DNA of 64,000 bases from contig PXYT01000003.1 in NCBI GenBank assembly GCA_003023725.1, positions 62,001 through 126,000 of the forward strand, in the 5' to 3' direction. The notes under the pieces were generated by a model. It ran no database searches, had not been told where the DNA came from, and saw only the letters and a list, made by a program, of their open reading frames with translations. How positions within the stretch are numbered: position 1 is the first letter of the stretch; each line of letters starts with the position of its first letter. Positions 1 to 64,000 of this stretch are shown here, piece by piece. The DNA is from Sulfobacillus benefaciens (lineage in GTDB: Bacteria > Bacillota > Sulfobacillia > Sulfobacillales > Sulfobacillaceae). A program made the position numbers and the translations under genes.

Positions 1-144
1 TTCTTTAACGGCCTTAGCAATGCGGTTAGTGGTACTGGCCGACAAGTTTTGCAGCCGGCCGTTCAAATAACGGGATACGCTAGTGCGTGATACGCCCGCG
101 CGCTGCGCAACGTCTGCAATGGTGATGACATTTTTGTCAGGCAT
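1..144 (-). CDS. LacI-family transcriptional repressor, N-terminal part (cut by window edge)
   Basis: The reading frame starts at ATG 144 and runs off the left edge, giving the first 48 residues (MPDKNVITIADVAQRAGV...). The segment TIADVAQRAGVSRTSVSRYLNG is the classical LacI/GalR helix-turn-helix: the motif VAxxAGVSxxxVSR followed by YLNG and a hinge-side ATTxRI-like segment. Known members are dimeric repressors with a sugar-type periplasmic-binding-protein ligand domain; that domain lies outside the window, so the effector is unknown. A perfect 27-bp palindrome lies 20 bp upstream of the start codon and overlaps the predicted start of transcription, which points to autorepression. Confidence in the family is high; the regulated pathway cannot be told from here. 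Confidence 0.92.
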   Translation of the reverse strand, partial: MPDKNVITIADVAQRAGVSRTSVSRYLNGRLQNLSASTTNRIAKAVKE

Positions 145-163
145 ATGACCAACCCCTTAAAAA

Positions 164-190
164 TGGAATCGGTTTCGGAAACCGATTCCA
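164..190. promoter_or_regulatory. 27-bp perfect palindromic operator of the LacI-type repressor
   Basis: Two 13-base arms, TGGAATCGGTTTC and its exact reverse complement GAAACCGATTCCA, flank a single central G. The site lies directly downstream of an extended -10 element reading leftwards, so it covers the transcription start of the repressor gene. Position and symmetry are those of a LacI-family operator; binding is inferred. Confidence 0.8.
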
Positions 191-198
191 TTATACCA
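190..198 (-). promoter_or_regulatory. Extended -10 promoter element of the LacI-type gene
   Basis: On the minus strand the sequence reads TGGTATAAT, a perfect TGn-TATAAT extended -10. No good -35 is seen 16-18 bases upstream, which is usual for extended -10 promoters. The predicted start of transcription (about 183) falls inside the 27-bp palindrome. Confidence 0.6.
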
Positions 199-443
199 AA
201 TCTTCAAATAGAAACCATAGTTACGAAGATTTAGTCTACTAAATACCTTGGGGTTCCGAGAATATCATCCCTGCAAAAACTCATTCCAAGTCTTCTGCGT
301 GTTGTGATGCGTGGTTTGCTTCCGCGGCTATTTCGCGTATCGACTGCTGAAAAGGACGCACTGGAGCACCATAGTTAACAGATTTCGCCTATCCAGTCTT
401 GTCTACAGCGGGTTTTTAGGAAACATACAAAAATTGTGTAAAT

Positions 444-472
444 ATGAGAATAATTATCATTAATGTTATACT
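444..472 (+). promoter_or_regulatory. Candidate Fur-box promoter
   Basis: Bases 445-459 read TGAGAATAATTATCA, matching the 7-1-7 Fur consensus TGATAATnATTATCA with one mismatch. A possible promoter overlaps it: ATGAGA (444-449) as -35, a 17-base spacer and TATACT (467-472) as -10. If real, the downstream transcript (about 270 bases of leader, then the dehydrogenase gene at 746) would be controlled by iron or by a related Fur-family metal sensor. Confidence 0.5.
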
Positions 473-745
473 CGAAAACGAAGTGGTATTTAGACTCACA
501 GAATTGCCGCGGGCGAATCCCAAAAGGCGAACCGGTGGAGGAGCGGGCCCGTGATCTCGCTGCGACTCGTGCGGGGGTATTCGTTATAGGCTGTGGCTGT
601 TTTCATGGCGGCGAATTCATGGTGCGTGCGCCCGTCGAAAAGAACTCGTTTCTTGCCAAGGGATAGAGGAGCCGGCGGATTTTGGAGAGAATAGGAAACA
701 TTGTCCATTGAGAACAAGACTCAGAACCGGAGAAAGGGTGATGTT
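473..745 (+). other. Leader region with no gene recognised
   Basis: About 270 bases between the candidate Fur-box promoter and the dehydrogenase start. It is GC-rich. A 67-codon frame (463-666) has no recognisable domain and no ribosome binding site ahead of it, so I do not call it a gene. I could not match the stretch to a riboswitch class. Confidence 0.3.
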
Positions 746-1663
746 ATGACTTACGGACTGATTGGCCTGGGAGCCATGGGCCAAGCCATGGCAGAGCGAT
801 GGCTTGAGGCCGGACATGACCTTGTCGTTTACAACCGGAGCCGCCGGAAAGCTGAGGCACTGGCGGACAAATTTCCTTCACGTGTTGTGGTTGCGGAATA
901 TCCCAGGGAGGTTGCAATCCGTGCCAAGTATATCCTTTCCATGGTGGCGGACGATCGAGCTGTTCAAGACATTGCCGGAAATGACAAAGATACCGGTGGT
1001 CTCATTTCGGCGTTGGACTCTGAGCATGTGTGGGTGGATTCCAGTACCATAAGCCCAAAAACCAGTCAACATCTCTCGCGCATCGTATCCCGCCAAGGTA
1101 GTGTGCGACTGGAGGCTCCGGTTTCCGGAAGTGTTGATGCCGCCAGAGAAGGAAGATTGTTGATGTTCATCGGCGGGCCTCAAGAGACAGTAGGAAAGGT
1201 GCGTCCCATGTTAGAGCCTTTGGTATCGCACATTGAGTGGGTCGGTGAAGCGGGTCAGGCACTGGCGCTAAAACTCGGCATCAATCTGAATTTAGCTCTA
1301 CAGGTTGAGGGATTCGTTGAAGGCTTGATGGTAGCGGAAAGCGCAGGTTTGTCGCGTGAAAAGGTCGTGCAATACATGCTGGAGTCGGTCATTGCATCAC
1401 CTTCACTGAAATACCGGGTGCCGCTCGCCTTTAACCCGCCGGATCAACCGTGGTTCACTACCAACTTGATGCTCAAAGACCTGCGTTTGGCATTGGATCA
1501 GGCGGGAGATTATTTGGCTACCATACCGTTGACGACATTAACAGCCGATCTTTTGCGCCTGGCCGTTCGCAACGGTCACGGTCACGAAGATTTCGCGGCC
1601 CTGATCCCCTATATGAGTTCAATAGCTTCGTCGCCGAGCCATGATTCTTCAGGCACCCGGTAA
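746..1663 (+). CDS. 3-hydroxyisobutyrate dehydrogenase-like NAD(P)-dependent beta-hydroxyacid dehydrogenase
   Basis: A 305-residue protein of the beta-hydroxyacid dehydrogenase family (6-phosphogluconate-dehydrogenase-like fold). The N-terminus GLIGLGAMGQAMAERW is the Rossmann GxGxxG motif. EAPVSGSVDAAREGRL is the family's substrate-binding signature, and the lysine in ALKLGINLNLALQ is at the place of the catalytic Lys. Length is normal for the family, which oxidises 3-hydroxyisobutyrate, tartronate semialdehyde or similar short hydroxyacids; the exact substrate cannot be told. ATG 746 is preferred because GGAGAAAGGG lies just upstream; an in-frame TTG at 701 would add 15 residues that do not belong to the fold. 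It is a single-gene unit with a hairpin terminator at 1689-1715. Confidence 0.88.
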   Translation: MTYGLIGLGAMGQAMAERWLEAGHDLVVYNRSRRKAEALADKFPSRVVVAEYPREVAIRAKYILSMVADDRAVQDIAGNDKDTGGLISALDSEHVWVDSSTISPKTSQHLSRIVSRQGSVRLEAPVSGSVDAAREGRLLMFIGGPQETVGKVRPMLEPLVSHIEWVGEAGQALALKLGINLNLALQVEGFVEGLMVAESAGLSREKVVQYMLESVIASPSLKYRVPLAFNPPDQPWFTTNLMLKDLRLALDQAGDYLATIPLTTLTADLLRLAVRNGHGHEDFAALIPYMSSIASSPSHDSSGTR

Positions 1664-1688
1664 TGAAAAAGGCAAACCGTTCATGTTT

Positions 1689-1715
1689 CCCGGCCACAGG
1701 CCGGGCTTTGTTCTT
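1689..1715 (+). terminator. Rho-independent terminator after the hydroxyacid dehydrogenase gene
   Basis: A seven-base-pair GC stem (CCCGGCC / GGCCGGG) with an ACA loop is followed by CTTTGTTCTT. It lies 26 bases after the stop codon. Confidence 0.75.
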
Positions 1716-1877
1716 CACGGAACGTGAAGGCTGCACCATAGCGTAGCGCAAGGGATTGCCGTGTTTCTTTCCCGGATAAGAAACAGGGAGATTTGAGGTG
1801 TTCTTTTTCCCTTTCCTGACGGATCAACCTACAGATCGAACGGTATCGGCATGCTGCAAAAATCGCATATGTGGTGT

Positions 1878-2408
1878 CTATCGCGACGCTAAGGTGTCAT
1901 GGTGTGATTCTTTCCACGCCAAGAGTGTCCAAAGACCGGTTATGATTGTGAAGAGATACAGACCGTAATCCAATGTCAGAGGACTGGGGGCTCCCAGCAA
2001 TGAGGAAACATGAGCCGCCACTCGGACAAAAATGAAACCGGAGGTCGATACCCCGAAGGATACGGCTCCAAATAGATACCAGGCACTCCGCCACCAACCC
2101 GGACGAATGGATGTCCACATGGCCGCCATGAACGCCGCCGCCACATCCAACACCAGCCATAACCAGGAAATTGGGCTGAGGTTGTAGGCGTTCCACAAAG
2201 CTATCGTATTATGGGAAGGCCCCATGATTTTCATCCACGGAGACAATGACCCGATGAGGGCCAGAACGGGCAGGAGCAAGCGCCACCATTGTCCGGTCGG
2301 AGAAGGTTTCCGAACCGCTGTCTGCTCCTGACGCTGAGGGGCGCCGCAATAAGGGCAGAACTGCGCCTCGATTTCGTCAATGTCCCTTCCACACCTCATG
2401 CAGGTCAT
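1878..2408 (-). CDS. Zinc-ribbon membrane protein of unknown function
   Basis: Start ATG 2408 is preceded by GGAGAGACGAAAAA, so the 48 bases of open frame before it are left out. The 176-residue product begins MTCMRCGRD...QFCPYCGAP, two CxxC knuckles about 17 residues apart that form a zinc-ribbon (zinc_ribbon_2 type). Four hydrophobic segments follow (around LLLPVLALIGSLSPW, ISWLWLVLDVAAAFMAAMW, SAWYLFGAVSFGVS and LYLFTIITGLWTLLAW). Such proteins are common in Gram-positive bacteria and usually have no known role. The gene is 60 bases downstream of the lipoprotein gene on the same strand and may share its transcript. Confidence 0.7.
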   Translation of the reverse strand: MTCMRCGRDIDEIEAQFCPYCGAPQRQEQTAVRKPSPTGQWWRLLLPVLALIGSLSPWMKIMGPSHNTIALWNAYNLSPISWLWLVLDVAAAFMAAMWTSIRPGWWRSAWYLFGAVSFGVSTSGFIFVRVAAHVSSLLGAPSPLTLDYGLYLFTIITGLWTLLAWKESHHDTLASR

Positions 2409-2468
2409 TTTTTCGTCTCTCCTTTGCTTGGCATCGCCGCAGCGGGTTAATGGCAATGATAGTGTGAC

Positions 2469-3107
2469 TTACCACCCGCTGGATGATGAAGAACTGCTAG
2501 AAGACGATGAGCCCCCACTTCCGTAGGCTGAACTGCCGCTCTTCGAGCTGCTCGTGTTGGAACTCGAAGATGAATGGCTCGCCGTCAGCGGCTTCAGAGT
2601 CGGGGTGGCCACCCACCATGTATGCAGAAACCCTTCTCCCAAGGCCTGGCCGGGTTTGGTATCACCTGAATAGAGATACAGCAGGTGTCCGTTATAAGCG
2701 ATTTGTTTACCATGGACGTCATTGACTACCGTGACTTTTCCGGATAAACCGCTGGCTGATACATGACTACTCGATGACGTTAACGCGTGCCAAATTGTAT
2801 CACAGTTGTGATTATTTGTACAATTTGACTGGGTTGGAGTATCCTTCGTGAAGTAATAGAGCGTCATTCCTTTGGCGTTTTCCAAGACCGGCGTTTTCTT
2901 GCCTTGAACCAGAGCGTTTCCGACTTTCAAGGACGCTGAACTGCTGGTGGTCGCCGTCGCCTGGGGACTGCTGGATTTGGTGCTGCTGGGCCGTGCGGCT
3001 GCCGTAGTAGTTCCACACCCGGCTAAAATGAGCGAAACAACGCCTAACGAGATAGCCCATTTGTAAGAATTGCCTCTTAAGCTTTTCTGTTGTTTTTGTT
3101 CATGCAT
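2469..3107 (-). CDS. Lipoprotein with COG4315-type secreted repeat domain
   Basis: Start ATG 3107 is chosen for its AGAAGGAGG site seven bases upstream. The 212-residue protein has a basic N-terminus, a hydrophobic stretch and the lipobox LILAGC, so it is a predicted lipoprotein anchored outside the membrane. After a Ser/Thr/Ala-rich linker come motifs of the predicted-lipoprotein family COG4315: LENAKGMTLYYFTKDTP, a CxxxxxC pair (SNCTNNHNCDTIWHAL), and GHLLYLYSGDTKPGQALGEG. The last 45 residues are almost pure Ser/Gly (SSSSNTSSSKSGSS...), a low-complexity tail not expected in the family. The function is unknown; copies are often found near respiratory or redox proteins. Confidence 0.8.
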   Translation of the reverse strand: MHEQKQQKSLRGNSYKWAISLGVVSLILAGCGTTTAAARPSSTKSSSPQATATTSSSASLKVGNALVQGKKTPVLENAKGMTLYYFTKDTPTQSNCTNNHNCDTIWHALTSSSSHVSASGLSGKVTVVNDVHGKQIAYNGHLLYLYSGDTKPGQALGEGFLHTWWVATPTLKPLTASHSSSSSNTSSSKSGSSAYGSGGSSSSSSSSSSSGW

Positions 3108-3440
3108 AACGGGCCTCCTTCTAATCAATGTCAGAGACTTAGGCCACAACAATCAAACAAATGAAAAAGGCGTTCAAGGGAATTGTACAACACAAAGAAT
3201 AAATTGTGCATATAGATCTTGGAACGAAAGAAAAATATATATAATATAAATGCGAAAGAACTAGTGATAAATTGTGGTAAAAGGGGATTGGAGTGATTCG
3301 GTGCCATGTTGAAACCCCGGTCTGATGATCCAAGGGTTCCAGTGGACAAGAGCAGCGAGGAGACGGATTGTGAATTTGGGCCAAAGATGCCAATAGTGGC
3401 TGGCGGAGACAAGATGAATCAGAATGCCGTTTGGCGTCTT
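3108..3440. other. Intergenic AT-rich region
   Basis: A stretch of 333 bases between the lipoprotein start and the end of the small membrane protein gene. Bases 3170-3260 are strongly AT-rich (TATATATAATATAAA-type sequence) and probably hold the leftward promoter of the lipoprotein gene. No gene was recognised. Confidence 0.4.
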
Positions 3441-3632
3441 TCAAATGAAGTGGACAATGAATAAGCCAACCATAAACAGCACATAAATCCGGAGTCCCCA
3501 CATCAGCCAGACTAGCGGACGGCTTAACTGTCTCCGGGCTAAGGACTTTAGCATGGTTTCGGCATCCTGCTGTTCTCGGTATATGGCCCGGATCATTTCT
3601 TTTTCGCGGTCGGAATCGAAAGTTTGAGGCAT
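3441..3632 (-). CDS. Small single-span membrane protein
   Basis: Sixty-three residues starting at ATG 3632, with TTGGAGGT eight bases upstream. The N-terminal half is charged (DSDREKEMIRAIYREQQDAETMLKSLARR) and probably helical. The C-terminal half is one membrane helix (WLMWGLRIYVLFMVGLFIVHF). It lies 30 bases downstream of the Nramp-like transporter gene on the same strand and is probably co-transcribed, so it may be an accessory of that transporter. I do not recognise a family. Confidence 0.6.
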   Translation of the reverse strand: MPQTFDSDREKEMIRAIYREQQDAETMLKSLARRQLSRPLVWLMWGLRIYVLFMVGLFIVHFI

Positions 3633-3662
3633 GAGCAAGACCTCCAACAGACATAACGCATT

Positions 3663-5009
3663 CTAAGGAGTTACAAGAAGGGAAATGGCATAAATTATCC
3701 CCGCCAAAGAAACCACGGCGCCTACCGTAGCTCCCAGGACATTAAGCACCCAAGTGTTGCGGTAAGATCCCATGATCTCGCGATCGTTAGTCAAAAGAAG
3801 CAGAAATAGAATGGCTGGTGGCATGGTCAAGACGGCTAAAGCGTTGACGACCAGTACCACGGTTTCCAGGGGCAGGCCGGGAATGAGAACGGCCATGCCA
3901 GCGGCCGTTGCAATCCCCGCCATGATGGCATAAAACCCGCAGGCTTCCCTCGCGGGCCGGTTTAAACTATGAGCCAGGTGAAAGACTTCGCCAAAGGCAT
4001 AAGCGGACGAAGTGGAAATGGTGACGGCAGCGACAAGCCCGGCCTCCAAAATTCCCAGAGCAAACAAACGTCCTCCCATGTGACCAATATAGGGAATCAG
4101 TGCTTGGGCGAACCGTCCTGCACTCAGTTGGCTGGTGTCCGTCAGATGGCCATAGAGTACACTGGTGACAACCATGCACGCGACACCGGCCAGAGCAGCC
4201 AAGAAGGTGCCCAATACCGTATCGAATTGGCCGTGTGCAATGTCTGCCACACTCAGCCCCTTATCCCTTACCGCTCCCTGCTGGAAAAAGACCATCCAAG
4301 GTGTAATCGTGGCACCAATGTCAGACAGCACCAACAAGAAAGTGTGATGGTTCCAGACGGTGGGAAAAGGGCGGCCGGAGAGAAATGCTGTCCCGATGGT
4401 GTGCCATGGCGGGTGTGCCATAAAGGCCAGCGGAACGAAGATCAGATTAAACACGGCCAAAAGCAGCACAAGGCGTTCCCACGAAAAATAACTACGGATA
4501 ATGACGGCCGCCATCACCACGACAACACCAAGACTCACGGCAACCTCCGGCGGGATGCCGAAAAAACCTGCCCCAGCAACAATTCCGACAAACTCCGTAA
4601 TGAGTGTCAAAAAATTTGTCAGTAGAAGGTCTGCCAGCGCAAAATGACCCCAAAACCTTCCAAATCGCAGGTAAATCAGAGCACCGTGGCCCAAATGAGT
4701 GCGGGCTCCCAGTCGTACGGTCATTTCCTGAATAACGAACGCCATGGCGAATGTCAGCACAATAAACGGCAGAAAGAATCCCAATCCGAATTTGGCGCCG
4801 GTTGCGGCATAAGATAGCATACTCGGGGCATCATTTTCCCCCAACATCACGAGAATACCTGGACCGATTAACAGCCACAAAAGCCGCAGCGCCTTGTGCC
4901 GGGACCGCGCTAAATGAACTTGGTAACGTTCCTTAAGATCTGCCGTAAGTTCCGTGGGCCCGTGAGGGACCGACGAGGATTGTTCACTCTGAAGTTTGCC
5001 GGATGGCAT
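3663..5009 (-). CDS. Nramp-family (SLC11-like) divalent cation transporter with altered metal site
   Basis: A 448-residue polytopic membrane protein starting at ATG 5009 (GGGGGGT ahead); an in-frame ATG at 5069 lacks a ribosome site. The first helix carries GPGILVMLGENDAPSM, aligning with the Nramp helix 1 (GPGxLVxxxxxDPGN); here DPGN has become DAPS, keeping only the aspartate. In helix 6 the canonical GATxMPH reads GATITPW, so the metal-coordinating methionine is a threonine. Classical MntH proteins need that methionine to select Mn2+/Fe2+; its loss is described for Nramp-related magnesium transporters. I therefore infer transport of Mg2+ or another hard cation rather than Mn/Fe. It is downstream of the sigma-54 activator gene (120-base gap), with a small membrane protein gene after it. 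Confidence 0.8.
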   Translation of the reverse strand: MPSGKLQSEQSSSVPHGPTELTADLKERYQVHLARSRHKALRLLWLLIGPGILVMLGENDAPSMLSYAATGAKFGLGFFLPFIVLTFAMAFVIQEMTVRLGARTHLGHGALIYLRFGRFWGHFALADLLLTNFLTLITEFVGIVAGAGFFGIPPEVAVSLGVVVVMAAVIIRSYFSWERLVLLLAVFNLIFVPLAFMAHPPWHTIGTAFLSGRPFPTVWNHHTFLLVLSDIGATITPWMVFFQQGAVRDKGLSVADIAHGQFDTVLGTFLAALAGVACMVVTSVLYGHLTDTSQLSAGRFAQALIPYIGHMGGRLFALGILEAGLVAAVTISTSSAYAFGEVFHLAHSLNRPAREACGFYAIMAGIATAAGMAVLIPGLPLETVVLVVNALAVLTMPPAILFLLLLTNDREIMGSYRNTWVLNVLGATVGAVVSLAGIIYAISLLVTP

Positions 5010-5128
5010 ACCACAATGACCCCCCAAAAATGTTGTGGTGGAATACGGGTGCTGTGCGTGCTGTTCCATTCACGGATCAGCCGGGAAGCGGCGCAGCTTT
5101 CCGCCGCATTCTCCGCCTGTCGACAAGT

Positions 5129-7108
5129 CTACGGTTTTTCCCTTTTGCCAAGTTTCCGGTAAAGGGTACTGCGGTGAATGCCCAGACGTTTCGCGGCCAA
5201 CGAAATATTTCCGTTACATTCGTCCAAGACATGTAATATCCAGTCCATTTCTTGCTTGCGCAGACCGGCATCAGACAAAGAGCTCTGTCGTACGTGGGCA
5301 ACGACGTCGTGGAAACTCTCAGGCAGGTCGTGAAGACTGACCACGCCGTTGCTAGGCCTGGCAGCCATAATGCGTTCTGACACGTTTCTTATCTCGCGAA
5401 CGTTTCCCTTCCAGGGGTAATTTTCAATGACCACGGCAACGGCAGGGGAAATGGCTGGAACGGGCAATCCGGTTTTTTGCGCTGACCGTTTCAGGAAATA
5501 TTCCAGAATTCTGATGGCGTCGCCGGGACGTTCCCGAACAGGCGGCAGGATGATGGGAACGACGTTGAGCCGATAAAAGAGATCACGTCGGAAGGTTCCC
5601 TTGTCAACCATAGTTTCCAGATTCTGATTGGTTGCGGCAATGATGCGCAGTTCCAGATGACGGGAAAAGTGAGAACCGATTCGGGTGATCTCACCGGTGT
5701 CGAGCACCCTCAAGAGATAGGGTTGCAAGGACACGGGTAACTCGCCAATTTCATCCAGAAAGATGGTTCCGCCATCGGCTGCCTCAAATTTGCCGGCTCG
5801 GCCTTCTTTGGCGGCTCCCGTAAAGGACCCGCCTTCAAACCCGAACAATTCGCTGCCAATCAGTTCGTGGGGGAATGCGCCACAGTTGACGGCAATAAAA
5901 GCGCCGGCGGCTCGGTGGCTCGCGGAGTGAATGGCTTGCGCCATCAGTTCCTTGCCGGTCCCTGTTTCCCCCAGTAATAAGACAGGGGAGTCATGACGCG
6001 CAACCGACCTGGCCTGGTTAACGGCTTCAAGGAATTTTGGAGCCTTACCAATTAAACTGCTAAAGGAGGCCAGGGACATGGGAGTGTCCTCCTTATCATG
6101 ACTTTTGGAGTAAGCCTGTTGGGGTTTAAAACGTCCACCAAGTGCGAAAACGGGAACGGCCTGAATGATGGTTCCAACGCGTTGGTGATGCCGGTAACAA
6201 TGATGCAAAATCCATTTGTATCGTCCGTTGGGGCTTTCCACTTCCCATGTGGTTCCGTCTTCTTTATGGGCATAGCCGTCGGGAAGAAGCCGTAATTGAT
6301 TTTGCTCATCGATCCATCCGTGGTCCCAAATAGAGGATGAACATCGAATGACTTGAGCGCCGCGGTCCAGAGCGATGAGTAACGTATCAGGATAACGAGC
6401 CGCAAGTTCCAAATATTCGCCGAAGATTGCAAATCGTTCTAATTCTAAAGTATCCCGCAGCCTGTCTTCAATAGCCCGGGCAATGGATTGAACGACGGCC
6501 AGGGAATGAGGATGGTGGTATTCCCGAAACCCGGTCAAGTCTATCACACCTAGGACTTGATGAGTGGCGGGATCCGTGATGGGCGCGGCGCTGCATGTCC
6601 AGGGATGAACCGGAGCACAGAAGTGTTCGGCGGCGAAAATTTGAACCGGAGCTCCCAGAAACAGGCAAGTTCCAATGGCGTTTGTCCCAGCTTGGTCTTC
6701 CCGCCAGTTGGACCCCGGCACAAAATTCATTTTCTCAGCCGCTTGACGAATGGCGGATTCGCCGGTTACTTTCAAGATCAATCCGTCGGCATCGGTAAAG
6801 ACCACCAGATGGCGCGAAGGCATCATGGTATCGGTCAGCGAGTGAATGTAAGGCACCAGATTTTCGTGCAGAAGGTGATTGGCCCATAGATCCTCGACAA
6901 CCGATTCCTTCACCAGTTTTCTGGCGGCACTGACCTCAGGGGCCATGTCCAGACTCCGGCAGCGCTTCCACGAATCCATAACGACGCCGCGGCCTTCTCC
7001 CGGGTCATGACCACGAAACCGGACAAAACGCTCCCAGGTTTGTTCCGTTTCGCTGATCGCGTGATGGATGCCCTCTTGAACAGTTCGGACTACCAGATCG
7101 CTCTGCAC
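5129..7108 (-). CDS. Sigma-54-dependent enhancer-binding regulator (AcoR/MimR type) of the monooxygenase island
   Basis: A 659-residue activator read from GTG 7108 (GGAGAGG site). Residues 70-220 form a GAF-like sensor (AGTNAIGTCL near 141-149 is typical of AcoR proteins). The AAA+ domain follows: Walker A GETGTGKE at 380-387, the sigma-54 contact loop GSFTGA at 427-432 (consensus GAFTGA, one Ala-to-Ser change) and Walker B GGTIFLDEIGE at 447-457. A Fis-type helix-turn-helix ends the protein (NGNISLAAKRLGIHRSTLYRK, 632-652). It sits at the end of the left operon, 80 bases after the chaperonin gene. AcoR-like regulators (MimR) control propane/alkane monooxygenases in mycobacteria. Here the loop is intact and rpoN is in the same island, so it should activate the two -24/-12 promoters at 11842-12249. 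Confidence 0.93.
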   Translation of the reverse strand: MQSDLVVRTVQEGIHHAISETEQTWERFVRFRGHDPGEGRGVVMDSWKRCRSLDMAPEVSAARKLVKESVVEDLWANHLLHENLVPYIHSLTDTMMPSRHLVVFTDADGLILKVTGESAIRQAAEKMNFVPGSNWREDQAGTNAIGTCLFLGAPVQIFAAEHFCAPVHPWTCSAAPITDPATHQVLGVIDLTGFREYHHPHSLAVVQSIARAIEDRLRDTLELERFAIFGEYLELAARYPDTLLIALDRGAQVIRCSSSIWDHGWIDEQNQLRLLPDGYAHKEDGTTWEVESPNGRYKWILHHCYRHHQRVGTIIQAVPVFALGGRFKPQQAYSKSHDKEDTPMSLASFSSLIGKAPKFLEAVNQARSVARHDSPVLLLGETGTGKELMAQAIHSASHRAAGAFIAVNCGAFPHELIGSELFGFEGGSFTGAAKEGRAGKFEAADGGTIFLDEIGELPVSLQPYLLRVLDTGEITRIGSHFSRHLELRIIAATNQNLETMVDKGTFRRDLFYRLNVVPIILPPVRERPGDAIRILEYFLKRSAQKTGLPVPAISPAVAVVIENYPWKGNVREIRNVSERIMAARPSNGVVSLHDLPESFHDVVAHVRQSSLSDAGLRKQEMDWILHVLDECNGNISLAAKRLGIHRSTLYRKLGKREKP

Positions 7109-7188
7109 AAGACCTCTCCTCTCTCCCTGTCTTCGACGGATGTTCCGGGCCGCGGCGTCTATTTATTATGAAGAAACCAGTATCATGA

Positions 7189-8823
7189 TTACGTTAACCC
7201 AAGTTTTTCGCCGCCTCCGCCCCGCGCCGGTCCTTCAGTGGAATCTACGGCATCCAGAGTATCCGTGACCAATACGGTGGTGTTGATGACCATTTTGGCG
7301 ACAGCTAGAGCATTGGACAATGCTTGAACCACCGAAGTCACCGAGTCTAAAATGCGGGATTCTCTAAGATTCTCGTATTGGCCGTTTAAGGCGTTGAGCC
7401 CCAGAGAACTGGAGAGGCTAATGTGCTCCAGCGCTTCGTCGGGTGACACACCGGAATTTTCCGCGAGGGCTCTTAGGGGTTCTTCTAGTGCCTGGCACAG
7501 AATGTTCCGCGCAAGTCTTTGACTTTCGGTATTCCTGTGCTCTGTGACGTTTCGTAAGGCCATGGCCGCATGGACATAGCTGACGCCGCCTCCCAACACT
7601 ACACCTTCCTTGAGGGCGCTTTTGGCGGCGTTAATGGCGTCTTCGGCGCGTTGTGCCCGTTCCTTTTGTTCCACGGTGTTGAGTCCCGAAACGTATAAGG
7701 TAGCGGTGTCACCCGCTAAGCGCGTGAGCCGCTCGGAAAGTTTGTCTTTCTCGAACAGCTGCTCAGTGTGGGCCAGTTGATCGCGAATGGCGTCTTTGCG
7801 TCCAGCGATCAGCTCTAGGGACCCGTGGCCATCGGTGATGGCGGTGTGGTCTTGTGTGATGCGGATGTGAGAGGCAAATCCCAGATCATCCCAGGTGGCG
7901 GCGTCGGGAGACAGGCTTAAGTCGCGGGCAAGAAAACGGGCTGCTGTGAAAATGGCCAGGTCTTCCAAGGCCATTTTACGCCATGGTCCGAATTCCGGTG
8001 CGCGAATGGCCGCAACGGGGTACGGCGTTCTCTCGTTTAGTGAGACGATATGGCTGGTGATGGCCGGGTCAAAGTCTTCCGCAATGATAAGGATACTGTG
8101 GCCACGTTGTGAAGCCTGATCAACGAGTTCATCCAAGACGCCCGGCCGGTCGATTTTTTGGTCGGTGATCAAAAGAGCGGCATCGTCCATTTCAATCACC
8201 ATGCTACGAGGATCGGTGACCAAATGATGCGAGATAAAGCCGCGATCAAATTGCATGCCGCCTTCGAAGAGGACCCGGTCTTGGCCAAAATCCGTCTCGA
8301 TCTCGATATGGCCATCGGCGCCCAGTCGTTCTAGCGCCTCGGCAACCAAATGGCCGAGAGTTGTGTTGCCCGCAGCAATTTTGGCGACGGCTTCTAAACT
8401 GGAAGAATCGTCCAGAGCAAAGCGTTGTGACAAAATCATTTCCAGTGCCTGGTTTCCCCAAATGTCTAGTTGGGCTGTCAAATCCACCGGATTCACGCCT
8501 TGGTCCAACGCGTTTTGCGCATGTTGGATTAAGGCGTCGGCCAAAATCGTGGATGTTGTGGTTCCATCACCGGCCATCTCATTGGTTTGAAAGGCCGCTT
8601 CTCGGATCAGTTGCACACCCATATTTTCAAAGCGGTCCGGCAACTCGATTTCGTTGGCAATAGAAATCCCGTCGTTGGACACGACAGGTTTGCCGATGGG
8701 CCGATCGAGAACCACCAATCGTCCTTTGGGCCCCAAAGTGCCGCGGACAGCCCGAGCTAAAATGTGAACCCCATAGGCTAACGAACGGCGGGCTTCCTGG
8801 TCGAATTGCAGTAGCTTGGGCAT
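7189..8823 (-). CDS. prmG: GroEL-like chaperonin dedicated to the di-iron monooxygenase
   Basis: A 544-residue Hsp60 homologue. It has the ATP-site motifs RGTLGPKGR, VSNDGISI (Asp51) and MAGDGTTTSTIL (Asp86), but its C-terminus is GPARGGGGEKLGLT without the GGM repeats of housekeeping GroEL, and no GroES gene is nearby. Divergent GroEL paralogues in propane and other group 5/6 monooxygenase clusters (PrmG/MimG/BmoG) are needed for folding the hydroxylase; the same job is inferred here. The gene lies 31 bases downstream of the alcohol dehydrogenase gene in the left operon. The protein is clearly divergent from ordinary GroEL and is unlikely to be the cell's main chaperonin. Confidence 0.9.
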   Translation of the reverse strand: MPKLLQFDQEARRSLAYGVHILARAVRGTLGPKGRLVVLDRPIGKPVVSNDGISIANEIELPDRFENMGVQLIREAAFQTNEMAGDGTTTSTILADALIQHAQNALDQGVNPVDLTAQLDIWGNQALEMILSQRFALDDSSSLEAVAKIAAGNTTLGHLVAEALERLGADGHIEIETDFGQDRVLFEGGMQFDRGFISHHLVTDPRSMVIEMDDAALLITDQKIDRPGVLDELVDQASQRGHSILIIAEDFDPAITSHIVSLNERTPYPVAAIRAPEFGPWRKMALEDLAIFTAARFLARDLSLSPDAATWDDLGFASHIRITQDHTAITDGHGSLELIAGRKDAIRDQLAHTEQLFEKDKLSERLTRLAGDTATLYVSGLNTVEQKERAQRAEDAINAAKSALKEGVVLGGGVSYVHAAMALRNVTEHRNTESQRLARNILCQALEEPLRALAENSGVSPDEALEHISLSSSLGLNALNGQYENLRESRILDSVTSVVQALSNALAVAKMVINTTVLVTDTLDAVDSTEGPARGGGGEKLGLT

Positions 8824-8854
8824 TCCTCTCGTCTCCTTTCGTGGATAAGGGGTG

Positions 8855-9886
8855 CTAAGGCATTAGCACTGCACGGCCCATAATTTCTCCGTGTTCCAGC
8901 ATCGCCATGACACGCGGGGCGTCGTCGAGAGGAAATTGCTTGGCGGTGATGACAACCTGGCCTTGGCGGTTCAATTCCATGAGCTCCGCAAGTTCGGTAT
9001 AGGTTCCGACCAAGTTGCCGACAATGTTGATTTCACGGTTCACGAAGTCCAAAGTGGGAACATTCACCGCACCGCCATATCCCACCACCGAATATGTGCC
9101 GCCTTTGGCCAGCATTTCCACACCATGGCGCGGGGTGTCGTGTTCACCCACAAAATCCACCACGATGTCGACCCCATTTTTGGCGATGGCCCGCACGCCA
9201 GCCACACCCCCGTCCGTTCCCGCAAGAACACCGAAGTGCGCTCCAATCTCCTCGGCGAATTGGAGTCGGCTTTTTTGGGTGTCGACGGCAATCACGGTGG
9301 CCGGGGTGAGGGCTCGTATCAGCTGCACGGCGAAGTGCCCCAGGCCGCCAATGCCGATGACGGCAATGTGGGTACCGGGATAACTGAGGGGAATCAGCTT
9401 CTTGACAGCGTGGTAGGCGGTGATGCCGGCGTCGGCAAAGGGAGCCAGGGGCACCGGATCGGTTCCGGGAGCCAAAGGCACAACGGAGCGAACAGAGGTT
9501 TTGAGATACTGAGCATAGCCGCCGTTAGTTCCGTCGAGACCGGGAAAATGGCCGTTTTCACAATACATATCCCGTCCTCGACGGCACGCGGGACAAATTC
9601 CACATGTCATGAGAGGGTGAAGGATAACCGGATCCCCCTTTTTTAGGTGTGTCACGGCCGACCCGGTGGCTTCAACCCATCCCGCGTTTTCATGGCCGAT
9701 GGTGTAGGGCAAGGGAGGATTGCCTAAAGTATCTTTCCAAATGCCGTCCACAATGTGCAAATCTGTACGGCAGACGCCTGCCCCCCCAATTTTGACAATC
9801 ACATCACTTTCCGACTCAATTTCCGGATCATCCACCTCATCAATGGTGATCGGTTCATGGTACGCGTGAATACGTCCTGCTTTCAT
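8855..9886 (-). CDS. Zinc-dependent NAD alcohol dehydrogenase of the monooxygenase operon
   Basis: A 343-residue medium-chain dehydrogenase. The catalytic zinc ligands are Cys39 (VCRTDLHIVDG) and the GHENAG motif with His64/Glu65. The structural zinc site is Cys95, Cys98, Cys101 and Cys109 (CGICPACRRGRDMYC). The Rossmann motif GIGGLGHFAVQ lies near residue 175. ATG 9886 has ACAGGAGGC upstream. In propane monooxygenase clusters such an enzyme oxidises the alcohol made by the monooxygenase (propan-2-ol to acetone, or a primary alcohol to the aldehyde); which one applies cannot be read from the sequence. It is the third gene of the left operon, 54 bases after the DUF59 gene. Confidence 0.92.
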   Translation of the reverse strand: MKAGRIHAYHEPITIDEVDDPEIESESDVIVKIGGAGVCRTDLHIVDGIWKDTLGNPPLPYTIGHENAGWVEATGSAVTHLKKGDPVILHPLMTCGICPACRRGRDMYCENGHFPGLDGTNGGYAQYLKTSVRSVVPLAPGTDPVPLAPFADAGITAYHAVKKLIPLSYPGTHIAVIGIGGLGHFAVQLIRALTPATVIAVDTQKSRLQFAEEIGAHFGVLAGTDGGVAGVRAIAKNGVDIVVDFVGEHDTPRHGVEMLAKGGTYSVVGYGGAVNVPTLDFVNREINIVGNLVGTYTELAELMELNRQGQVVITAKQFPLDDAPRVMAMLEHGEIMGRAVLMP

Positions 9887-9940
9887 CGGCTAATGCCTCC
9901 TGTCATGTAGTGAAAGGCACAAATCATTTCGAACGAAATT

Positions 9941-10693
9941 CTAGCTCTGGTCCACAAGGGGTAAGGATACCAGAGGAGATCTCCCCTCGGGCTGGTACCG
10001 GACGCGAAGCAGTCCCCGGCAAATATGAGCGTTGGACTCCATATTCAGCGTGATGAGGCGAAGCTGGTGGAAGTGACGTTCCCACATCTCGCCTGTCACT
10101 GCTTTCCCGCTCGTCCCGGTTATGGCCGGATCGTGATCACCAGAAGCAATACCTAACTTCTGGGCCAAAAGGTAGTAGCGATCCCACAGCTGTTGGCCCT
10201 CACGCGAAGTGGTCAAATGTCTCTTCAGTTCTTTCCAGTTACCTGGAATCCAATCCGCGACATTGAGTCCATCTCGGGTAAGTAAGTCTACAATATATTT
10301 TTGCCGTGCGTAAAAAGCTTTTTCGGCAAATGTTCGGCGCAATTTTTCCAAATCACCTGGTGATTCTGAAAATATTTCGGGAAATGTTTTGTGCTCAGCG
10401 ATTCCGGCGTTGAGCCTGGTGGAACTTTCGTGGTCATCTAAGATGACCCGCACTTGCTTGACCCACGGCAGCGAGCTGAGAGCTTGATCGATATCTTCCA
10501 TCATTATAAAAGCAAAATTGGGCGAGCACCAATAGGTTGGCAACCCCAAGGTTACACAGACACGCCCTTGGTTGATGGAGATTCCTTTCACAAAATCGAG
10601 CTCTGAAATGGATTGATCGAGTTCCGGATCATAGACGGTGTCCAGGGCTTTCCGGATATCGGCGAGATAACGGTCATTGTCTAAGATGTTCAT
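9941..10693 (-). CDS. MIP18/DUF59-domain metal-cluster assembly protein with extra C-terminal domain
   Basis: A 250-residue protein. Residues 8-100 are a DUF59/MIP18-like domain: DPELDQSISELDFVKGI matches the family's DPE(I/L)xxSIxDLGxV motif, and PTYWCSPNFA keeps the single conserved cysteine that binds metal or FeS intermediates. The remaining 150 residues (PGDLEKLRRTFAEKAFYARQ onwards) match nothing I can name and are not part of the usual 100-residue family. Genes of this type recur between the amidohydrolase and dehydrogenase of propane monooxygenase clusters. A role in di-iron centre or [2Fe-2S] reductase maturation is plausible but inferred. It lies 14 bases downstream of the amidohydrolase gene. 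Confidence 0.82.
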   Translation of the reverse strand: MNILDNDRYLADIRKALDTVYDPELDQSISELDFVKGISINQGRVCVTLGLPTYWCSPNFAFIMMEDIDQALSSLPWVKQVRVILDDHESSTRLNAGIAEHKTFPEIFSESPGDLEKLRRTFAEKAFYARQKYIVDLLTRDGLNVADWIPGNWKELKRHLTTSREGQQLWDRYYLLAQKLGIASGDHDPAITGTSGKAVTGEMWERHFHQLRLITLNMESNAHICRGLLRVRYQPEGRSPLVSLPLVDQS

Positions 10694-10707
10694 AGCTTGT
10701 TCCTTTC

Positions 10708-11739
10708 TTAACCGGCTTGGTGAACCCGTTGGCCTATCACATCGTGTTGCAACTCGGAAATTCTGGCGGGCACATCAATTTGGTAGAGACGGGCCGCGTT
10801 CAATCCCAAAATCTTTTTCTTGATATCTTTGGTAAGCTGGACGCCGGTTTCTTGAGCAATGTCCTCTGGCAATTCAAAGTTCAGGAACATGTCAATCAGC
10901 CACTTGGGATGCCACAATGCGTAGTCACTGCCGAAAACAATACGATCTTCGTTCAGCCAGTACAGTAACTCACTGATGATTTGAGCGAAATATCGAGGCC
11001 GGGTATAAATAAAGGCGTCGGCTACGGCGAGCCCGGCGTAGATATTAGGATCCTGGGTTGCAATCCAGCAAAATTGTTCGAGCCTTGGCAGACCCACATG
11101 CTCCACGATAAAGTTGAGTTCGGGAAAGGCGCTGGCGGCGTCATCGACGTCCGAGACGTCAAAGGCATCCATGTTAAGGGGTTTGATGGTTGGACCTTTG
11201 TGAACATGGATGTTGCGAATACCCAGCTGGAGGCACTTAGCCAGATATCTTTGGGTCCAGGGGTCTGCCAGCCGGTATCCTTTGGACGATCCGTGCCACT
11301 CTGCTGTGTACAGTTTGACGCCCTGCAGATGGTAGTCTTTGGCCCATTGTTCCAATCGTTCTAAACCTTCCTCTCCATCTCGTGGGTCAAAGTAGCCATT
11401 TCCGATAAGGCGTCCCGGATATTTTTGGGCCAGAGCATAATTTTTTGCGACATTTCCAAACGGTTCTTTGTAAAAATCGGTAAGTCCAACCGGCTGGAAA
11501 ATGGCCACGTCCACGCTGCCTTCCTCGAACACATCGTGAATAAACGTCTGTTCGTCGTAGTGGATAAATTTGTCGTGTGGCCAAAGCCATTCCTTGGGAC
11601 TGAGGTTGCGGTGATAGTCATAAAAGCAGTCAATGAACTCCGCCCCGTGACGGTTTTTTTGGTTAGCGACACTACCATCCCACAAGGCCACATGTCCGTC
11701 CACAACAAAAATTTCCTCGCCGTCGGCCGTTTTAACCAT
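10708..11739 (-). CDS. Amidohydrolase_2 family hydrolase of the propane monooxygenase cluster
   Basis: ATG 11739 is the clear start, with AGGAGGTAAAAATC directly before it; the open frame further upstream crosses the promoter. The 343-residue product is a metal-dependent TIM-barrel hydrolase of the amidohydrolase_2 class (PF04909). Recognisable pieces are VVDGHVALWDG near the N-terminus (a variant of the first metal motif), HVHKGP, VEHVGLP and FGSDYALWHP. Homologues sit in actinobacterial prm/mim clusters, where they are needed for a working hydroxylase or act on a metabolite; the reaction is not known. It is the first gene of the left operon, 103 bases downstream of the leftward -24/-12 promoter. 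Confidence 0.85.
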   Translation of the reverse strand: MVKTADGEEIFVVDGHVALWDGSVANQKNRHGAEFIDCFYDYHRNLSPKEWLWPHDKFIHYDEQTFIHDVFEEGSVDVAIFQPVGLTDFYKEPFGNVAKNYALAQKYPGRLIGNGYFDPRDGEEGLERLEQWAKDYHLQGVKLYTAEWHGSSKGYRLADPWTQRYLAKCLQLGIRNIHVHKGPTIKPLNMDAFDVSDVDDAASAFPELNFIVEHVGLPRLEQFCWIATQDPNIYAGLAVADAFIYTRPRYFAQIISELLYWLNEDRIVFGSDYALWHPKWLIDMFLNFELPEDIAQETGVQLTKDIKKKILGLNAARLYQIDVPARISELQHDVIGQRVHQAG

Positions 11740-11841
11740 GATTTTTACCTCCTCAAAATGTAGTGTGAGAACATTCCCGTCTTCGGCACCTTCTGGGAGC
11801 GAGCCGGGTTGAGCCGCGCGGGTTCTCACTAAAAAACTATA

Positions 11842-11857
11842 AGCACGTTTCGTGCCA
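11842..11857 (-). promoter_or_regulatory. Sigma-54 (-24/-12) promoter of the left (amidohydrolase) operon
   Basis: On the minus strand the site reads TGGCACGAAACGTGCT, fitting the consensus TGGCACnnnnnTTGCW with GG and GC exactly ten bases apart. Transcription should start near 11830, leaving a leader of about 90 bases before ATG 11739. It differs from the rightward promoter at 12234 at only two of 17 positions. Confidence 0.85.
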
Positions 11858-11933
11858 ACTGATCCCCAAGGTGATGTCACCCTATTCTTGCTGATATTCG
11901 CACGCCTTGATGACCGCCTAACCGCTTGCCGAG

Positions 11934-11984
11934 TGTTGCACGGCAAAGAAACCGTTGCAATATGCGACAATTAAAATAATTGTC
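11934..11984. promoter_or_regulatory. Candidate upstream activator site, left copy
   Basis: TGTTGCA at 11934-11940 and TGCGACA at 11963-11969 form a near-perfect inverted pair separated by 22 bases, about 80-110 bases upstream of the leftward -24/-12 element. Overlapping its right arm is a 19-base inverted repeat, GACAATTA-AAA-TAATTGTC (11966-11984). Spacing and position suit binding of the enhancer-binding regulator; this is inferred. Confidence 0.55.
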
Positions 11985-12133
11985 ATTTATGGCTATAATC
12001 ATAATAAATTTTCGGAAAATCAGCATGAGAATATCGGGCTGGCAATGTGGAACCATGTCAATTATCACAATATAGCTCCGGCCACTGTACCGGAACTGCA
12101 CGGCGAGACTGATAAGAAGCCAAAGACACACGT

Positions 12134-12170
12134 TGTTGCACAATGCTACAGCCTTGTTTCCGCTGCAACA
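12134..12170. promoter_or_regulatory. Candidate upstream activator site, right copy
   Basis: TGTTGCA at 12134-12140 and TGCAACA at 12164-12170 are a perfect inverted pair 23 bases apart, with centres 30 bases (three helical turns) from each other. It lies 64-100 bases upstream of the rightward -24/-12 promoter and has the same layout as the left copy at 11934. Confidence 0.55.
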
Positions 12171-12197
12171 CCTATGGCGCGCGGAACAGTGAAAAAA

Positions 12198-12213
12198 CGG
12201 CATAAGATGTGCG
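12198..12213 (+). promoter_or_regulatory. Second -24/-12-like element upstream of the monooxygenase promoter
   Basis: CGGCATAAGATGTGCG keeps GG and GC ten bases apart and repeats the core GGCATnAnATGTGC of the main promoter 36 bases downstream. It lacks the leading T and the trailing T. It may be a weaker promoter or a relic of a tandem duplication. Confidence 0.4.
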
Positions 12214-12233
12214 GTTTTTTGAGATCGGACAAA

Positions 12234-12249
12234 TGGCATGAAATGTGCT
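12234..12249 (+). promoter_or_regulatory. Sigma-54 (-24/-12) promoter of the monooxygenase operon
   Basis: TGGCATGAAATGTGCT matches the sigma-54 consensus with GG (12235-12236) and GC (12247-12248) exactly ten bases apart. Transcription would start near 12260, about 150 bases before the hydroxylase gene. It nearly duplicates the divergent promoter at 11842-11857. Confidence 0.85.
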
Positions 12250-12409
12250 TGATCAAAAAGGCGGGGGGCGTGACAACGTTCTTCAACCGACGGAACATCG
12301 GTGTTTATTCGCGGCGAGATCAAACGTCTGCACCTCCGTATCCTATGCTTTCCGGTCCGGAGGATGTGCACGTAAGGTGAAAGACAGTGACAAAGGGGGT
12401 TAATCATTA

Positions 12410-14068
12410 ATGGCAACGCCTTTATCGAAGATTACGGGGCAACGGGGCATTAGTTTGGCGGAAGCTGCCCGCCGGGTTGCCGACCTGGGTTGGCTGCCGT
12501 CATATGCCCAAGAGTCGTTGAAATATCCGACGGACTATAAGTTTGCCAAAGCGCCTAAAGACCCGATGAAACAGGTTCTACGCTCATATTTCCCCATGCA
12601 GGAAGAAAAGGACAACAGGGTGTATGGGGCTTTGGATGCCGGACTTCGGGGGAATATGTTTCGAACCGTGGAACCGCGCTGGATTGAGTGGATGAAGCTC
12701 TTTCTGGCGATTATTCCTTTTCCGGAAATTTCCGCGGCCCGCTCCATGGCCATCGAAGCTAATGTGGTTCCGGGGCACAACTTGCGGACGGGATACACCA
12801 TGCAAATGGTGGACGAAATGCGGCATTCGACCATTCAGATGAACCTGAAAAAGTGGTATATGGAGAACTACATTGACCCTTCTGGTTTTGACATTACCGA
12901 AGCGGCTTTTGGAAAGTGCTATGCCACCACGATTGGCCGTCAATTTGGAGAGGGGTTCATCACCGGTGACGCCATTACCGCCACCAATATTTATTTGCAG
13001 GTGGTGGCGGAAACCGCTTTTACCAACACCCTCTTTGTGGCCATGCCGTCCGAGGCTGCCCGCAACGGAGACTATGCTTTGCCAACCGTTTTTCTGTCCG
13101 TTCAATCCGACGAGTCGAGGCACATCGGCAACGGACATTCGACGTTAATGTCCGTTCTCAATGATCCAGACAATCATTTACTGCTGGAGCGGGATATCCG
13201 CTATGCGTTTTGGCAAAATCATGCCATTGTGGACGCGGCAATCGGAACGATTATTGAATACGGCACCAAAGATCGCCGCAAGGACAAAGAGTCGTACGCC
13301 GAATTGTGGCAGCGTTGGATTTTTGATGACTACTATCGCAGTTATTTGCTTCCATTAGAAAAATATGGTCTGAAGATTCACCATGACGATGTTCAGGCGG
13401 CGTGGGATCGGATTATTAAAAAGGATTACGTGCATTATGTCGCACAATTCTTTTCCGCCGGATGGCCGGTCAATTTCTGGCGTATTGATCCGTTGGACGA
13501 GCGGGACTTTGAATGGTTCGAATACAAGTATCCCGGCTGGTATAACAAATTCGGCGCTTGGTGGGAGAATTACCGCAAGTTGTCCCGTCCCGGCAGCACA
13601 CCCGTGGTGTTTGCCGACACTGGGTACGTCTACCCGCACCGTTGCTGGAGTTGTCTGGTGCCTTGCCTCATACGTGAGGACATGGTGGTGGACGAGGTGG
13701 ACGGGCAACTGTACACCTATTGCTCGGAGCAGTGCCGGTGGACCCACAAGGTGGCGTTTGCCAATGAATATGCCGGAAGACCGACTCCCGCCATGGGCCG
13801 CTTTAGCGGACGGCGGCAGTGGGAGGAAGTCTATCATGGATGGGATTTGGCGGACATTATCAAGGATCTGGGGTTTGTGCGCTCCGATGGGAAAACTTTG
13901 GTGCCGCAGCCACATCTGGAGTTTGACGATTCGGAGATGTGGACTCTTGATCACGTACGCGGCTATGAGTTGCGCAGTCCGCTGATCGATCTGCGCCAAA
14001 TGAGCTCCGAAGAGCGAACCCGGCATATTGAGCAATACCGCAGTGGTTTCACGGTGCACAAAATTTGA
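12410..14068 (+). CDS. prmA: Propane-type soluble di-iron monooxygenase, hydroxylase alpha subunit
   Basis: A 552-residue subunit that carries the di-iron active site. The ligands are Glu106, Glu136 and His139 (DEMRH), Glu201, Glu235 and His238 (DESRH). The intervals 30/3/62/34/3 are identical to those of methane monooxygenase MmoX (114, 144, 147, 209, 243, 246). Near the C-terminus CWSCLVPC...YCSEQCRW is a four-cysteine YHS/TRASH-like segment typical of propane and phenol-type alpha subunits. The subunit order alpha-reductase-beta-coupling is that of prmABCD (group 5). Expected chemistry: O2-dependent hydroxylation of propane or similar short alkanes, phenols or ketones. AAAGGGGG lies ahead of ATG 12410. 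First gene of the right, sigma-54-controlled operon. Confidence 0.96.
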   Translation: MATPLSKITGQRGISLAEAARRVADLGWLPSYAQESLKYPTDYKFAKAPKDPMKQVLRSYFPMQEEKDNRVYGALDAGLRGNMFRTVEPRWIEWMKLFLAIIPFPEISAARSMAIEANVVPGHNLRTGYTMQMVDEMRHSTIQMNLKKWYMENYIDPSGFDITEAAFGKCYATTIGRQFGEGFITGDAITATNIYLQVVAETAFTNTLFVAMPSEAARNGDYALPTVFLSVQSDESRHIGNGHSTLMSVLNDPDNHLLLERDIRYAFWQNHAIVDAAIGTIIEYGTKDRRKDKESYAELWQRWIFDDYYRSYLLPLEKYGLKIHHDDVQAAWDRIIKKDYVHYVAQFFSAGWPVNFWRIDPLDERDFEWFEYKYPGWYNKFGAWWENYRKLSRPGSTPVVFADTGYVYPHRCWSCLVPCLIREDMVVDEVDGQLYTYCSEQCRWTHKVAFANEYAGRPTPAMGRFSGRRQWEEVYHGWDLADIIKDLGFVRSDGKTLVPQPHLEFDDSEMWTLDHVRGYELRSPLIDLRQMSSEERTRHIEQYRSGFTVHKI

Positions 14069-14137
14069 AGACCTGAGCGCCCTGGGATAAATAAGTCCCT
14101 GGGGGATTATACGGGAAGGGCAGGGGGAGGGGACGAC

Positions 14138-15202
14138 ATGCCATACACGGTGCGTCTCGAACCGATTGGAATCGAGATGGAAGTCGAAGAAGGAGAGACT
14201 ATACTGCAGGCCGCCTTCCGGCAAGGAATTATGCTGATGCATGGATGCAAGGAGGGGCAATGCGCCAGTTGCAAATCCATTTTGTTGGATGGCGACATTG
14301 AGTTGTTGCGTCACTCCACTTTTGCACTGCCGGACTATGAACGGGAACAAGACTATATTCTTCTATGCCGGAGTATGGCCTATAGTGACTTGAGTGTCGA
14401 ACTGCTGAACTACGATGAAGAAATTCTCAAACTGGCGATTCCCGTAAAGTCCTATCCGGCCAGAGTCAGCGGCATAGAGCGGCTCACCCATGACATGCGT
14501 TTGTTGCGGATACGTTTGAACGATGCGGCCCGTTTCAAGTTCCATGCGGGACAATATGTCGATCTCACCGCTGCGCAGTATGGCGTGACGAGATCGTACT
14601 CCATGGCCAGTACGCCTTCATCATCCCGAGAGCTGGATTTTATCATCAAAGTCTACCCTGGCGGCAAATTCTCTTCGCTTGTAGATGGAATTCTCAAGGA
14701 AGGCGACGCGATCACGGTAACCGGTCCTTATGGAATTTGTTGTAGGCGTGACAATAACGGTCCCTTAATTCTTGTTGGTGGGGGGTCCGGGATGGCACCT
14801 TTGCTGTCGATCTTCAATGACATGATTGAGCAAGGACAGGACCGTCCGGTTACCTTCTTTTATGGTGCAAGGCGGCCTCAGGATCTCTTTGGCATCGATC
14901 AAATTGAAAAGGCCGGACAACGCCTTTCCACCTTCCGCTTTGTGAGTGGATTGTCCGATGTGACGGAGCAAGACGCCTTGGATGGAGAAACGGGGCTGAT
15001 CCACGAAGTGGTTCAAAGACAGCTGGACCGTGTAACAGATGATACGACCGAGGCTTATGTGTGCGGGCCGCCCCCTCTTATCGACGCAGTCATCCCGGTG
15101 TTACGGATAAAAGGCGTCGACGTTGAACGCATCTATTTTGACAAATTCTTTGCCGCATCCCCCATTGAGTCCGAAATGAATCCCTATGCCAAAGGAGAGT
15201 GA
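14138..15202 (+). CDS. prmB: Propane-type monooxygenase, FAD/[2Fe-2S] reductase
   Basis: A 354-residue NAD(P)H-dependent reductase that feeds electrons to the hydroxylase. The N-terminal plant-type ferredoxin domain has Cys37, Cys42, Cys45 (HGCKEGQCASC) and Cys77 (ILLCRS). It is followed by a ferredoxin-NADP reductase module with FAD motif RSYSMAS, pyridine-nucleotide motif VGGGSGMAPLLS and the terminal CGPPPLIDA. Length and order are standard for the family. GGGAGGGG lies before ATG 14138. It lies 69 bases after the alpha subunit gene, and its last codons overlap the ribosome site of the next gene. Confidence 0.95.
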   Translation: MPYTVRLEPIGIEMEVEEGETILQAAFRQGIMLMHGCKEGQCASCKSILLDGDIELLRHSTFALPDYEREQDYILLCRSMAYSDLSVELLNYDEEILKLAIPVKSYPARVSGIERLTHDMRLLRIRLNDAARFKFHAGQYVDLTAAQYGVTRSYSMASTPSSSRELDFIIKVYPGGKFSSLVDGILKEGDAITVTGPYGICCRRDNNGPLILVGGGSGMAPLLSIFNDMIEQGQDRPVTFFYGARRPQDLFGIDQIEKAGQRLSTFRFVSGLSDVTEQDALDGETGLIHEVVQRQLDRVTDDTTEAYVCGPPPLIDAVIPVLRIKGVDVERIYFDKFFAASPIESEMNPYAKGE

Positions 15203-15209
15203 TGAAGTG

Positions 15210-16283
15210 ATGGCCACCACGTATGAACGCTCGGCCGAAGCGGGCGTCAGGAAATTTGCGGATTGGAATTCACGCCACTATCGCTACTTTCAGCCCAAAG
15301 GGCGGAAAGCCACGCTTTATGAGGATGTGACCGTTGATGTGCAGCCGGACCCGTCCCGGTACTTGTTACAGGGGTGGATAATTTCTTTTGCCGATGGCAC
15401 TCCGGCCTATTCCCCCACACGCACCCGCCTTGGGTCCAGTGACTGGCACGAATACCGCGCGCCGGATGAAGAGTGGGAAAAATCCCACTACCAGCGCCAG
15501 TCGGCGATTATTAAAATGATTCAACAGGCCGTGGCTAACGGACGATCGCAAAATGCCGTGGCTCGCTTTGATCCCGATTGGGTGAGTATCTTGCAAAATC
15601 ATGTCAGCGCATCCAAACATGCTGAGTACGGGCTGGGCACAGCTTTGATGAGCGCGCAGCGTGACGGTATGACCCAAATGATTAACAACTCCATTCTGAC
15701 TAATGCCTCCTATAAGTTGCGTTATGCTCAGGATTTAACGCTATATCTCGGTGATATTGCGTCGGACTTTTCCAAGCCCTTTGACGAGAACGCCGGTAAA
15801 GAGCATTGGTTAAACGACCCGATTTGGCAGCCTGTGAGAAAATTGGTGGAAACGGTAATGGTGCGGAAGGACCATCTCGAGCAGTATTTTGCCATTAATG
15901 TCCTTATCGAACCATTGGTCATGGGATTGTTCCGGAGGAGATTTGTGATGGAGATGGCCGCGGTCCATGGTGACTTTTTGACTCCCGTAGTCATGTCGGC
16001 CGCCGAGGCCGACTATTCCCGCAACATGGTTAATACTGTAGTCCTGATGCAGATGCTGGCTGCCGACGAGAAGTTTGGGCCCCAGAATCGGGGCGTGATG
16101 AAGGAGTGGGTTCAGGACTATCAGCCCCTGGCCATCCTGGCACAACAACAGCTTCAGGCCATTTGGTCTTTGCCCCGGATTAAGGTCTCGGACTTCCAGG
16201 AAGCGGCGGATCACGCCCAAAAGTATGTTCAGGACATTTTAAGTCAAATTGGAATCGACACAGAGGGGGGCCAAAAGGTATGA
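15210..16283 (+). CDS. prmC: Propane-type monooxygenase, hydroxylase beta subunit
   Basis: A 357-residue all-helical beta subunit of the di-iron hydroxylase (ferritin-like fold without metal ligands). Characteristic stretches are FADWNSRHYRYFQPKGRKATLYE and the aromatic-rich middle region around EYGLGTALMSAQRDG. The start is taken as ATG 15210 (GTG 15207 is equally possible), since AAAGGAG at 15191-15197 serves this gene; the in-frame ATG at 15186 lies upstream of that site. It begins just after the reductase stop codon, suggesting translational coupling. The product pairs with PrmA in an (alpha-beta)2-type hydroxylase. Confidence 0.94.
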   Translation: MATTYERSAEAGVRKFADWNSRHYRYFQPKGRKATLYEDVTVDVQPDPSRYLLQGWIISFADGTPAYSPTRTRLGSSDWHEYRAPDEEWEKSHYQRQSAIIKMIQQAVANGRSQNAVARFDPDWVSILQNHVSASKHAEYGLGTALMSAQRDGMTQMINNSILTNASYKLRYAQDLTLYLGDIASDFSKPFDENAGKEHWLNDPIWQPVRKLVETVMVRKDHLEQYFAINVLIEPLVMGLFRRRFVMEMAAVHGDFLTPVVMSAAEADYSRNMVNTVVLMQMLAADEKFGPQNRGVMKEWVQDYQPLAILAQQQLQAIWSLPRIKVSDFQEAADHAQKYVQDILSQIGIDTEGGQKV

Positions 16284-16612
16284 GCACGGTTCCGGAAAAA
16301 CTGGGACAAGACATTTCCACGAAATGTGGTGTCACCTTGAACGACAGCGTGGAAAGCCGGGTGATCGCGGAAGTCATGAGTCAAAAACCCGGGGTCTCTG
16401 TAACGTATTACCCGGCTATGATTCGGATTGACGGAGAAAACCGCTTAGAGTTCGATATGAATGAACTGAGCGAGGCACTGGGATTTGAAATGACACCCTC
16501 TTTATTTGAGGTGGAGACATCGACCCATTATGGGCGCATGGTGCGCTTTGACGACAAAGTGATTCTGTTTGGAAGGCTGGAGGATGCTTTGCAGTACGAG
16601 GCGGATGAATAA
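16280..16612 (+). CDS. prmD: Propane-type monooxygenase, coupling/effector protein
   Basis: A 110-residue MmoB/DmpM-type effector that binds the hydroxylase and gates oxygen activation. The core ESRVIAEVMSQKPGVSVTYYPAMIRIDGENRLEFD shows the family's pattern. ATG 16280 overlaps the stop codon of the beta subunit gene (ATGA). No cofactor site is expected or seen. It closes the structural part of the monooxygenase operon; rpoN follows after 87 bases on the same strand. Confidence 0.93.
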   Translation: MSTVPEKLGQDISTKCGVTLNDSVESRVIAEVMSQKPGVSVTYYPAMIRIDGENRLEFDMNELSEALGFEMTPSLFEVETSTHYGRMVRFDDKVILFGRLEDALQYEADE

Positions 16613-16699
16613 TTACTGTCTTGTCTGAACGACGTGGCGGATAAAGTGACACTGCCGAGGGATAGGGGAAAGACGGCACAGCGAAGGAGGGCGGTATGT

Positions 16700-18037
16700 T
16701 TGTTGAACCACCATCTCCAACCTCAATTGAACCAATCCCAAAACCTGGCGTTGACGCCGTCCATGATGCTGTCCATCAAGGTATTGACATTGCCCGGTGT
16801 GGAACTGGCGGACTACTTGCAGGAGACTTTAGTGGGGAATCCAGTGGTCGAAATCGTTTATCCGGATTACGGACGTTGGGGCACGCATGAAGTGGCGAGA
16901 ACCGTGGGCCGTTCCGACGACGCCCTTGTGGCCAACGTGGCCGATCCCGCCGAGGATGACCTCTATCACTTTGTTCAGCAACAAATCGCCTGGATGCTTC
17001 CTGCGGGAAAACTCCGGAAGCATGCAGAATTTATCATTGGAAACTTAGATCAAGACGGGTATTTGCGGGCCGACATCTCAGTACTGGCCCATGTTGCCGG
17101 CATTACTTTGGACGAGCTCTTGAAAGCACTTGACATTGTTCAGCAATGCGACCCTGCAGGGATTGGAGCCCGATCCCTGCAGGAATGTTTGTGGCTGCAG
17201 GCCTCGCGGCGATTTGGACCGGAACACGACCTCACCAGGTTGTTGCGGGATGAATGGGAGATTTTTTTCTCGTCGTCACCATCCAAGATGTCCAGGCGGC
17301 TCGGGTTGAGCTACGAAGAAGTTCTCATGATTTTCCGGCAGCTGCGCACACTGGAACCTAGACCGGGCGCATTTTGGGGCGGAAGAACCACGACCTATCT
17401 TTATCCGGATGTCGTGGCGTATAAAGACCACAGGGACATCATTCACGCCGAGGTGAACGAGGAATTCCAGCCGCGGTTGCGGTATCTTCCTGAATATGTT
17501 CACATTCGGCAAACCACGCAAGAATCCCAAGTTCGTGAATTTCTCTCTGCTTGCTTTCAACAGGCCAGGTGGGCTGCCAAGGCTCTTCGGCAGAGGCAGT
17601 CTACACTGAAAAAGGTCGCGGAATACATGGTCGGATATCAGGAAGCCTACGCGTTTCGAAACGAACCTTTACGTTCCTTGCGTGCTCAGGACCTGGCCGC
17701 TACGCTGGAATATCATGAATCTACGCTCCGGCGGGCCATTGCCGGTAAAATTCTCAGTTGTCCCAAGGGACTAATCCCCTTATCCACCTTGTTATGTGAG
17801 CCATTGGGTTCATCATGCGACGCATCCGTGGACATGATAAAGAACTATATTGAAACGTTGATTCATCACGAAAATCCTCTGGAACCTTGGTCCGATGCGA
17901 CGATTACCCGGCAACTGGCGGAAAGAGGTATGGTTTTGGCTAGACGCACCGTCAGCAAATACCGGCAGGAACTGGGATATCCGCCCGCGAGTCAGCGAAA
18001 ACAACGTAACCATTTGGATCAAATTCGTCTTCGGTGA
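16700..18037 (+). CDS. rpoN: RNA polymerase sigma-54 factor
   Basis: A sigma-54 protein of about 445 residues. Region I is LNQSQNLALTPSMMLSIKVLTL, the glutamine/leucine-rich activator-contact region. The core-binding part follows (PAEDDLYHFVQQQI..., DPAGIGARSLQECLWLQ), and the C-terminus has the RpoN box ARRTVSKYRQELGYP that reads the -24 element. I place the start at TTG 16700, eight bases after AAGGAGGG (16684-16691); a GTG at 16634 would add 22 basic residues ahead of region I with no good ribosome site. Finding rpoN inside the operon it should transcribe, opposite its enhancer-binding activator, suggests a self-contained and possibly self-amplifying circuit. Confidence 0.96.
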   Translation: MLNHHLQPQLNQSQNLALTPSMMLSIKVLTLPGVELADYLQETLVGNPVVEIVYPDYGRWGTHEVARTVGRSDDALVANVADPAEDDLYHFVQQQIAWMLPAGKLRKHAEFIIGNLDQDGYLRADISVLAHVAGITLDELLKALDIVQQCDPAGIGARSLQECLWLQASRRFGPEHDLTRLLRDEWEIFFSSSPSKMSRRLGLSYEEVLMIFRQLRTLEPRPGAFWGGRTTTYLYPDVVAYKDHRDIIHAEVNEEFQPRLRYLPEYVHIRQTTQESQVREFLSACFQQARWAAKALRQRQSTLKKVAEYMVGYQEAYAFRNEPLRSLRAQDLAATLEYHESTLRRAIAGKILSCPKGLIPLSTLLCEPLGSSCDASVDMIKNYIETLIHHENPLEPWSDATITRQLAERGMVLARRTVSKYRQELGYPPASQRKQRNHLDQIRLR

Positions 18038-18118
18038 GGTTCTTGCCAAGCCAATATCAAGATCACCGGGAATAGCCGAGGAGAAGGTTGGGAAATTGTT
18101 GGGATACGGGAGGGTCAA

Positions 18119-18766
18119 ATGAACGAAGAAATTGTTTCGCATGATTTTGGCGACGGTCAGGGACAGGTGTTGGCGCGGCGTCACACGAATGGTGGCGGCT
18201 ATGTTGCACTGACGGCGGACGTCGAGCCGACGGTGTTAGTGGAACCCGAGGCTGGGGTGTGCGGTTCGGCGCAGGTTAAGGGAGTGGTGCGGATCCTGGA
18301 CCGGTCTAGGGTGGGCGGCACCGCCGTAGTTGAAGAACTGGCGGTTTTGGCGGGGGATGCAGTAGTGGAAGGCGCTTGCCATGTTGATGGCTCTGCGCAA
18401 ATTTACGATGAGGCGTATCTGAGTGACGCGGTAAGGATCGGGGGGAATGCCCGTATTTTTGACCAGGCCAGACTTACCGGACATTGCTCTGTTACCGACA
18501 ATGCATGGATTTCGGGTCAGGCTCAGGTTTCGGATTTTGCCCGGATTAGCGGAACCGCCCGGATCACGGGGGCAAGTCGCATTTCAGGGCACGTCCGGGT
18601 CAGCGGTTATGCCCATGTTGCGGGCAATGCTGCCATAGAGGGTGAGAGCAGGGTCTCGGGGAACTGTACGCTTAGAGGAGATGTTCGCATTACAGATAAT
18701 GCCGAAATCATCGGATTTGTGGTACTGGACCACGGCGTTGTGCGTGCAAATGAGCGTCGGCAATAG
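18119..18766 (+). CDS. Left-handed beta-helix (hexapeptide-repeat-like) protein
   Basis: A 215-residue protein built from at least ten repeats of about 18 residues with alternating small and hydrophobic positions (GSAQIYDEAYLSDAVRIGGN, SGTARITGASRISGHVRV and similar). Such repeats are typical of left-handed beta-helix folds such as YdcK-like proteins. The N-terminal 40 residues (GDGQGQVLARRHTNGGGYVALT) are outside the helix. No catalytic His or acyl-CoA site is evident, so a transferase role is not supported. ATG 18119 follows GGGAGGGTCAA. It lies 81 bases after rpoN on the same strand and is probably the last gene of the monooxygenase transcript; a scaffold or storage role is speculation. 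Confidence 0.75.
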   Translation: MNEEIVSHDFGDGQGQVLARRHTNGGGYVALTADVEPTVLVEPEAGVCGSAQVKGVVRILDRSRVGGTAVVEELAVLAGDAVVEGACHVDGSAQIYDEAYLSDAVRIGGNARIFDQARLTGHCSVTDNAWISGQAQVSDFARISGTARITGASRISGHVRVSGYAHVAGNAAIEGESRVSGNCTLRGDVRITDNAEIIGFVVLDHGVVRANERRQ

Positions 18767-20523
18767 GGGGAGGATGATGGAATTCCGGCTCAAGGGGTTT
18801 AAGGAATGTGTCTCACGCAAGTGTTCAAGGGAAAAAGGTGTACTCACTTGTGGGGTCATTTGGCGTGCAGCTCCCGGAGCTATGGGCTCGCTGGCCCGAT
18901 AAGGCGAAAGTTGTCTTACTTCATAAAGGCCACTCAGGCCGTGGGGATGCCGTAATTGTTGTGGGCAGGTGGATGGTGGAAGGAGACAGCCGGAAGCCGT
19001 CATGCCAGAGGGATGTATTCGCTACATTTTCTCCTGCTCCCGCTGCACGAGAGTGAACGAGGGGTAACCTGGGTCGATCGTGTCCCCTAGAGTCTGCCGC
19101 TTGCGCGGGTAGTGATGGCATTTCTTTTCCAAAACGGCTTGATTTGGATTCTCTGATCCCTATGTCCTTCACTGAGCCAGATCGCCTGCGCCATCTTAAC
19201 TAAATGAAAATGAAAGTTTTTAACGGTTTGACGTACCGTACTGCATTCGATAATGTGATTATAATCGGCCAATCTGACCACGAGAGGATGCGTTCTTGCA
19301 AATATCATGTGCTGTGGTGTTGCCGAAGCACTGGGACTCTCCCTTGGTGTGTTGGGGGTGAATGGCTGAAGTAGTATTCACCCACTGGCAAGACGAACGC
19401 GTGTGGCGGAAGGTGGGGATTTCGGGGAAGCCTATCTCTGTCGGCCGATTAACCACCGTTCATTACCGAAAGGACGTCTTCTGTTCCGGGGGCTGTCTGA
19501 AGACTCATGAAGAAAAAAGGGGGGACAGGCTGTCTCGCCGATATCGGAATCGTCTCGGATCAGTCCGCGGATTGACGAATAACCCGGCGAAGTCGGATGT
19601 CGGATAGCTTTCGGATCGGTGTCATTCCTGTGTAGCCAATCAGCCCCTTGGCACGCCTTCTTTGATTCAAATAGCCGTGGAGGGCCGCCGCTGGCGGCTG
19701 TCTTTTGTTGCGGAACACCCAGAAATGACGATAGCAGGTGTCAAGCGGCTGAGTTTACGCCCAGCGGGGCTCGAAGTGAGGCTAATACGTTACTGATATC
19801 CCTGGGCAATCTCGATCGGGGGCAAAAGGTCTGCATTGGGAATACGCGCCACCAACTCAAGCGATGGCCGGGCGGAAGGATGAGATCCAATAATTGAGAA
19901 GAAGGTCTATCACATAAGGGCGCACAATCAATGATATGCATTCAACGTGCTTCAGGAGTACACTGACCGGAGTGGGCATGCCCTCGTCGTCAACGAAGAT
20001 TGTGAGAGGATTGCGATCTGCATGTTTTTGAAGGTTGGTGGATTCACGATATGATCCCCCGGCCGAAGGCGAAAACGAACGGGCGAGGGCGGCCAGACCC
20101 GGACACCGTGTAACCTAGTCCTCCGTGAAAGTGAGTCCAGGGCCCTTCATGTCAGTCTGAAAGTCCTTTGGATAGGACTCCGTTGGCCCGGGGACCTCAC
20201 CACAATGTGGAAGATCCTCCATCCAAATGTGTTATGGGTAGTGTTAAGGGCTAAAGACAAGGGTTAGGAAGTTTTGTCGGCTATCACCACGTGGGATGCG
20301 GGTTCATTGCGTTGATTCAGAGGCAGGCACGATGGGCAGGCTTCCGCAGCGAAATAGTGTTCATAAGGTGAGTTATTCGCACATCAAGCGGAATGGAAAG
20401 TTCGTCTGTTCGAGAGTACATGGCAAGAGGGTGTGCAAACATCGAAAAATCAGGCGGCTTAATCTATTTAATCTATTAGTTGGGTTTTGGGACTACATAT
20501 TTTGAAAGGAGCCAGAGAACGCA
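18767..20523. other. 1.75-kb region without a recognisable gene
   Basis: Frames of 60-90 codons occur on both strands but none has a domain I recognise together with a ribosome site. The region has the mixed, stop-rich look of decayed mobile DNA. One inverted repeat stands out: GGGTGAAT (19356-19363) and ATTCACCC (19376-19383), 12 bases apart. No convincing terminator was found after the beta-helix gene. Bases 20461-20510 are AT-rich and probably hold the promoter of the aldo/keto reductase gene. Confidence 0.4.
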
Positions 20524-21507
20524 ATGGAATACCGAACTTTGGGGAAAACAGGATGGGAAATTAGCGAGGTGAGTTTTGGAACATGGGCACTCGGGGGATC
20601 ATGGGGACGAGCTGTCGATGAGAGGGAAGCACTGAGTGCCCTGTCTTATGCCATGGAAAGAGGTGTGAACTTTTTTGATACGGCCGATGTTTATGGCGAC
20701 GGGCGTTCCGAGGAGTTTTTGGGAAAGGCATGCGGGCGGCGCCAGGACATCATCATAGCCACCAAATTCTGCCGGGCCGGGGATATTTCTGATCCCCTAA
20801 CCTATTCCTACGATCAGACTAAAGCATACGCCGTGGGGAGCCTCAAGCGTTTGCAAAGGGACCGTATTGATTTGTACCAAATACACTGCCCGCCGGCCTG
20901 GGTCATCGAGCAAGGAGAGGTGTTCCAGGTTCTTGACAGGTTGAAGGAAGAAGGGCTGATTCGTCATTATGGCGTGAGTGTGGAAACAGTGGACGAAGGG
21001 CTGAAGGCGATGACGTATCCTCATGTCAGTACCTTGCAAGTGATTTTGAATATCTTTCGTCAAAAGGTGGTGTCAGAGTTGTTGCCCCAGGCTGTGTCTC
21101 ATAAGGTGGGAATTTTAGCCCGGGTCCCTTTGGCAAGCGGGTTGTTAAGTGGAAAATTTCATGCTGGAGACACATTTGCCGCAGATGATCACCGTCATTT
21201 TAACCGTGACGGAGCAGCATTCAATGTGGGAGAAACATTTGCCGGCTTGCCGTTTGCCAAAGGTGTCGAGTTAGTTGAGAAAATTCGCTGGATCGCCCAG
21301 GGGCGTCCCAACATGGCGGCAGCGGCGCTCAGATGGATACTGGACCAGCCGGGAGTCTCGTCGGTCATACCCGGATTCAAGAATATCAGGCAAATCGACC
21401 AGAACTTGTCGGCTCTCGATGCGGCGTCCTTTACCGATGAGGAACTCACAGAATTGAGGGACTTCTACCGGTCGTCCGTGGCTGACCACATTCGAGGTGC
21501 GTACTAA
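20524..21507 (+). CDS. Aldo/keto reductase
   Basis: A 327-residue NADPH-dependent oxidoreductase with an (alpha/beta)8 barrel. The catalytic tetrad is complete: Asp52 and Tyr57 (FFDTADVYGDG), Lys81 (IATKF) and His121 (LYQIHCP). The cofactor-binding end RWILDQPGVSSVIPGFKN is typical. Members reduce aldehydes and ketones; this type (YghZ/YajO-like or sugar-aldehyde reductases) is broad in substrate. AAAGGAG is 12 bases ahead of ATG 20524, slightly far. It stands alone, convergent with the MFS gene that follows. Confidence 0.9.
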   Translation: MEYRTLGKTGWEISEVSFGTWALGGSWGRAVDEREALSALSYAMERGVNFFDTADVYGDGRSEEFLGKACGRRQDIIIATKFCRAGDISDPLTYSYDQTKAYAVGSLKRLQRDRIDLYQIHCPPAWVIEQGEVFQVLDRLKEEGLIRHYGVSVETVDEGLKAMTYPHVSTLQVILNIFRQKVVSELLPQAVSHKVGILARVPLASGLLSGKFHAGDTFAADDHRHFNRDGAAFNVGETFAGLPFAKGVELVEKIRWIAQGRPNMAAAALRWILDQPGVSSVIPGFKNIRQIDQNLSALDAASFTDEELTELRDFYRSSVADHIRGAY

Positions 21508-21622
21508 TCTCGTGATCTTGGCTTCAGATGGGATTGTCAGCGGTGTGGAGGGCCTGCTCTCTTTATCCACCCCCGAGCACGCTGGCATACCCGTCCTGAC
21601 AGCCGGAAAGCGGATTGTCTGA

Positions 21623-22807
21623 TCAAACTCGCTCATCCAACATGTCATCCTGCAAAAAGGCGGGATTGCGGTTCAACAACAGCAGGACGAGTAGTCCGGC
21701 AGCACTGCTGGCGGCAGCCACGCTATAGAGCAGAACCGGTCCCCCCCTCTCAAGAGCCATACCGCAGATGAGATTGCCCGAAATTGTGGCCATGCCGATA
21801 CTCACCATGCTGTAGAGGCTTTGGCCTGTGGCCCTGAGGGGGGCGGGAAAATGCTGTGCGACATAGGTGACACTGGATATCCAAAAGAGGCCGAAGGATA
21901 AACCATGCAAAAGCTGAATCACGACATAAACCCAGGGAATGGGAAATGCTGCCATCAGGGTCCAGCGCAGAACATAGGTTCCAGCTGAAAGCAGCATAAT
22001 CTTGTTCGGAGAGTGATTGCGAAGAAGCCGCCCCGCCCATAACATGGCCGGCACGTTGGATAAGGATCCCAAAGCCAGAGCCCAGCCTGTATCCGGAAAA
22101 GCCCCGCCGATATCATGGAAGGCGAGACTAAAAAACCCATCATAAGCGCTCAGGGTCTCCTGTACTAAAAATCCCGCCAGCAGGAAGAACAAAAACCGCC
22201 GGTTTGCCAAAGCCCCCTGTAATGTCTGCCAAAAGGATCCCGTAGAGCGCACTGTTCGGGTTTGGGGCAGTCTAACAACCCAAATGGCGGCCAGGATACT
22301 GAAAACCATAAAGGGTATCCAAAGGTTGCGGATATTGACATGCGAAATGTAGAGTCCTGCCAAAAACGCTCCGGCGGCAGAACCCAAGGATCCGAAGAGA
22401 CGAATGGCCCCGTAATGCACCTTGGCCTTGGAGATAATAGAAATGGTGTAGGCGTCGCTGAGGGAACTGCGTGAGACCATAAACACATTGAATAGCATGG
22501 CAATCCCGATTAAGTTTAACAGGCCCGGCGTGTTGAACCCCATTGCCACGATTCCGGGAACGGCCATAACCAACAAAAGCGGGTAGTGGCTGGAAGGAAA
22601 ATGATCCACCAAGATTCCCCATACGGGTTGTGCCATGATGCCAACGGTGGTAGACAGGGCGAACACCAGACCGATTTGCGGGCTGGACAGGCCATCATGG
22701 GATAACCAGAGAGCAAGATACGGAACGAGTGCGGAGGCAGAAATTCCAGAAAAGAAATATAACATGCGGGTTGTCAAAAGAAATGGGTACTTCTCCTCGC
22801 TGTCCAC
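21623..22807 (-). CDS. MFS transporter, MFS_1-like (LacY/nucleoside-symporter type)
   Basis: A 394-residue protein with 12 predicted membrane helices, starting at GTG 22807 (GGGAG nine bases upstream). The N-terminus LLTTRMLYFFSGISASALVPYLALWL and the loop GILVDHFPSS resemble the MFS_1-like group (PF12832) that includes LacY- and PucC-related permeases. The substrate is not predictable. It is divergent from the glutamate decarboxylase gene, with a 261-base shared control region. Confidence 0.82.
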   Translation of the reverse strand: MDSEEKYPFLLTTRMLYFFSGISASALVPYLALWLSHDGLSSPQIGLVFALSTTVGIMAQPVWGILVDHFPSSHYPLLLVMAVPGIVAMGFNTPGLLNLIGIAMLFNVFMVSRSSLSDAYTISIISKAKVHYGAIRLFGSLGSAAGAFLAGLYISHVNIRNLWIPFMVFSILAAIWVVRLPQTRTVRSTGSFWQTLQGALANRRFLFFLLAGFLVQETLSAYDGFFSLAFHDIGGAFPDTGWALALGSLSNVPAMLWAGRLLRNHSPNKIMLLSAGTYVLRWTLMAAFPIPWVYVVIQLLHGLSFGLFWISSVTYVAQHFPAPLRATGQSLYSMVSIGMATISGNLICGMALERGGPVLLYSVAAASSAAGLLVLLLLNRNPAFLQDDMLDERV

Positions 22808-22979
22808 GGCTGTCGACTCCCAACGAACTCTGTCGCGTTTTTCATAAACAATAGCACTGAATCGGGTGGGGACAAAGTCCGCAAAGGGAGTATTTAAGCC
22901 GAGATTCGGGCAAGAGACTCGTCAGGGGCTGTTGTCGGCGACAAACATCCAATGCCGGCTAAAAATTTTGTGTCTTACA

Positions 22980-23034
22980 ACTGAGGCCTCAGTGGCGAGT
23001 GTCCTTAGGCTCACAACACACCTTCCGTTATAAT
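22980..23034 (+). promoter_or_regulatory. gadB promoter region with 14-bp palindrome
   Basis: A perfect TATAAT lies at 23029-23034. The -35 match is poor (TTAGGC at 23005-23010, 18-base spacer), suggesting activator dependence. About 36 bases upstream of the -10 is the perfect 14-base palindrome ACTGAGGCCTCAGT (22980-22993), a candidate operator shared with the divergent MFS gene. Confidence 0.5.
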
Positions 23035-23068
23035 GGAAAATAAGTTCCAGACGAAAGGAGAGGTTCTA

Positions 23069-24460
23069 TTGAGTTGGCATTCCAATCGGCATATGAAAAG
23101 CGAGGTATCCATCAATCCATTGTTTGCCCGCCGCGGGGAAGATTCTGTTCCCCGGTACAAGTTGCCCGACGGCGGCCTTCTACCGGACACCGCTTATCAA
23201 ATCGTTCATGACGAACTCACCTTGGATGGTAGCGCACGATTGAATTTGGCTACTTTTGTGGGCACGTGGATGGAGGCAGAGGCCCAAAAACTCTACGTAG
23301 AAGCCGCCGACAAAAATATGATCGACAAAGACGAGTATCCCCAGACTGCGGCCATCGAAGAAAGGTGCTTGCGCATTATTGCTGATTTATGGAACGCGCC
23401 TGATGAAACGAAAACCATAGGCGTATCGACTACGGGTTCGTCTGAAGCCTGCATGCTGGGAGGTTTGGCTTTAAAGAGGCGTTGGCAAATTGCACGTCGC
23501 AAACAAGGCAAGCCGGTTGATCATCCCAATATCGTTTTTAGTTCGGCAGTTCAGGTGGTCTGGGAAAAGTTCGCTAATTATTTTGAAGTCGAGCCCCGTT
23601 ACGTGGATATCTCCCCGGAACGTCCTTATTTAACTCCCGAAGGTGTTTTGGAAGCGGTGGATGAAAACACAATTGGGGTTGTGCCGATATTGGGCGTGAC
23701 CTATACCGGGACTTATGAGCCGGTAGAAGCTATTGCTCATGCGCTTGATGATTTGGAAAAACGAACAGCTCTGTCGGTTCCGATCCACGTTGACGCGGCC
23801 TCGGGCGGATTCGTTGCACCGTTTCTGCAGGAAAAGGTGGTGTGGGATTTTCGTCTGCCACGAGTGCATTCGATCAATACATCAGGGCACAAATACGGGT
23901 TGGTTTATCCGGGACTGGGGTGGGTGTTGTGGCGCTCTCAAGATTTACTGCCCGAAGAACTGGTCTTCAATGTGTCATATCTGGGGGGCAGCATGCCTAC
24001 GTTCGGACTTAATTTTTCCCGTCCTGGAGGCCAAGTTCTTCTCCAATACTACAATTTTCTCCGTCTGGGGCGCGAAGGCTACTACCTGGTTCAAAAGACC
24101 TGTCAGAACGTGGCGCATTTTCTGGCCCACGAGATTGGGGCCATGGCGCCGTTTGAACTGTTGACGGATGGATCGGACCTCCCGGTGTTCGCGTGGCGTA
24201 AAAAACCTCAATATAATCCCTTGTGGTCATTGGAAGATCTGTCGTTCATGTTGCGTGAACGCGGATGGCAGGTTCCCGCCTATCCCCTGCCGAGTGGTAT
24301 GCAGGATGTCACCATCATGCGAGTCGTGGTGCGAAATAGCTTTTCAATGGACATGGCGCATTTGTTTCTCGAGGATTTTAAGCGGGCTGTGGCTCATTTG
24401 GAGGACCTCGACCGTCCTTTTCCGCAAGTTTTGCGACAAGAAAACGCCTTTCATCATTAA
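23069..24460 (+). CDS. gadB: Glutamate decarboxylase
   Basis: A 463-residue PLP enzyme that converts glutamate to GABA and CO2 while consuming a proton, a standard acid-resistance step. The sequence follows E. coli GadB throughout: DELTLDGSARLNLATFVGTW, TGSSEACMLGG, HVDAASGGFVAPF and the PLP lysine in INTSGHKYGL (Lys275 counting from this start; Lys276 in E. coli). The start is TTG 23069, six bases after AAAGGAGAGG. An upstream in-frame ATG at 23033 overlaps the -10 box and cannot be in the transcript. No GadC antiporter gene is adjacent; the divergent MFS protein is not of that family. The cytosolic enzyme fits an acidophile. Confidence 0.95.
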   Translation: MSWHSNRHMKSEVSINPLFARRGEDSVPRYKLPDGGLLPDTAYQIVHDELTLDGSARLNLATFVGTWMEAEAQKLYVEAADKNMIDKDEYPQTAAIEERCLRIIADLWNAPDETKTIGVSTTGSSEACMLGGLALKRRWQIARRKQGKPVDHPNIVFSSAVQVVWEKFANYFEVEPRYVDISPERPYLTPEGVLEAVDENTIGVVPILGVTYTGTYEPVEAIAHALDDLEKRTALSVPIHVDAASGGFVAPFLQEKVVWDFRLPRVHSINTSGHKYGLVYPGLGWVLWRSQDLLPEELVFNVSYLGGSMPTFGLNFSRPGGQVLLQYYNFLRLGREGYYLVQKTCQNVAHFLAHEIGAMAPFELLTDGSDLPVFAWRKKPQYNPLWSLEDLSFMLRERGWQVPAYPLPSGMQDVTIMRVVVRNSFSMDMAHLFLEDFKRAVAHLEDLDRPFPQVLRQENAFHH

Positions 24461-25503
24461 AGCCAATGCCGGATTCACCTCCTCCGTCCCTCGCGTCGTG
24501 ACGAGTTGGTATCTGGGTTGTTTGAAATTCTCTCCTGTCTTCTTGGGTGTCGGTCAGATCAGCGCTTGGCCAAGCATTTTATGAGGAGGCTTCGTTGACT
24601 GCGATCCCATCCATGACCTGCCACAATTGTTGGGAACTAGAGAATGCCGACAAGTCCTGCCTTGGGAACGAAAAAGGCGGACTTGTTTTGCGTTTAAGTG
24701 CATTGTCGTGCGTGCCTAGGACATGGCCGCGAATGGATAGATGAAGAGTGCGCGTTTAGTCAGTGAGAAAGAAGCCACAAAAATACTAGAGCGACGGACA
24801 TCTTTCCGTCATCTACGGGTGTCATCCGGAGGAATGGGCCTAGCGCGAGAAGGGGTCATTCCAACAGAGATTTGGGGCGGAAGTTCAGAGACTGGAAAAC
24901 CACCACCTTCGCCGGACGATTCGCGGTCCACCGTTGACTGTTGACTGAAATGCCATGGAATTTTGGCCGCAGTAACGCCCTCCCACATTCTCGAGAACCT
25001 GGAACTCAAAGCCATTGTTCGGTGTCGGGATCCTTTTGTTGTGATCTTCGCAACGGAATGATCCGTATCCATCATCCGGCAGCCTAACACCATCTCCGGC
25101 TAAAATTATGTTGCATGGCACAACTTGGCTGAAGGCAACTTGACACCATGTTTGGAGTGAGGAAAACGAAATTCGAGACTTTTGTGCACGGCTGTGATGG
25201 GATGCCCTATTGTGATGCTGTGAAGGGATTTTCCGTTGTCCTTGGATGTACAAAGACCTTATTGTGTTGACTGCATAGGTCTTTCGAGTCGGTGACCTGT
25301 TATCGCGTTTAGGGACTTACTATTCTATGCAACTAGAAAAAACCTGCTAAATATTTTTGATAACACTATCCATGAATCATCTTATTTTGCTACGGTATAA
25401 ATATGTCTTTATGAAGTCAAAAACTTCCCCAAACATACCAGGGAATGAGAAAGGGGAGACTGGCAGCAAAGCCTCAAAACTTGGAAGAAAAAGGGAGGAA
25501 GCA
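24461..25503. other. 1-kb region without a recognisable gene
   Basis: Short frames on both strands have no recognisable domains and lack ribosome sites. No hairpin terminator was found after gadB. The last 170 bases are AT-rich (TATAAA at 25396-25401) and probably hold the cytochrome b promoter, although I could not place a convincing -35. Confidence 0.35.
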
Positions 25504-26163
25504 ATGAATCTCACAGTCATCTTAAGGAAAAAAATGGGGCAGCTGTTTTCTTTGGACACGTGGCTCCCTACTGAGCTGCCTGAATATGCTACAGGGTTCA
25601 TGTACACCCTGGGTTCCCTGACGGCGTCGAGTTTCGTTATGCTTTTGCTTTCCGGCATCGTTATGGCTGCCAATGGACCCCAGTGGTGGACAATTTCGCA
25701 AATCGGATTTTTTGTCCGTGGAGTACATTTTTGGTCTGTGCAGGCATTTTTTTTCTTCATGGTCATGCATTTGTTGCGGGTGTTTTTTTCGGGTGCCTGG
25801 CGCGGCGGACGCCAAAGGACGTGGTTATTGGGCACGCTCGCTTTGCTTATTGCCGTGCCAACCGCCTTTACCGGTTATCTAATGCGGGGAGATTTTTATT
25901 CGCAATGGAATGCTGTGCAGGCGAAAGACGGGTTGAATGCTTTGGGACTGGCATGGTTCAATCCGCTGAACGCGGGGCAGATGTATGGCTTGCACGTCAT
26001 TGTGTTCCCCTTTGTTTTGGGATATATCATTGCCGTTCACATTGCCATGGTGCGCATTAAGGGAGTGGTTCCCCCCTATCCCACACATGAAGAACTGGAG
26101 GAACAGGGGGTCCTGACGACAACGGACAAAAAGGAGGGTTATCATGTATCATCCGGACGTTGA
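25504..26163 (+). CDS. Cytochrome b6-type diheme membrane protein (N-terminal cytochrome b domain)
   Basis: ATG 25504 follows GGGAGGAAGCA; the 49 codons of open frame before it are excluded. The 219-residue protein has four membrane helices. Heme ligands are paired in helices B and D: His in GVHFWSVQAFFFFMVMHLLR (14 residues apart) and in LHVIVFPFVLGYIIAVHIA (15 apart). The 15-residue interval in helix D is the b6-type spacing rather than the bc1-type 14. It should be a quinol-oxidising cytochrome b subunit. Its stop overlaps the start of the next gene by 20 bases. No Rieske protein gene is in the window, so its electron-transfer partners are elsewhere or atypical. Confidence 0.9.
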   Translation: MNLTVILRKKMGQLFSLDTWLPTELPEYATGFMYTLGSLTASSFVMLLLSGIVMAANGPQWWTISQIGFFVRGVHFWSVQAFFFFMVMHLLRVFFSGAWRGGRQRTWLLGTLALLIAVPTAFTGYLMRGDFYSQWNAVQAKDGLNALGLAWFNPLNAGQMYGLHVIVFPFVLGYIIAVHIAMVRIKGVVPPYPTHEELEEQGVLTTTDKKEGYHVSSGR

Positions 26164-27088
26164 TGTTACGCACCGGTACAAATATGCTTCTGCCGATTTT
26201 GTGAAGCACTTGCTTAGCACCACGGTGATAGTGGCCATCTTGACTATGGCCTTGTCTGCGATCTTTCACGAGCCTGTGAGACCTGCCATTAAGATTAACC
26301 AATACGCGAATCAGCACCCCTTGGAATTTGTTCGCGTCGCCATGGGAGATTTGGACGGTAAGGGGGAAATTGCCGATTACGGACCGCCATATAATCACGG
26401 AACGGGCATGGTTCAGGACTTTGTGCAAAAGTGGATAGGAATTTTGCACCCGGTTTATCCGCGTGAGGATTTTGTGCTCAAACCACTGCAATATGCGTCG
26501 GTTATCAACCCCAAAATAAAAAGCTATCTCAACCGCTTTGACAAGGCCAGCCCCGTCCAACAAAAAATTTGGGAGGCAAACTACAACCGGGCCTTGTCTC
26601 ATGCGCGCTATGAGGGAGGAGCCATTATTCTGCCTTCCGGGTCCTACGGGCCCGTCGCGGGCATGATGCAAGGTCTGTTGCAAGTCGGACAAAGCGGATT
26701 GATGACCGGAGCTTTGGACCGTAGCCCAGCGGACTATCAGTTCGATAACCAAAATTCACTGCTGTTTTTGCAGGGCAAACCTTTGCACAATGCCGCGTCA
26801 AAATTGGAGTTAAAGGGAGATCAGTGGGGCATTATTCATGAAGAAGACGCTCCCTATCCCGGACCTTGGTGGATGACCATCGTGACGGCAATTTATCAAA
26901 TTCCTTTCATTGCCCATGCTTCGGCCGCGGATGCTATGGCACTTGGCTCGGGAATGATTCTGTTCCTATTCTTGATGTTTGCGCCTTGGATACCGATATT
27001 AAACCGTCTTCCGCGGTATTTAGGTGTCCATCGCCTGATATGGCGAGAGTATTATAAAAAGTATCACGCCAAGGATTTTACGATGTGA
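26144..27088 (+). CDS. Membrane subunit paired with cytochrome b (cytochrome b C-terminal-like)
   Basis: A 314-residue protein beginning within the end of the cytochrome b gene (AAAAGGAGGG ahead of ATG 26144). One membrane helix lies at residues 20-42 and at least one at the C-terminus (ADAMALGSGMILFLFLMFAPWIP), followed by a basic tail. Between them are about 200 soluble residues with no cofactor motif I can name. The C-terminal part loosely recalls the subunit-IV/cytochrome b C-terminal domain, but the central insertion does not belong to it. Overlap and order make it the obligate partner of the cytochrome b gene. A terminator follows. Confidence 0.65.
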   Translation: MYHPDVDVTHRYKYASADFVKHLLSTTVIVAILTMALSAIFHEPVRPAIKINQYANQHPLEFVRVAMGDLDGKGEIADYGPPYNHGTGMVQDFVQKWIGILHPVYPREDFVLKPLQYASVINPKIKSYLNRFDKASPVQQKIWEANYNRALSHARYEGGAIILPSGSYGPVAGMMQGLLQVGQSGLMTGALDRSPADYQFDNQNSLLFLQGKPLHNAASKLELKGDQWGIIHEEDAPYPGPWWMTIVTAIYQIPFIAHASAADAMALGSGMILFLFLMFAPWIPILNRLPRYLGVHRLIWREYYKKYHAKDFTM

Positions 27089-27099
27089 GATCCTGCGTA

Positions 27100-27470
27100 G
27101 CCAATAGAAGCAATGGCGTTTCCTAGCCCGGGCCTCAAAATGTCGGCCCGGGCATCGCTTTTGGCCGATGACCTCCCACCAACACCGGACGCTCGCGAGA
27201 ACGAATTCGGCAGGGTTGTGATGGGGGGGGTCAACGTTCGCCAACGCGCCGGTCGTCGTCACCTTATAGACGCTGTATGGGGTGGTTTGCCCTTTTGCCC
27301 GATGCGGAAAATCATAGACATTCATGGTCGGCAGTTCTTCATGGGGATGTCATTCCCGACCCGCATTTCGCAAGGAGCTCACCCGTTTTTTTCTTGGCAT
27401 CGACCGAAATCAAGGGATGTCCCGCGTCTTGAAAGGCCCGGATCGGCTTGTAAATCGACTGAAATGGGTC
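27100..27470 (-). pseudogene. ISAzo13-type transposase remnant (central and C-terminal part, frameshifted)
   Basis: On the minus strand two frames together read an ISAzo13-family transposase. First comes FQSIYKPIRAFQDAGHPLISVDAKKK (from about 27464), equivalent to the family's FxxIxxxxxxFxxxGxPVISVDTKKK. Then, after a frameshift near 27340, NVYDFPHRAKGQTTPYSVYKV and HHNPAEFVLASVRCWWEVIGQKRCP, the segment with the conserved RRWW motif. The catalytic remainder is missing and the frames are broken, so it is inactive. Confidence 0.75.
27126..27160 (+). terminator. Rho-independent terminator of the cytochrome b operon
   Basis: A nine-base-pair stem, GCCCGGGCC (27126-27134) and GGCCCGGGC (27145-27153), with a ten-base loop is followed by ATCGCTTTT. 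It lies 38 bases after the stop codon. Confidence 0.8.
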
Positions 27471-27683
27471 ATCTGCGGCCGGAACGGTCTGCGGCCCCCT
27501 CATGCGCCTTCCGCGGGCTTTGCAGACTCTAGCCTTGATCGGGCAAGAGGACGGCGACGGTGTTGGGGCTAACTGTGCGACGCCTCCCCGTAACGCGGCG
27601 CTCAGCATCGCCAAACTCTTTGACGTGTATCGCCATGTGAAAATTGAATTTCATTGTGGAAAGGAGAACGCGGGGGAGCATGC

Positions 27684-27726
27684 CGAATGTCTTCTTAATT
27701 TACGTTTGATGATTAGAAGACATTCG
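27684..27726. repeat. 12-bp inverted repeat between two ISAzo13 fragments
   Basis: CGAATGTCTTCT (27684-27695) and AGAAGACATTCG (27715-27726) are exact reverse complements with a 19-base loop. No T-run follows, so it is not an ordinary terminator. It lies between two oppositely oriented pieces of the same transposase type and could mark the rearrangement that separated them. Confidence 0.6.
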
Positions 27727-27767
27727 ACCCTATATGCGGGGGACATCGAATAATCAGTACCACAAAA

Positions 27768-27962
27768 GTGCCATCGGTTGGGCCATTGTTGAATGAAAAA
27801 TTGCGACGATTGGCGGCGGCCAACGAAGCCCTCGTGCTGGAATACGGAGGAATTTCTGTCCTGGCTCGGGAGAGCAGTTTGTCTATCTCCACGATGCGTG
27901 CCGGTGTGACTGAACCCCGGAGCGGGCATTCCGGATCCCTCCTGTGTCGCGGGAGCAATTAA
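27768..27962 (+). pseudogene. ISAzo13-type transposase remnant (N-terminal part)
   Basis: The plus-strand frame includes LNEKLRRLAAANEALVLEYGGISVLARESSLSISTMRAGV. This matches the ISAzo13 N-terminal pattern (RRLxAAxEAxxLGYGGxSxVARxTGLSxxTIRxG). The frame stops at 27962 without the rest of the gene. Its orientation is opposite to the remnant at 27100-27470. Confidence 0.7.
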
Positions 27963-28360
27963 GGCATCCCAATCTGCCGACAAGGCGGGATTCCGCCGCC
28001 AAGGGTTTTCCGCCCGCTCCGGGCCGGCGAATACGGTCCGAGGGCACGGCATCGGAAGATTACGTAACGAAGACAGAACGACAACACCCTTTCATTATTA
28101 TCATCGAGGCAGGCGGCTTGCTGACGCCAGGAGGCATGCGAATGGTGTCATTCGGCCAAAACGGCAAGAGGCTGCGATGGCCATGGTGAGGCCAGTTTAT
28201 TGAATGTGATTTATTGAGAGAATGGACGTTTTACACACAAATGTTTCAAGAAATTGAAAATAATTTGGCTAAAAATTACTATCTGGGCTCAGAAATTGAT
28301 TGCTTTACTTGTTTCCCGTGATATTATTAATTTCGTGATAATGATTGCACTGACGACAAA
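27963..28360. other. Intergenic region before the structured leader
   Basis: The first 200 bases may be decayed transposase sequence continuing from the fragment before it. Bases 28190-28360 are AT-rich, as expected for a promoter region. No gene was recognised. Confidence 0.3.
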
Positions 28361-28540
28361 TATAATGGTGAACGCCTTGAGGAGGCGGCAAGACAGAGAC
28401 GGTAACGTGAAGAAAGCCCGGAGTCCTGGGCCAGGTACGAACCGCTAACGGCTCTGGTACGGTGACAAAGTGCGTAGGGAGTATGAGGCCCCCTATTGGA
28501 AATGTGTAGCCGAACTCGCAGGCACAGGCCGGGACTTACA
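28361..28540 (+). ncRNA. Candidate structured 5' leader RNA upstream of the DHA2 exporter
   Basis: TATAAT (28361-28366) would start a transcript near 28373. The next 165 bases contain three consecutive hairpins: GCCC (28417-28420)/GGGC (28429-28432), with inner pairing GGA/TCC; CCAG (28432-28435)/CTGG (28455-28458), with inner CCG/CGG; and TAGGG (28476-28480)/CCCTA (28492-28496). The stretch has no coding frame. I could not assign it to a known riboswitch or intron class. About 80 bases separate it from the start codon at 28621, whose ribosome site AGGAGGG could be controlled by it. Confidence 0.4.
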
Positions 28541-28620
28541 AATTTTCATGAAATGTCAATGCTTGAGATAGGTATTTGTCGTCTCGTTGGCGGAATTTTG
28601 CTTAGGAGGGATGTGACCAG

Positions 28621-30636
28621 ATGGCTACGCTCGCATCAAAAACGAGAAGGGCCACGCTGCAACCGCAAGGAAATTATAAGTGGATTGCCCTGTCCAATAC
28701 GACTTTGGGAATGTTGATGGCCACCATCAACCAGACAATCCTTATTATTTCCTTGCCCGCGGTTTTTCGAGGAATTCATGTGAATCCCTTGCACAGCGGC
28801 CAAACGAGCCTCTTGTTGTGGATCTTGATGGGGTTCAATGTCGCCACCACGATTTTGTTGGTCTCGTTTGGTCGGATTTCCGATACTTATGGGCGCGTGA
28901 GACTTTATAATCTGGGGTTCTTAGTCTTTACCCTGGGGTCGATTTTACTCTTTCTCACCCCCGGAAAAGGAACAGCCGGTGAATGGGAACTCATCATTTT
29001 CCGGTTTGTGCAAGGAATTGGCGGGGCGTTCTTGTTTGCCAACAGTGCGGCCATTTTGACGGACGCATTTCCGGTGAGTGAGCGTGGACTGGCCTTGGGA
29101 CTGAATCAAATAGCAGCAATCGGTGGAGGTGTCCTCGGTTTGGTCCTGGGGGGACTGCTCTCAGCCATTGATTGGCGTGCCATCTTTCTGGTTAATGTGC
29201 CTGTTGGGTTATTTGGAACGGTATGGGCTTATATTGCCTTGCGCGAGCTGTCAACCACTCAGGACGCCCGGCGTATCGACTGGTGGGGTAATATTACTTT
29301 TGCTTTGGGCCTGTTAGGCATCATGGTAGGGCTTACTTACAGCATCAGTCCCTATGGCCATCACGCCATGGGATGGCAAAGCCCTTTGGTTATCGCGAGT
29401 CTTATTATCGGAGTCCTATCCCTGATCGTGTTTTTGATTATTGAAAATCTCGTTGAGGACCCCATGTTTCATCTGGCTCTTTTCCGCATTCGCGCCTTTT
29501 CCATTGGCAATTTCACCAGCCTGTTGGGGGCGATTGCCCGTGGCGGCCTATCCTTTATGCTCATCATTTGGTTGCAAGGAATCTGGCTCCCGTTGCATGG
29601 CGTGTCTTTTGCCAACACGCCGCTCCAGGCCGGTATTGATACCATTCCGCAAATGATTGGATTCCTCGTCTTTGGTCCGATTAGCGGACGCTTATCGGAC
29701 CGTTATGGCCCTCGGGTATTTGCAACCCTGGGCATGTTGGTCAGTGCCATTGGGTTTATTTTGCTGAATACATTGCCGGCGGATTTTCACTACTGGACAT
29801 TCGCGTTTTACATTTTTATCGTGGGCGCGGGCATGGGCCTTTTCGCCTCACCTAACACTTCCGCCATTATGAGCGCGGTACCGGCCCGCTTTCGCGGATC
29901 CGCGTCGGGCATGCGGGCAACGTTTATGAATGCGGGTATGACACTGAGCATGGGGATTTTCTTCACCATGGTGATCAGCTCGCTCTCAACAGGACTGCCT
30001 TCGGCTATTACTAAAGGGCTCCGTCACTTTGCCATACCTAAAGTGCTGGTGGTGCAAATGGCCCATCTTCCTCCGTTGGATGTGCTGTTTGCAGCCTTGC
30101 TGGGTTACAATCCGTTGAAAATGATGCTGGGACGGACGGCTGCCGGACGGGCAGTGCTAACACATCTTCCCGGATCCCAGGCCGCCATACTGACCGGGTC
30201 TCGATTCTTTCCTCAATTAATTGCGCACCCGTTTATGGAGGCGTTGCGGCTGGTATTTGTATTCTCGGCTGCGATGACTTTCCTCTCGGCAATTTTGTCG
30301 GTATTCCGCGGTAGCCGTTTTATTTACGACGACGCCCAGGAAATGGCACCTGCCGCGGCAGGTGCTGCCTCCAGCTTAGTGGACCGCACTTTGCTTTTGG
30401 CACTCATTTCGGTTTGGCTAGTCAGGGACGGAGCTGAGCCGGATGCGCCCAAAGATCGGCAGAATCAACTGCGCCGGGCTTTGGCCATGTTGTCTACGGC
30501 ATTGAATTATCATTCGGCGGAACGTGCGCAGGACTGGAATCCGGGTGAGGATGAAGAGTACGATGAAGACGATAAAGCGCCCTTTACAGCAAACGCAGCA
30601 AAGCAGTCAGTGGCTTCGGATTTCTATCGCCGGTAA
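28621..30636 (+). CDS. DHA2-family (EmrB/QacA-type) MFS exporter with long C-terminal tail
   Basis: A 671-residue drug:H+ antiporter-type transporter with 14 predicted membrane helices. The motif C region ([25 protein letters not shown]) and the motif A loop ([13 protein letters not shown]) are those of the DHA2 group. It is about 150 residues longer than typical EmrB proteins: an extra extracytoplasmic segment before the last helix (around residues 460-540) and a cytosolic acidic tail ([16 protein letters not shown]). ATG 28621 has AGGAGGG upstream. Two small SPW-type membrane protein genes follow on the same strand. The exported compound is unknown. Confidence 0.9.
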
Positions 30637-30658
30637 CGACAAAAGGAGGGTGAACATC

Positions 30659-31060
30659 TTGATTACAAAATATCTTTGGCCTCTCGTTACCTCCCTGTTC
30701 ATAGTTTTATTTGGCGTAACACTTCTGATATGGCCCTTTGCGCTCCATACCAATGTAGGAGGATGGACACGAGGAACAACATCGGACTTTTGGACAGGAC
30801 TGGGTGTTATTGTGATTGGGTTACTCATGGTGGCTGCATGGTATTCCGCGTTGCGCAATGAATTGATTGACCGCGGCATTATTGAAGTCCGGAAACCCGA
30901 ACCGCAAGCGCCGGCGCCCATCCGGCAGCCGTCGCCGGGTCCGCGTGCGTCGCAGGAGGATTTGGATGAAAAACTGCGGGTTTTAGCGGAAACCGTACTC
31001 CGTGATCTGAATGCGCAACTGGAGTCTAAAGACCGACGGAGAGGGGGGCCGGTCGCATGA
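30659..31060 (+). CDS. SPW-repeat-like small membrane protein
   Basis: TTG 30659 is the start, eight bases after AAAGGAGG; the open frame before it overlaps the exporter gene out of frame. The 133-residue protein has two membrane helices (WPLVTSLFIVLFGVTLLIWPF and FWTGLGVIVIGLLMVAAWYSAL) with the WTG motif typical of SPW-repeat proteins. A proline-rich, then charged cytosolic tail follows. It overlaps the next gene by four bases, and the two products probably work as a pair with the exporter; the role is unknown. Confidence 0.7.
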   Translation: MITKYLWPLVTSLFIVLFGVTLLIWPFALHTNVGGWTRGTTSDFWTGLGVIVIGLLMVAAWYSALRNELIDRGIIEVRKPEPQAPAPIRQPSPGPRASQEDLDEKLRVLAETVLRDLNAQLESKDRRRGGPVA

Positions 31061-31281
31061 AATTCGGCAACTGGATGAGCGTTCTTGGTTTAGTGGCAGG
31101 GATTTGGGTGATTGTTTCCCCTTATCTGGTAGGCTTTGCACCCACACACGGCAATCCCTGGACGGGGATAGTGCTGGGGACCGACATTCTCGGAATTCTC
31201 ATCATTTTAGCTTCAATCATCGGTCTTATTGGATATTGGGGGCTACGTTTAAAGGAATTGGTTCAGGAACGGAAATCCTGA
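31057..31281 (+). CDS. SPW-repeat membrane protein
   Basis: A 74-residue protein with a full SPW repeat (PF03779): LGLVAGIWVIVSPYLVGF, then NPWTGIVLGTDILGILIILASI, and a basic tail. ATG 31057 overlaps the stop of the preceding gene. Two membrane helices are predicted. SPW proteins are common in actinobacteria and acidophiles and have no established function. Confidence 0.8.
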   Translation: MKFGNWMSVLGLVAGIWVIVSPYLVGFAPTHGNPWTGIVLGTDILGILIILASIIGLIGYWGLRLKELVQERKS

Positions 31282-32272
31282 CGGTGCAACCGAAGAGCCG
31301 GGTTTGCCGCAACCAGTGAACGAGAGGAGGGCGCCCGGCTCGTCGCCTTGTCCCAGCGAATTTTGGTTCACGCGTCGCCTCCGCACAAGAAGGCATCTTG
31401 TAGACGCGCTTCGGGGCAGTTTGGCAGCTCTATAATTGCGTTGCCCGGAGAAAACGCTGAGACGGCTGCGACGTCAGAAGCAGTCCAAAACCTACCTATT
31501 GGGCGGTAGACAAAATCTCTCGATGCCGGAAAACACCCCGCAAGGAGATTTGCACTCGTGCCATCCAAGCAGTCAGGGTGAACCGAAACAGCCTGTCGCA
31601 ATATGCAACGGCGATCCGGACATCGTAAACTGGCGATCCTGTCGATGCGGTGATCGAGAAAACGTTGATCCCACGGGCCTTGGACGGCATCAATCGCTTG
31701 GCCCTCGCGAAGACGAGGAACGTCCGCTTTAAGGGACGGCGAGGGCTTTATCAAATGATCAGCCTCGAAGGCACATTCCAAAGCTGCCGGTCTCCGGTGG
31801 TGTGAACGGGCATTGCACTGGGGAGTGCTAACTGTGGGTATAGGCTTAGGAGATGACAACGACCCTTGATCGCTGACGGGTTATCCCTGCGCATCCAATA
31901 CGGACGACTCGTGCGACGAACAATCAACAAGCAACGCCGGTGGTTCGCTTTACCGGTGTGTGCAGGCCCCCGATGTGCAAAATTGATCCGGAGATAGCTC
32001 ACTTTCAGAACCCGTGGGGCGCTAAGCGCAACGCGATGAACAAGCATTATCGATAATCACAGAGTGAGTCAGACAAATTGAGCCGTGCATAACGATTACC
32101 CCCTCACCCGTATCTTGACCGGGATAAGGGGGTATAAGTTTATTCCCGAGGCCTTGAAACGAAATGACCAGAATGCCAAAAAGGAAATGAGGGCCAATCA
32201 TTGCAGTCAATGTTATAATTTTCGTGAAAAATAGACCCGTCATAATTCCGTCACATGAAAGGAGAGCTTGGC
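31282..32272. other. 1-kb region without a recognisable gene
   Basis: A minus-strand frame of 163 codons (31368-31859) has no domain I recognise, biased composition and no ribosome site. I regard it as decayed or non-coding. GAGCCGGG (31295-31302) and CCCGGCTC (31334-31341) form a weak hairpin after the SPW gene. The last 180 bases contain the repeat-bearing region described at 32097-32138. Confidence 0.35.
32097..32138 (+). promoter_or_regulatory. Inverted-repeat regulatory candidate upstream of the formamidase gene
   Basis: TACCCCCT (32097-32104) and AGGGGGTA (32127-32134) are inverted, with an inner CCCG/CGGG pair. The right arm lies in GGGATAAGGGGGTATAAG. The 14-mer GGGATAAGGGGGTA recurs upstream of the nitronate monooxygenase gene at 47199-47212 in the same orientation relative to its gene. 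It may be a shared regulator site. Confidence 0.4.
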
Positions 32273-33574
32273 ATGGCAGAGACCACGACGACAGTGTTTG
32301 TCGACCGCTTTACGCATGGCTTAATCGGGCCCGATACGGGTTTCTTTGCCACGGTGTCCAGCGGCAGCCGGATTCGTGCGATTACTCCGCCCGGTTGTTG
32401 GGGACCCATGATCACGCCGGACTTTCGCGGGGGTCATGAGGTCACTCAGCCCGTTTACGTCGAGGGGGCTGAGGTTGGCGACGTTTTGGCCCTTCACATC
32501 GAAGAGGTTAAAGTGTTGTCCCGCGCAGCCAGTACGGGAACAATGCGGCTGAACGAGAGGGCGTTTGAGGGCGATGCCTTTGTGGCCAAAAAGTGTCCGG
32601 GATGTGGACGCCCCTGGCCAAAAACAGAATTGGCCGGAATTGGAGAAAATGCGATTCGCTGCAAGGAATGCGGAGCGGAAGCGAGTCCTTTTCATTTTCA
32701 ACAAGGATATACAGTGGTATTTGATCCTGCGGGCCGGGTTGCTGTGGCTGTTGATCAAGACCAGGCCAGCCTTTTTGCAAAGCAGGCTACCCTTTACGCC
32801 GCGTTGCCCGATCACAGTGAGCAGTATCCGGTGTTGGTTTTTGCTGCGCATGAGTTGGCGGGTCTTCTGGTGCGCATGAGGCCTTGCATTGGGAATATTG
32901 GGACCATCCCGGCAAAAACGATACCGGATTCACACAATGCCGGCGACTTCGGTGCCTTTCTGATTGATGCGCCGCACCCTTACGGGCTAAGCGCCCAGGA
33001 GCTGGACGCAGTACGGACCGACGCGCATCTGGATTGCACGGATGTGAGGCCCGGAGCCGTGTTGTTGTGCCCGGTCAAGGTTCCGGGAGGCGGTGTCTAT
33101 ATGGGAGATGCCCACTCGATTATGGGCCGGGGCGAAGTGGCGGTTCACAGTATTGACATTACCGCCGACATTACCGTTCGCGTGGATTTGATCAAAGAAT
33201 TAAACCTTCCGGGCCCGATCCTTTTGCCACGGGTTCAAGACCTTCCGCCTATTGCGCAGCCGTACACGACGGAAGAACGGGTGGCTTTTCAGAACCTGGC
33301 TGAAAAACATGGCTTGTCGGTGGAAACGGAATCAGGCCCCATCCAGTTCATCGGAACGGGAGGGGATTTGAATGCCGCGGTCAACAATGCCGTGGACAGG
33401 GCGCACCGAGTCTTGGGAATCTCCCGGGATGAAGTGTTAAACAGGGCAACAGTAACCGGTGAAGTGCAGATTACCCGTTTGCCCGGCACGGTTCAACTTT
33501 CTCTGATGCTTCCTAAAACACTATTGGAATCCCGAGGACTCTGGTCAATGGTAAAGGAACAATACGCCCTATAA
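32273..33574 (+). CDS. Acetamidase/formamidase with zinc-ribbon insertion
   Basis: A 433-residue FmdA/AmdA-family hydrolase that releases ammonia from formamide or short amides. Start ATG 32273 is chosen because AAAGGAG lies within the preceding codons. Family motifs include the N-terminal FDRFTHG-like segment, PHPYGLSAQELDAVRTDAHLD, GGGVYMGDAHSIMGRGEVA and the C-terminal region with GEVQITRLPG. After about 105 residues there is a zinc-ribbon insertion, CPGCGRPW...IRCKECG (C-x2-C...C-x2-C), absent from the best-known bacterial FmdA enzymes. It stands alone, between a region without recognised genes and the end of the nuclease-helicase gene. Confidence 0.88.
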   Translation: MAETTTTVFVDRFTHGLIGPDTGFFATVSSGSRIRAITPPGCWGPMITPDFRGGHEVTQPVYVEGAEVGDVLALHIEEVKVLSRAASTGTMRLNERAFEGDAFVAKKCPGCGRPWPKTELAGIGENAIRCKECGAEASPFHFQQGYTVVFDPAGRVAVAVDQDQASLFAKQATLYAALPDHSEQYPVLVFAAHELAGLLVRMRPCIGNIGTIPAKTIPDSHNAGDFGAFLIDAPHPYGLSAQELDAVRTDAHLDCTDVRPGAVLLCPVKVPGGGVYMGDAHSIMGRGEVAVHSIDITADITVRVDLIKELNLPGPILLPRVQDLPPIAQPYTTEERVAFQNLAEKHGLSVETESGPIQFIGTGGDLNAAVNNAVDRAHRVLGISRDEVLNRATVTGEVQITRLPGTVQLSLMLPKTLLESRGLWSMVKEQYAL

Positions 33575-33697
33575 CGCAACATAAAATCCCGGTCAGAACC
33601 TGCGTTTTGTGAAGGGGAAAATTCGAAACGCACGCGCTGGCTCGATTTGTGCCAGAGAAAAAACCGCCGAAATCCCACGTCACCAGTTATCGATCAT

Positions 33698-36600
33698 TTA
33701 GAGAAATGAGTCGCTAAAGGCTGGGGACGAAAAGAACGCAGAGAGAACGGCGGTTTCACTGTTCCTATCAGGCAAGATGACGGCTTGTTCTACGAAAGTA
33801 CAAAGAGCATTAATGAGAGCCAGCTGTTCCGCATCCTTCGGTTTGTGAAACAACAACGAAGGGCTTCCGACCATAATGGCAATCCCTTGGGCCCGGGATA
33901 TGGCCACGTTGAGGCGATTCAGGCTATAAAGGAATTCCAGGCCATGAGGAACCTCTTCGGCACTGGAGGCTGTGGTGTTGTAAATGACAACCGGAGCTTC
34001 CTGTCCTTGAAATTTGTCCACTGTTCCGATGCGCACCGTGGACGGCAATACGGCATGCAGGCGGGTGATTTGGGCATTATACGGGGCTACCACCAGAATG
34101 TCGGAAGCCCCCAACGGGCGGGTTCGGCCTTGCTGGTCCGTCCAAAGCCGGCCGACAAGCTCATCGATAAGCCAGGCGGTGGCGTGAGCTTCTTCGGAGG
34201 AAGCCGTTCGGTTGGCTTGATGCCATAAGGGAAGATAATAGAGCCCTGAGCCGATGACCAAGCCTCTCCCACCCAAACGCTGGCGTGCGCAAGCCTCATG
34301 GGCAACCAGCTTATTGTCATAAGCGATGGCCGATATATACTCAGTGACGCGGGGATGCATCCTGCGAGTTACATTCAGGAAAATGCCAAAGCGTTCATCA
34401 ATGGTTTTGCACCCGTTCAAGAGATATTCCAGCACCGAAACATCGATGCCGGGAGGATGATGACCTTGACTAGGTTGGCGCAATTGTTGCGGATCTCCCA
34501 AGAGGATGACGGAATTGGCGGACTGCCCAGCGGCAAGAGCTTGAGCCAGGGAAATTTGACCGGCTTCGTCGATGACGAGGACATCTAAGGCTTGTTGCCA
34601 TTCTGGGCGTGCGAATAGCCAGGGAGTACCGGCGACGACGGGTATCCCTTGCTGAAACATTTTGGCGACTTGGGCGTTGCTACCCGTGAGCTGCACTTCC
34701 GGTGCGCCGACTCCCTGGTGCTCTTGCGCCTTTTGAACCGCTTTCAGAGGTGAATGGCTCTCCCGTGCCCGGGTTAGCACACTCTCAAGCAGATGACTCA
34801 CCACCTGATGACTGGGGGCGGTTATACCGACGGTCTTTCCCTTGGACACGAGGTCGACAACAATGTGGGAGGCCGTATAGCTTTTGCCGGAACCCGGCGG
34901 GCCCTGAATAGCCAGATATTGATGATCGAGACTCAGAGCCAGACGCCTCGCCGCCTGGACTGCATCCTCATTCTGTCGCCGCAAACTGGTTGGAAGCGGA
35001 TCCGTCGCGAGTCCCGGAGGTTCGCGCCACAACAGGCGCCGAAGGGCCCGAAAAGGGCCCGGGCGAGTATCCGGAAAACGGATAACTTCTTCTGCTATTC
35101 TTTGGAGGGCCAGTTTCAGGACTTGCGTGGGCACGGGCTTGCCGGGAATTAAAGCCTCGGGTCTCGCCTCTTGATTACGGGGAGGCTTGATCACAATTAG
35201 ATTGCGAAGAGGGTCAATGTGAACGACTGTGCCAGCGGATTTGCCGGTAGCCGGATCAAGGGGATTGTCACCCGCTTTGATTTTATGTTCTTGCTCCCGG
35301 TAGCGGTATTGATCAAATCCTTGCGGTGACTTACCCACAAATTCTAGATATCCGAGAGCCTCGGAATCTTCCATCAACTCCTCCGCGGTCATTTCGAGGT
35401 GGGAGAAATGTTTCCACCATTGAGATTTTTCTTCGCGCCGATGCCAGTTCAATAGATGAGCCATAACCCACAGAGGATATCCGGGGTCGGAGGGGTTTGG
35501 TTCCGCGATCAAATTTTGTGTCAATTGTGACGCCAGGGAATAGACGACGTCGGTTTCGGGTTCAATAGTGATATCATCGTCAGCACGGGATTCTTCGGCA
35601 TACGGCTCCCGCAACGGAACGACTTCTCGTTTTCGATCCAAAAGCCACTGGTGGAGGCGCCATGTCGACAGGCAGTCTGCCCGGTTATAGTCTTCGATTT
35701 GGCGAAGAAAATGGGAATCCGGGCGGTGTTTCCACTGGTCGTAGGCGACAACGCTGGCTCCGGCATTGGTAATTTCCTCGTTGCGGGTGGGCATATATAA
35801 TGGTTCAAGGGATTTGATGGAGTAAGATTCTTTGGATATCATCAGACTGTGACGGACGATTTGATAGAGGTCGACGAAAATATGACGGCGAAGCAAGTGA
35901 TCTACTTCCGCTTCCATGATTCCGTGTCGCCCCATTAAACGCTTCAAGGCAGTGGGTTCATAGGGAGCATAATGGTAAATATGCATGTCCGGATAGTCTT
36001 TTAATCGTTCCATCATGCGGGTGATAAAAGCGGAAAAACTGTTCCGCTCCTGAATCCGGTTATGAGCCCAGAGCGCATGAAAAATCGGCTCCTCCCCAAA
36101 CTTGGTTACTTCCGCCCAGCCGAACAAATATTCCAAACTGCCGCCTTCGGCCAGTGGATCCCCTTCGAAATCAAAATAGACATCCCCGGCCGAGGGTTCA
36201 GGCAAAAGATCCAGCCCGTCGCCAAACTTATAAGGCAAGAGTTGGTACGTGATCTCACCGGAGAGGCGCTCCTCAAGCTGCAGCTCGGCCTGTTTTTTCA
36301 GCCGAATCAAGGTGGGCTCGCCGATTCCCGATACCGAGAGGGGAGAAGGGTGACGGGCCAGATCGGTGAGTGTGTGGATTCCGGCGGATTTCAGTTTGTT
36401 GATTTGAGTATGTGTAATGTTGGCAATATAGCCAAGGTGATCATCGTCTCTTCTTCTTTTTTCACAATAAGACAGCCAGGAGCAGGTTGCACAAGCGCTT
36501 TGTAGTTCAGGATAAGTCGGTTCCTGGCTTGGTGCGCGCTCGATCCAATCCTTCAGCCGTTTTCCCGCCAATTGCACGTAGGCGGCAGCGTGGCTTTGTG

Positions 36601-37132
36601 GGTAGAAAAGGGTGCTCGCGTTTCCCAAAACCAATCGAATGGGGGCGGTAACACCCTGAATGTCCTCCAGCAGAAGACTGTAAAAGGTCGCCTGGACCAA
36701 TGCGGACACTCGGGCATGATGGGCTAATTTCACCTCGGTGACCTCATACAGAAAAGAACCTAAGCGTGAGGAGCCAGTCCGCTTTATCAGAAAGTCTGGT
36801 GTTCCCACCCAGTTGTTAATCCATAAGGTTGGTTGGTATAGAACAGGAATTCCTTGCATCAAGGCCTGCCGGCTTGACTCCCAGCGGTCCTTTAGAGATC
36901 CCCAAGGTTGGGCTTGCCAAATAGTGTGGTTTTGAGACTCCAGTTCCGTACGGTAGCTTTGTTCGAACTCGTTTCCTAACCGGGACAGCATGTTGCTTTG
37001 GGCATCGTCCTCCGAAGGAGCAGGGAGGGTTCCATTCAAGACTTGAAGATTGAGCCATGTCCGATACTCACATTCAATGTGATCGACAATATCGGACGGA
37101 GTAAGAATCCATTGATTGTGCACGTGTTGCAT
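33698..37132 (-). CDS. TM0106-type RecB-like nuclease fused to SF1 helicase
   Basis: A 1144-residue multi-domain protein. Residues 1-230 form a RecB-like PD-(D/E)XK nuclease (Asp113 in TPDFLIK; Glu130/Glu133 and Lys135 in YEVTEVK). Its four cysteines are spaced like the FeS-nuclease site of AddB/Dna2 (Cys21, then Cys214-x2-Cys217-x5-Cys223). A helix-hairpin-helix-like segment follows (SVSGIGEPTLIRLKK), then a YprB-type RNase H fold with DxE at 321-323 (YFDFEGDP). The last 400 residues are an SF1B helicase: Walker A GPPGSGKS at 744-751, DEAG at 855-858, GDPQQL, and VDKFQGQEA...NVAISRA near the end. Together they suggest a DNA end-processing or defence enzyme. AGGAGG precedes ATG 37132. It is transcribed alone. 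Confidence 0.9.
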   Translation of the reverse strand: MQHVHNQWILTPSDIVDHIECEYRTWLNLQVLNGTLPAPSEDDAQSNMLSRLGNEFEQSYRTELESQNHTIWQAQPWGSLKDRWESSRQALMQGIPVLYQPTLWINNWVGTPDFLIKRTGSSRLGSFLYEVTEVKLAHHARVSALVQATFYSLLLEDIQGVTAPIRLVLGNASTLFYPQSHAAAYVQLAGKRLKDWIERAPSQEPTYPELQSACATCSWLSYCEKRRRDDDHLGYIANITHTQINKLKSAGIHTLTDLARHPSPLSVSGIGEPTLIRLKKQAELQLEERLSGEITYQLLPYKFGDGLDLLPEPSAGDVYFDFEGDPLAEGGSLEYLFGWAEVTKFGEEPIFHALWAHNRIQERNSFSAFITRMMERLKDYPDMHIYHYAPYEPTALKRLMGRHGIMEAEVDHLLRRHIFVDLYQIVRHSLMISKESYSIKSLEPLYMPTRNEEITNAGASVVAYDQWKHRPDSHFLRQIEDYNRADCLSTWRLHQWLLDRKREVVPLREPYAEESRADDDITIEPETDVVYSLASQLTQNLIAEPNPSDPGYPLWVMAHLLNWHRREEKSQWWKHFSHLEMTAEELMEDSEALGYLEFVGKSPQGFDQYRYREQEHKIKAGDNPLDPATGKSAGTVVHIDPLRNLIVIKPPRNQEARPEALIPGKPVPTQVLKLALQRIAEEVIRFPDTRPGPFRALRRLLWREPPGLATDPLPTSLRRQNEDAVQAARRLALSLDHQYLAIQGPPGSGKSYTASHIVVDLVSKGKTVGITAPSHQVVSHLLESVLTRARESHSPLKAVQKAQEHQGVGAPEVQLTGSNAQVAKMFQQGIPVVAGTPWLFARPEWQQALDVLVIDEAGQISLAQALAAGQSANSVILLGDPQQLRQPSQGHHPPGIDVSVLEYLLNGCKTIDERFGIFLNVTRRMHPRVTEYISAIAYDNKLVAHEACARQRLGGRGLVIGSGLYYLPLWHQANRTASSEEAHATAWLIDELVGRLWTDQQGRTRPLGASDILVVAPYNAQITRLHAVLPSTVRIGTVDKFQGQEAPVVIYNTTASSAEEVPHGLEFLYSLNRLNVAISRAQGIAIMVGSPSLLFHKPKDAEQLALINALCTFVEQAVILPDRNSETAVLSAFFSSPAFSDSFL

Positions 37133-37546
37133 CTTTGTCCCTGGCCTCCTGACATTGTGCCTTTCCGGAGAAAACGGGGTACTCTCTTAATAATCATACC
37201 CTATCACAAGAAGATATTTTTGGCATGGCGAGGGCCTCAACATGAGACCTGCTTTTTCTTTTGTCGCGTAGGGGAGATAGGTGCGCACGATATTTTATGA
37301 GACAAAGGAGGGGAAATCAGGATCCAAGCACCTGACTTTGGCCATCGCCGGATCCCGGAGCGGACGAGGTGGAGAAAGCAGCCGGATTGAAAACGTTATG
37401 GGCAGACACTTGAACCATCCGTTGACAATTAAAAAATTGTTGTAAAAAGTAGACAGTATAACAAGTGAATAATCTATAATGGCAATATAAGACTTCACAT
37501 TATAAATACTTAGATGTTACATTTTGCAGAGTAAGGAGATGCGGGA
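37133..37546. other. Divergent control region with operator-like repeat
   Basis: The region separates the leftward nuclease-helicase gene from the rightward MFS gene. ACAATT-AAAA-AATTGT (37425-37440) is an inverted repeat overlapping TTGACA (37422-37427). TATAAT lies at 37475-37480, with TAGACA 19 bases upstream as a possible -35. The repeat could be the operator of the MFS gene. No small gene was recognised. Confidence 0.45.
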
Positions 37547-38785
37547 ATGATTTCTTCCCTCAGGGCACGAGGATTTCGTTGGCTGTGGATGGGCCAACTT
37601 CTGTCGCAATGGGGCAGCGCAGTTTTTCTGGTTATGGGATTTTGGGAAATTCAGCTCAAAGCTCCCTTTTTACTGGGCGTAGCGGGTATCGCTATGGCTC
37701 TTCCGCAATTGCTTGCGGTTGTGGGCGGGGTGGTGGTTGACCGTCTTGATGCGGGACGGGTGATGTTTTGGACTGACGTGATTCGAGGTACGGCGGTTGC
37801 TCTGGCTTTAGTATGGCTTCTCTTTCGACCCGGAGCACACCTTTGGATTATCATGGGGGTTTTAACGGTTAATTCTTTGGGTAATGCCCTCTTCGGACCG
37901 GCAGAAGCTGTCGCGGTACCGAATTTGGTTCTGGACCAGGATCTGCCTTCCGCCAACGGCCTTTACTCCCTAACAAGTCAGCTGTCTCAGGCCATTGGTT
38001 CCGGAATTGGGGGAGCGGCTATTGCCGCAGTCGGAATTTCTTTGGTCTTTGGCATCGACATGGCATCATTCTGGTTTAGCGCGTTGGCTATTTTTATGAT
38101 GATGATCAGTTCAAAATCTTTGGAGGTGAACAAAAATTTAGGGGAACCACATTCGGGAAGCTTTCGCGTAATGGTAAGCGAAGGGTGGCGCGCCTTGTCC
38201 AGGATGCATTGGGTTATCGTTCTCCTACCCTTGGTATTGCTGACAAATTTTACCTTTGCGGGAGGCTTGATTCTGCTGCCTTACTGGATGCGTCATGATC
38301 TGCACAGCACGGCGTTGTGGTATGGCGTAACGGAGGGTGCCTGGTCTTTAGGCATGTTGGGGGGAAGCATGGCCGCAAGATGGCTGGGCCGTTGGCCTTT
38401 GAGGAAGACGATCAGCGTCCTCGGCGTCACGCAAGGAATCATCATGGCCCTTTTTGCTCTATCTCATGTTCCTTGGGAGAGTGTGTTGGCGCTATTCTTT
38501 GGCGGCATTTGCAATGGATCCACTAACGCTTTGATAATGACGTTATTCCAGAGACTTATCCCCGAATCGGTCCGGGGGCGGGCATTCGGGCTGCTAATTA
38601 CAATGGTGACGGCGGCTACACCCTTGGCCATGGGGGTGGCAGGGCTGTCCATCGCAGTTATTCCGACTGTTTGGTGGTATCTTGCTATGGCGGTTACCGA
38701 TGTCATGTTTGGAGTCGGATTGTGGCGAGTCGCGCCGTCTGAAACACGGATGGAGGGCCAAAGTGTTACCGCAAACCAATCATGA
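37547..38785 (+). CDS. MFS exporter (macrolide-efflux/MefA-like)
   Basis: A 412-residue, 12-helix transporter. The N-terminus FRWLWMGQLLSQWGSAVFLVM and the motif GGVVVDRLDAGRVMFWTDVIRG are typical of the MFS_3/enterobactin- and macrolide-exporter group. AAGGAGATGCGGGA lies before ATG 37547. The substrate is unknown. It is preceded by an operator-like inverted repeat, but no regulator gene is adjacent. Confidence 0.87.
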   Translation: MISSLRARGFRWLWMGQLLSQWGSAVFLVMGFWEIQLKAPFLLGVAGIAMALPQLLAVVGGVVVDRLDAGRVMFWTDVIRGTAVALALVWLLFRPGAHLWIIMGVLTVNSLGNALFGPAEAVAVPNLVLDQDLPSANGLYSLTSQLSQAIGSGIGGAAIAAVGISLVFGIDMASFWFSALAIFMMMISSKSLEVNKNLGEPHSGSFRVMVSEGWRALSRMHWVIVLLPLVLLTNFTFAGGLILLPYWMRHDLHSTALWYGVTEGAWSLGMLGGSMAARWLGRWPLRKTISVLGVTQGIIMALFALSHVPWESVLALFFGGICNGSTNALIMTLFQRLIPESVRGRAFGLLITMVTAATPLAMGVAGLSIAVIPTVWWYLAMAVTDVMFGVGLWRVAPSETRMEGQSVTANQS

Positions 38786-39808
38786 TGTTTTGCTCAGCGC
38801 TCCTCGTACGGGGAAGGCCAGTCTTCTCGAAACGCTTATGAATAGGCAGATCAAAGCATTGCCACTCTGGGTTACACGGCCGGATGTGTTCATGTCACTA
38901 TTCCAAAATTTACATCATAAGATCCCCCAGACTCTAGGAATTGCCATTTATCTTGGTAATCGAAAAAGAGGACGGGACCACCGTAGAACGCCCTCATGCC
39001 GCCTCTTTCACCCGCGACCATTCCGCTGCGTCATCGGGGCAGAGGGTGAATGAGTGCCGGCCAGAACATGCAGGGCGGGATGCTTGGATACATGATGATC
39101 ACGTGTTTTCTCCACCACGGCTTGTATGTGCCTTCGCCTTCTCTGATAGCGATTTTCCTCCGCTGTACTGGTTCAAGGAGTCATCTTAATGAAGTGTGTT
39201 CCCCAATACCAAGAATCTGACACATAAACCATGATAGCGATCTCGCGTGTTTGCTGTTGTGTGGCGGACCGGACCAGCAGAGCCGGCTTCTTTCATCAGG
39301 AATTGTCGGCCGATGCGGTATAGCGAGCTGTTTCCAAAAACTTGTCCACGACCGGACGATCCTGGTTAAGGAGGAAACCCAGAGCCAGAGGTGGTTTGGG
39401 ACAAGGCCCTTTGACCGGGCGATAGCCGAGTCGATGTAAAGACCCTGAATGTCTTGAGAAACCGCGGCTGGGCCCAAACCCGCCGCCACGCGGATTATTG
39501 CACAAGGTCCCTGGAATGATTCCTGCGTCCCGTTCGAGGACGGCATGCCAAGGCCGCCATTTGCGCATGGTCATCTAAAACGTCATAATCTGTGCCGCGA
39601 AACTCGTACCGCGTGCTTGGTAGCCCTGTAGGCCATACCTCCCACAATCCCTGGAGTGCTCTTTCCCGCGGACCCGCACAAGTCCATTGCCGCTGATCCC
39701 CAGGACACTTGCCAATCACGTAAAAAGGCCAACTTGCATGAGTGGCGTGGAACAATCCGCGTAGACTTACGGCTCAACGCGGATGGATTATCTTTCGTGA
39801 TGAGTCAA
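38786..39808. other. 1-kb region with broken frames, no gene recognised
   Basis: On the minus strand between about 39777 and 39181, three overlapping frames contain protein-like stretches (FYVIGKCPGDQRQW, GGMAYRATKHAVRV, KPPLALGFLLNQDRPVVDKF). They are interrupted by stops and frame changes. The pattern suggests a decayed gene, perhaps a transposase, but I cannot name it. Nothing else was recognised. Confidence 0.35.
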
Positions 39809-40963
39809 CTAGTACAGCTCACGCGATGTCCAGTCATCAAGACAAGCCTTGCGGGGATCCTGGAGTCCCATGTCACGGGCGGCTTCTGCCAAGTAGTCCA
39901 TGACAACGATGCCCTCCATATTCTTCTCGTCGAACATGGAGTGGCCTATCATATTCAAGGTTTGCAAATCCCGGGAGTAAATGCCGGCATCCCACCGAGT
40001 TTTTGTTAAGATCTGATAAATTACTTGCGAGGGAAGGCCGAGGGACTTGGACAGAACCCTGGCCATGCGTTCGGGATTTGTGCGCATGAGATCATGGGCT
40101 CTTAACTGGGCTTTTAGATACGCGTAAATTAGGGACGAATTGTTGGTCATCCATTCGTGAGAAGTGACGAGGCCCGTTAAATAGTCTTGGCCCCGGGATT
40201 CTTCCCAAATTACTTGTCCTGTTCCCAAGTGTTGCATGAGAGTGGGAAAGGGCTCCCACATGCATCCCGCGACGAGAGTTTGCCGAGTTATCAAATGCAT
40301 CCCGTCGGACATGGTGCAGTAATTGACTTGGATATTGGATACACCCATGTCTTTAACGAACCGATTGAGACGATGTTCCGCGCTCGAACGTGGAACGGTG
40401 ACCACCGTAAGATTGCGAGATTCAAAGGGTTTACTATTAGAGCGAGTGAGAACGGCAATACCCCGTCCCCCCTCGGATTTGCCGTCGAAAGCTAATAAGA
40501 CCAAACGAAATCTGTGCAGAAGTGTGCTTAATTTATATCCGACGGCGATAGGGTAATCGCCAAGATAAGCCAGATGGACGCGACCTTGAATCATACCCTC
40601 CAACAAATCCAAACCGCTGTCGGCATTTTCCCAAATGACGGAAACCGAATCCTTGCGGATGGCCGAAAGTTCCGTTTCCAATAGTCTTAATTCTTTAATG
40701 ATCAGCCCTGACCAGGTCTGCGCGGTATGAGTTTGAATGCCGATAACCACAGGAGTCACTTCGTGTTGGCCATGGCGTTGTCGCAAAACCCAGTCGCGCA
40801 GTTCTTCTTGATGGACGAATATGTCCCGACCTATTTTGTAGTAGGGTAATTGGCGATGGTGACGCCATCGGTCAAAAGTTGAACGGCTAATGTGCAAGCG
40901 GCTTAAGACCTCGGGAATTGTCAGGAGTTCCTTTGAGCCTTCTACTGAATTACCACCATCCAT
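39809..40963 (-). CDS. One-component regulator: excisionase-type HTH fused to SsuA/NMT1-like substrate-binding domain
   Basis: A 384-residue protein. Residues 13-62 are a MerR/excisionase-type helix-turn-helix (LLTIPEVLSRLHISRSTFDRWRHHRQLPYYKIGRDIFV, helix_turn_helix_17 pattern). Residues 70-384 resemble an ABC-importer substrate-binding protein of the NMT1/SsuA class: LEGMIQGRVHLAYLGDYPIAVGYK, TVVTVPRSSAEHRLNRFV, VAGCMWEPFPTLMQHLG and YLKAQLRAHDLMRTNPE. There is no signal peptide, so the domain acts in the cytosol as a ligand sensor. ATG 40963 has TAGGAGTGA upstream. The gene lies 171 bases downstream of the MFS gene, as the last gene of the AprA-like operon, and probably controls it. Excisionase-type HTHs fused to a different periplasmic-binding fold (PF12727) are known for molybdate; this NMT1 fusion I do not recall. 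Confidence 0.8.
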   Translation of the reverse strand: MDGGNSVEGSKELLTIPEVLSRLHISRSTFDRWRHHRQLPYYKIGRDIFVHQEELRDWVLRQRHGQHEVTPVVIGIQTHTAQTWSGLIIKELRLLETELSAIRKDSVSVIWENADSGLDLLEGMIQGRVHLAYLGDYPIAVGYKLSTLLHRFRLVLLAFDGKSEGGRGIAVLTRSNSKPFESRNLTVVTVPRSSAEHRLNRFVKDMGVSNIQVNYCTMSDGMHLITRQTLVAGCMWEPFPTLMQHLGTGQVIWEESRGQDYLTGLVTSHEWMTNNSSLIYAYLKAQLRAHDLMRTNPERMARVLSKSLGLPSQVIYQILTKTRWDAGIYSRDLQTLNMIGHSMFDEKNMEGIVVMDYLAEAARDMGLQDPRKACLDDWTSRELY

Positions 40964-41074
40964 CTGCTATCACTCCTAAAGAGTTGATGGTAAGGACCTT
41001 GTGTTTTGACCGACCTTTTCGTAAATATTGACGTTAGTGCGGTTAGACCGTAGATCGGTTACTAGCCAAGATTT

Positions 41075-41115
41075 CCTGTCTTCATGGTTCCACGAAAAGA
41101 CGCCATGAAGACAGG
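41075..41115. repeat. 13-bp perfect inverted repeat between the MFS and regulator genes
   Basis: CCTGTCTTCATGG (41075-41087) and CCATGAAGACAGG (41103-41115), loop 15 bases. It lies 20 bases downstream of the MFS stop. No T-run follows on either strand, so it may act as an attenuator, an mRNA-end stabiliser or an operator for the regulator gene rather than as a standard terminator. Confidence 0.65.
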
Positions 41116-41134
41116 CGCGAGCTGCAGAAAAATT

Positions 41135-42571
41135 TTAAACCTGGCCGTCTGTTACGGGTTCGAGTTCCATTTCCTGACTCTGACACCATTCTTCTTCAAT
41201 GGGTTTGCCAATGGGCTCCCAACGAATAAGAAGCGTGACTAAACCTCCTGCAAGAGGGGCTAACATCAGTAATTGAAATGTCGCGTTGAAACCGACCGCA
41301 CCCAGCAACAAAGGAAACGCAAAGGATCCGACGATACTGCCCACTCGCAGCATGCCTTGAGTCCAGCCGATTGCAGAACCCCGCAGCATGGTGGGAAAAG
41401 AAAGGGCGGCCATGGCCATGCCCTGAGGCCCGGGTCCGAGAGAATGGCCAAGCAAAAAGAGGGAGACAAACACGGCCGCTAGGGGCAACAACCCAAATCC
41501 ATGAGCGAGACCAATGATCGGGAGCGACACTCCGGCGATCGCGTAACCGACCAAAGCAAGTTTTCGGATCCCGGTTCGGTCGCAAATCCAAGCCTGGGAG
41601 ATGGATCCAATGACACCAAAGAAACTAAAGAACATTCCGCCCAATATCGCATACAAAAGACGATGACCAAACAGCATTTGAGCGATAATAGGCAAATAAA
41701 AGATTACTGCAAAGTACTCGATTGACTGGGTGAATGCGATAGAGGACGCCAAAAGTGTGCGCATTGCATAACGAGACGAAAAAATCTGCCTAAAGTTTCT
41801 GGTTGAAGAATGAGGGGTCATAGACAACTCACCGACTGAGAGGTCTTCGACCCTTTCAACGTTGAGGGATTTTTTGAGGATGTTTATGACATCCTGTGAC
41901 TTTCTTCTGTGAGCAGCCCACATGGGGCTTTCCTCCATGTATTTGTAGCGCAGCACCAGAATGATGAGGGCCGGAACGGCCCCGAAACCCACGGCATACC
42001 GCCAGAGATTGTTTCCTGCTCCCAACTCATAAACGATGTACGTGAACAGATAACCGGCGATGGCGGCAATGTACCAGTTTACATAGCTGAGATTTACAAA
42101 ACGGCCCCGGATTTTTGCCGGAGAGAATTCCGCAACAAAGCTTAATGCAACAGGAAAATCCAGTCCTGCACCCAGACCCATCATTAGACGGAAGAAGATG
42201 AGGATTGCCAAATTTGGTGCCAGCGACGCACCGACTGCCGATATCACAAAAAAATAAAGGTCCAGCAGAAACATCTTAAGACGTCCTATTTTATCGACAA
42301 AATGGCCTCCGACTAGAGCTCCGAATACGGCACTGAATGCCATGGCCGAGGAAATCAATCCCAATTCCCAACCGGCAAGATGCATTTCGTGTTGCAACTG
42401 AATAGTGCCGATGCTCAAACTGGAAAAGTCGTAAGCATCCACGAATACGCCGCCCAGGGCAATCAGGGATAGAACCAGACTGTTCTTTCCGTGCGCTTCA
42501 CCGGAATCGATTAAATTGATAACTGACATGGGATTGCGAGTGTCAATTTGATAAGACTGTTTGGAGTTCAT
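41135..42571 (-). CDS. MFS metabolite:H+ symporter
   Basis: A 478-residue, 12-helix transporter. The signature VDAYDFSSLSIGTIQL in helix 1, GGHFVDKIGRLKMFLLDLYFF after helix 2, RLMMGLGAGLDFPVALSFVAEFSPAKIRGRFVN and the loop before helix 7 place it in the sugar-porter/aromatic-acid symporter group, which import organic substrates. AAGGGTGA precedes ATG 42571. It starts 29 bases after the ferredoxin gene in the same operon, so it probably brings in the substrate of the AprA-like enzyme. Confidence 0.85.
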   Translation of the reverse strand: MNSKQSYQIDTRNPMSVINLIDSGEAHGKNSLVLSLIALGGVFVDAYDFSSLSIGTIQLQHEMHLAGWELGLISSAMAFSAVFGALVGGHFVDKIGRLKMFLLDLYFFVISAVGASLAPNLAILIFFRLMMGLGAGLDFPVALSFVAEFSPAKIRGRFVNLSYVNWYIAAIAGYLFTYIVYELGAGNNLWRYAVGFGAVPALIILVLRYKYMEESPMWAAHRRKSQDVINILKKSLNVERVEDLSVGELSMTPHSSTRNFRQIFSSRYAMRTLLASSIAFTQSIEYFAVIFYLPIIAQMLFGHRLLYAILGGMFFSFFGVIGSISQAWICDRTGIRKLALVGYAIAGVSLPIIGLAHGFGLLPLAAVFVSLFLLGHSLGPGPQGMAMAALSFPTMLRGSAIGWTQGMLRVGSIVGSFAFPLLLGAVGFNATFQLLMLAPLAGGLVTLLIRWEPIGKPIEEEWCQSQEMELEPVTDGQV

Positions 42572-42600
42572 CCGCTCATCACCCTTTTTGTGGTTATTTT

Positions 42601-42822
42601 TTATCGCACCAGATATGGGATCTCCACTGTTATGGCGTCAACCGGGCAATCCACTTCGCACGGAAGACAATACCAACATTCGTTGTATTTCATGTACGCC
42701 TTTTTCTCTTTGTCCATCGCTAAAATTCCCATGGGACACACCTGAACGCAAATATCGCAACCGATGCATTTGTCTCGGTCGACAATCACATTGGGCGAGG
42801 TTCTTTTGGTAACGGATGTCAT
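42601..42822 (-). CDS. AprB-like 2[4Fe-4S] ferredoxin
   Basis: A 73-residue ferredoxin with two cluster motifs, CIGCDICVQVCP and CWYCLPCEVDCP, joined by a short loop. CWYCxxCxxxCP is the form found in the AprB subunit of adenylylsulfate reductase and its relatives, but the longer AprB C-terminal tail is absent. GGGAGGATT precedes ATG 42822. It lies 23 bases after the flavoprotein gene and is inferred to be its electron acceptor. Confidence 0.9.
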   Translation of the reverse strand: MTSVTKRTSPNVIVDRDKCIGCDICVQVCPMGILAMDKEKKAYMKYNECWYCLPCEVDCPVDAITVEIPYLVR

Positions 42823-42845
42823 GAGTAATCCTCCCTGTTTGTTAG

Positions 42846-44564
42846 CTATTTGTTAACTGGCTGTGCCGGTGCCGACGATTTGTCCGTAATAATGGGATCG
42901 GGAACGGGAATTTGACCTACCATCATAGTGCCTTCGGGCGTGCGGCCAACAATCGTTCGATACAAGCCGTTTACATCATCGCGGGTGGGATAGTCGAGGC
43001 GATAATGGAGGAATCCCCACCGACTTTCCTTTCGGTAGAGCGAAGACATGGTTGACATCTCGGCACAGTCCAAAATGAAAGGGACTTCCAGAGTTCTGCC
43101 TAATTCATGGGGATCATGGGCTGAAAGCCGGGGAATGTCCTGCATCCGAATGTCGCGGAAACGTTCCATGCCAATGTTCATCATGGTTCCGGACTTGGGG
43201 GGCGTGGAATACTGGCTAAAGGTTCTCCGTATCTTATATTCCACTTCTTCGTGATGGTACCCGTCGGAATTATGCAATGGGCGGTACACCCGTTCATATT
43301 CCTGGTCAATTTGAGCGGGATCAGGTTCGCTGGAAGACGCCCCTTTGGCATACAGCGCGGCGCTTTCGCCAGCCAGTTTGCCAATAACAAAGGCGCCTAA
43401 GAGGTATTGATGCGGTACTGAAGCCACGTCGCCTGCAGCGTACAGACCCTCAAGAGTGGTCCGGGCCTGTTCGTCAACCAAAATACCCGATGCACTATGG
43501 CCGCTGCACAGGCTTGGCTCGCTGAGTGACATTTCCAACATACGATGGCGATAATTTGTGCCGCGGTTAGCGTGAAATCGATCGCGACTGGGGCGTTCGT
43601 TCGAATGGAGCACGTGTTCGATAAACGCAATATCTTTTTCAGGCAAGTGGTCCAGTTTGAGGAATGCCGGCCATTGCCCACGTTGTTTAGCCTGGTACAT
43701 ATGCATAATTAGTTCGCCGCTCCAATAGTCATTGCCGGTTAGGCGTTCGCCGTCGGGATCTGCCGTGTAGCCTCCATAAGGGCCGGCAACATAGGCGCAG
43801 GCCGGACCATTGTAGTCTTTCAGCAAGGGAACAATCATCACCGCTTCCAGACTGGTTAGCTGAGCCCCGGCGCGATACGCCATGGCATAGCCGTCCCCGG
43901 CATTAGTCGGATTTTCGTAAGTGCCGTAGAGATAACCCGTAGCGGGAAGTCCTAGTCTGCCAGCGGCGCCGGTGGTCAAAATCACTGCGCTGGCTTTGAT
44001 TACGACAAATTCACCGGTAAACACATTGAGACCTGTCACGCCAACAACCCGGTTATTACGCGTCAAGATAGAAGTGGCCATGACTCGGTTGATGGTCGTA
44101 ATGTGTCGGGACTTCACCTTCTTATAAAGAATCCGTTTCAAATCGGATCCTTCCGGCATGGGAACCACGTACCGTCCTTCCATATGAACCTTGTGGACGA
44201 TAAAATCGCCTCGATCATCTTTGGAAAACTTCACACCCCAGCTATCCAGTTCCTTGACCATGGAGTACCCTTCCCGGGCGAAGTACAAAACCGTTCGTTG
44301 GTCCAAAATGCCGTCATTGGCCCGCGTAATTTCCCAGACATATTCTTCCGGTGTGGCTTTTCCGGGAATGACGGCATTATTGAGGCCGTCCATTCCCATG
44401 GCTATGGCTCCACTCCTGCGAATGTGTGCCTTTTCCAAGATGGTCACGTTCAAACCGGGAAATCTTTCCTTGGCTTTTATGGCTGCCATGGTTCCGGCGC
44501 TGCCGCCGCCAATTATCAGAACATCGGTTTCGTAGTTCCGTCGTAAACCCATAACATCGGACAT
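42846..44564 (-). CDS. AprA-like FAD-dependent oxidoreductase (fumarate reductase/APS reductase superfamily)
   Basis: A 572-residue flavoprotein. The FAD motif is VLIIGGGSAGTMAAIKAKE, followed by ILEKAHIRRSGAIAMGMDGLNNAV, which is characteristic of AprA-type proteins (EKAxxxRSGAxAMG), and TGAAGRLGLPATGYLYGTYENPTNAGDGYAMAYRAGA. EGLYAAGDVAS closes the FAD site. At about 570 residues it is shorter than dissimilatory AprA (about 620-660), and no sat or qmo genes are near. A role in sulfate reduction or sulfite oxidation is therefore not assured. The enzyme probably oxidises or reduces a small sulfur or carboxylate compound with the ferredoxin as partner. ATG 44564 (or GTG 44567) follows GGGGAGGTC. 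First gene of the four-gene operon. Confidence 0.85.
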   Translation of the reverse strand: MSDVMGLRRNYETDVLIIGGGSAGTMAAIKAKERFPGLNVTILEKAHIRRSGAIAMGMDGLNNAVIPGKATPEEYVWEITRANDGILDQRTVLYFAREGYSMVKELDSWGVKFSKDDRGDFIVHKVHMEGRYVVPMPEGSDLKRILYKKVKSRHITTINRVMATSILTRNNRVVGVTGLNVFTGEFVVIKASAVILTTGAAGRLGLPATGYLYGTYENPTNAGDGYAMAYRAGAQLTSLEAVMIVPLLKDYNGPACAYVAGPYGGYTADPDGERLTGNDYWSGELIMHMYQAKQRGQWPAFLKLDHLPEKDIAFIEHVLHSNERPSRDRFHANRGTNYRHRMLEMSLSEPSLCSGHSASGILVDEQARTTLEGLYAAGDVASVPHQYLLGAFVIGKLAGESAALYAKGASSSEPDPAQIDQEYERVYRPLHNSDGYHHEEVEYKIRRTFSQYSTPPKSGTMMNIGMERFRDIRMQDIPRLSAHDPHELGRTLEVPFILDCAEMSTMSSLYRKESRWGFLHYRLDYPTRDDVNGLYRTIVGRTPEGTMMVGQIPVPDPIITDKSSAPAQPVNK

Positions 44565-44662
44565 CACTGTGACCTCCCCGAATCATGAAATATCCAATCA
44601 TCACCATCAAACATGACATGAAACGATATTAAGTTCCCACAAATCTTACAAATAACAAGTCA

Positions 44663-44691
44663 AATATGTCATGAACATGACGCGTTATCAA
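44663..44691 (-). promoter_or_regulatory. Promoter with palindromic operator in its spacer, upstream of the AprA-like operon
   Basis: On the minus strand TTGATA (-35, 44691-44686) and CATATT (-10, 44668-44663) are exactly 17 bases apart. The spacer contains the palindrome GTCATG-TT-CATGAC (44681-44668). Further CATGAC half-sites lie at 44612-44617 and 44692-44697. The arrangement suggests repression or MerR-like spacer control by the HTH/substrate-binding regulator encoded at the end of this operon. Confidence 0.6.
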
Positions 44692-44697
44692 CATGAC

Positions 44698-45893
44698 CAA
44701 GAAATAATGATGATAAATGACGATTTGGATGGGAAGGTTTAGGATGTGGACGCTTATGTCAGTCCTTACACATCGATGTGAGACGATGAGCCGCATGGAG
44801 TATCCGTTATAGAAACCTCCGCAATTTCCCAGCTGTCATGAAGTCAGCCGGCATCCCAGAGAATCACAGCATAGTAAAGAATACCGTCGTTGCGGTGCTC
44901 CATTGCGATCGCCGAGTGTGAATTCCGAATGACAAGGCGAGAAGGTATCTTTTCATTCGGAATTCTAGAGGATAAAGTGTGACCGTTCACCGCAACCGCG
45001 GGGTTGTTGGCCAAGGCGGCGGCTGGCATTCTCCCCAGATTTACAGGAATTTGCGTAGCGTGATAGGGAGCGTGCTGGACTTCCACTGCACGTCGCCAGA
45101 GATTGTGCAATGCCCACCATGAGCGCGAACTCGTGGCGATGGAGGAAAAATACCTACCAGACGTGGGTTCGCGCCTTAATAACTCATCTTCAGACGATCA
45201 GGAAACCGGTGGCCACCGCGGTCGCGGCGCGGTCCATGAAGGGCGCGTGAAGAAAAGGAAAACGCGGAACCTATGAGAAAGTCCGGACGTTGATCGCGGC
45301 GGGGTGCTCGGGTTTATGCGGGACTTCCGGGTGGGATAGACGAACAGTCAGGCTGGGAAGGATGGGCGGATGATCAAAATCCACAAAAGATTTCCGGAAT
45401 TTTTCGCAACCTGCCCGTCGCCGAAATCGTTTGCTCTCCGCAATGATATTTCGACCTTCAAGAGGCAAGGATTGCTGGTCTTTGAATTCAAAAGGTCTTG
45501 CAGGACGAACACTTAATGCCAGAGCCTCCAAAATTCCGTCCTGCAATGATTCGTACACCAAATCATCGAAGGTGGGGTATAGTGTATCCCTCCTTGATGA
45601 TCGTGGCCCCCCACTAAATAGTTACTCCTTGGTCAGGACATTGTACGAGGCTAGAATGTTCAAGGGGTGGCTGATGCCGACAGCATGAAGAACCAAGGGA
45701 ACACCGAGATCCTGTAGTTTGATTCTTGCGGCAATTCAAAGGACGCGGATTGGAATTTGTCATTGTGCTGGCAGATTGTTCGCAGCGGCAACCCTTGATG
45801 ATATGTGACAAAGATTAGATTATGCCCAGGACACTTCCTGACCTTTGTCAAATATGGCACTGATATTGTGGGCAGCGATCCCTTTTCCAAAAC
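44698..45893. other. 1.2-kb region without a recognisable gene
   Basis: Several frames of 60-96 codons lack ribosome sites and known domains. The longest (45271-45561, minus strand; FEFKDQQSLPLEGRNIIAESKRFRRR) looks protein-like but is isolated by stops, so a decayed gene is possible. Another GTCATG half-site lies at 44835-44840. No terminator was found. Confidence 0.35.
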
Positions 45894-46982
45894 TTATGAC
45901 AGGGACCCAAGGACCTGTGAGGTTTCCTTGATGAGAACAGCCATTAAGTCACCGGCTCCGTACTCCCGGCTGAGGGGGGAACCTTGTCCGGCCCAAAGCG
46001 ACATGAAATCGGGTCGGGAATTTTTGGCGGCCCAGTTTCGTATCGGTGTGGTAAGAGCGTTTTGAACGGGATAAGGAGGAATCGACCCTTGGTACTGTTT
46101 CATCGAAGTGATGAAGGTGTTTTGAATGATTCGGGCCGGCTTTCCGGAAAATGCTGTTGTCAACACATTTTTTTGCCGGTGACTGGCGAGTACCGCCTCC
46201 TTGTATTGGGAATGAGCTCCACACTCCCTGGCGGGAATAAAGGCGGTCCCCATTTGAACTCCAGCGGCTCCTAGCGCCAAAGCGGCGACAATGCCACGAC
46301 CATCCATGATTCCCCCCGAGGCGATGACTGGCACTTTGATTTCATCGGCAATCTGGGGCACCAGAGCCACAAGTCCTACAAGAGATGAATCGTCAGAATC
46401 GAGAAAGGAACCTCGGTGTCCTCCGGCTTCGGAACCTTGCGCAATGACAGCGTCAACACCTGCCTTTTCCAGTTCAAATGCTTCCGCCACCGTGGTGGCG
46501 GTTCCCATAACGCGGATATTTCGGGCTTTTAGCGTCTCGATATCAGGGGCCGCTGGACAACCGAAGGTAAAGCTAAAGATGGGGACCTGCTCCTCAATAA
46601 TGACCGCCATCTGTTCCGAAAAGTCAAATGGTGTGTGATCTAGAGACAACTGCGAAATCTCCTCGCCGATTTCCGGGGGAATGTCCTTCAGTGATCTCAG
46701 GTACTGCTTCATCGAGGTGATGGCCTCTCTGTTGACATCGTGAAGATCTCTCTGAGGAATAAAGAGATTGATGGCAAAGGGATTTTTCGTGAGTTGGCGA
46801 ATTTTCCGGATGGCCACGCGAATCGATTGTGGAGACATGTATCCGGCCCCAAAAGAACCGAGTCCTCCAGCGTCGGAAACAGCGGCCACCAATTCCGGGG
46901 TGGAAAGCCCGCCTGCCATAGGAGCCTGAATAATGGGGTAACGGATTCCGAGTATACGCGTAATAACGGTATCATTCCACAT
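45894..46982 (-). CDS. Nitronate monooxygenase (2-nitropropane dioxygenase family)
   Basis: A 362-residue FMN enzyme with a TIM-barrel fold. RYPIIQAPMAGGLSTPELVAAVSDAGGLGSFGAG is the N-terminal FMN signature; VDAVIAQGSEAGGHRG carries the catalytic histidine and IASGGIMDGRGIVAALALGAAGVQMGTAF the phosphate-binding region. It oxidises propionate-3-nitronate and other nitroalkane anions. GAGGAGGAAATATT precedes ATG 46982. It is monocistronic. The 14-mer GGGATAAGGGGGTA about 220 bases upstream is shared with the formamidase upstream region, hinting at common control of nitrogen-releasing enzymes. Confidence 0.92.
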   Translation of the reverse strand: MWNDTVITRILGIRYPIIQAPMAGGLSTPELVAAVSDAGGLGSFGAGYMSPQSIRVAIRKIRQLTKNPFAINLFIPQRDLHDVNREAITSMKQYLRSLKDIPPEIGEEISQLSLDHTPFDFSEQMAVIIEEQVPIFSFTFGCPAAPDIETLKARNIRVMGTATTVAEAFELEKAGVDAVIAQGSEAGGHRGSFLDSDDSSLVGLVALVPQIADEIKVPVIASGGIMDGRGIVAALALGAAGVQMGTAFIPARECGAHSQYKEAVLASHRQKNVLTTAFSGKPARIIQNTFITSMKQYQGSIPPYPVQNALTTPIRNWAAKNSRPDFMSLWAGQGSPLSREYGAGDLMAVLIKETSQVLGSLS

Positions 46983-47858
46983 AATATTTCCTCCTCATAC
47001 CATTTGTCTTTTGACTAGCCATTTATCTATGCCATTAAGCGTTTCTTTGTTTTGTAGAAATCTGGAAGTCCCGTTTTTTGAACATAAAGCCTATGCATTC
47101 CACAACGCCGGGATTACCAAAAAACCTTCATTGGGTGGATTTCTGGGGGCCCCGGATGTCCTCCGCCATTCCAGTGAGACCAGAGTAAGCGCCAGCGCTA
47201 CCCCCTTATCCCCCATAATATCACTACTATAGGCCGTAATGGATTTTAAAGAGGCGAAGTCCAAACGACCAGGACCTGCGGTTATGGGGGGTATATCCTG
47301 TCACTCATTTCACCGACAACGAAAGAGGAATATATTTCATTGGAGCGGGGTATGGCAAAGACCCACAAAGTGACCCCGGTCTTTCTCTCACGATTTGAAG
47401 AATGGCCGCAACCCGCTGGCGGGTCATCGGGAATGACGATTCAGGACATGACGCTGTCCTGGGATGGGGGGCTTGGATGCGCAGCAGATGACGCTTAAAG
47501 AAAATACCCATGAATTATGTACCAGGACAATAGCAGGACTGCTGTTGTCCTCATCAAAGAGACGGTAAGGAGACTCCTCGGTTGCATGACGTTCCTCGCC
47601 GTCTACCTATATTTTCCGTTAGTTGGCCCCTGTACAAACTCACAACGAACGGTCCTGGGGCTACCGTTGCCGGCTCTTCATCGTGTCACGTGAAATTCTG
47701 TCACCAATAGACAGACTTGTCCGCGGATTCGGCCGAGTCTGTTCCACTGTGCGCTCGCGCTCCGCCAAACAGATGGCCTGACAACGCGATGCTCCCGGTG
47801 GCTGAGAGAATAGGGTCTATCCGCAAGAAACTTCCGAGGTCAGCGAAAAATAGGGAAT
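46983..47858. other. 0.9-kb region; holds a regulatory motif shared with the formamidase upstream region
   Basis: On the minus strand GGGATAAGGGGGTA lies at 47212-47199, pointing toward the nitronate monooxygenase gene. The rest has only short frames without ribosome sites. No gene was recognised. Confidence 0.4.
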
Positions 47859-48458
47859 TCATGTTGGCAGGACGGCTAGATGCACCATGATGATGATAAT
47901 GGTGACCTGAAAGATACCTTGCACTGCAGCTAGGCGCCGATTTCGAAACGTTAGACGCTTTAGCGTTTCAGGATCGGGAGTCGCGCCCCGCATTTCCTTC
48001 AGCATGCGGAAATTGGTTGGAAGCATAATGCCAATTCCGACAATGGTCAATATGAGAACAACAATTCCGGCAGCCACAATCCACGGGAAAACGATGCTGT
48101 GGCTAACGGCAAATCCGTCGTATTTGGCTACATACCATCCGGCCGTGCCGGTGGTTATGGCCAAGATAGGCATGTAGAGAAAGGTATTGGGAATAAGACG
48201 GCTTTGTATGGCCAGCCGCTGGGACGAAGACAGATGTTTCCAGATTGGTCCCAAAACAAAACCGAGAAAGATATCGGCACCCGTCCACAAGGACCCGGCC
48301 ATCACGTGCGTGAACAAAAGAAGAGAAAAGCTGTGAAGGATCAAAGCGATAATCATAAGAACGGGAAGAAGTAAGATCCACCACGTCAATTTGCGCCACG
48401 GGATAATAGGTGTAGCTGCATCAGGTAGCAGTACGGGATCTCGTGTTTCCGTCTCCAT
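47859..48458 (-). CDS. Polytopic membrane protein (CopD/DUF2269-like)
   Basis: ATG 48458 is chosen for the GGAGGCAAACCC before it, giving 199 residues with four to five membrane helices. The helix pair LLLFTHVMAGSLWTGADIFLGFVLGP and the basic loop RLIPNTFLYMPILAITTGTAGWYV resemble DUF2269/CopD-type proteins, where histidines at helix ends may bind heme or copper. No firm family assignment is possible. It stands alone, with a control region of about 400 bases upstream. Confidence 0.6.
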   Translation of the reverse strand: METETRDPVLLPDAATPIIPWRKLTWWILLLPVLMIIALILHSFSLLLFTHVMAGSLWTGADIFLGFVLGPIWKHLSSSQRLAIQSRLIPNTFLYMPILAITTGTAGWYVAKYDGFAVSHSIVFPWIVAAGIVVLILTIVGIGIMLPTNFRMLKEMRGATPDPETLKRLTFRNRRLAAVQGIFQVTIIIIMVHLAVLPT

Positions 48459-48893
48459 GGGTTTGCCTCCATTGCGCATTGGATTTGTATTCTGTTACAC
48501 GAGGGTGATAAAATTCGAAAACACATTTAATGACAAACGCTTCTATAAATAGATATAGCGGCGGAAAAATGCCGATGACCTCGGAGATCAACCGATTTTT
48601 AATTGAAGGGTAATTGCCGTTTGCATCTAGGCCATCATCCGTTTTCCGACCATGCTGAGAACAACTATATTTTAGCAGATTTGGCAAATACCATAGGACA
48701 CTGTTCGCCTAGCGATATACTCCCTTGGAAGCATTGGATGCTCTTCAAGCACGTGATCTGGGAGGGACACGGGCCTGGCCGCCACCATCGCGGGACTTCA
48801 AAATGCTTTAAATGGAATCGAATCTTGTCGTCAATGAGAGGTGCTCGGAAAGGATGCGGTCGCCGCAAACTTAGCCGCCAAGAGGCCATCGTG
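48459..48893. other. Intergenic region without a recognised gene
   Basis: The first 150 bases upstream of the membrane protein gene are AT-rich and should hold its promoter. The remainder has short frames only, and nothing else was recognised. Confidence 0.3.
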
Positions 48894-49802
48894 TCAAGAG
48901 TGGGAAGTTGCCGAGGGGTTCGGCAAGGCGCGTGCCCACCGGATGAGTGTCATCCGTTCAAAACAGCGAATGTCAGGCATGGGAGCATGGGTATCGAGCA
49001 AAATTCGCCACGTGTCAAAGGCCGTGCGTAAGGGGACTGGATATTGCGAGGGGGCATCAAGAATTTTATTCAAGATTTTCAAGGCTCCCCGAAGCTGACC
49101 ATGGGACCAGTGGGTGAACAGGGCGGCAATCCAAATGGCAATCTGCACTCTGGCATCATGGTTCCGGCGCCACAATTCCTCGAGTATTTCATGGGCTTCG
49201 AAATACTGCCCAGCAATAAGGGCCTGATTAAATTGAAACCAGATGAGTTGTTCCGGATGCGTAAAGGCCAGCGGATAATAGCCCCGAACCCAGCGAGATT
49301 CGGGGCGCACCTCGACCAGGATGACATCCGACACCAAGGTGGGAACAGGGTAACTCAAAGACACCAAATTTTCCGCTCTGTCCACCTCTTCTGGAGTCAA
49401 ATGATCGGCTAGTGTGACGTGGGGAACCCACGAGGAAGGGAGATACGCGGCGAAGACAGACGCTCGCGTGTCCATTAAGGTGTCCAGCCATTGTTTTTGG
49501 AGACGGAAGAGGCTGGGGTTCGAACGGGGAGCGAGATATAAGACGGACGAAGGTCCGGAGAAAGTTTGCGTCGTGTCAAGGACCACGGTGTCCCCCATTG
49601 GTTCGGATTCTTGGACCAGCCGTGAGATTACCGGTGCGATTCTTTCCGGGTTTACATCTTGCCACACATACAAAGACAGATGGGGATATTCCGGGTCTCC
49701 CTGAAGCACCGCTCGGAGTCCTTGCTCCGCCAGTACAGACCACATCGTCATCACGAAATCGGTGGTCTGGTTGTCAAACAAGAGCTCCAACGCATAAATC
49801 AC
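48894..49802 (-). CDS. 2H-phosphoesterase (2'-5' RNA ligase-like) fused to a DUF309 domain
   Basis: A 302-residue protein from GTG 49802 (AAGGGTGA seven bases upstream). The N-terminal 180 residues have the two catalytic HxS/T motifs of 2H phosphoesterases, PHLSLYV and PHVTLAD, about 80 residues apart; this family cleaves or joins 2',3'-cyclic phosphate or 2'-5' linked RNA ends. The C-terminal 110 residues match DUF309: WFQFNQALIAGQYFEAHEILEELWRR. DUF309 is usually a free protein of about 130 residues of unknown role, so the fusion links it to RNA-end or cyclic-phosphate chemistry. It stands alone between long stretches without recognised genes. Confidence 0.8.
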   Translation of the reverse strand: MIYALELLFDNQTTDFVMTMWSVLAEQGLRAVLQGDPEYPHLSLYVWQDVNPERIAPVISRLVQESEPMGDTVVLDTTQTFSGPSSVLYLAPRSNPSLFRLQKQWLDTLMDTRASVFAAYLPSSWVPHVTLADHLTPEEVDRAENLVSLSYPVPTLVSDVILVEVRPESRWVRGYYPLAFTHPEQLIWFQFNQALIAGQYFEAHEILEELWRRNHDARVQIAIWIAALFTHWSHGQLRGALKILNKILDAPSQYPVPLRTAFDTWRILLDTHAPMPDIRCFERMTLIRWARALPNPSATSHS

Positions 49803-50487
49803 CGTTTGTCACCCTTCCCAGTTGTGCATTAGAATTGCCTCTATTTTGTGTCTAGGGGATAACCTTTACCGGCCCATCATAAGACAGGAACGGGATTCTC
49901 GCAAGAAGACGGGAAGAGAATCATGGTAAGTGGCTACGGGTCACGAGGATTCAACGGGAATTGCGCCGGAGCCGTTCTGGCGACAGATGACCGCATCATT
50001 GTTGGCAAGGAGGTTCCGTGGACCGCATGGGCTGGGCAGTGCACCCTTGCGGCGAAGGGTTGAGTACAGGCGATTTAATTTAAAAGGTAGACGTTTGATA
50101 CGCAAGTTTCCTTCCTTCGGGAGACGCGTGAAGAGCTGGGTGTTGGGTGCAGCGATACCGCGTGTATTACGTCTTTATGGTAGAAATCAGAGGATTTCAT
50201 CATCTTTTGTCGTGGTTTATGCTCTCATGCTGAGTGCCAATAAGTTCGGTGCGATCGTCTTATATGCCAGAACCAAGACGCCCGCAATCTTTCGGAACTC
50301 AGTCAACTCCACTTCTTGTGGCGCCGGATCCTAAGTTTGTGGAATCACGGCACGGCTGTCACGAGACGACGACCCCGCCATGGCGAATTCCCCTCCAGAC
50401 CCGCTGGTACACTTGGCGCTTAACGCTATGTCAGGCCGTCGTCTCGATTCTCCTCCTCTCCTCTACTGCGCGAAATGCGGGGCCGGA
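49803..50487. other. 0.7-kb region without a recognisable gene
   Basis: A plus-strand frame of 134 codons (49930-50334) and an overlapping one (50234-50731, running into the MMPL gene antisense) have no known domain. Neither has a ribosome site. Probably non-coding or decayed. Confidence 0.35.
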
Positions 50488-52644
50488 TCATACAGAACCC
50501 GGCCACCAGTTCCATTTTCCTAACAGCCGCATGATGGAGGGAACGAGTACGAGTCGCACAACCGTGGCATCCAGCAAAATCGCAATACCTAAACCAATTC
50601 CCAGTTCCTGCATGAATTCTAATCCAATCACGCCAAAGGCGACGAAGACCGTCACCATGATCAGAGCGGCTCCCGTTATGATGCGGCCCGTGTCCGCCAG
50701 TCCTCGCGCAATGGCCTCCCGGTCGGGGTAATGATCACGATGATAATCCATGATACGGGTCAAGAGAAAAACTTCATAGTCCGTGGAAAGCCCAAACAGG
50801 ACGGAAAAGAGAATCAAGGGAGTCGTCCAGTCAATGGCTCCAACGCCGTGAATTCCCGTGAGAGGTGCTGTGAAGCCGTCTTGAAAGATGAGAACCAAAA
50901 GACCCGAAGAAGCGAGAACCGACAAAAAATTCATAGCCACAGCCTTAATAGCGAGGGCCAGGGAGTGGAAGAGGCGAAAAAGCAGGACCATCGTGGTCAG
51001 CGCAATCAGAAACGCTACAACCGGAAGCCAGTGAAGAATTAAGCCGATAACATCAACAGTATAGGCAACTCCTCCCCCGACCAAAACCTGACCCTTGAAT
51101 AACGACGAATAATGCAACGACCGCAGGCGGCGTACCAGGGCCTGCGTCCTCTGAGATTCGGCCCGCGAATTTGGGAACACGGTTAAAAGAAAGACCTTGC
51201 GGGAGGGGGACAAAGATCCGTGCAATCCTGGCGGGGGGGCCAGGCGGAATGCGGGCGCCGGCAACGAGGGCAGAGGCGGAAGAACCTGATGAACATCGGG
51301 TTGGTGGGCGATAAGGGTCCGAACCCGCTGGATCTGACGATAGGCTGTCTCGTTATAAAGGCCTGAGGGTTTGCGTAGCACAACCCACAAAGCACCGCCG
51401 ATTCCGGGAAACGTATGCTTGAGCCACAAGTCATAGGTTTTACGGGTCTGAGAAGATGCCGGCAACGTATTGACCCCGGGATTCCAAAATCGGATGGAAT
51501 GAACCGGCCAGGCCAAGGTGAGTAAAAACAAGGCCGACAGCACGAGGCCCAGTCCCGGCCGCTTCATGACCCGACGGGCCCAGGACTGCCACCACCGAGT
51601 TGGTGTGTCACGCCTTTGGCGGCGAGGCCAGTCTAGCCACGGATCCAGAAGGACCAAGACTGCCGGCAACAGCGTGAGTGCGGCTACCACGGTAGCCAGT
51701 ACCGCTGCGAGAGATCCCAGAGCCATGGATCGCATTAAGGGCTGGTTGACCAGGAGAATGACCGCAAAAGCACTGGCGACGATGCTGCCGGAAAACAAAA
51801 CAGCGCGTCCTGCTGTGGCTGCGGCGATTTTGGCGGAATCGCGGGCATCATGGGTCGATCTGGCTAGACGGTAGCGGTGAACCATTAACAAGGCATAATC
51901 AATACCGACCCCGAGTCCGATCATGGCAGCTGCATCTTCCACTTCCGGGGCTATGGCCATAACGCGGGCAATGAGATCAATCCCGGCCAGTCCCACGGTA
52001 ATACCCCCAAACCCGATGGCGAGAGGACCAATCGGCGCGATGACGCTGCGAAAAATCCAGACCAAGGCCACCAGGGTTAATGGGAAACTCCAGATTTCCG
52101 CTTCTTTGAGATCTTTGTCGACTTGAGCGGTAAAAGACCGTTCCAAGGGTACCAGCCCGGTTAACCCTCCGCTAAGACCAGGTGGAGTCTTTTTCAAAAG
52201 GGCACGCAAGGGATTTACGGCTTTGGTTGCGGCCAATGAATTGGATGTGGTCTGTTTAAAGAAGATAGTGCCGTACATAACGTGGCCGTCCGGTGACGTG
52301 ATAAGTTGGTTCATGGCGGGAATCCGGGAAATTCCGGGAACCTTGTGCATTGACGCCAGGATCCGTGCCATAGCCTTATGGTATTGGGGCTGGTCAACTT
52401 GTCCCGGAGAAGAAAACACAACCGTGGCCGTGGAATTGGCCAGTGTGCCAAATTGGTGCTGCACAATGTTTTGCACATGTTGTGACGGGCTGCCTGGAAC
52501 GCCTAATCCGTCCGTTTTGAACTGTTGGGACAAGTTTAGCGTTAGGGGCAGTGCAGCAATAAAAATGAGGAACCAAATCACAATGGTGTGCCAAGGATGG
52601 TGGACAATCCATTGTGTCAGTCTTGTTCTGCTCAAGGGACCCAT
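50488..52644 (-). CDS. MMPL-family RND-type transporter
   Basis: A 718-residue transporter from ATG 52644 (TTG 52647 also possible; the ribosome site is weak). It has the MMPL layout: helix 1 (WHTIVIWFLIFIAALPLTLNL), a large outside domain, helices 2-6 with the motif GLGVGIDYALLMVHRYR, then a second copy of the same layout with FGLSTDYEVFLLTRIMDYH. The two GxxxDY motifs provide the proton-relay Asp-Tyr pairs. Such proteins export lipids, siderophores or hydrophobic compounds. No partner gene is adjacent. Confidence 0.9.
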   Translation of the reverse strand: MGPLSRTRLTQWIVHHPWHTIVIWFLIFIAALPLTLNLSQQFKTDGLGVPGSPSQHVQNIVQHQFGTLANSTATVVFSSPGQVDQPQYHKAMARILASMHKVPGISRIPAMNQLITSPDGHVMYGTIFFKQTTSNSLAATKAVNPLRALLKKTPPGLSGGLTGLVPLERSFTAQVDKDLKEAEIWSFPLTLVALVWIFRSVIAPIGPLAIGFGGITVGLAGIDLIARVMAIAPEVEDAAAMIGLGVGIDYALLMVHRYRLARSTHDARDSAKIAAATAGRAVLFSGSIVASAFAVILLVNQPLMRSMALGSLAAVLATVVAALTLLPAVLVLLDPWLDWPRRQRRDTPTRWWQSWARRVMKRPGLGLVLSALFLLTLAWPVHSIRFWNPGVNTLPASSQTRKTYDLWLKHTFPGIGGALWVVLRKPSGLYNETAYRQIQRVRTLIAHQPDVHQVLPPLPSLPAPAFRLAPPPGLHGSLSPSRKVFLLTVFPNSRAESQRTQALVRRLRSLHYSSLFKGQVLVGGGVAYTVDVIGLILHWLPVVAFLIALTTMVLLFRLFHSLALAIKAVAMNFLSVLASSGLLVLIFQDGFTAPLTGIHGVGAIDWTTPLILFSVLFGLSTDYEVFLLTRIMDYHRDHYPDREAIARGLADTGRIITGAALIMVTVFVAFGVIGLEFMQELGIGLGIAILLDATVVRLVLVPSIMRLLGKWNWWPGSV

Positions 52645-53496
52645 CAATTCTCTCGACCTGCACTTGGCATTATGTGTTTTGACGGGGACGTCTTTATAGG
52701 TATCAAATCCTTTTTGGATAAAATGTCACCCGGATTTCATCCGGGATAACGGCCTAGCAAACGGGATCCGTTTCAGGGAAATGCGGCTGATGATTTCTAG
52801 TCTAGTCGATCCGCCATGTCTGTCAATTCGGTGTCCCAGGAATTTTCCCTCATGGCAGATCATATTGATGCGTCCGCCTTGGCTTTGTTTCACGAAACTC
52901 GCAGAGAATATTTCAGCCGTGAGCATACGGGGAACCCGGATCTCTTCAGGGAAAACACCAGAAAGGAAAAGACGGGTCTAGTGCATGGCGTGTCCTCTTT
53001 AGGGAGGACAATCCGGAATCCCGGCCCGGTTGTTCTCACCAGCCCCTTGAAATCGTCGTGGCACCGTGAAATCTGATTGGGTTGTTCCGCGCATCTTGTC
53101 CTTGGATTAAGAGGAAATTTCCGACTTACGGCAACTCGGACTCAACATCCTTAGCTCCGGATTCCATGACCTAGAAAAAACCGGCGGGTTGAAAAATTCC
53201 TAAAAACCAATCCTGCCACAAACGCCACCGATAGTATAATACGCCGGAACACCTCGGATCCATTGTCAAGATTGAGTTTTAGGATGGTTTATGGTTACGA
53301 TCTCGAAACCCCTTCTACGGAAACGTAAAGCTAGAGCTAATTCTAGCGAAAATTTCACGAAATGTTAAGATTTGGTTAGAGAAAATATTAGAAAAATTTA
53401 ATAAATTTTGGGCGAAAACTGTTCTCACAACTCAACGAATTGTGATATAATTCACTTAGAAAGATATGTGACGGTGTTCACAAAGGAGGGATGAAT
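52645..53496. other. 0.85-kb intergenic region with hairpin and promoter
   Basis: CCCGGAT-TTC-ATCCGGG (52729-52745) is a compact hairpin in the leader of the MMPL gene. The last 220 bases are very AT-rich and lead to TATAAT (53446-53451) with TTCTCA 18 bases upstream, the likely promoter of the small zinc protein gene. Frames at 52816-53076 (plus) and 52726-52926 (minus) have no recognised domain. Confidence 0.45.
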
Positions 53497-53679
53497 ATGG
53501 CAAAGTCTCAGCCGTACGAAGAGCTGTGCCCGGTGTGTCACCAATATCCCGTGCGTCATCAAACTCTGAAGCTTACGGGCGACGTTTACGCCATGTGTGA
53601 AAATTATCCGGAGTGTTTCTATGTCAGCCGGTTGGAAACACCCGAACAGGACTGGGCTTCCATGTTGCCCTCTGCGTAA
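53497..53679 (+). CDS. Small zinc-binding protein
   Basis: ATG 53497 (or ATG 53491, two codons earlier) follows AAAGGAGGG closely. The product, about 60 residues, has two Cys pairs: CPVCH near residue 11 and CENYPECFY near residue 34. The pattern is close to topoisomerase-type or rubredoxin-like zinc ribbons. It has its own TATAAT promoter upstream and a strong hairpin terminator downstream, so it is a complete expressed single-gene unit despite its size. No function can be assigned. Confidence 0.75.
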   Translation: MAKSQPYEELCPVCHQYPVRHQTLKLTGDVYAMCENYPECFYVSRLETPEQDWASMLPSA

Positions 53680-53698
53680 GACAAAATTGGTTGTTTGT

Positions 53699-53730
53699 AA
53701 ATCCCCTGCCGCCATAGTGACAGGGGATTT
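53699..53730 (+). terminator. Hairpin terminator after the small zinc protein gene
   Basis: AAATCCCCTG (53699-53708) and CAGGGGATTT (53721-53730) pair perfectly over ten bases with a 12-base loop. The 3' arm ends in ATTT. It lies 20 bases after the stop codon and, being symmetric, could work in both directions. Confidence 0.75.
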
Positions 53731-54995
53731 AACGCGTCAACCGGTTTGATCCGTACTCATATGTTCCGGTGCCCCGGGAACCAGGTGTAGCAGGAGTCCT
53801 CTTGGTCCAAACTTTTTCAAGGGGATCGCTTATCTCTTCCACCTCCGCCCACATCCACACACTTTACTGTGAACTCCGGTTGAAACCAGTGTAGTGAAGG
53901 AAGATGGGCATCAGAAAAGACCAATACAAGACGTGGTGGCAAAAACACGGGTTCCCCTTCCCCCAGGCAAGCGACAGACGAACTAGGCCTGTCCTACGCT
54001 CGCTTATCCTCGCTCACATAGCGGGTGGTTTGTTCCTTGACTCCAACCACACTGATGCTAATCCCAGGACCGGGAGGTCCTTATTAATGAAAGTATCGGA
54101 ATGCATGCATAATCCTTTTCAACCGCTAGCAACCACAAATTTGGGATCTGTTCAAATCACTCTTGTTCCGGTGTGAAACTTGTTCTGATGCGCTTCTTCT
54201 CACACCACCATCAATTTTTGTGTTTTTATGATTCTGCATCGGAATACCTGCTCTGGCATGGACGTTTTTCACTTCGGACCGGATGTAGAGCCATTGCCCG
54301 GGAACAAGAGGAGATCGGCTAGCCCAATTTTTGATTTGTCTTCGTGATGCTATTCCTCCCCGTAAGATGCCAGAGATTTCAGCCTCGTCCACGACTAAGA
54401 TGTTGTCCTCTACTGGATGCGCTAATTGTGGGCTCGGTTTACCGTTGTGTTTTACCGATATTGGTACCGAGTGGGCGAATTCCTTTCCGAATGATTTGTG
54501 CTGTTATTAAAAGGAAACTTGGATCACAACCGGGTCAGTTGTGCACCAACATGTCTCTGCATATCTTTGGGTCCAATCCTCAGACACATGGCAAACCGCC
54601 AAAAGGAGACGATCCTTTTGAATCACGGCAATACTAGTGTGTGGAGAGGGCGGATGGCGAAAACGCCGGGAAAACGCCGAGCCTCCACAACTTCCGGGGA
54701 TTAACCCTCAAAAAGCGGTAGTTCCGGGGAGGGGCACGAGAAAGGAACCAAGGGCCCACTGCCGGGGGCCGAAATGCTGTCAAAAAACCGGTGCGGTTCT
54801 CTGTTTGGTATCCGTGGGGTGCCGACGCAGGTTCCTTCGAGCCCTTTGAATCGGACTTAAGGGTCCTTATGACCCGACCCGAGGGTTGGTAAGCTGAACC
54901 CAAGGCCGCTGTAACAATGCTGAAGCCCGCCTAACCATGAGAAGTGTACTGGCGGAAGGGGATGAGGCGGCCGTTTGGGACAAGGGGATGAGAGT
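53731..54995. other. 1.25-kb region without a recognisable gene
   Basis: Short frames of 66-97 codons occur on both strands (for example 54126-54392 minus and 53904-54176 plus). None has a ribosome site with a recognisable domain. The promoter of the molybdoenzyme operon should lie here, but I could not place it with confidence. Confidence 0.35.
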
Positions 54996-56069
54996 GTGAA
55001 GCCTGAACAAAAACCCGTGGCGCGGCGTCGCATTTTGCGCCAAATGGCCATCGTGGCCATCAGTGTGTCCGCGGCGGGAACCCTCCTTCGGTCTAAGGCT
55101 CAAGCCAAATCGCTGCAGGCGCTTGCCGCTGCGAGCCGAAAGCAATGGAAGGGGGAAAGCCGCGCACAGGTGCAGTATTACAATACCAAGCCCAGGTGGG
55201 CAAGCTGGACCGTACCTCAGTTAAATGTCTCGGATGGATGGTCCGAACCATCCGGGTGGATGTCTAAAATTGAGAATTCACGAAATCTACCCTATATTCA
55301 CGATAATTTTAATCGGTTGTTGCCAGTGACTAAGTTACCTCATCATTGGGTAATGGTGATTGATCTGCGCCGGTGTATCGGATGCCAGGCGTGTGTTGTC
55401 AGTTGCAAAAGTGAGAACAATGTGCCGGTCGGCGTTTATCGAACTTGGGTGCAAGTAGTGGAGACCGGAACCATGGTCCCCGATTCCCAGGGGTCCGTGG
55501 TGACGGATCAAGGCACATTCGAACCGAATGTCAAGCGTTTTAGTCTCCCCCGCCTGTGCAATCACTGTGATGCCCCGCCGTGTGTGGAAGTCTGCCCCGT
55601 CAAGGCGACTTTTAAGCGGGAAGATGGTCTGGTTTTAATTGATTATCCCAAGTGTCTGGGGTGCGGCTACTGCATCAATGCCTGTCCGTATGACGCCCGA
55701 TTCTTCAACCCGATTCAGCAAACCGCGGACAAATGCACGTTTTGTGTTCAGCGTCTCGACCGGGGGCTCTTGCCGGCTTGTGTGACGTCTTGCGTGGGAA
55801 GGGCTCGGATATTCGGGGATCTTAATGATCCCAACAGCGAAGTGTCCCGGTTGATTGCGTCCTATCCGACGACACATTTGAAGACGACTCTGGGAACAAA
55901 ACCTCAGGTATTCTATATCGATCTCGATGGGGTTCTGGCCGAGGATGGAGCCAATACCTTTAATACCCTCTATCCCTATGCCGTGGGAACAAACACGGAG
56001 GAATACGACGATTTGACGGGCAAGGTACTGCTCCAGACACCGACCGGAGGAGAAAGGGGGACTCCGTAA
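54996..56069 (+). CDS. Tat-exported four-cluster [4Fe-4S] subunit of a molybdoenzyme (TtrB/PsrB-like)
   Basis: The start is taken as GTG 54996 (AAGGGG eight bases ahead); TTG 54975 is a close alternative. The N-terminus has a twin-arginine stretch (ARRRILRQMAIVAISVSAAGTLL), so this subunit appears to be exported with its own Tat signal. Sixteen cysteines form four cluster motifs: CIGCQACVVSCK, CNHCDAPPCVEVCP, CLGCGYCINACP and CTFCVQRLDRGLLPACVTSC. This is the DmsB/TtrB/PsrB layout that passes electrons between the quinone-linked anchor and the catalytic subunit. First gene of a five-gene operon. Confidence 0.92.
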   Translation: MKPEQKPVARRRILRQMAIVAISVSAAGTLLRSKAQAKSLQALAAASRKQWKGESRAQVQYYNTKPRWASWTVPQLNVSDGWSEPSGWMSKIENSRNLPYIHDNFNRLLPVTKLPHHWVMVIDLRRCIGCQACVVSCKSENNVPVGVYRTWVQVVETGTMVPDSQGSVVTDQGTFEPNVKRFSLPRLCNHCDAPPCVEVCPVKATFKREDGLVLIDYPKCLGCGYCINACPYDARFFNPIQQTADKCTFCVQRLDRGLLPACVTSCVGRARIFGDLNDPNSEVSRLIASYPTTHLKTTLGTKPQVFYIDLDGVLAEDGANTFNTLYPYAVGTNTEEYDDLTGKVLLQTPTGGERGTP

Positions 56070-57320
56070 GTGCTGCAAGGATCTTTGGTTCATTCAGGTC
56101 TGGAAAATGTCTATTGGGGCTTAATGATTGTCACGTATCCCTATATTTCGGGACTGGTGGCGGGGTCGTTTGTGGTGTCTTCGCTCAGCCATGTTTTCCA
56201 TCAAAAACTGTTCGACGACCTGGCACCATTGGCGGTATTGGTCAGTTTTGCCCTGCTTTTGGCTGCCCCTTTAACGGTGTTGGGGGACGCGAGGCAACCG
56301 ATGAATTTTTGGGAACTGATGGCACGGGGGCACTGGCCGTATTCCCCTATTGCGTTCTTCATTTTGATTTGGATGTCCTACATCGTGTTGATGCTGTTTG
56401 AATTATACTTTGCGTTTCGCGCACAAAATGTGCGTCGGCTGATTCGCAGCCAAGGACAATCGCGGCTGTACCGATTCCTGACTCTGGGCAGCCGGAACGC
56501 CAGTCTGGCGGGAGAAACGCGCGACAAGCGGGTGTTGATGGTTCTTTCGGCAATAGGTATTTTAATGGCTTTTCTGTTTCACGGATATATCGGATTTATT
56601 TTTGGATCCACCAAGGCGCGGCCCTTGTGGGCGACTCCGTTGATGCCGGTGCTGTTCATTGTGTCGGCTATGGTTTCCGGTATTGCGCTGATGTGGGTGG
56701 TCAACGTCTTGGTTATGCGGTTTTACCACCGTCCGGTCAATCGTGCCCTCGCCAATGGTCTGTTGACTTATCTGGTGTTGTTTGTTCTGCTGGATCTTTA
56801 CATGGATGCCGTAGACTTTCTGACCAGTGCCATTCCGGCTTACACCCAAGGTCCAGTGTCCCAAGGGTTTCAGCGGATATTGATGTATGGACCCAATAGC
56901 TGGGTCTACTTTGGTTTGCAACTCGGGGTGGGACTCGGCATACCGCTGATCGGATGGATCATTCCTCAAGTCCGCCGGTCACTGGCTGGAGGAGCGTTAA
57001 TGAGTCTGGCGGTGTTGGTGGGAGTGTTCGCGATGCGCTGGGATGTTGTAATTGCCGGCCAGGAACAATCGAAAATTTCCAGCAATGTGGTGACGGTCGC
57101 CATACCCTGGACCGGTTTTGATTCGATTCAAACAGTGATCGGAGTCTTCGCGGTGGCATTTGTGGTGTTCATGGGATTGGCATGGGTCTTCCCGTGGCAG
57201 TCGTGGAACCGAATTCCGGCCGCAGAAGACCAGGAGGCACGGGAAACCTCGGCCCGTCAACAAGCGGCCCAGGGCATTCCCGGGACCGCCACAAGCGAAG
57301 GAGGCCATGTGGTGTCATGA
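56070..57320 (+). CDS. NrfD/PsrC-type quinol-binding membrane anchor
   Basis: A 416-residue protein with eight to ten membrane helices, starting at GTG 56070 directly after the FeS subunit's stop codon (AGAAAGGGGG upstream). The first helices (YPYISGLVAGSFVVSSLSHVF, FWELMARGHWPYSPIAFFILIWMSYIVLML) fit the NrfD/PsrC family, which exchanges electrons with the quinone pool. No heme histidine pattern is evident, as expected for the family. Its stop overlaps the ATG of the catalytic subunit gene. Confidence 0.9.
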   Translation: MLQGSLVHSGLENVYWGLMIVTYPYISGLVAGSFVVSSLSHVFHQKLFDDLAPLAVLVSFALLLAAPLTVLGDARQPMNFWELMARGHWPYSPIAFFILIWMSYIVLMLFELYFAFRAQNVRRLIRSQGQSRLYRFLTLGSRNASLAGETRDKRVLMVLSAIGILMAFLFHGYIGFIFGSTKARPLWATPLMPVLFIVSAMVSGIALMWVVNVLVMRFYHRPVNRALANGLLTYLVLFVLLDLYMDAVDFLTSAIPAYTQGPVSQGFQRILMYGPNSWVYFGLQLGVGLGIPLIGWIIPQVRRSLAGGALMSLAVLVGVFAMRWDVVIAGQEQSKISSNVVTVAIPWTGFDSIQTVIGVFAVAFVVFMGLAWVFPWQSWNRIPAAEDQEARETSARQQAAQGIPGTATSEGGHVVS

Positions 57321-60300
57321 GTGATGACGAAGAGAGTCGCAAAAATGGGGTTAGCCGGCGCCGGTTCTTGCAGGGCAGCGTCATGGGCGGTGCCGGAATT
57401 CTTGTAAGCGGATGGGGTTTGTCACCGTGGATCGGGAATGTGTTTCACCGTCGGGGCACATTTGTCTACCCCGACCGTCCGCCGACCTGGGCCGGCGTGG
57501 AAACAAAATACAGCGTGTGCAAACAGTGTGGCAGCGATTGCGGCATTGAGGCACATATCTTCAACGGTATCTTACAAAAGCTGGACGGGAATCCCTATCA
57601 TCCGGCGTCCACGGAGCCCCATGCGCCGTACGCCACGGCAGTCGCGACGGCTAATGTCTGGCCAGCCCCGCATTCGCTCTGCCCAAGAGGTCAGGCCGGA
57701 CGGCAAACAGTGTATGACCCTTACCGTATCACCGTACCCTTAAAACGCACGGGGCCCCGGGGATCCGGTCAGTGGGAGGCAATTTCTTGGAATCGCTTGA
57801 TTTCTGAAGTCGTATCAGGGGGCGTATTGTTCCACGGTGTCCCGGGAGAAAGTACTCGCGTCGTGACAGGATTCGGCGGATTGTACAACAACGGCAAAAA
57901 TCAGAGCGTGCCGATTGATCCCGCTCACCCGGACATGGGTCCCAAGACCAATGGTCTCATGATCTATATCGGGGAAGCCGAAGCGGGACAAAGCCAGTTT
58001 ATCGCACGGTTTGCGAATGCTTTTGGCACGGTCAACGTTCAGGGTAACGGGCAAATTTGCAACAATAACGTGGGGATATCCTACAATTTGTCGACGGCCG
58101 GTCAGGCCGGGGAATTCCGTCCGGATATTTTGAATGCGGAATATGTGCTGTGGTTTGGGCTCAATGCCCTGGAAGCCAATTTTCCCATGCAGGCGATTGG
58201 TCGTAAAGTCGTTGAAGCGGTGAGTTCCGGATCACTCAGTTATCATATGGTGGATGTCCGTTCCGGCAATGCCTTCATTCATGCTAGCAATCAAACCTGG
58301 GTGCGCCCTGGCGGAGACGGCGCCCTGGCGATGGGGATGATTCGGTGGATATTGGAGAATCAGCGCTATAACGCACCGTATCTGGGTATTCCGCACGCCA
58401 AGGCGGCGTCGGCCCAGGGAGAACCTAATTTTACCAATGCCAGTTGGCTGGTGGTGAGCGATCCCACCAATCCCAATAACCGGGCGTTTCTCACCGCGGC
58501 TCAAGCGGGTCTGGTTTCCGCATCCGATGCCCAGGCGTCCGATGCGGTGGTTCTGGACGCGGCCACGGGGAAGCCGGCTGTGGCCAACCGTGTGTCTCAA
58601 GGGAGACTGTGGCCGAAGGCTGCCATGGACCTCAGCGAGGTAAAGGTGGCGGGCATTTCCTGCCGGACCGCGTTGCAAATGTTGGCAGAGGAGGCCATGC
58701 GATTTGATCTGTCGCAGTATGCCGTCATGGCCGGCACCGATCAACGGGAGATTGTGCATTTGGCCGAGGAGTTCACCAGTCATGGTCGCAAGGCCGTTGT
58801 GGACTTTTTCCGGGGTGCGGTGATGCATACCAACGGCGTGTATACGGGAAGGGCTCTCATGACACTGAATATGTTAATTGGCAATATTGACTGGATGGGA
58901 GGTTATATGGTGGGCGGGGGCGGAGCCGATATTCTGGGCACGAACCCGGGGCAACCCTATAATTTGAAGAAGTGGCCGAATATGAATACCCAAGTACCGG
59001 CCGGTGTTACGGTTTCCCGCAACGGCACCGCCTACGAGACGACGTCTTACTATCAGCATAAAGTGGCGCAAAAGCAGTCCCCCTATCCGGCGGAAAGACC
59101 GTGGTTTCCGTTCAGTGGCGGTTTGTGGGAGGAAATGTTTGCCGGTATTTATGAAGGCTATCCCTACGCCTGTTCTATTTTGGTTCAGCACATCGCCAAT
59201 CCCGCATGGAGCGCACCGGGAATAGGAGGAGCGGACGACGACAACTTGCCGTGGGTGAAGTTGATTAAAGACACTGCCAAGATTCCCTTGTTTATCGCCA
59301 TCGACACGCAGATCGCAGAAAGCTCCCGCTATGCCGATTACATCATTCCGGACACGACCTATTTGGAAGGCTGGGGATTTCCTTCTGTCCGTCCGGTTAT
59401 CCCTACCAAGGTAACCGGAATTCGTCATCCCGTAATCGAGCCGTTGACTCAGAAGACCCCGGCAGGAGACCCGATAAGTATGGAACAGTTTTTCATTGAT
59501 GTCGCCCGGACGATTAAATTGCCGGGATTTGGTTCCAATGCCTATGTCGAAGGAGGCTCACTGAATTCCCGCGAGGATTATTACCTGAAGATGGCAGCCA
59601 ACGTGGCGTGGGACAGCTCGTTTCTTTCCCGCTCGGGTAATCAGTTTGTGTCTGGGGGGCCGGTTCCGAATGCCCAAAGTGCCCAGGAGTTGGCCAGTAT
59701 TCAGACCTTGAGGGCAGATCATTCCAACGCTCTCACCACGGCTCAGTGGGCGAAAGTGGCCTATGTTGTGGCACGGGGGGGCCGTTTCGAAGATTATAAC
59801 GTGGCCTATTTGCCGAACGCCGAAACCAATAGCCGGCTCAAGAATTTGATGACGGGGCAGGTGGTGCGCACGGGGGTTGAAGGTTGGGCCAAAGCGCCGA
59901 ACCAACTCAGTCCCCAGGATTTGCTGGCGACTTATCAAAATATGGTTCCGGCCGGAAGTGGCTTGTCCCCGTCTAATCCATCCTGGGTGACGCATCAACT
60001 CGGGACTTCCGATGCTCTGCAGATCTACAATCCCGATCAGGCTTTAGCTGTGAATGCTCTGACTGGTGCCCATTTTGTGGGAACCGGAACGTATCAGCCT
60101 CCTCAGAACATGTTGGGACAGCCGCTGAGGGATCTGGACCCGTCTTCGGAATTTCCGTTTATCCTCAGTACGCGGAAAGAGACCGTCCAAAGCAAGGCCT
60201 GGACGATTGCCGATCCCTGGCTTTTGGAGATGTTGCCAGAATCCTTTATCGACATGAATCCGGTTGATGCCAGCCGCTTGGGGCTTCATGCCGGGGATGA

Positions 60301-60610
60301 GGTCCGTGTATCCTCGAGGACTTACAGCAAAGGATTGACAGGGCGTCTGCGTTTGTTGCCGGGCGTGCGTCCTGGCGTGATTTCGTTTCCGCACAGCTAT
60401 GGACATTGGTATTACGGTTCCGGGGCTTGGACGATTAACGGACAGCGCTATCAAGGAGATCCAAGCCGGAATGCGCCGGTACGGCTCAATGCGGTGATGC
60501 GGCTCGACCCCACTTTGGCGGCACCGGACGGATGGACGATTGCCATGGAAGACCCCATTGGGGGCGGGTGTGCGTATTTTGAAACTCCTGTGCGGGTGGA
60601 GAAGGTCTAG
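57317..60610 (+). CDS. Molybdopterin oxidoreductase catalytic subunit (TtrA/SreA-like)
   Basis: ATG 57317 overlaps the previous stop (ATGA) and gives 1097 residues. A Tat signal opens the protein (SRRRFLQGSVMGGAGILVSGW, twin Arg at 14-15). The proximal [4Fe-4S] site is Cys68-x2-Cys71-x3-Cys75 and Cys122 (SVCKQCGSDCG ... LCPRGQ). GNGQICNNNVGIS may hold the cysteine ligand of Mo/W. The C-terminal cap RLGLHAGDEVRVSSRTYSKGLTGRL is the MGD-binding domain. Size and operon order fit tetrathionate (TtrA) or sulfur/polysulfide (SreA/PsrA) reductases; arsenate or selenate respiration is less likely. The enzyme would work on the outer face of the membrane, coupled to the NrfD anchor. Confidence 0.88.
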   Translation: MSDDEESRKNGVSRRRFLQGSVMGGAGILVSGWGLSPWIGNVFHRRGTFVYPDRPPTWAGVETKYSVCKQCGSDCGIEAHIFNGILQKLDGNPYHPASTEPHAPYATAVATANVWPAPHSLCPRGQAGRQTVYDPYRITVPLKRTGPRGSGQWEAISWNRLISEVVSGGVLFHGVPGESTRVVTGFGGLYNNGKNQSVPIDPAHPDMGPKTNGLMIYIGEAEAGQSQFIARFANAFGTVNVQGNGQICNNNVGISYNLSTAGQAGEFRPDILNAEYVLWFGLNALEANFPMQAIGRKVVEAVSSGSLSYHMVDVRSGNAFIHASNQTWVRPGGDGALAMGMIRWILENQRYNAPYLGIPHAKAASAQGEPNFTNASWLVVSDPTNPNNRAFLTAAQAGLVSASDAQASDAVVLDAATGKPAVANRVSQGRLWPKAAMDLSEVKVAGISCRTALQMLAEEAMRFDLSQYAVMAGTDQREIVHLAEEFTSHGRKAVVDFFRGAVMHTNGVYTGRALMTLNMLIGNIDWMGGYMVGGGGADILGTNPGQPYNLKKWPNMNTQVPAGVTVSRNGTAYETTSYYQHKVAQKQSPYPAERPWFPFSGGLWEEMFAGIYEGYPYACSILVQHIANPAWSAPGIGGADDDNLPWVKLIKDTAKIPLFIAIDTQIAESSRYADYIIPDTTYLEGWGFPSVRPVIPTKVTGIRHPVIEPLTQKTPAGDPISMEQFFIDVARTIKLPGFGSNAYVEGGSLNSREDYYLKMAANVAWDSSFLSRSGNQFVSGGPVPNAQSAQELASIQTLRADHSNALTTAQWAKVAYVVARGGRFEDYNVAYLPNAETNSRLKNLMTGQVVRTGVEGWAKAPNQLSPQDLLATYQNMVPAGSGLSPSNPSWVTHQLGTSDALQIYNPDQALAVNALTGAHFVGTGTYQPPQNMLGQPLRDLDPSSEFPFILSTRKETVQSKAWTIADPWLLEMLPESFIDMNPVDASRLGLHAGDEVRVSSRTYSKGLTGRLRLLPGVRPGVISFPHSYGHWYYGSGAWTINGQRYQGDPSRNAPVRLNAVMRLDPTLAAPDGWTIAMEDPIGGGCAYFETPVRVEKV

Positions 60611-60643
60611 GTTGTGGAGTTTGAACCGGGGAGGAGATATATC

Positions 60644-61240
60644 ATGAGCGAATCAATACGCATAGTCTCGGAGGACGCGGCTTTAGTGTGTGATCTACTG
60701 GCCTCGGCCTTTCTGTACGGGCCTTCCCAGTTAGATAAACACGCACAGGATCTGTGGTATCGGCACTTAAGCCGGCAAACTCCTGCCGTGCGCTACGCTT
60801 GGGGGGCTGTGGCCGACATTTTGGATGGGAAGGAGAAACTGCAACAAGCGATCCAAGACTTCCAGCAATGCGTGGAAGTACCGGTTCCGGGCCGGTACGT
60901 TCCTCCGTACGCTTCGTGTTATCTGAACAAGCCGGCAACATTGTGGGGGCCCAGCACTTTTAACGTATTGGAGTGGTATGAACAAGGGGGATTGGAGTGG
61001 CAACGATCTCCTAACGTGGTAGCCCCGGATCATGTCGGTGTGGAGTGGGCCTTCTTGGCGGAATTGAGCGAACTTTCCTCACGTGAGGCACTGGAACTGA
61101 GACGCGTGTTTATTATGGATCACGTTCGGAAATGGTTTCCGGCTTTTATGGATCGGCTCAAAACAACGGTCCAGGGTTCTTACTATCCGGCACTTGGGGA
61201 TTTCGGCATGGTCTGGATTGAATCCGAGGTTTGGCGTTAG
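60644..61240 (+). CDS. TorD/DmsD-type molybdoenzyme maturation chaperone
   Basis: A 198-residue all-helical protein from ATG 60644 (GGGGAGGAGATATATC ahead). The motif YVPPYASCYLNKPATLWGPSTFNVLEWYEQGG and the downstream PDHVGVEWAFLAELSEL are those of the TorD family (E-x-x-PPY, then DH-x-G-x-E). Such chaperones bind the Tat signal of the catalytic subunit until the cofactor is in place. It lies 33 bases after the catalytic subunit gene. Confidence 0.9.
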   Translation: MSESIRIVSEDAALVCDLLASAFLYGPSQLDKHAQDLWYRHLSRQTPAVRYAWGAVADILDGKEKLQQAIQDFQQCVEVPVPGRYVPPYASCYLNKPATLWGPSTFNVLEWYEQGGLEWQRSPNVVAPDHVGVEWAFLAELSELSSREALELRRVFIMDHVRKWFPAFMDRLKTTVQGSYYPALGDFGMVWIESEVWR

Positions 61241-61325
61241 ACAGTTAAAGCCGCCGGGGCACACAGGCTAGATGTTTGGTAACGGGGACGAAGACCGGAC
61301 TTGAGAGAAAAGGAAGGTGAGGAGC

Positions 61326-61526
61326 ATGTTGGGAGATTTATTGACACCGCCCCATTTGATTGTGCTGGGTATTGTTGGTCTGCTGATATTTGGACCCAAA
61401 CGTCTCCCCGAGCTCGGTTCGGGTTTGGGGCAGGCGTTTAGGGGATTTAAGAATGCGATCAATGGCGACGCGGCAGTTGAAGCGGACTCGCTTCCTGTGT
61501 CCCAGAGACCAGAGGAAAAAACTTAA
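61326..61526 (+). CDS. tatA: TatA/E-type twin-arginine translocase subunit
   Basis: A 66-residue protein from ATG 61326 (GGAAGG eight bases upstream). It has one membrane helix (PHLIVLGIVGLLIFGPKRLPELGSGLGQAFRGFKNA) with the FGPKRLPELG hinge and amphipathic helix of TatA, then an acidic tail. It is in the same operon as two Tat-signal-bearing subunits and their chaperone, so it is probably a dedicated pore subunit. TatC is not in the window. Confidence 0.93.
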   Translation: MLGDLLTPPHLIVLGIVGLLIFGPKRLPELGSGLGQAFRGFKNAINGDAAVEADSLPVSQRPEEKT

Positions 61527-61766
61527 GCCATTTTGGACGGTGCAGCGGTGGGAGCCGTTAGGGCGCCAGCGGCTCGAATCGCGTGTAGCGTTTTGGCGAG
61601 AAACCGTTCTTACTGGGACGACGCGTGAGCAATACAGGAATCGATGACACAGGATCACGCAAGTGCCGGACGAGAACGTTCTGAATAACCAGCTGCGACC
61701 CGTGTGTGAATGACGACACGGGAGCTGGTGAAAAATGATCCGGGACCGCGAAGGGGACGGAACCGT

Positions 61767-62459
61767 ATGATGACACAGTTTCGGGAAAAAACATCGACCA
61801 TTCGCATTGCTTTGTTCGTCTCCAGTGATCTGGAAGATGAAGGCCTTACTCATGTCATCTCGGGACAGACAGATATGGACTGCTGCTGTCACCGGGTTAT
61901 CCATGATCAGCGAGAGGCGTGGCCCTTGTGTCAGTGTGACTGGGGACAGGTTGAAGTGGCTGTCATGATGTTGCCGTTTCAGTTATTGGAGGCTGTAATC
62001 CGAACATTTCAGGAAAACTTTTCCTACGTGCGGGTCGTGGTGGTTATGAAAGAATCCTGGCACTGGAGCCGAATAGCGCGGATCCTGAATTACGGAGTGG
62101 CTGGATTGACGAGCGCTATGAGCTCTCCCGCTATCATCAGTATGGTCCGTCTCGCCTATTACCACACCGGTGGTGTGGACAGTGAGATGGTCAGACGGTT
62201 GCTGGATGCGTTGGAGGACGACGATGATTTTAGTAAAATGCGGCTTAAACCTCTGGACTATTTGGTGTGGGGGCTCATGGCCGAGGGACGGTCAAATCCA
62301 GAGATTGCAGAATATTGCGCTATATCGATCTCTCATACCAAACGGTGTGTCAACCGTATTTTCCGGTATCTGGGTGTCCATGACCGAGCACATGCCATTG
62401 CTTTGTATGGAGATTATGGCGCAGAGAGCAATTATACCGGAGTGAGTAAGAGTCATTAG
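61767..62459 (+). CDS. LuxR-type regulator with degenerate receiver-like domain
   Basis: A 230-residue protein from ATG 61767 (AAGGGGACGG ahead; ATG 61710 possible). The C-terminal 65 residues are a LuxR/FixJ helix-turn-helix: YLVWGLMAEGRSNPEIAEYCAISISHTKRCVNRIFRYLGV. The N-terminal 130 residues have receiver-like secondary structure (IRIALFVSSD...VEVAVMMLP...VRVVVVMKE), but the position of the phosphoacceptor aspartate is hydrophobic (VEVAVMML) and the acidic pocket is not complete. Phosphorylation is unlikely; a ligand or protein partner is more probable. Three cysteines cluster at MDCCCH and could sense redox. It follows the Tat/molybdoenzyme operon by 240 bases on the same strand and probably regulates it. 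Confidence 0.8.
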   Translation: MMTQFREKTSTIRIALFVSSDLEDEGLTHVISGQTDMDCCCHRVIHDQREAWPLCQCDWGQVEVAVMMLPFQLLEAVIRTFQENFSYVRVVVVMKESWHWSRIARILNYGVAGLTSAMSSPAIISMVRLAYYHTGGVDSEMVRRLLDALEDDDDFSKMRLKPLDYLVWGLMAEGRSNPEIAEYCAISISHTKRCVNRIFRYLGVHDRAHAIALYGDYGAESNYTGVSKSH

Positions 62460-63186
62460 GGCCGAACGTGGTCGATCAGAGGATGAAATGCTGAGCTGGC
62501 ATGATGTCAAAGCAACACTAGGGGAGTAAAAGGCACGAAACCGGCTGACCGACAGCTTCCGGGTCTCGTGTAAGGAGGCGGACGCGGAGATGATCGTCGC
62601 CAACATGATGTTGTTACTCGACGCGGGGTTGGTTGTATGGATCGTGGGAATAGTTCTTTTGCGTGGACTATGCCATGTACACCGCCTCGGTATACATGGG
62701 TCCCGGCCTCATACCTCTGTGGTGATTTTTGGCGTATGTCGCAAAAAGTATGTCATTCGGTCTTTTAAGGTGGTATGGCGGATCATTGCGTCCCAATCTG
62801 ACGATCCATCCCATAGACCTCGGACGGGAGGCTCCAGCCATACTCCCGAGACGCGGGTTCGCCGTATCAAATAAGCGTGTGTTTATAAACAAATATCTAT
62901 TGGGGTGTGGCCGTATCGCGCCTTCGGCGGGGAGTCGCAATCATGCAGGCAGACGTTTTCGCAGTTTCACCCTCTTCTTTTGTACACCCGCGATCTCTTG
63001 TGAGCCTGTGCTCATCCTCCCGTCATTTGTCGGCCCTGTGGTCTAAGACTCAGGGGGGATAGTGCAGGGACGTCACTTTGCGCTCTCTCTGAGTGAGAGA
63101 TCCGCGAATCCGGGGGGCCCGCACTGATGAGCTGGTTTCGCGGCCCTCCGTCCCTCTTCGCGCATCGCCGCCGGAGACCAAACAGG
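62460..63186. other. Region without a confident gene
   Basis: A frame from ATG 62590 (94 codons, MIVANMMLLLDAGLVVWIVGIVLLRG...) could encode a single-span membrane protein. AAGGAGG lies 11 bases ahead, slightly far, and composition degrades after 40 residues, so I do not call it. The rest looks like decayed DNA leading into the IS3 remnant. Confidence 0.3.
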
Positions 63187-63714
63187 CCAACTCCCGTGAG
63201 GGCGATGGAGGTTATATAGGCAATCCATCGAGTTATCGTGGCATACGCCCCAGCATACGAGGCAAATTTCTGAGTGAGGCACTCCCGCTCCTGGTGGGGA
63301 TGCCATGATTCAATAAACGCATTTTTGTTCGGCGTGGAGACGGGAATGCCTTCGTCCTCCATCCCGGAGGTCTCACTAGCACCTTCACACATCTCCCAAA
63401 TGGATGGGGGAGCCTGGTCTTTACGCCAAGTGGGCGGTGTGTTCCACGCGGGTTAATGCTGTATGACGGCCTGCCGTCTTGTTCCGGACCATATCGATCG
63501 CCTAGCAGTTTAGCTCTATGGGGTAGGCGATGATCATCCGTTCTCAGACGTTCATGATGGTTGAGAGATAGAGAAAGCGACAGACAGAGGGCAGTGCTGT
63601 TTCCCAGAGTGGATTCGGAGCCGTGATAACCCGGGTTTCACGCCAAACGGCCGGGTGCCGCTCGGGATCCTCGTGGCGTGTTCTTCGGGATGCGAACCTC
63701 TGCTGACGATGTCG
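63187..63714 (-). pseudogene. IS3-family transposase (OrfB) remnant, several frameshifts
   Basis: Minus-strand pieces in different frames rebuild an IS3 DDE transposase. ETRVITAPNPLWET then RFLYLSTIMNV (63642-63544) equal the start of the integrase core (xxxITAPNxLWExDxxY...FFxLSxIxDVF). ACEGASETSG-like sequence then GIPVSTPNKNAFIESWHPHQERECL and FASYAGAYATITRWI match the IPxKTPNxNAxIESFHxxLExEC segment with the third catalytic residue (Glu). YNLHRPHGSW, in another frame, is the terminal YNxRRPHGSL. Stops and frameshifts make it inactive. Confidence 0.8.
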
Positions 63715-64000
63715 CCAGGCATACACCGGGGTGGGCCGCATTTGCGGTATGCAGGATCCCGTACGATGCCAGATGCCGAGGCGGCACGGCCTCGGCGATT
63801 CAAGCGGTGCATTGTTAGGGGGGGTGCACGCCCGATATGGATTCGTCGCTTCGCTCTTGTCGGAGTGCCTTGCCCCAGGGCCCTGAGGTTCCGAGCGCCG
63901 CGAGCGAAGGAGGAGATCCACCCAAATCGATAAATCGGTGATGTGTCCATCCATCGTAAGCGCGTACGAAATGTCGCACGACAATGCTCGGTGTCTAGAA
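63715..64000. other. Right edge, no confident gene
   Basis: The minus-strand frame continues open upstream of the IS3 remnant to 63984, but I see no clear transposase motif there. It may be the decayed 5' part of the same element. Confidence 0.25.

Follow-up and report, generated by a model that had tools for sequence, protein, structure and literature searches.

Gene content and conservation of the locus

Four neighbouring genes in the 64,000-nucleotide stretch of Sulfobacillus benefaciens DNA analysed here (the window) encode a flavoprotein, a ferredoxin, an MFS transporter and a putative regulator, and they raise the question of whether these proteins act together and, if so, on what substrate. 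All four genes are real, lie on the minus strand in this order, and match exactly, in coordinates and in gaps of 23, 29 and 171 bases, an earlier description made without database searches (the sequence-only reading), which ended the flavoprotein gene at the ATG start at 44564; a GTG at 44567 is an alternative start. The features are:

39809..40963, minus strand: regulator with an HTH_17 domain (residues 13-63) and an SsuA-like ligand domain (about 67-378), without a signal peptide (Pfam, NCBIfam, structural model)
41075..41115, no strand assigned: 13-bp inverted repeat CCTGTCTTCATGG...CCATGAAGACAGG between the MFS and regulator genes (read from the sequence)
41135..42571, minus strand: MFS transporter of 478 aa, encoded where other modules have an ABC importer (Sugar_tr/MFS_1 and neighbourhoods of relatives)
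42601..42822, minus strand: ferredoxin, 73 aa, with eight cysteines for two [4Fe-4S] clusters (Pfam Fer4, co-occurrence, cysteine count)
42846..44567, minus strand: flavoprotein of NF006131/PRK08275, 573 aa (NF006131 score, 40-member alignment, structural model)
44705..44724, minus strand: predicted operator of two 10-bp direct repeats, ATCGTCATTT and ATCATCATTA, located upstream of the flavoprotein gene, about 140 bases from its start (matrix scan)
44663..44691, minus strand: promoter-like TTGATA-N17-CATATT, its second hexamer preceded by TG, a short way downstream of these repeats

Computation shows which genes are present, their synteny and family assignments, the action of purifying selection, the ancestry of the regulator and the linkage of regulator, operon and operator. 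The four-gene order is kept in a congeneric MAG at about 85, 90, 84 and 75% identity (flavoprotein, ferredoxin, MFS protein and regulator, respectively), with dN/dS values of about 0.05-0.08 for the flavoprotein, MFS protein and regulator, for which dS is near saturation, and with saturated dS for the ferredoxin; order and dN/dS together indicate that the set is more than a chance assembly. A lack of any joint function is scarcely credible to us: the 171-base gap before the regulator gene and the occurrence of the flavoprotein in only 2 of 61 relatives would fit it, but the order conserved in the congener at 75-90% identity, the predicted operator upstream of the operon and the regulator homologue that accompanies the flavoprotein at every Paenibacillus locus seen, bar one that has a regulator fragment only, argue against it.

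A variant of a widespread flavoprotein/ferredoxin module

The flavoprotein scores 797.7 bits against NF006131, for which the curated cut-off is 587, and is thus a member of this family, which is strongly conserved (mean column identity of 73% in a 40-member alignment) and uncharacterised. Pfam matches to FAD_binding_2 and Succ_DH_flav_C place it in the succinate dehydrogenase superfamily; elsewhere the PRK08275 enzyme carries no annotation beyond 'fumarate reductase/succinate dehydrogenase flavoprotein'. The ferredoxin, a Fer4 dicluster protein, adjoins the flavoprotein here, as it does in 79 of 80 loci elsewhere. In other genomes the two genes belong to a conserved module that also encodes a HEAT protein and an ABC importer of the NitT/TauT type. 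The suggestion that the pair represents a new system is not supported: it belongs to a widespread NF006131 module that normally has its own ABC importer. The operon is a variant of this PRK08275 module in which the MFS protein replaces the importer. Both share the flavoprotein and ferredoxin families and their order, whereas within the window neither a HEAT protein nor an ABC importer lies beside the operon, which has the MFS protein and an HTH-SBP regulator rather than GntR/UTRA. The HEAT protein is typical of the module outside Firmicutes and absent in Paenibacillus, and was rejected as a required part for Firmicutes.

Neighbours of the module among the 80 loci include FdxA (20), a GltD-like oxidoreductase (11) and Rnf genes (3). 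That some modules have ferredoxin, Rnf or NAD(P)H-oxidoreductase genes next to them points to a ferredoxin-driven reaction and favours reduction as the direction of the redox conversion. SsuD, scoring over its cut-off, is encoded ahead of the flavoprotein in five further loci. The module is also present in sulfur oxidisers such as Acidithiobacillus, Thiobacillus and Halothiobacillus, which should rarely lack sulfur, so that sulfur scavenging may not be its sole role. The openly licensed literature contains no description of the module, PRK08275 or the HTH-SBP regulator, an absence that is weak evidence, and papers on DMS assimilation, Rhodococcus biodesulfurisation and Gordonia leave the module unmentioned.

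The labels 'AprA-like' and 'AprB-like' given by the sequence-only reading hold for the folds of the two proteins and fail for family and identity. The flavoprotein model, the active-site region of which is partly at pLDDT < 60, comes closest to 8a8o, the alpha subunit of a PAPS reductase (Z 49.4); the nearest solved structures are the Methanothermococcus PAPS reductase and AprA, and the invariant Asn62 of the family aligns with AprA Asn74. These likenesses would fit an APS-/PAPS-reductase-type enzyme acting on an activated sulfate, or else on sulfite together with a nucleotide. We nevertheless regard this as very improbable: the scores for AprA (TIGR02061, 149 bits) and AprB (TIGR02060, 31 bits) lie far below the cut-offs of 641.75 and 135.65, AprA Arg265, a substrate contact, has Leu or Thr as its counterpart in each of 40 family members, and genes for sulfate activation are not a recurrent part of the module. 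The resemblance to PAPS reductase and AprBA thus extends to the fold and to the two-subunit plan of an FAD protein with a two-cluster ferredoxin (PMC10322725), and not to family membership, Arg265 or gene context. The exclusion of dissimilatory sulfate metabolism in the sequence-only reading stands, the AprA and AprB cut-offs being missed and no DsrA over the cut-off being present in the host genome. Its statement that sat is missing is correct within the window and wrong for the contig, where an ATP sulfurylase gene lies about 5.7 kb beyond the right end of the window; a second copy is found elsewhere.

The superfamily placement also allows a carboxylate operon, in which a fumarate-reductase-like enzyme would act on an unsaturated organic acid taken up by the MFS protein, as in tricarballylate use by TcuABC, with the sulfur link of the regulator being irrelevant. 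In agreement with this, relatives of the MFS protein (Pfam Sugar_tr/MFS_1) are found in hydroxy-/sugar-acid (carboxylate) operons, with aldehyde dehydrogenase, UxaA-type and hydroxyacid dehydrogenase genes as neighbours. Against it, the counterparts of the catalytic SdhA residues H242, R286, H354 and R399 are V or N, a gap, S and a gap in a profile alignment, on which the result depends; the closest structure is a PAPS reductase; and the regulator is tied to organosulfur operons. We consider a carboxylate substrate distinctly unlikely. R274 was ruled out as a kept SdhA catalytic arginine, as it aligns with SdhA R271 and not R286. The UxaA/Ldh neighbours of a Rhodococcus MFS relative resembled sulfolactate genes, a lead that was dropped because no family scored over its cut-off.

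A regulator built from a substrate-binding protein

The regulator matches HTH_17 in Pfam at 1.3e-9, and its C-terminal part matches SsuA_fam (NCBIfam) at 1.7e-10 with 40.6 bits, below the cut-off of 163.5. Its structural model (pLDDT 89.4) superimposes on SsuA with bound MOPS (3ksx) with Z 29.1 and 2.9 A over 275 residues, and therefore has the SsuA fold. The sulfonate contacts of SsuA are Q36, G68, G86 and S141, and its backbone contacts are similar to the ones in other proteins that bind oxyanions (PMC3839906), so that other oxyanions would fit as well. The corresponding positions here, Q77, G117, G135 and S194, are kept in 41 of 41 regulators. The protein is thus like SsuA in ligand-domain fold and contact positions and differs in being cytosolic, fused to HTH_17 and below the SsuA_fam cut-off. 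The regulator ligand domains are sister to the SBPs of the module (support 99/96 in one tree and 90/95 in another), and the regulator clades with Paenibacillus HTH_17-SBP regulators (100/100 and 96/98). As judged from these trees, this cytosolic protein is related to the binding protein that belongs to the module itself, in line with the earlier proposal of a regulator built from a substrate-binding protein.

Context placed 40 full-length relatives at ssuADCB (19), at DmoA/NtaA monooxygenase-ABC clusters (9), at this module (9) and at a second flavoprotein-ferredoxin pair (3), and none of the Paenibacillaceae relatives falls outside ssuADCB, DmoA/NtaA or flavoprotein-ferredoxin contexts. SsuD and SsuA of those ssuADCB loci pass their NCBIfam cut-offs. 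The Paenibacillaceae ssuADCB operons share with the present one the regulator family and the 10-bp direct-repeat operator; they have an SsuD monooxygenase and a divergent regulator gene, whereas here the regulator gene is the last of the operon.

Two other kinds of sensor are comparable. Cbl and CysB are LysR-type factors with a periplasmic-binding-protein-like ligand domain that act at sulfonate genes; they are work-alikes that differ in DNA-binding domain and operator, the ligand domain here coming from an ABC binding protein. CmpC and NrtC of the cyanobacterial bicarbonate and nitrate transporters, to whose fold type the model aligns with Z 26-28, likewise use an intracellular copy of a NitT/TauT-type binding protein as sensor. 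There the domain is fused to the transporter ATPase and acts on transport, not transcription, whereas here it is fused to HTH_17. The HTH_17-SBP family and its operator appear to be undescribed in the openly licensed literature.

Predicted operator and promoter-like site

With a matrix built from Paenibacillus sites only, leaving the window out, positions 44705-44724 rank first of 127,962 window positions. The 10-bp direct repeats are common to regulator relatives of all contexts and keep phase with the -35 box, and the letters of the repeats go with the recognition-helix residues of the regulators. The direct-repeat model scores 850.5 against shuffles; palindromic models were weaker (427.8 and 492.9). 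Promoter hexamers and spacing are unchanged in the congener L024, in a scan where promoter-like sites are overall no more frequent than in shuffles. Operator sharing was examined at operons with an adjacent regulator, and may reflect common descent. Operator-like sites at C2, C83, C122 and C145 were rejected as a wider regulon, because two are intragenic and the others lie near genes without an evident sulfur role.

The common operator also suits a regulator that responds to the sulfur status of the cell, by sensing sulfate, sulfite or an intermediate of assimilation as Cbl and CysB do, and not to the substrate; the operon would then be a general sulfur-limitation response. One regulator family serves operons of different substrates, its ligand domain derives from the flavoprotein module SBP even in ssu and dmo loci, and a small oxyanion of sulfur could fit into the pocket. 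We think this rather unlikely, as regulators from different contexts form separate clades that differ at pocket positions 80, 118 and 236, which is what sensing of a separate substrate by each would predict, and some genomes (for example G155, G320 and G339) hold one regulator per operon.

Proposed function

The guess of a sulfur or sulfonate substrate in the sequence-only reading is well supported by the relatives at ssuADCB, the retained SsuA contacts and the common operator. We somewhat favour an inducible operon for organosulfonate use, a variant of the PRK08275 module with an HTH-SBP activator, MFS import and ferredoxin-driven reduction. The cytosolic regulator, with its excisionase-type HTH and SsuA-like domain, would bind a sulfonate, as we infer, or a close sulfur oxyanion in the cell and sit on the direct repeats next to the -35 box as an activator rather than a repressor, its own gene being the last of the operon so controlled. 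The MFS protein would import the organic anion, and the two-cluster ferredoxin would feed electrons to the flavoprotein, which would reduce that anion and probably free its sulfur as sulfite. Uptake through the MFS protein and a redox reaction catalysed by the pair are plausible proposals.

No NF001939 (SsuD) match was found in the host genome, the assembly being 98% complete; this, the MFS relatives in carboxylate operons, the module in sulfur oxidisers, the fit of other oxyanions and a possible sharing of operators by descent count against the organosulfonate reading.

A bolder and doubtful extension is that the PRK08275 flavoprotein and ferredoxin represent a novel class of desulfonating enzyme, one that works reductively with ferredoxin and independently of oxygen and releases sulfite, as the counterpart of APS/PAPS reductase for sulfonates. 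It would occur in Pseudomonadota, Cyanobacteriota, Actinomycetota and Bacillota and would have been wired to transcription twice independently, by fusion of its own SBP to a DNA-binding protein, HTH_17 in Firmicutes or LysR in cyanobacteria. If sulfite is reductively freed from sulfonates, this would be an oxygen-independent route of the sulfur cycle that annotation now misses. A very common enzyme annotated as a fumarate reductase/succinate dehydrogenase flavoprotein gains a testable organosulfur role, and a seemingly undescribed family of sulfonate-linked transcription factors gains a defined operator. Since the regulator family and its DNA pattern are also found at known sulfonate-using genes, the idea is directly testable, and the regulator could serve as a sulfonate biosensor.

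The operon and its congeneric counterpart

Four co-directional genes with gaps of 23, 29 and 171 bases had been described in the sequence-only reading, and the same arrangement, at the same place, was recovered on the - strand:

42846-44567, - strand, flavoprotein of the NF006131/PRK08275 family
42601-42822, - strand, ferredoxin
41135-42571, - strand, MFS transporter
39809-40963, - strand, regulator (HTH_17 domain and SsuA-like ligand domain)

The four genes occur in identical order in the congeneric MAG WH4.bin11 ('Bacillota bacterium'), with protein identities of ~85, 90, 84 and 75% (flavoprotein, ferredoxin, MFS protein and regulator); dN/dS between window and congener is ~0.05–0.08 for flavoprotein, MFS protein and regulator, with dS near saturation. 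In the congener (L022:1-2720 and L023:11936-12829), the MFS gene carries a frameshift and the regulator gene is divided between two contigs, where a transposase-like frame, which reads as IS200/IS605-like, marks the break; the split and the frameshift represent either decay or assembly error. The flavoprotein is present in only 2 of 61 related genomes and is therefore sporadic in the group. Upstream of the operon, on the same strand, lies a nitronate-monooxygenase family gene (45894-46982) that adjoins the operon in the congener too (74% identity).

The flavoprotein-ferredoxin module

With NF006131/PRK08275 (cut-off 587) the flavoprotein reaches 797.7 bits; its scores for AprA, fumarate reductase and succinate dehydrogenase families stay far below their cut-offs. 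The flavoprotein/ferredoxin pair, earlier put forward as part of a candidate new system, is instead a widespread uncharacterised module, with at least 591 flavoprotein relatives confirmed among 84,980 genomes scanned; the family is unusually conserved (mean column identity 73% across 40 members from several phyla). Among solved structures, the closest is that of the alpha subunit of the Methanothermococcus PAPS reductase (model Z 49), an enzyme that resembles APS reductase and has a two-cluster ferredoxin subunit (PMC10322725). Arg265 of AprA is replaced by Leu or Thr in 40 of 40 family members and SdhA's catalytic residues have no counterparts, so that neither known reaction can be assumed for the flavoprotein.

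Of 80 module loci, 79 carry the ferredoxin, 72 a HEAT-repeat protein, 64–66 NitT/TauT-type ABC transporter genes and 62 a GntR/UTRA regulator. Five loci encode SsuD (over cut-off) ahead of the flavoprotein and co-directional with it, the two being separated by permease and ATPase genes, and the Methylococcales among these carry an additional SfnB/DszC-like gene. Genes for electron transfer accompany some modules: FdxA occurs in 20 loci and a GltD-like NAD(P)H oxidoreductase in 11, and there are also a ferredoxin-NADP reductase and Rnf genes (RnfA–E pass their cut-offs in L082; L035 has RnfC and L051 RnfA); since these would bring electrons into the ferredoxin, they point to a pair that works in the reductive direction, fed by ferredoxin. 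The TauE-like or sulfate-exporter-like genes of a few loci fit sulfite release. Proteobacterial module substrate-binding proteins (SBPs; L010:11005-12432 and others) are ~470 aa long, with a C-terminal NosL-like domain (PF05573, E 0.0012, short of the family cut-off).

The MFS protein was found inside the module in this genus only, among the loci examined. Its relatives (46% identical in the same bacterial family and 40% identical in Rhodococcus) sit in hydroxy-/sugar-acid operons, an association that suggests an organic-anion transporter.

A regulator family probably derived from module SBPs

What appears to be new, judged against the openly licensed papers searched, is the regulator family with its predicted operator. 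In 297 Paenibacillaceae genomes the flavoprotein was found in 6 and a regulator match in 36, and every full-length regulator in the neighbourhoods read adjoins ssuADCB (SsuD and SsuA tested against cut-offs in one such locus), a DmoA/NtaA monooxygenase-ABC cluster (in some cases including a TauD-like gene), the module, or a second flavoprotein-ferredoxin-ABC cluster. The tree of 41 regulators comprised 18 from ssu contexts, 1 from ssu plus second flavoprotein, 9 from DmoA/NtaA (dmo) clusters, 3 from second-flavoprotein clusters and 10 from modules, the window included. The ssu (100/99), dmo (100/100) and second-flavoprotein (99/96) regulators form clades, and those of the module are basal. The second pair is distant (22-24% identity) and accompanied by a TauA/SsuA-like ABC transporter (L165:9240-14028, L171:9105-13773, L179:2084-6892); in Paenibacillaceae its clusters are divergent from a member of the regulator family.

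All 41 regulators are jointly sister to module SBPs (90/95, with long branches) rather than to SsuA. In six Paenibacillus loci a protein of the same architecture, 39-41% identical to the regulator, is divergent from a flavoprotein-ferredoxin-SBP-permease-ATPase cluster whose SBP shares 30-35% identity with the ligand domain of the regulator, and these six proteins and the window regulator are together sister to the six SBPs (99/96), Ssu-type SBPs falling outside. Cyanobacterial LysR regulators with a C-terminal SsuA-like SBP domain adjoin or lie near the module in Leptolyngbya (L007:6388-8421) and on Pseudanabaena plasmids (H54, H55). This fusion is similar in kind and independent, with its SBP domain nested within the other SBPs of the module (90/81, on a long branch); the module SBP thus seems to have been recruited into a transcription factor twice.

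The best structural match to the regulator model (pLDDT 89) is SsuA with MOPS (Z 29.1), followed closely by proteins that bind bicarbonate, nitrate or taurine. In the sequence-profile comparison SsuA reaches 1e-52, far ahead of the nitrate/bicarbonate proteins (~1e-6). The four sulfonate contacts of SsuA (PMC3839906) are at positions retained in 41 of 41 regulators. Our best guess from sequence and model is that the ligand would be a sulfonate or sulfur oxyanion; the earlier proposal of a sulfur or sulfonate link was a good guess, given the relatives at ssuADCB and the retained contacts.

The predicted operator

Motif search of upstream regions yielded a 20-bp pattern, TTCCTCATTCCTCCTCATTG, composed of two copies of a 10-bp unit, often followed by further copies, with a score of 850 versus 406-420 in shuffles. 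The distance from the first copy to the start of TTGA[CT] is exactly 22, 32, 42 or 52 bases in 27 of 34 Paenibacillaceae sites; in both window and congener it is 33. With a matrix from Paenibacillaceae sites only, window 44705-44724 ranks first of 127,962 positions (18.5 bits; runner-up 14.1), as it likewise does with a matrix restricted to ssu and dmo sites, and the congener's predicted operator ranks first of 24,872. The position next to a -35 box suggests activation. SRAT in the recognition helix is associated with CCTCAT repeats, and SRST with other repeat letters (half-sites 44/2 versus 2/20, phylogeny not corrected; inside the module group alone 8/2 versus 2/6, p = 0.054). The window regulator has SRSTF, like the dmo group, and the first window repeat is identical to one dmo-group repeat.

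Other clusters in the window

By reading, 5129-18037 likely encodes a soluble di-iron (propane-type) monooxygenase cluster, also with reductase, alcohol dehydrogenase, amidohydrolase, chaperonin, sigma-54-type activator and sigma-54 factor. A Tat-type iron-sulfur protein, an NrfD-like membrane protein, a large molybdopterin oxidoreductase and a chaperone-like protein, likewise by reading, occupy 54975-61240 and probably form a respiratory complex. At 33698-37132 a TM0106-family RecB-like nuclease and a superfamily 1 helicase are joined (TIGR03491 over cut-off, with 269 bits).

Follow-up and report, generated by a model that had tools for sequence, protein, structure and literature searches.

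The protein encoded at 39809–40963 of the window (the whole stretch of DNA that was analyzed, 64,000 nucleotides of a Sulfobacillus benefaciens contig) joins an excisionase-type helix-turn-helix (HTH) to a substrate-binding domain of the SsuA type. We propose, with a probability of roughly two-thirds, that it is a one-component cytosolic regulator created by gene fusion, which would sense an imported organosulfur anion and control the adjoining flavoprotein-ferredoxin-MFS operon. The gene and its two domains are as follows.

39809–40963, minus strand: HTH_17-SsuA-like fusion regulator, 384 aa (open reading frame, domain matches, and ortholog in L009/L008)
40775–40927, minus strand: HTH_17 (excisionase/MerR-like) DNA-binding domain, residues 13–63 (Pfam PF12728, E 1.3e-9)
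39860–40756, minus strand: SsuA-like ligand domain, approximately residues 70–368 (profile and family matches)

The open reading frame starts with ATG and has exactly the extent described in the first-pass annotation, which had placed an excisionase-type HTH at residues 13–62. In the Pfam scan, the HTH_17 match agreed with this placement, passed the cut-off (38.6 bits vs. 27), and was the best of its family in the whole genome. The ligand domain matched the NCBIfam SsuA_fam model (TIGR01728) with an E value of 1.7e-10 and 40.6 bits, under the curated cut-off of 163.5. The domain alone found Escherichia coli SsuA (2x26) at 1e-4 in a single-sequence search, and a profile built from the domain and its relatives matched 2x26 at E 1.8e-17, TauA (6ssy) at 3e-14, and Xanthomonas citri SsuA (3e4r) at 2e-13, with homology spanning both lobes of the SsuA/NMT1-like fold. 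All of the ligand-domain motifs that had been quoted earlier (e.g., GDYPIAVGY and WEPFPTLMQH) were found in the protein. Thus, of the NMT1/SsuA fold that had been assigned, the SsuA side is borne out by family and structure matches, but Pfam NMT1 and NMT1_2 gave no score on the fusion regulator itself and scored only on its relatives.

The protein is predicted to be cytosolic. An in-frame TAG lies two codons upstream of the ATG, which is preceded by a Shine-Dalgarno-like AGGAG; because of this stop, neither an N-terminal extension nor a signal peptide is possible. No signal peptide or hydrophobic stretch was found in the 384-aa sequence, and hydrophobicity averaged over 19 residues peaks at 1.1, compared with 2.0–2.4 in the secreted relatives described below, in agreement with the absence of a signal peptide that had been claimed. 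We therefore do not regard the protein as a transport SsuA (an equivalent of TIGR01728), since it has no signal peptide and its 40.6 bits stand against a cut-off of 163.5; nor is an ABC permease or ATPase gene adjacent to it.

The fusion gene is the last of four genes in the order flavoprotein, ferredoxin, MFS, and HTH-SsuA fusion, and a further gene is linked to them.

42846–44567, minus strand: PRK08275-family FAD flavoprotein, fumarate reductase/succinate dehydrogenase-like (NCBIfam NF006131 passed its cut-off with 797.7 bits)
42601–42822, minus strand: small 2x[4Fe-4S] ferredoxin, 73 aa (90% identical in the sister genome)
41135–42571, minus strand: MFS transporter, nearest the aromatic acid:H+ symporter subfamily by family matches, occupying the place of the relatives' ABC importer genes
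45894–46982, minus strand: enzyme resembling nitronate monooxygenase, a naming made by eye (conserved synteny and 74% identity in the sister genome)

The flavoprotein is a relative of the alpha subunit of APS reductase, and a ferredoxin stands beside it in all related clusters examined; the ferredoxin gene of the window had been absent from the first list of open reading frames because it is short. Whether the linked nitronate monooxygenase-like gene belongs to the system is uncertain. Elsewhere in the window, a soluble methane/phenol/alkene-type diiron monooxygenase cluster, here in a Bacillota genome, occupies positions 5129–18037; its two hydroxylase subunits and reductase are accompanied by a divergent GroEL-like chaperonin and by genes for both a sigma-54 factor and a sigma-54 activator. 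Positions 33698–37132 encode a 1144-aa protein with an RNase H-like nuclease domain and a helicase-like AAA module. At 54975–61240 stands a gene group for a molybdopterin oxidoreductase, which includes Fe-S and membrane subunits as well as a chaperone-like gene; the enzyme is possibly a sulfur-compound or arsenic oxidoreductase, the confirmed part being the molybdopterin-binding domain only.

The source of the ligand domain was apparent from its relatives. Among 398 sampled Bacillota genomes, only two strong matches were found outside its own genome (G259 L040 and G488 L039), each of approximately 400 aa and with 33–34% identity over the whole domain. Both are secreted lipoproteins without an HTH, and their genes are directly preceded by those of a flavoprotein homolog and a small ferredoxin and are followed by an ABC permease gene; the window flavoprotein is 58% identical to the G259 homolog and 43% to that of G488. 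In the G259 cluster, the ABC ATPase is joined to phosphosulfolactate synthase, ComA (E 1.6e-87; L040 11040–12629), an unusual combination of a transporter ATPase with a sulfite-using enzyme. No close secreted relative of the ligand domain was found in its own genome. From the gene order compared with that of the relatives, it therefore appears that the MFS gene replaces the ABC importer genes, that the HTH replaces the signal peptide, and that the binding protein is now cytosolic. In the tree, the ligand domain groups with the Bacillota lipoproteins with a support of 99/99. These results indicated that the fusion regulator can be read as a derivative of the secreted lipoprotein of an ABC importer. 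The stem branch to the fused form carries 1.79 changes per site, and because it is so long, the ligand specificity may have shifted.

On these grounds, we propose the following course. The sulfonate-type binding protein of an ABC importer would have exchanged its lipoprotein signal for an excisionase-type HTH, while the importer genes disappeared and an MFS gene took their place in the cluster. The MFS transporter would import an organosulfur anion (a sulfonate or sulfate ester, or a breakdown product), on which the binding domain would close inside the cell. Closure would alter the grip of the HTH, which probably binds as a dimer, on the DNA in front of the flavoprotein-ferredoxin-MFS operon, and perhaps also in front of the regulator's own gene. 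In this way, the neighboring sulfur-compound genes are probably switched on or off by the sensor. The architecture, the cytosolic topology at the level of sequence, the conservation of pocket and operon, and the descent from a secreted relative are shown; DNA binding, the ligand, dimerization, and the sign of regulation are what we infer.

The residues of the putative pocket bear on the ligand. We assigned the pocket positions by profile alignment and compared their numbering with that of the SsuA and TauA papers, which name the sulfonate contacts of SsuA (PMC3839906) and of TauA (PMC6906117). Q77, G117, G135, S194, and W236 of the fusion regulator align with Q36, G68, G86, S141, and W185 of X. 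citri SsuA and have Q30, G61, G79, T132, and W176 as their counterparts in TauA. All five sulfonate-contacting residues are kept in the fusion regulator and in the secreted Bacillota relatives; at the level of sequence, the cleft is therefore intact and not broken, a broken cleft having been named as a possible objection. AlphaFold2 models from a single sequence and from three sequences both had a pLDDT of 38 and were set aside. We assigned the putative ligand to sulfur compounds from the pocket residues, from the closest relatives with solved structures, and from the sulfur genes that recur in related clusters (ComA, TauE/SafE, YeiH, and arylsulfatase). Asp205 of TauA contacts the amine of taurine (PMC6906117); the fusion regulator has Gly264 at this place, as does SsuA, and is thus probably not a taurine sensor.

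An alternative is that the protein is the same kind of regulator with a ligand other than an organosulfur anion, its pocket having been retuned to an aromatic or aliphatic acid, to nitrate, or to a product such as sulfite or sulfate after the importer gave way to an MFS transporter of the aromatic-acid type. The best score of the MFS protein, which is against the aromatic acid:H+ symport subfamily, the long branch to the fused form, and the several anions bound across the SsuA-like group would all fit such a change. However, the five contact residues are unchanged, the closest solved structures bind sulfonates, and the sulfur genes named above recur in the related clusters; we thus consider this alternative unlikely and retain an organosulfur anion as the favored ligand.

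An ortholog of the fusion regulator (74–75% identity) was found, in two pieces, in a second, independently assembled MAG, WH4.bin11 (JAKACM01), which is the sister genome referred to here.

L009 8001–8354: first part of the WH4 ortholog, comprising the HTH and the first 54 residues of the ligand domain
L008 1455–2222: second part of the WH4 ortholog, the remaining ligand domain
L009 8369–9012 and L008 1–1454: insertion-element stretches in WH4, at contig ends without overlap

An IS200/IS605-type element divides the gene, its Y1 transposase lying on one contig and TnpB on the other. Adjoining the insertion site (L008 1455–1500), eight residues (RVHLAYLG) are missing in frame. The MFS frame, adjacent to the split regulator gene, is also broken in WH4, so the system is dispensable in this genome, or else the split and broken parts are assembly errors. 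Because the source genome is a 155-contig draft, the fusion itself might be suspected of being an artefact of assembly or frame. Nevertheless, it is a single uninterrupted open reading frame, and the independent MAG has an HTH running into 54 residues of the ligand domain with conserved neighbors (flavoprotein, ferredoxin, MFS, and nitronate monooxygenase-like); an artefact is thereby refuted for all practical purposes, and the fusion is real.

Between the two orthologs, dN/dS was 0.23 in the HTH region and 0.05 over most of the ligand domain, a value shared by the flavoprotein and the MFS transporter (0.05). These ratios point to strong purifying selection on the ligand domain and indicate that both domains were maintained, at least until the insertion in WH4. 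Thus, the first-pass claim of an excisionase-type HTH and an SsuA-like domain in one cytosolic protein now has two independent assemblies behind it, with both domains under purifying selection. The same values bear on the idea that the binding domain is ligand-free and a mere scaffold for dimerization or protein contact, DNA binding being constitutive or controlled by a partner. The accelerated divergence from the secreted form would fit such a scaffold, but the ligand domain is as constrained as the neighboring enzyme and every contact residue is kept; the parallel LysR case described below likewise keeps Q, G, G, and S. We consider the scaffold improbable and the sensor much the better account.

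Among 154 genomes of the class, the fusion was present only in the source genome and WH4, and a contig scan across 84,980 species, in which close relatives alone are detectable, returned only WH4. No other HTH_17 fusion was found in 72,556 plasmids, and a viral-contig scan for further sequences gave no relatives.

We then considered where the regulator might bind; two candidate sites were listed.

44668–44681, no strand: perfect palindrome GTCATGAACATGAC (14 bp), candidate operator, within the spacer of a weak promoter-like site
41075–41115, no strand: inverted repeat with 13-nt arms and a 15-nt loop between the MFS and regulator genes (the sister genome has a similar dyad)

The palindrome stands in front of the flavoprotein operon, within the region 44600–44700 that had been suggested as the target, and a related sequence, GTTATCAACATGAC, follows at 44684–44697. 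The sister genome preserves the candidate operator only in part; TTCATGAACGTGAC, which is similar to it, is found in WH4 ahead of the regulator gene. The inverted repeat before the regulator gene, whose arms are similar, is present in both genomes and is a possible operator or attenuator. Because perfect 6-bp dyads are common, the case for the palindrome as operator stays weak, and none of these candidates stands out statistically. Repeats of AACATGAC that precede the flavoprotein gene were rejected, being neither kept in the sister genome nor rare in the window.

The plasmid search revealed a second kind of fusion, a 678-aa Leptolyngbya protein in which a LysR HTH and a LysR sensor domain are followed by a C-terminal NMT1/SsuA-like domain.

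L052 4023–6059, L059 8001–10001, and L060 8001–10016: LysR + SsuA-like fusions on Leptolyngbya and Pseudanabaena plasmids (WP_198808570.1, WP_281009784.1, and WP_126391629.1)

The Leptolyngbya gene is divergent from a flavoprotein-ferredoxin-HEAT-Mrp operon (Mrp/NBP35) and adjoins an ABC importer that has kept a secreted binding protein of its own. The arrangement recurs on two Pseudanabaena plasmids, where YeiH and TauE/SafE (sulfite exporter) genes follow. The LysR part of these proteins resembles YeiE and selenium-associated LysR proteins. The fused SsuA-like domain keeps Q, G, G, and S of the pocket. In the tree, the LysR-fused domains group with cyanobacterial and proteobacterial importer proteins (100/99), and a single origin of all fused proteins was rejected in a constrained tree (p-AU 3e-8). 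The cyanobacterial proteins thus share with the fusion regulator an SsuA-like domain on a transcription factor and the same adjacent flavoprotein-ferredoxin pair, but they differ in carrying LysR DNA-binding and sensor domains first, in their separate origin, and in the ABC importer with a secreted protein that is kept beside them. From two independent conversions beside the same enzyme pair, we argue that the binding domain would sense the substrate of that pathway. The parallel also bears on whether the fusion regulator is a transcription factor at all, or whether its HTH mediates contacts between proteins, or whether it acts inside the cell as a carrier or buffer of ligand for the flavoprotein. 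HTH_17 is small and found in several settings, as such roles would allow; however, it is a DNA-binding family, the gene sits inside the operon that it would control, and the parallel proteins have a bona fide LysR DNA-binding domain, which together make these roles very improbable and favor a transcriptional regulator.

Regulators built on a substrate-binding fold form an old and common class. In regulators that combine an excisionase-type HTH with PF12727 and in the LacI family, the binding-protein fold serves as a cytosolic effector domain; these differ from the fusion regulator in using other substrate-binding families. The regulatory domain of NrtC, of the cyanobacterial nitrate ABC transporter, is NrtA-like. 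It has a putative nitrate-binding site (PMC6603209) and, like the fusion regulator, is a cytosolic domain thought to sense substrate, but it is joined to an ATPase and controls transport, not transcription. SgrR/DsvR, an HTH with a C-terminal SBP_bac_5 domain, is a cytosolic transcription factor that likely senses an intracellular metabolite (PMC13060122). Its N-terminal HTH and C-terminal domain of substrate-binding-protein fold resemble the arrangement found here, whereas the HTH type, SBP_bac_5 in place of SsuA/NMT1, and an unrelated regulon set it apart; neither the SgrR HTH nor SBP_bac_5 appeared in our Pfam scan, so that the likeness to SgrR-type regulators is one of working only. SgrR/DsvR and NrtC are closer precedents for the principle than the PF12727 regulators, which had been named as the closest analogue. 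SsuA of E. coli and X. citri and TauA of E. coli share the ligand-domain family and the sulfonate-contacting residues but are exported transport proteins without a DNA-binding domain. In the literature covered, with most subscription journals outside that coverage, we found no description of an HTH_17-SsuA or LysR-SsuA fusion. The principle is known from SgrR and NrtC, and the HTH-SsuA combination and its recurrence look new.

Taken together, the two cases raise the prospect, which we judge evenly balanced, that organosulfur importers repeatedly donate their secreted binding protein as a cytosolic transcription sensor, having done so at least twice, in Bacillota and in cyanobacteria, with DNA-binding domains that are unrelated, and that in the lineage of the window the sensor outlived the importer, which was replaced by an MFS transporter. 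As a modular part, the ligand domain could find use in biosensors for sulfonates, and the ligand of the sensor would name the substrate of an uncharacterized flavoprotein-ferredoxin organosulfur pathway. The step from an exported binding protein to a cytosolic sensor is rarely visible elsewhere; here it is repeated, within the same pathway. Because a secreted counterpart occupies the same operon position, the fusion occurred twice with different heads, and the pocket is unchanged, the conversion is directly testable. If repeated donation is true, the paired secreted and cytosolic forms would constitute a natural experiment in the change of a transport protein into a regulator.
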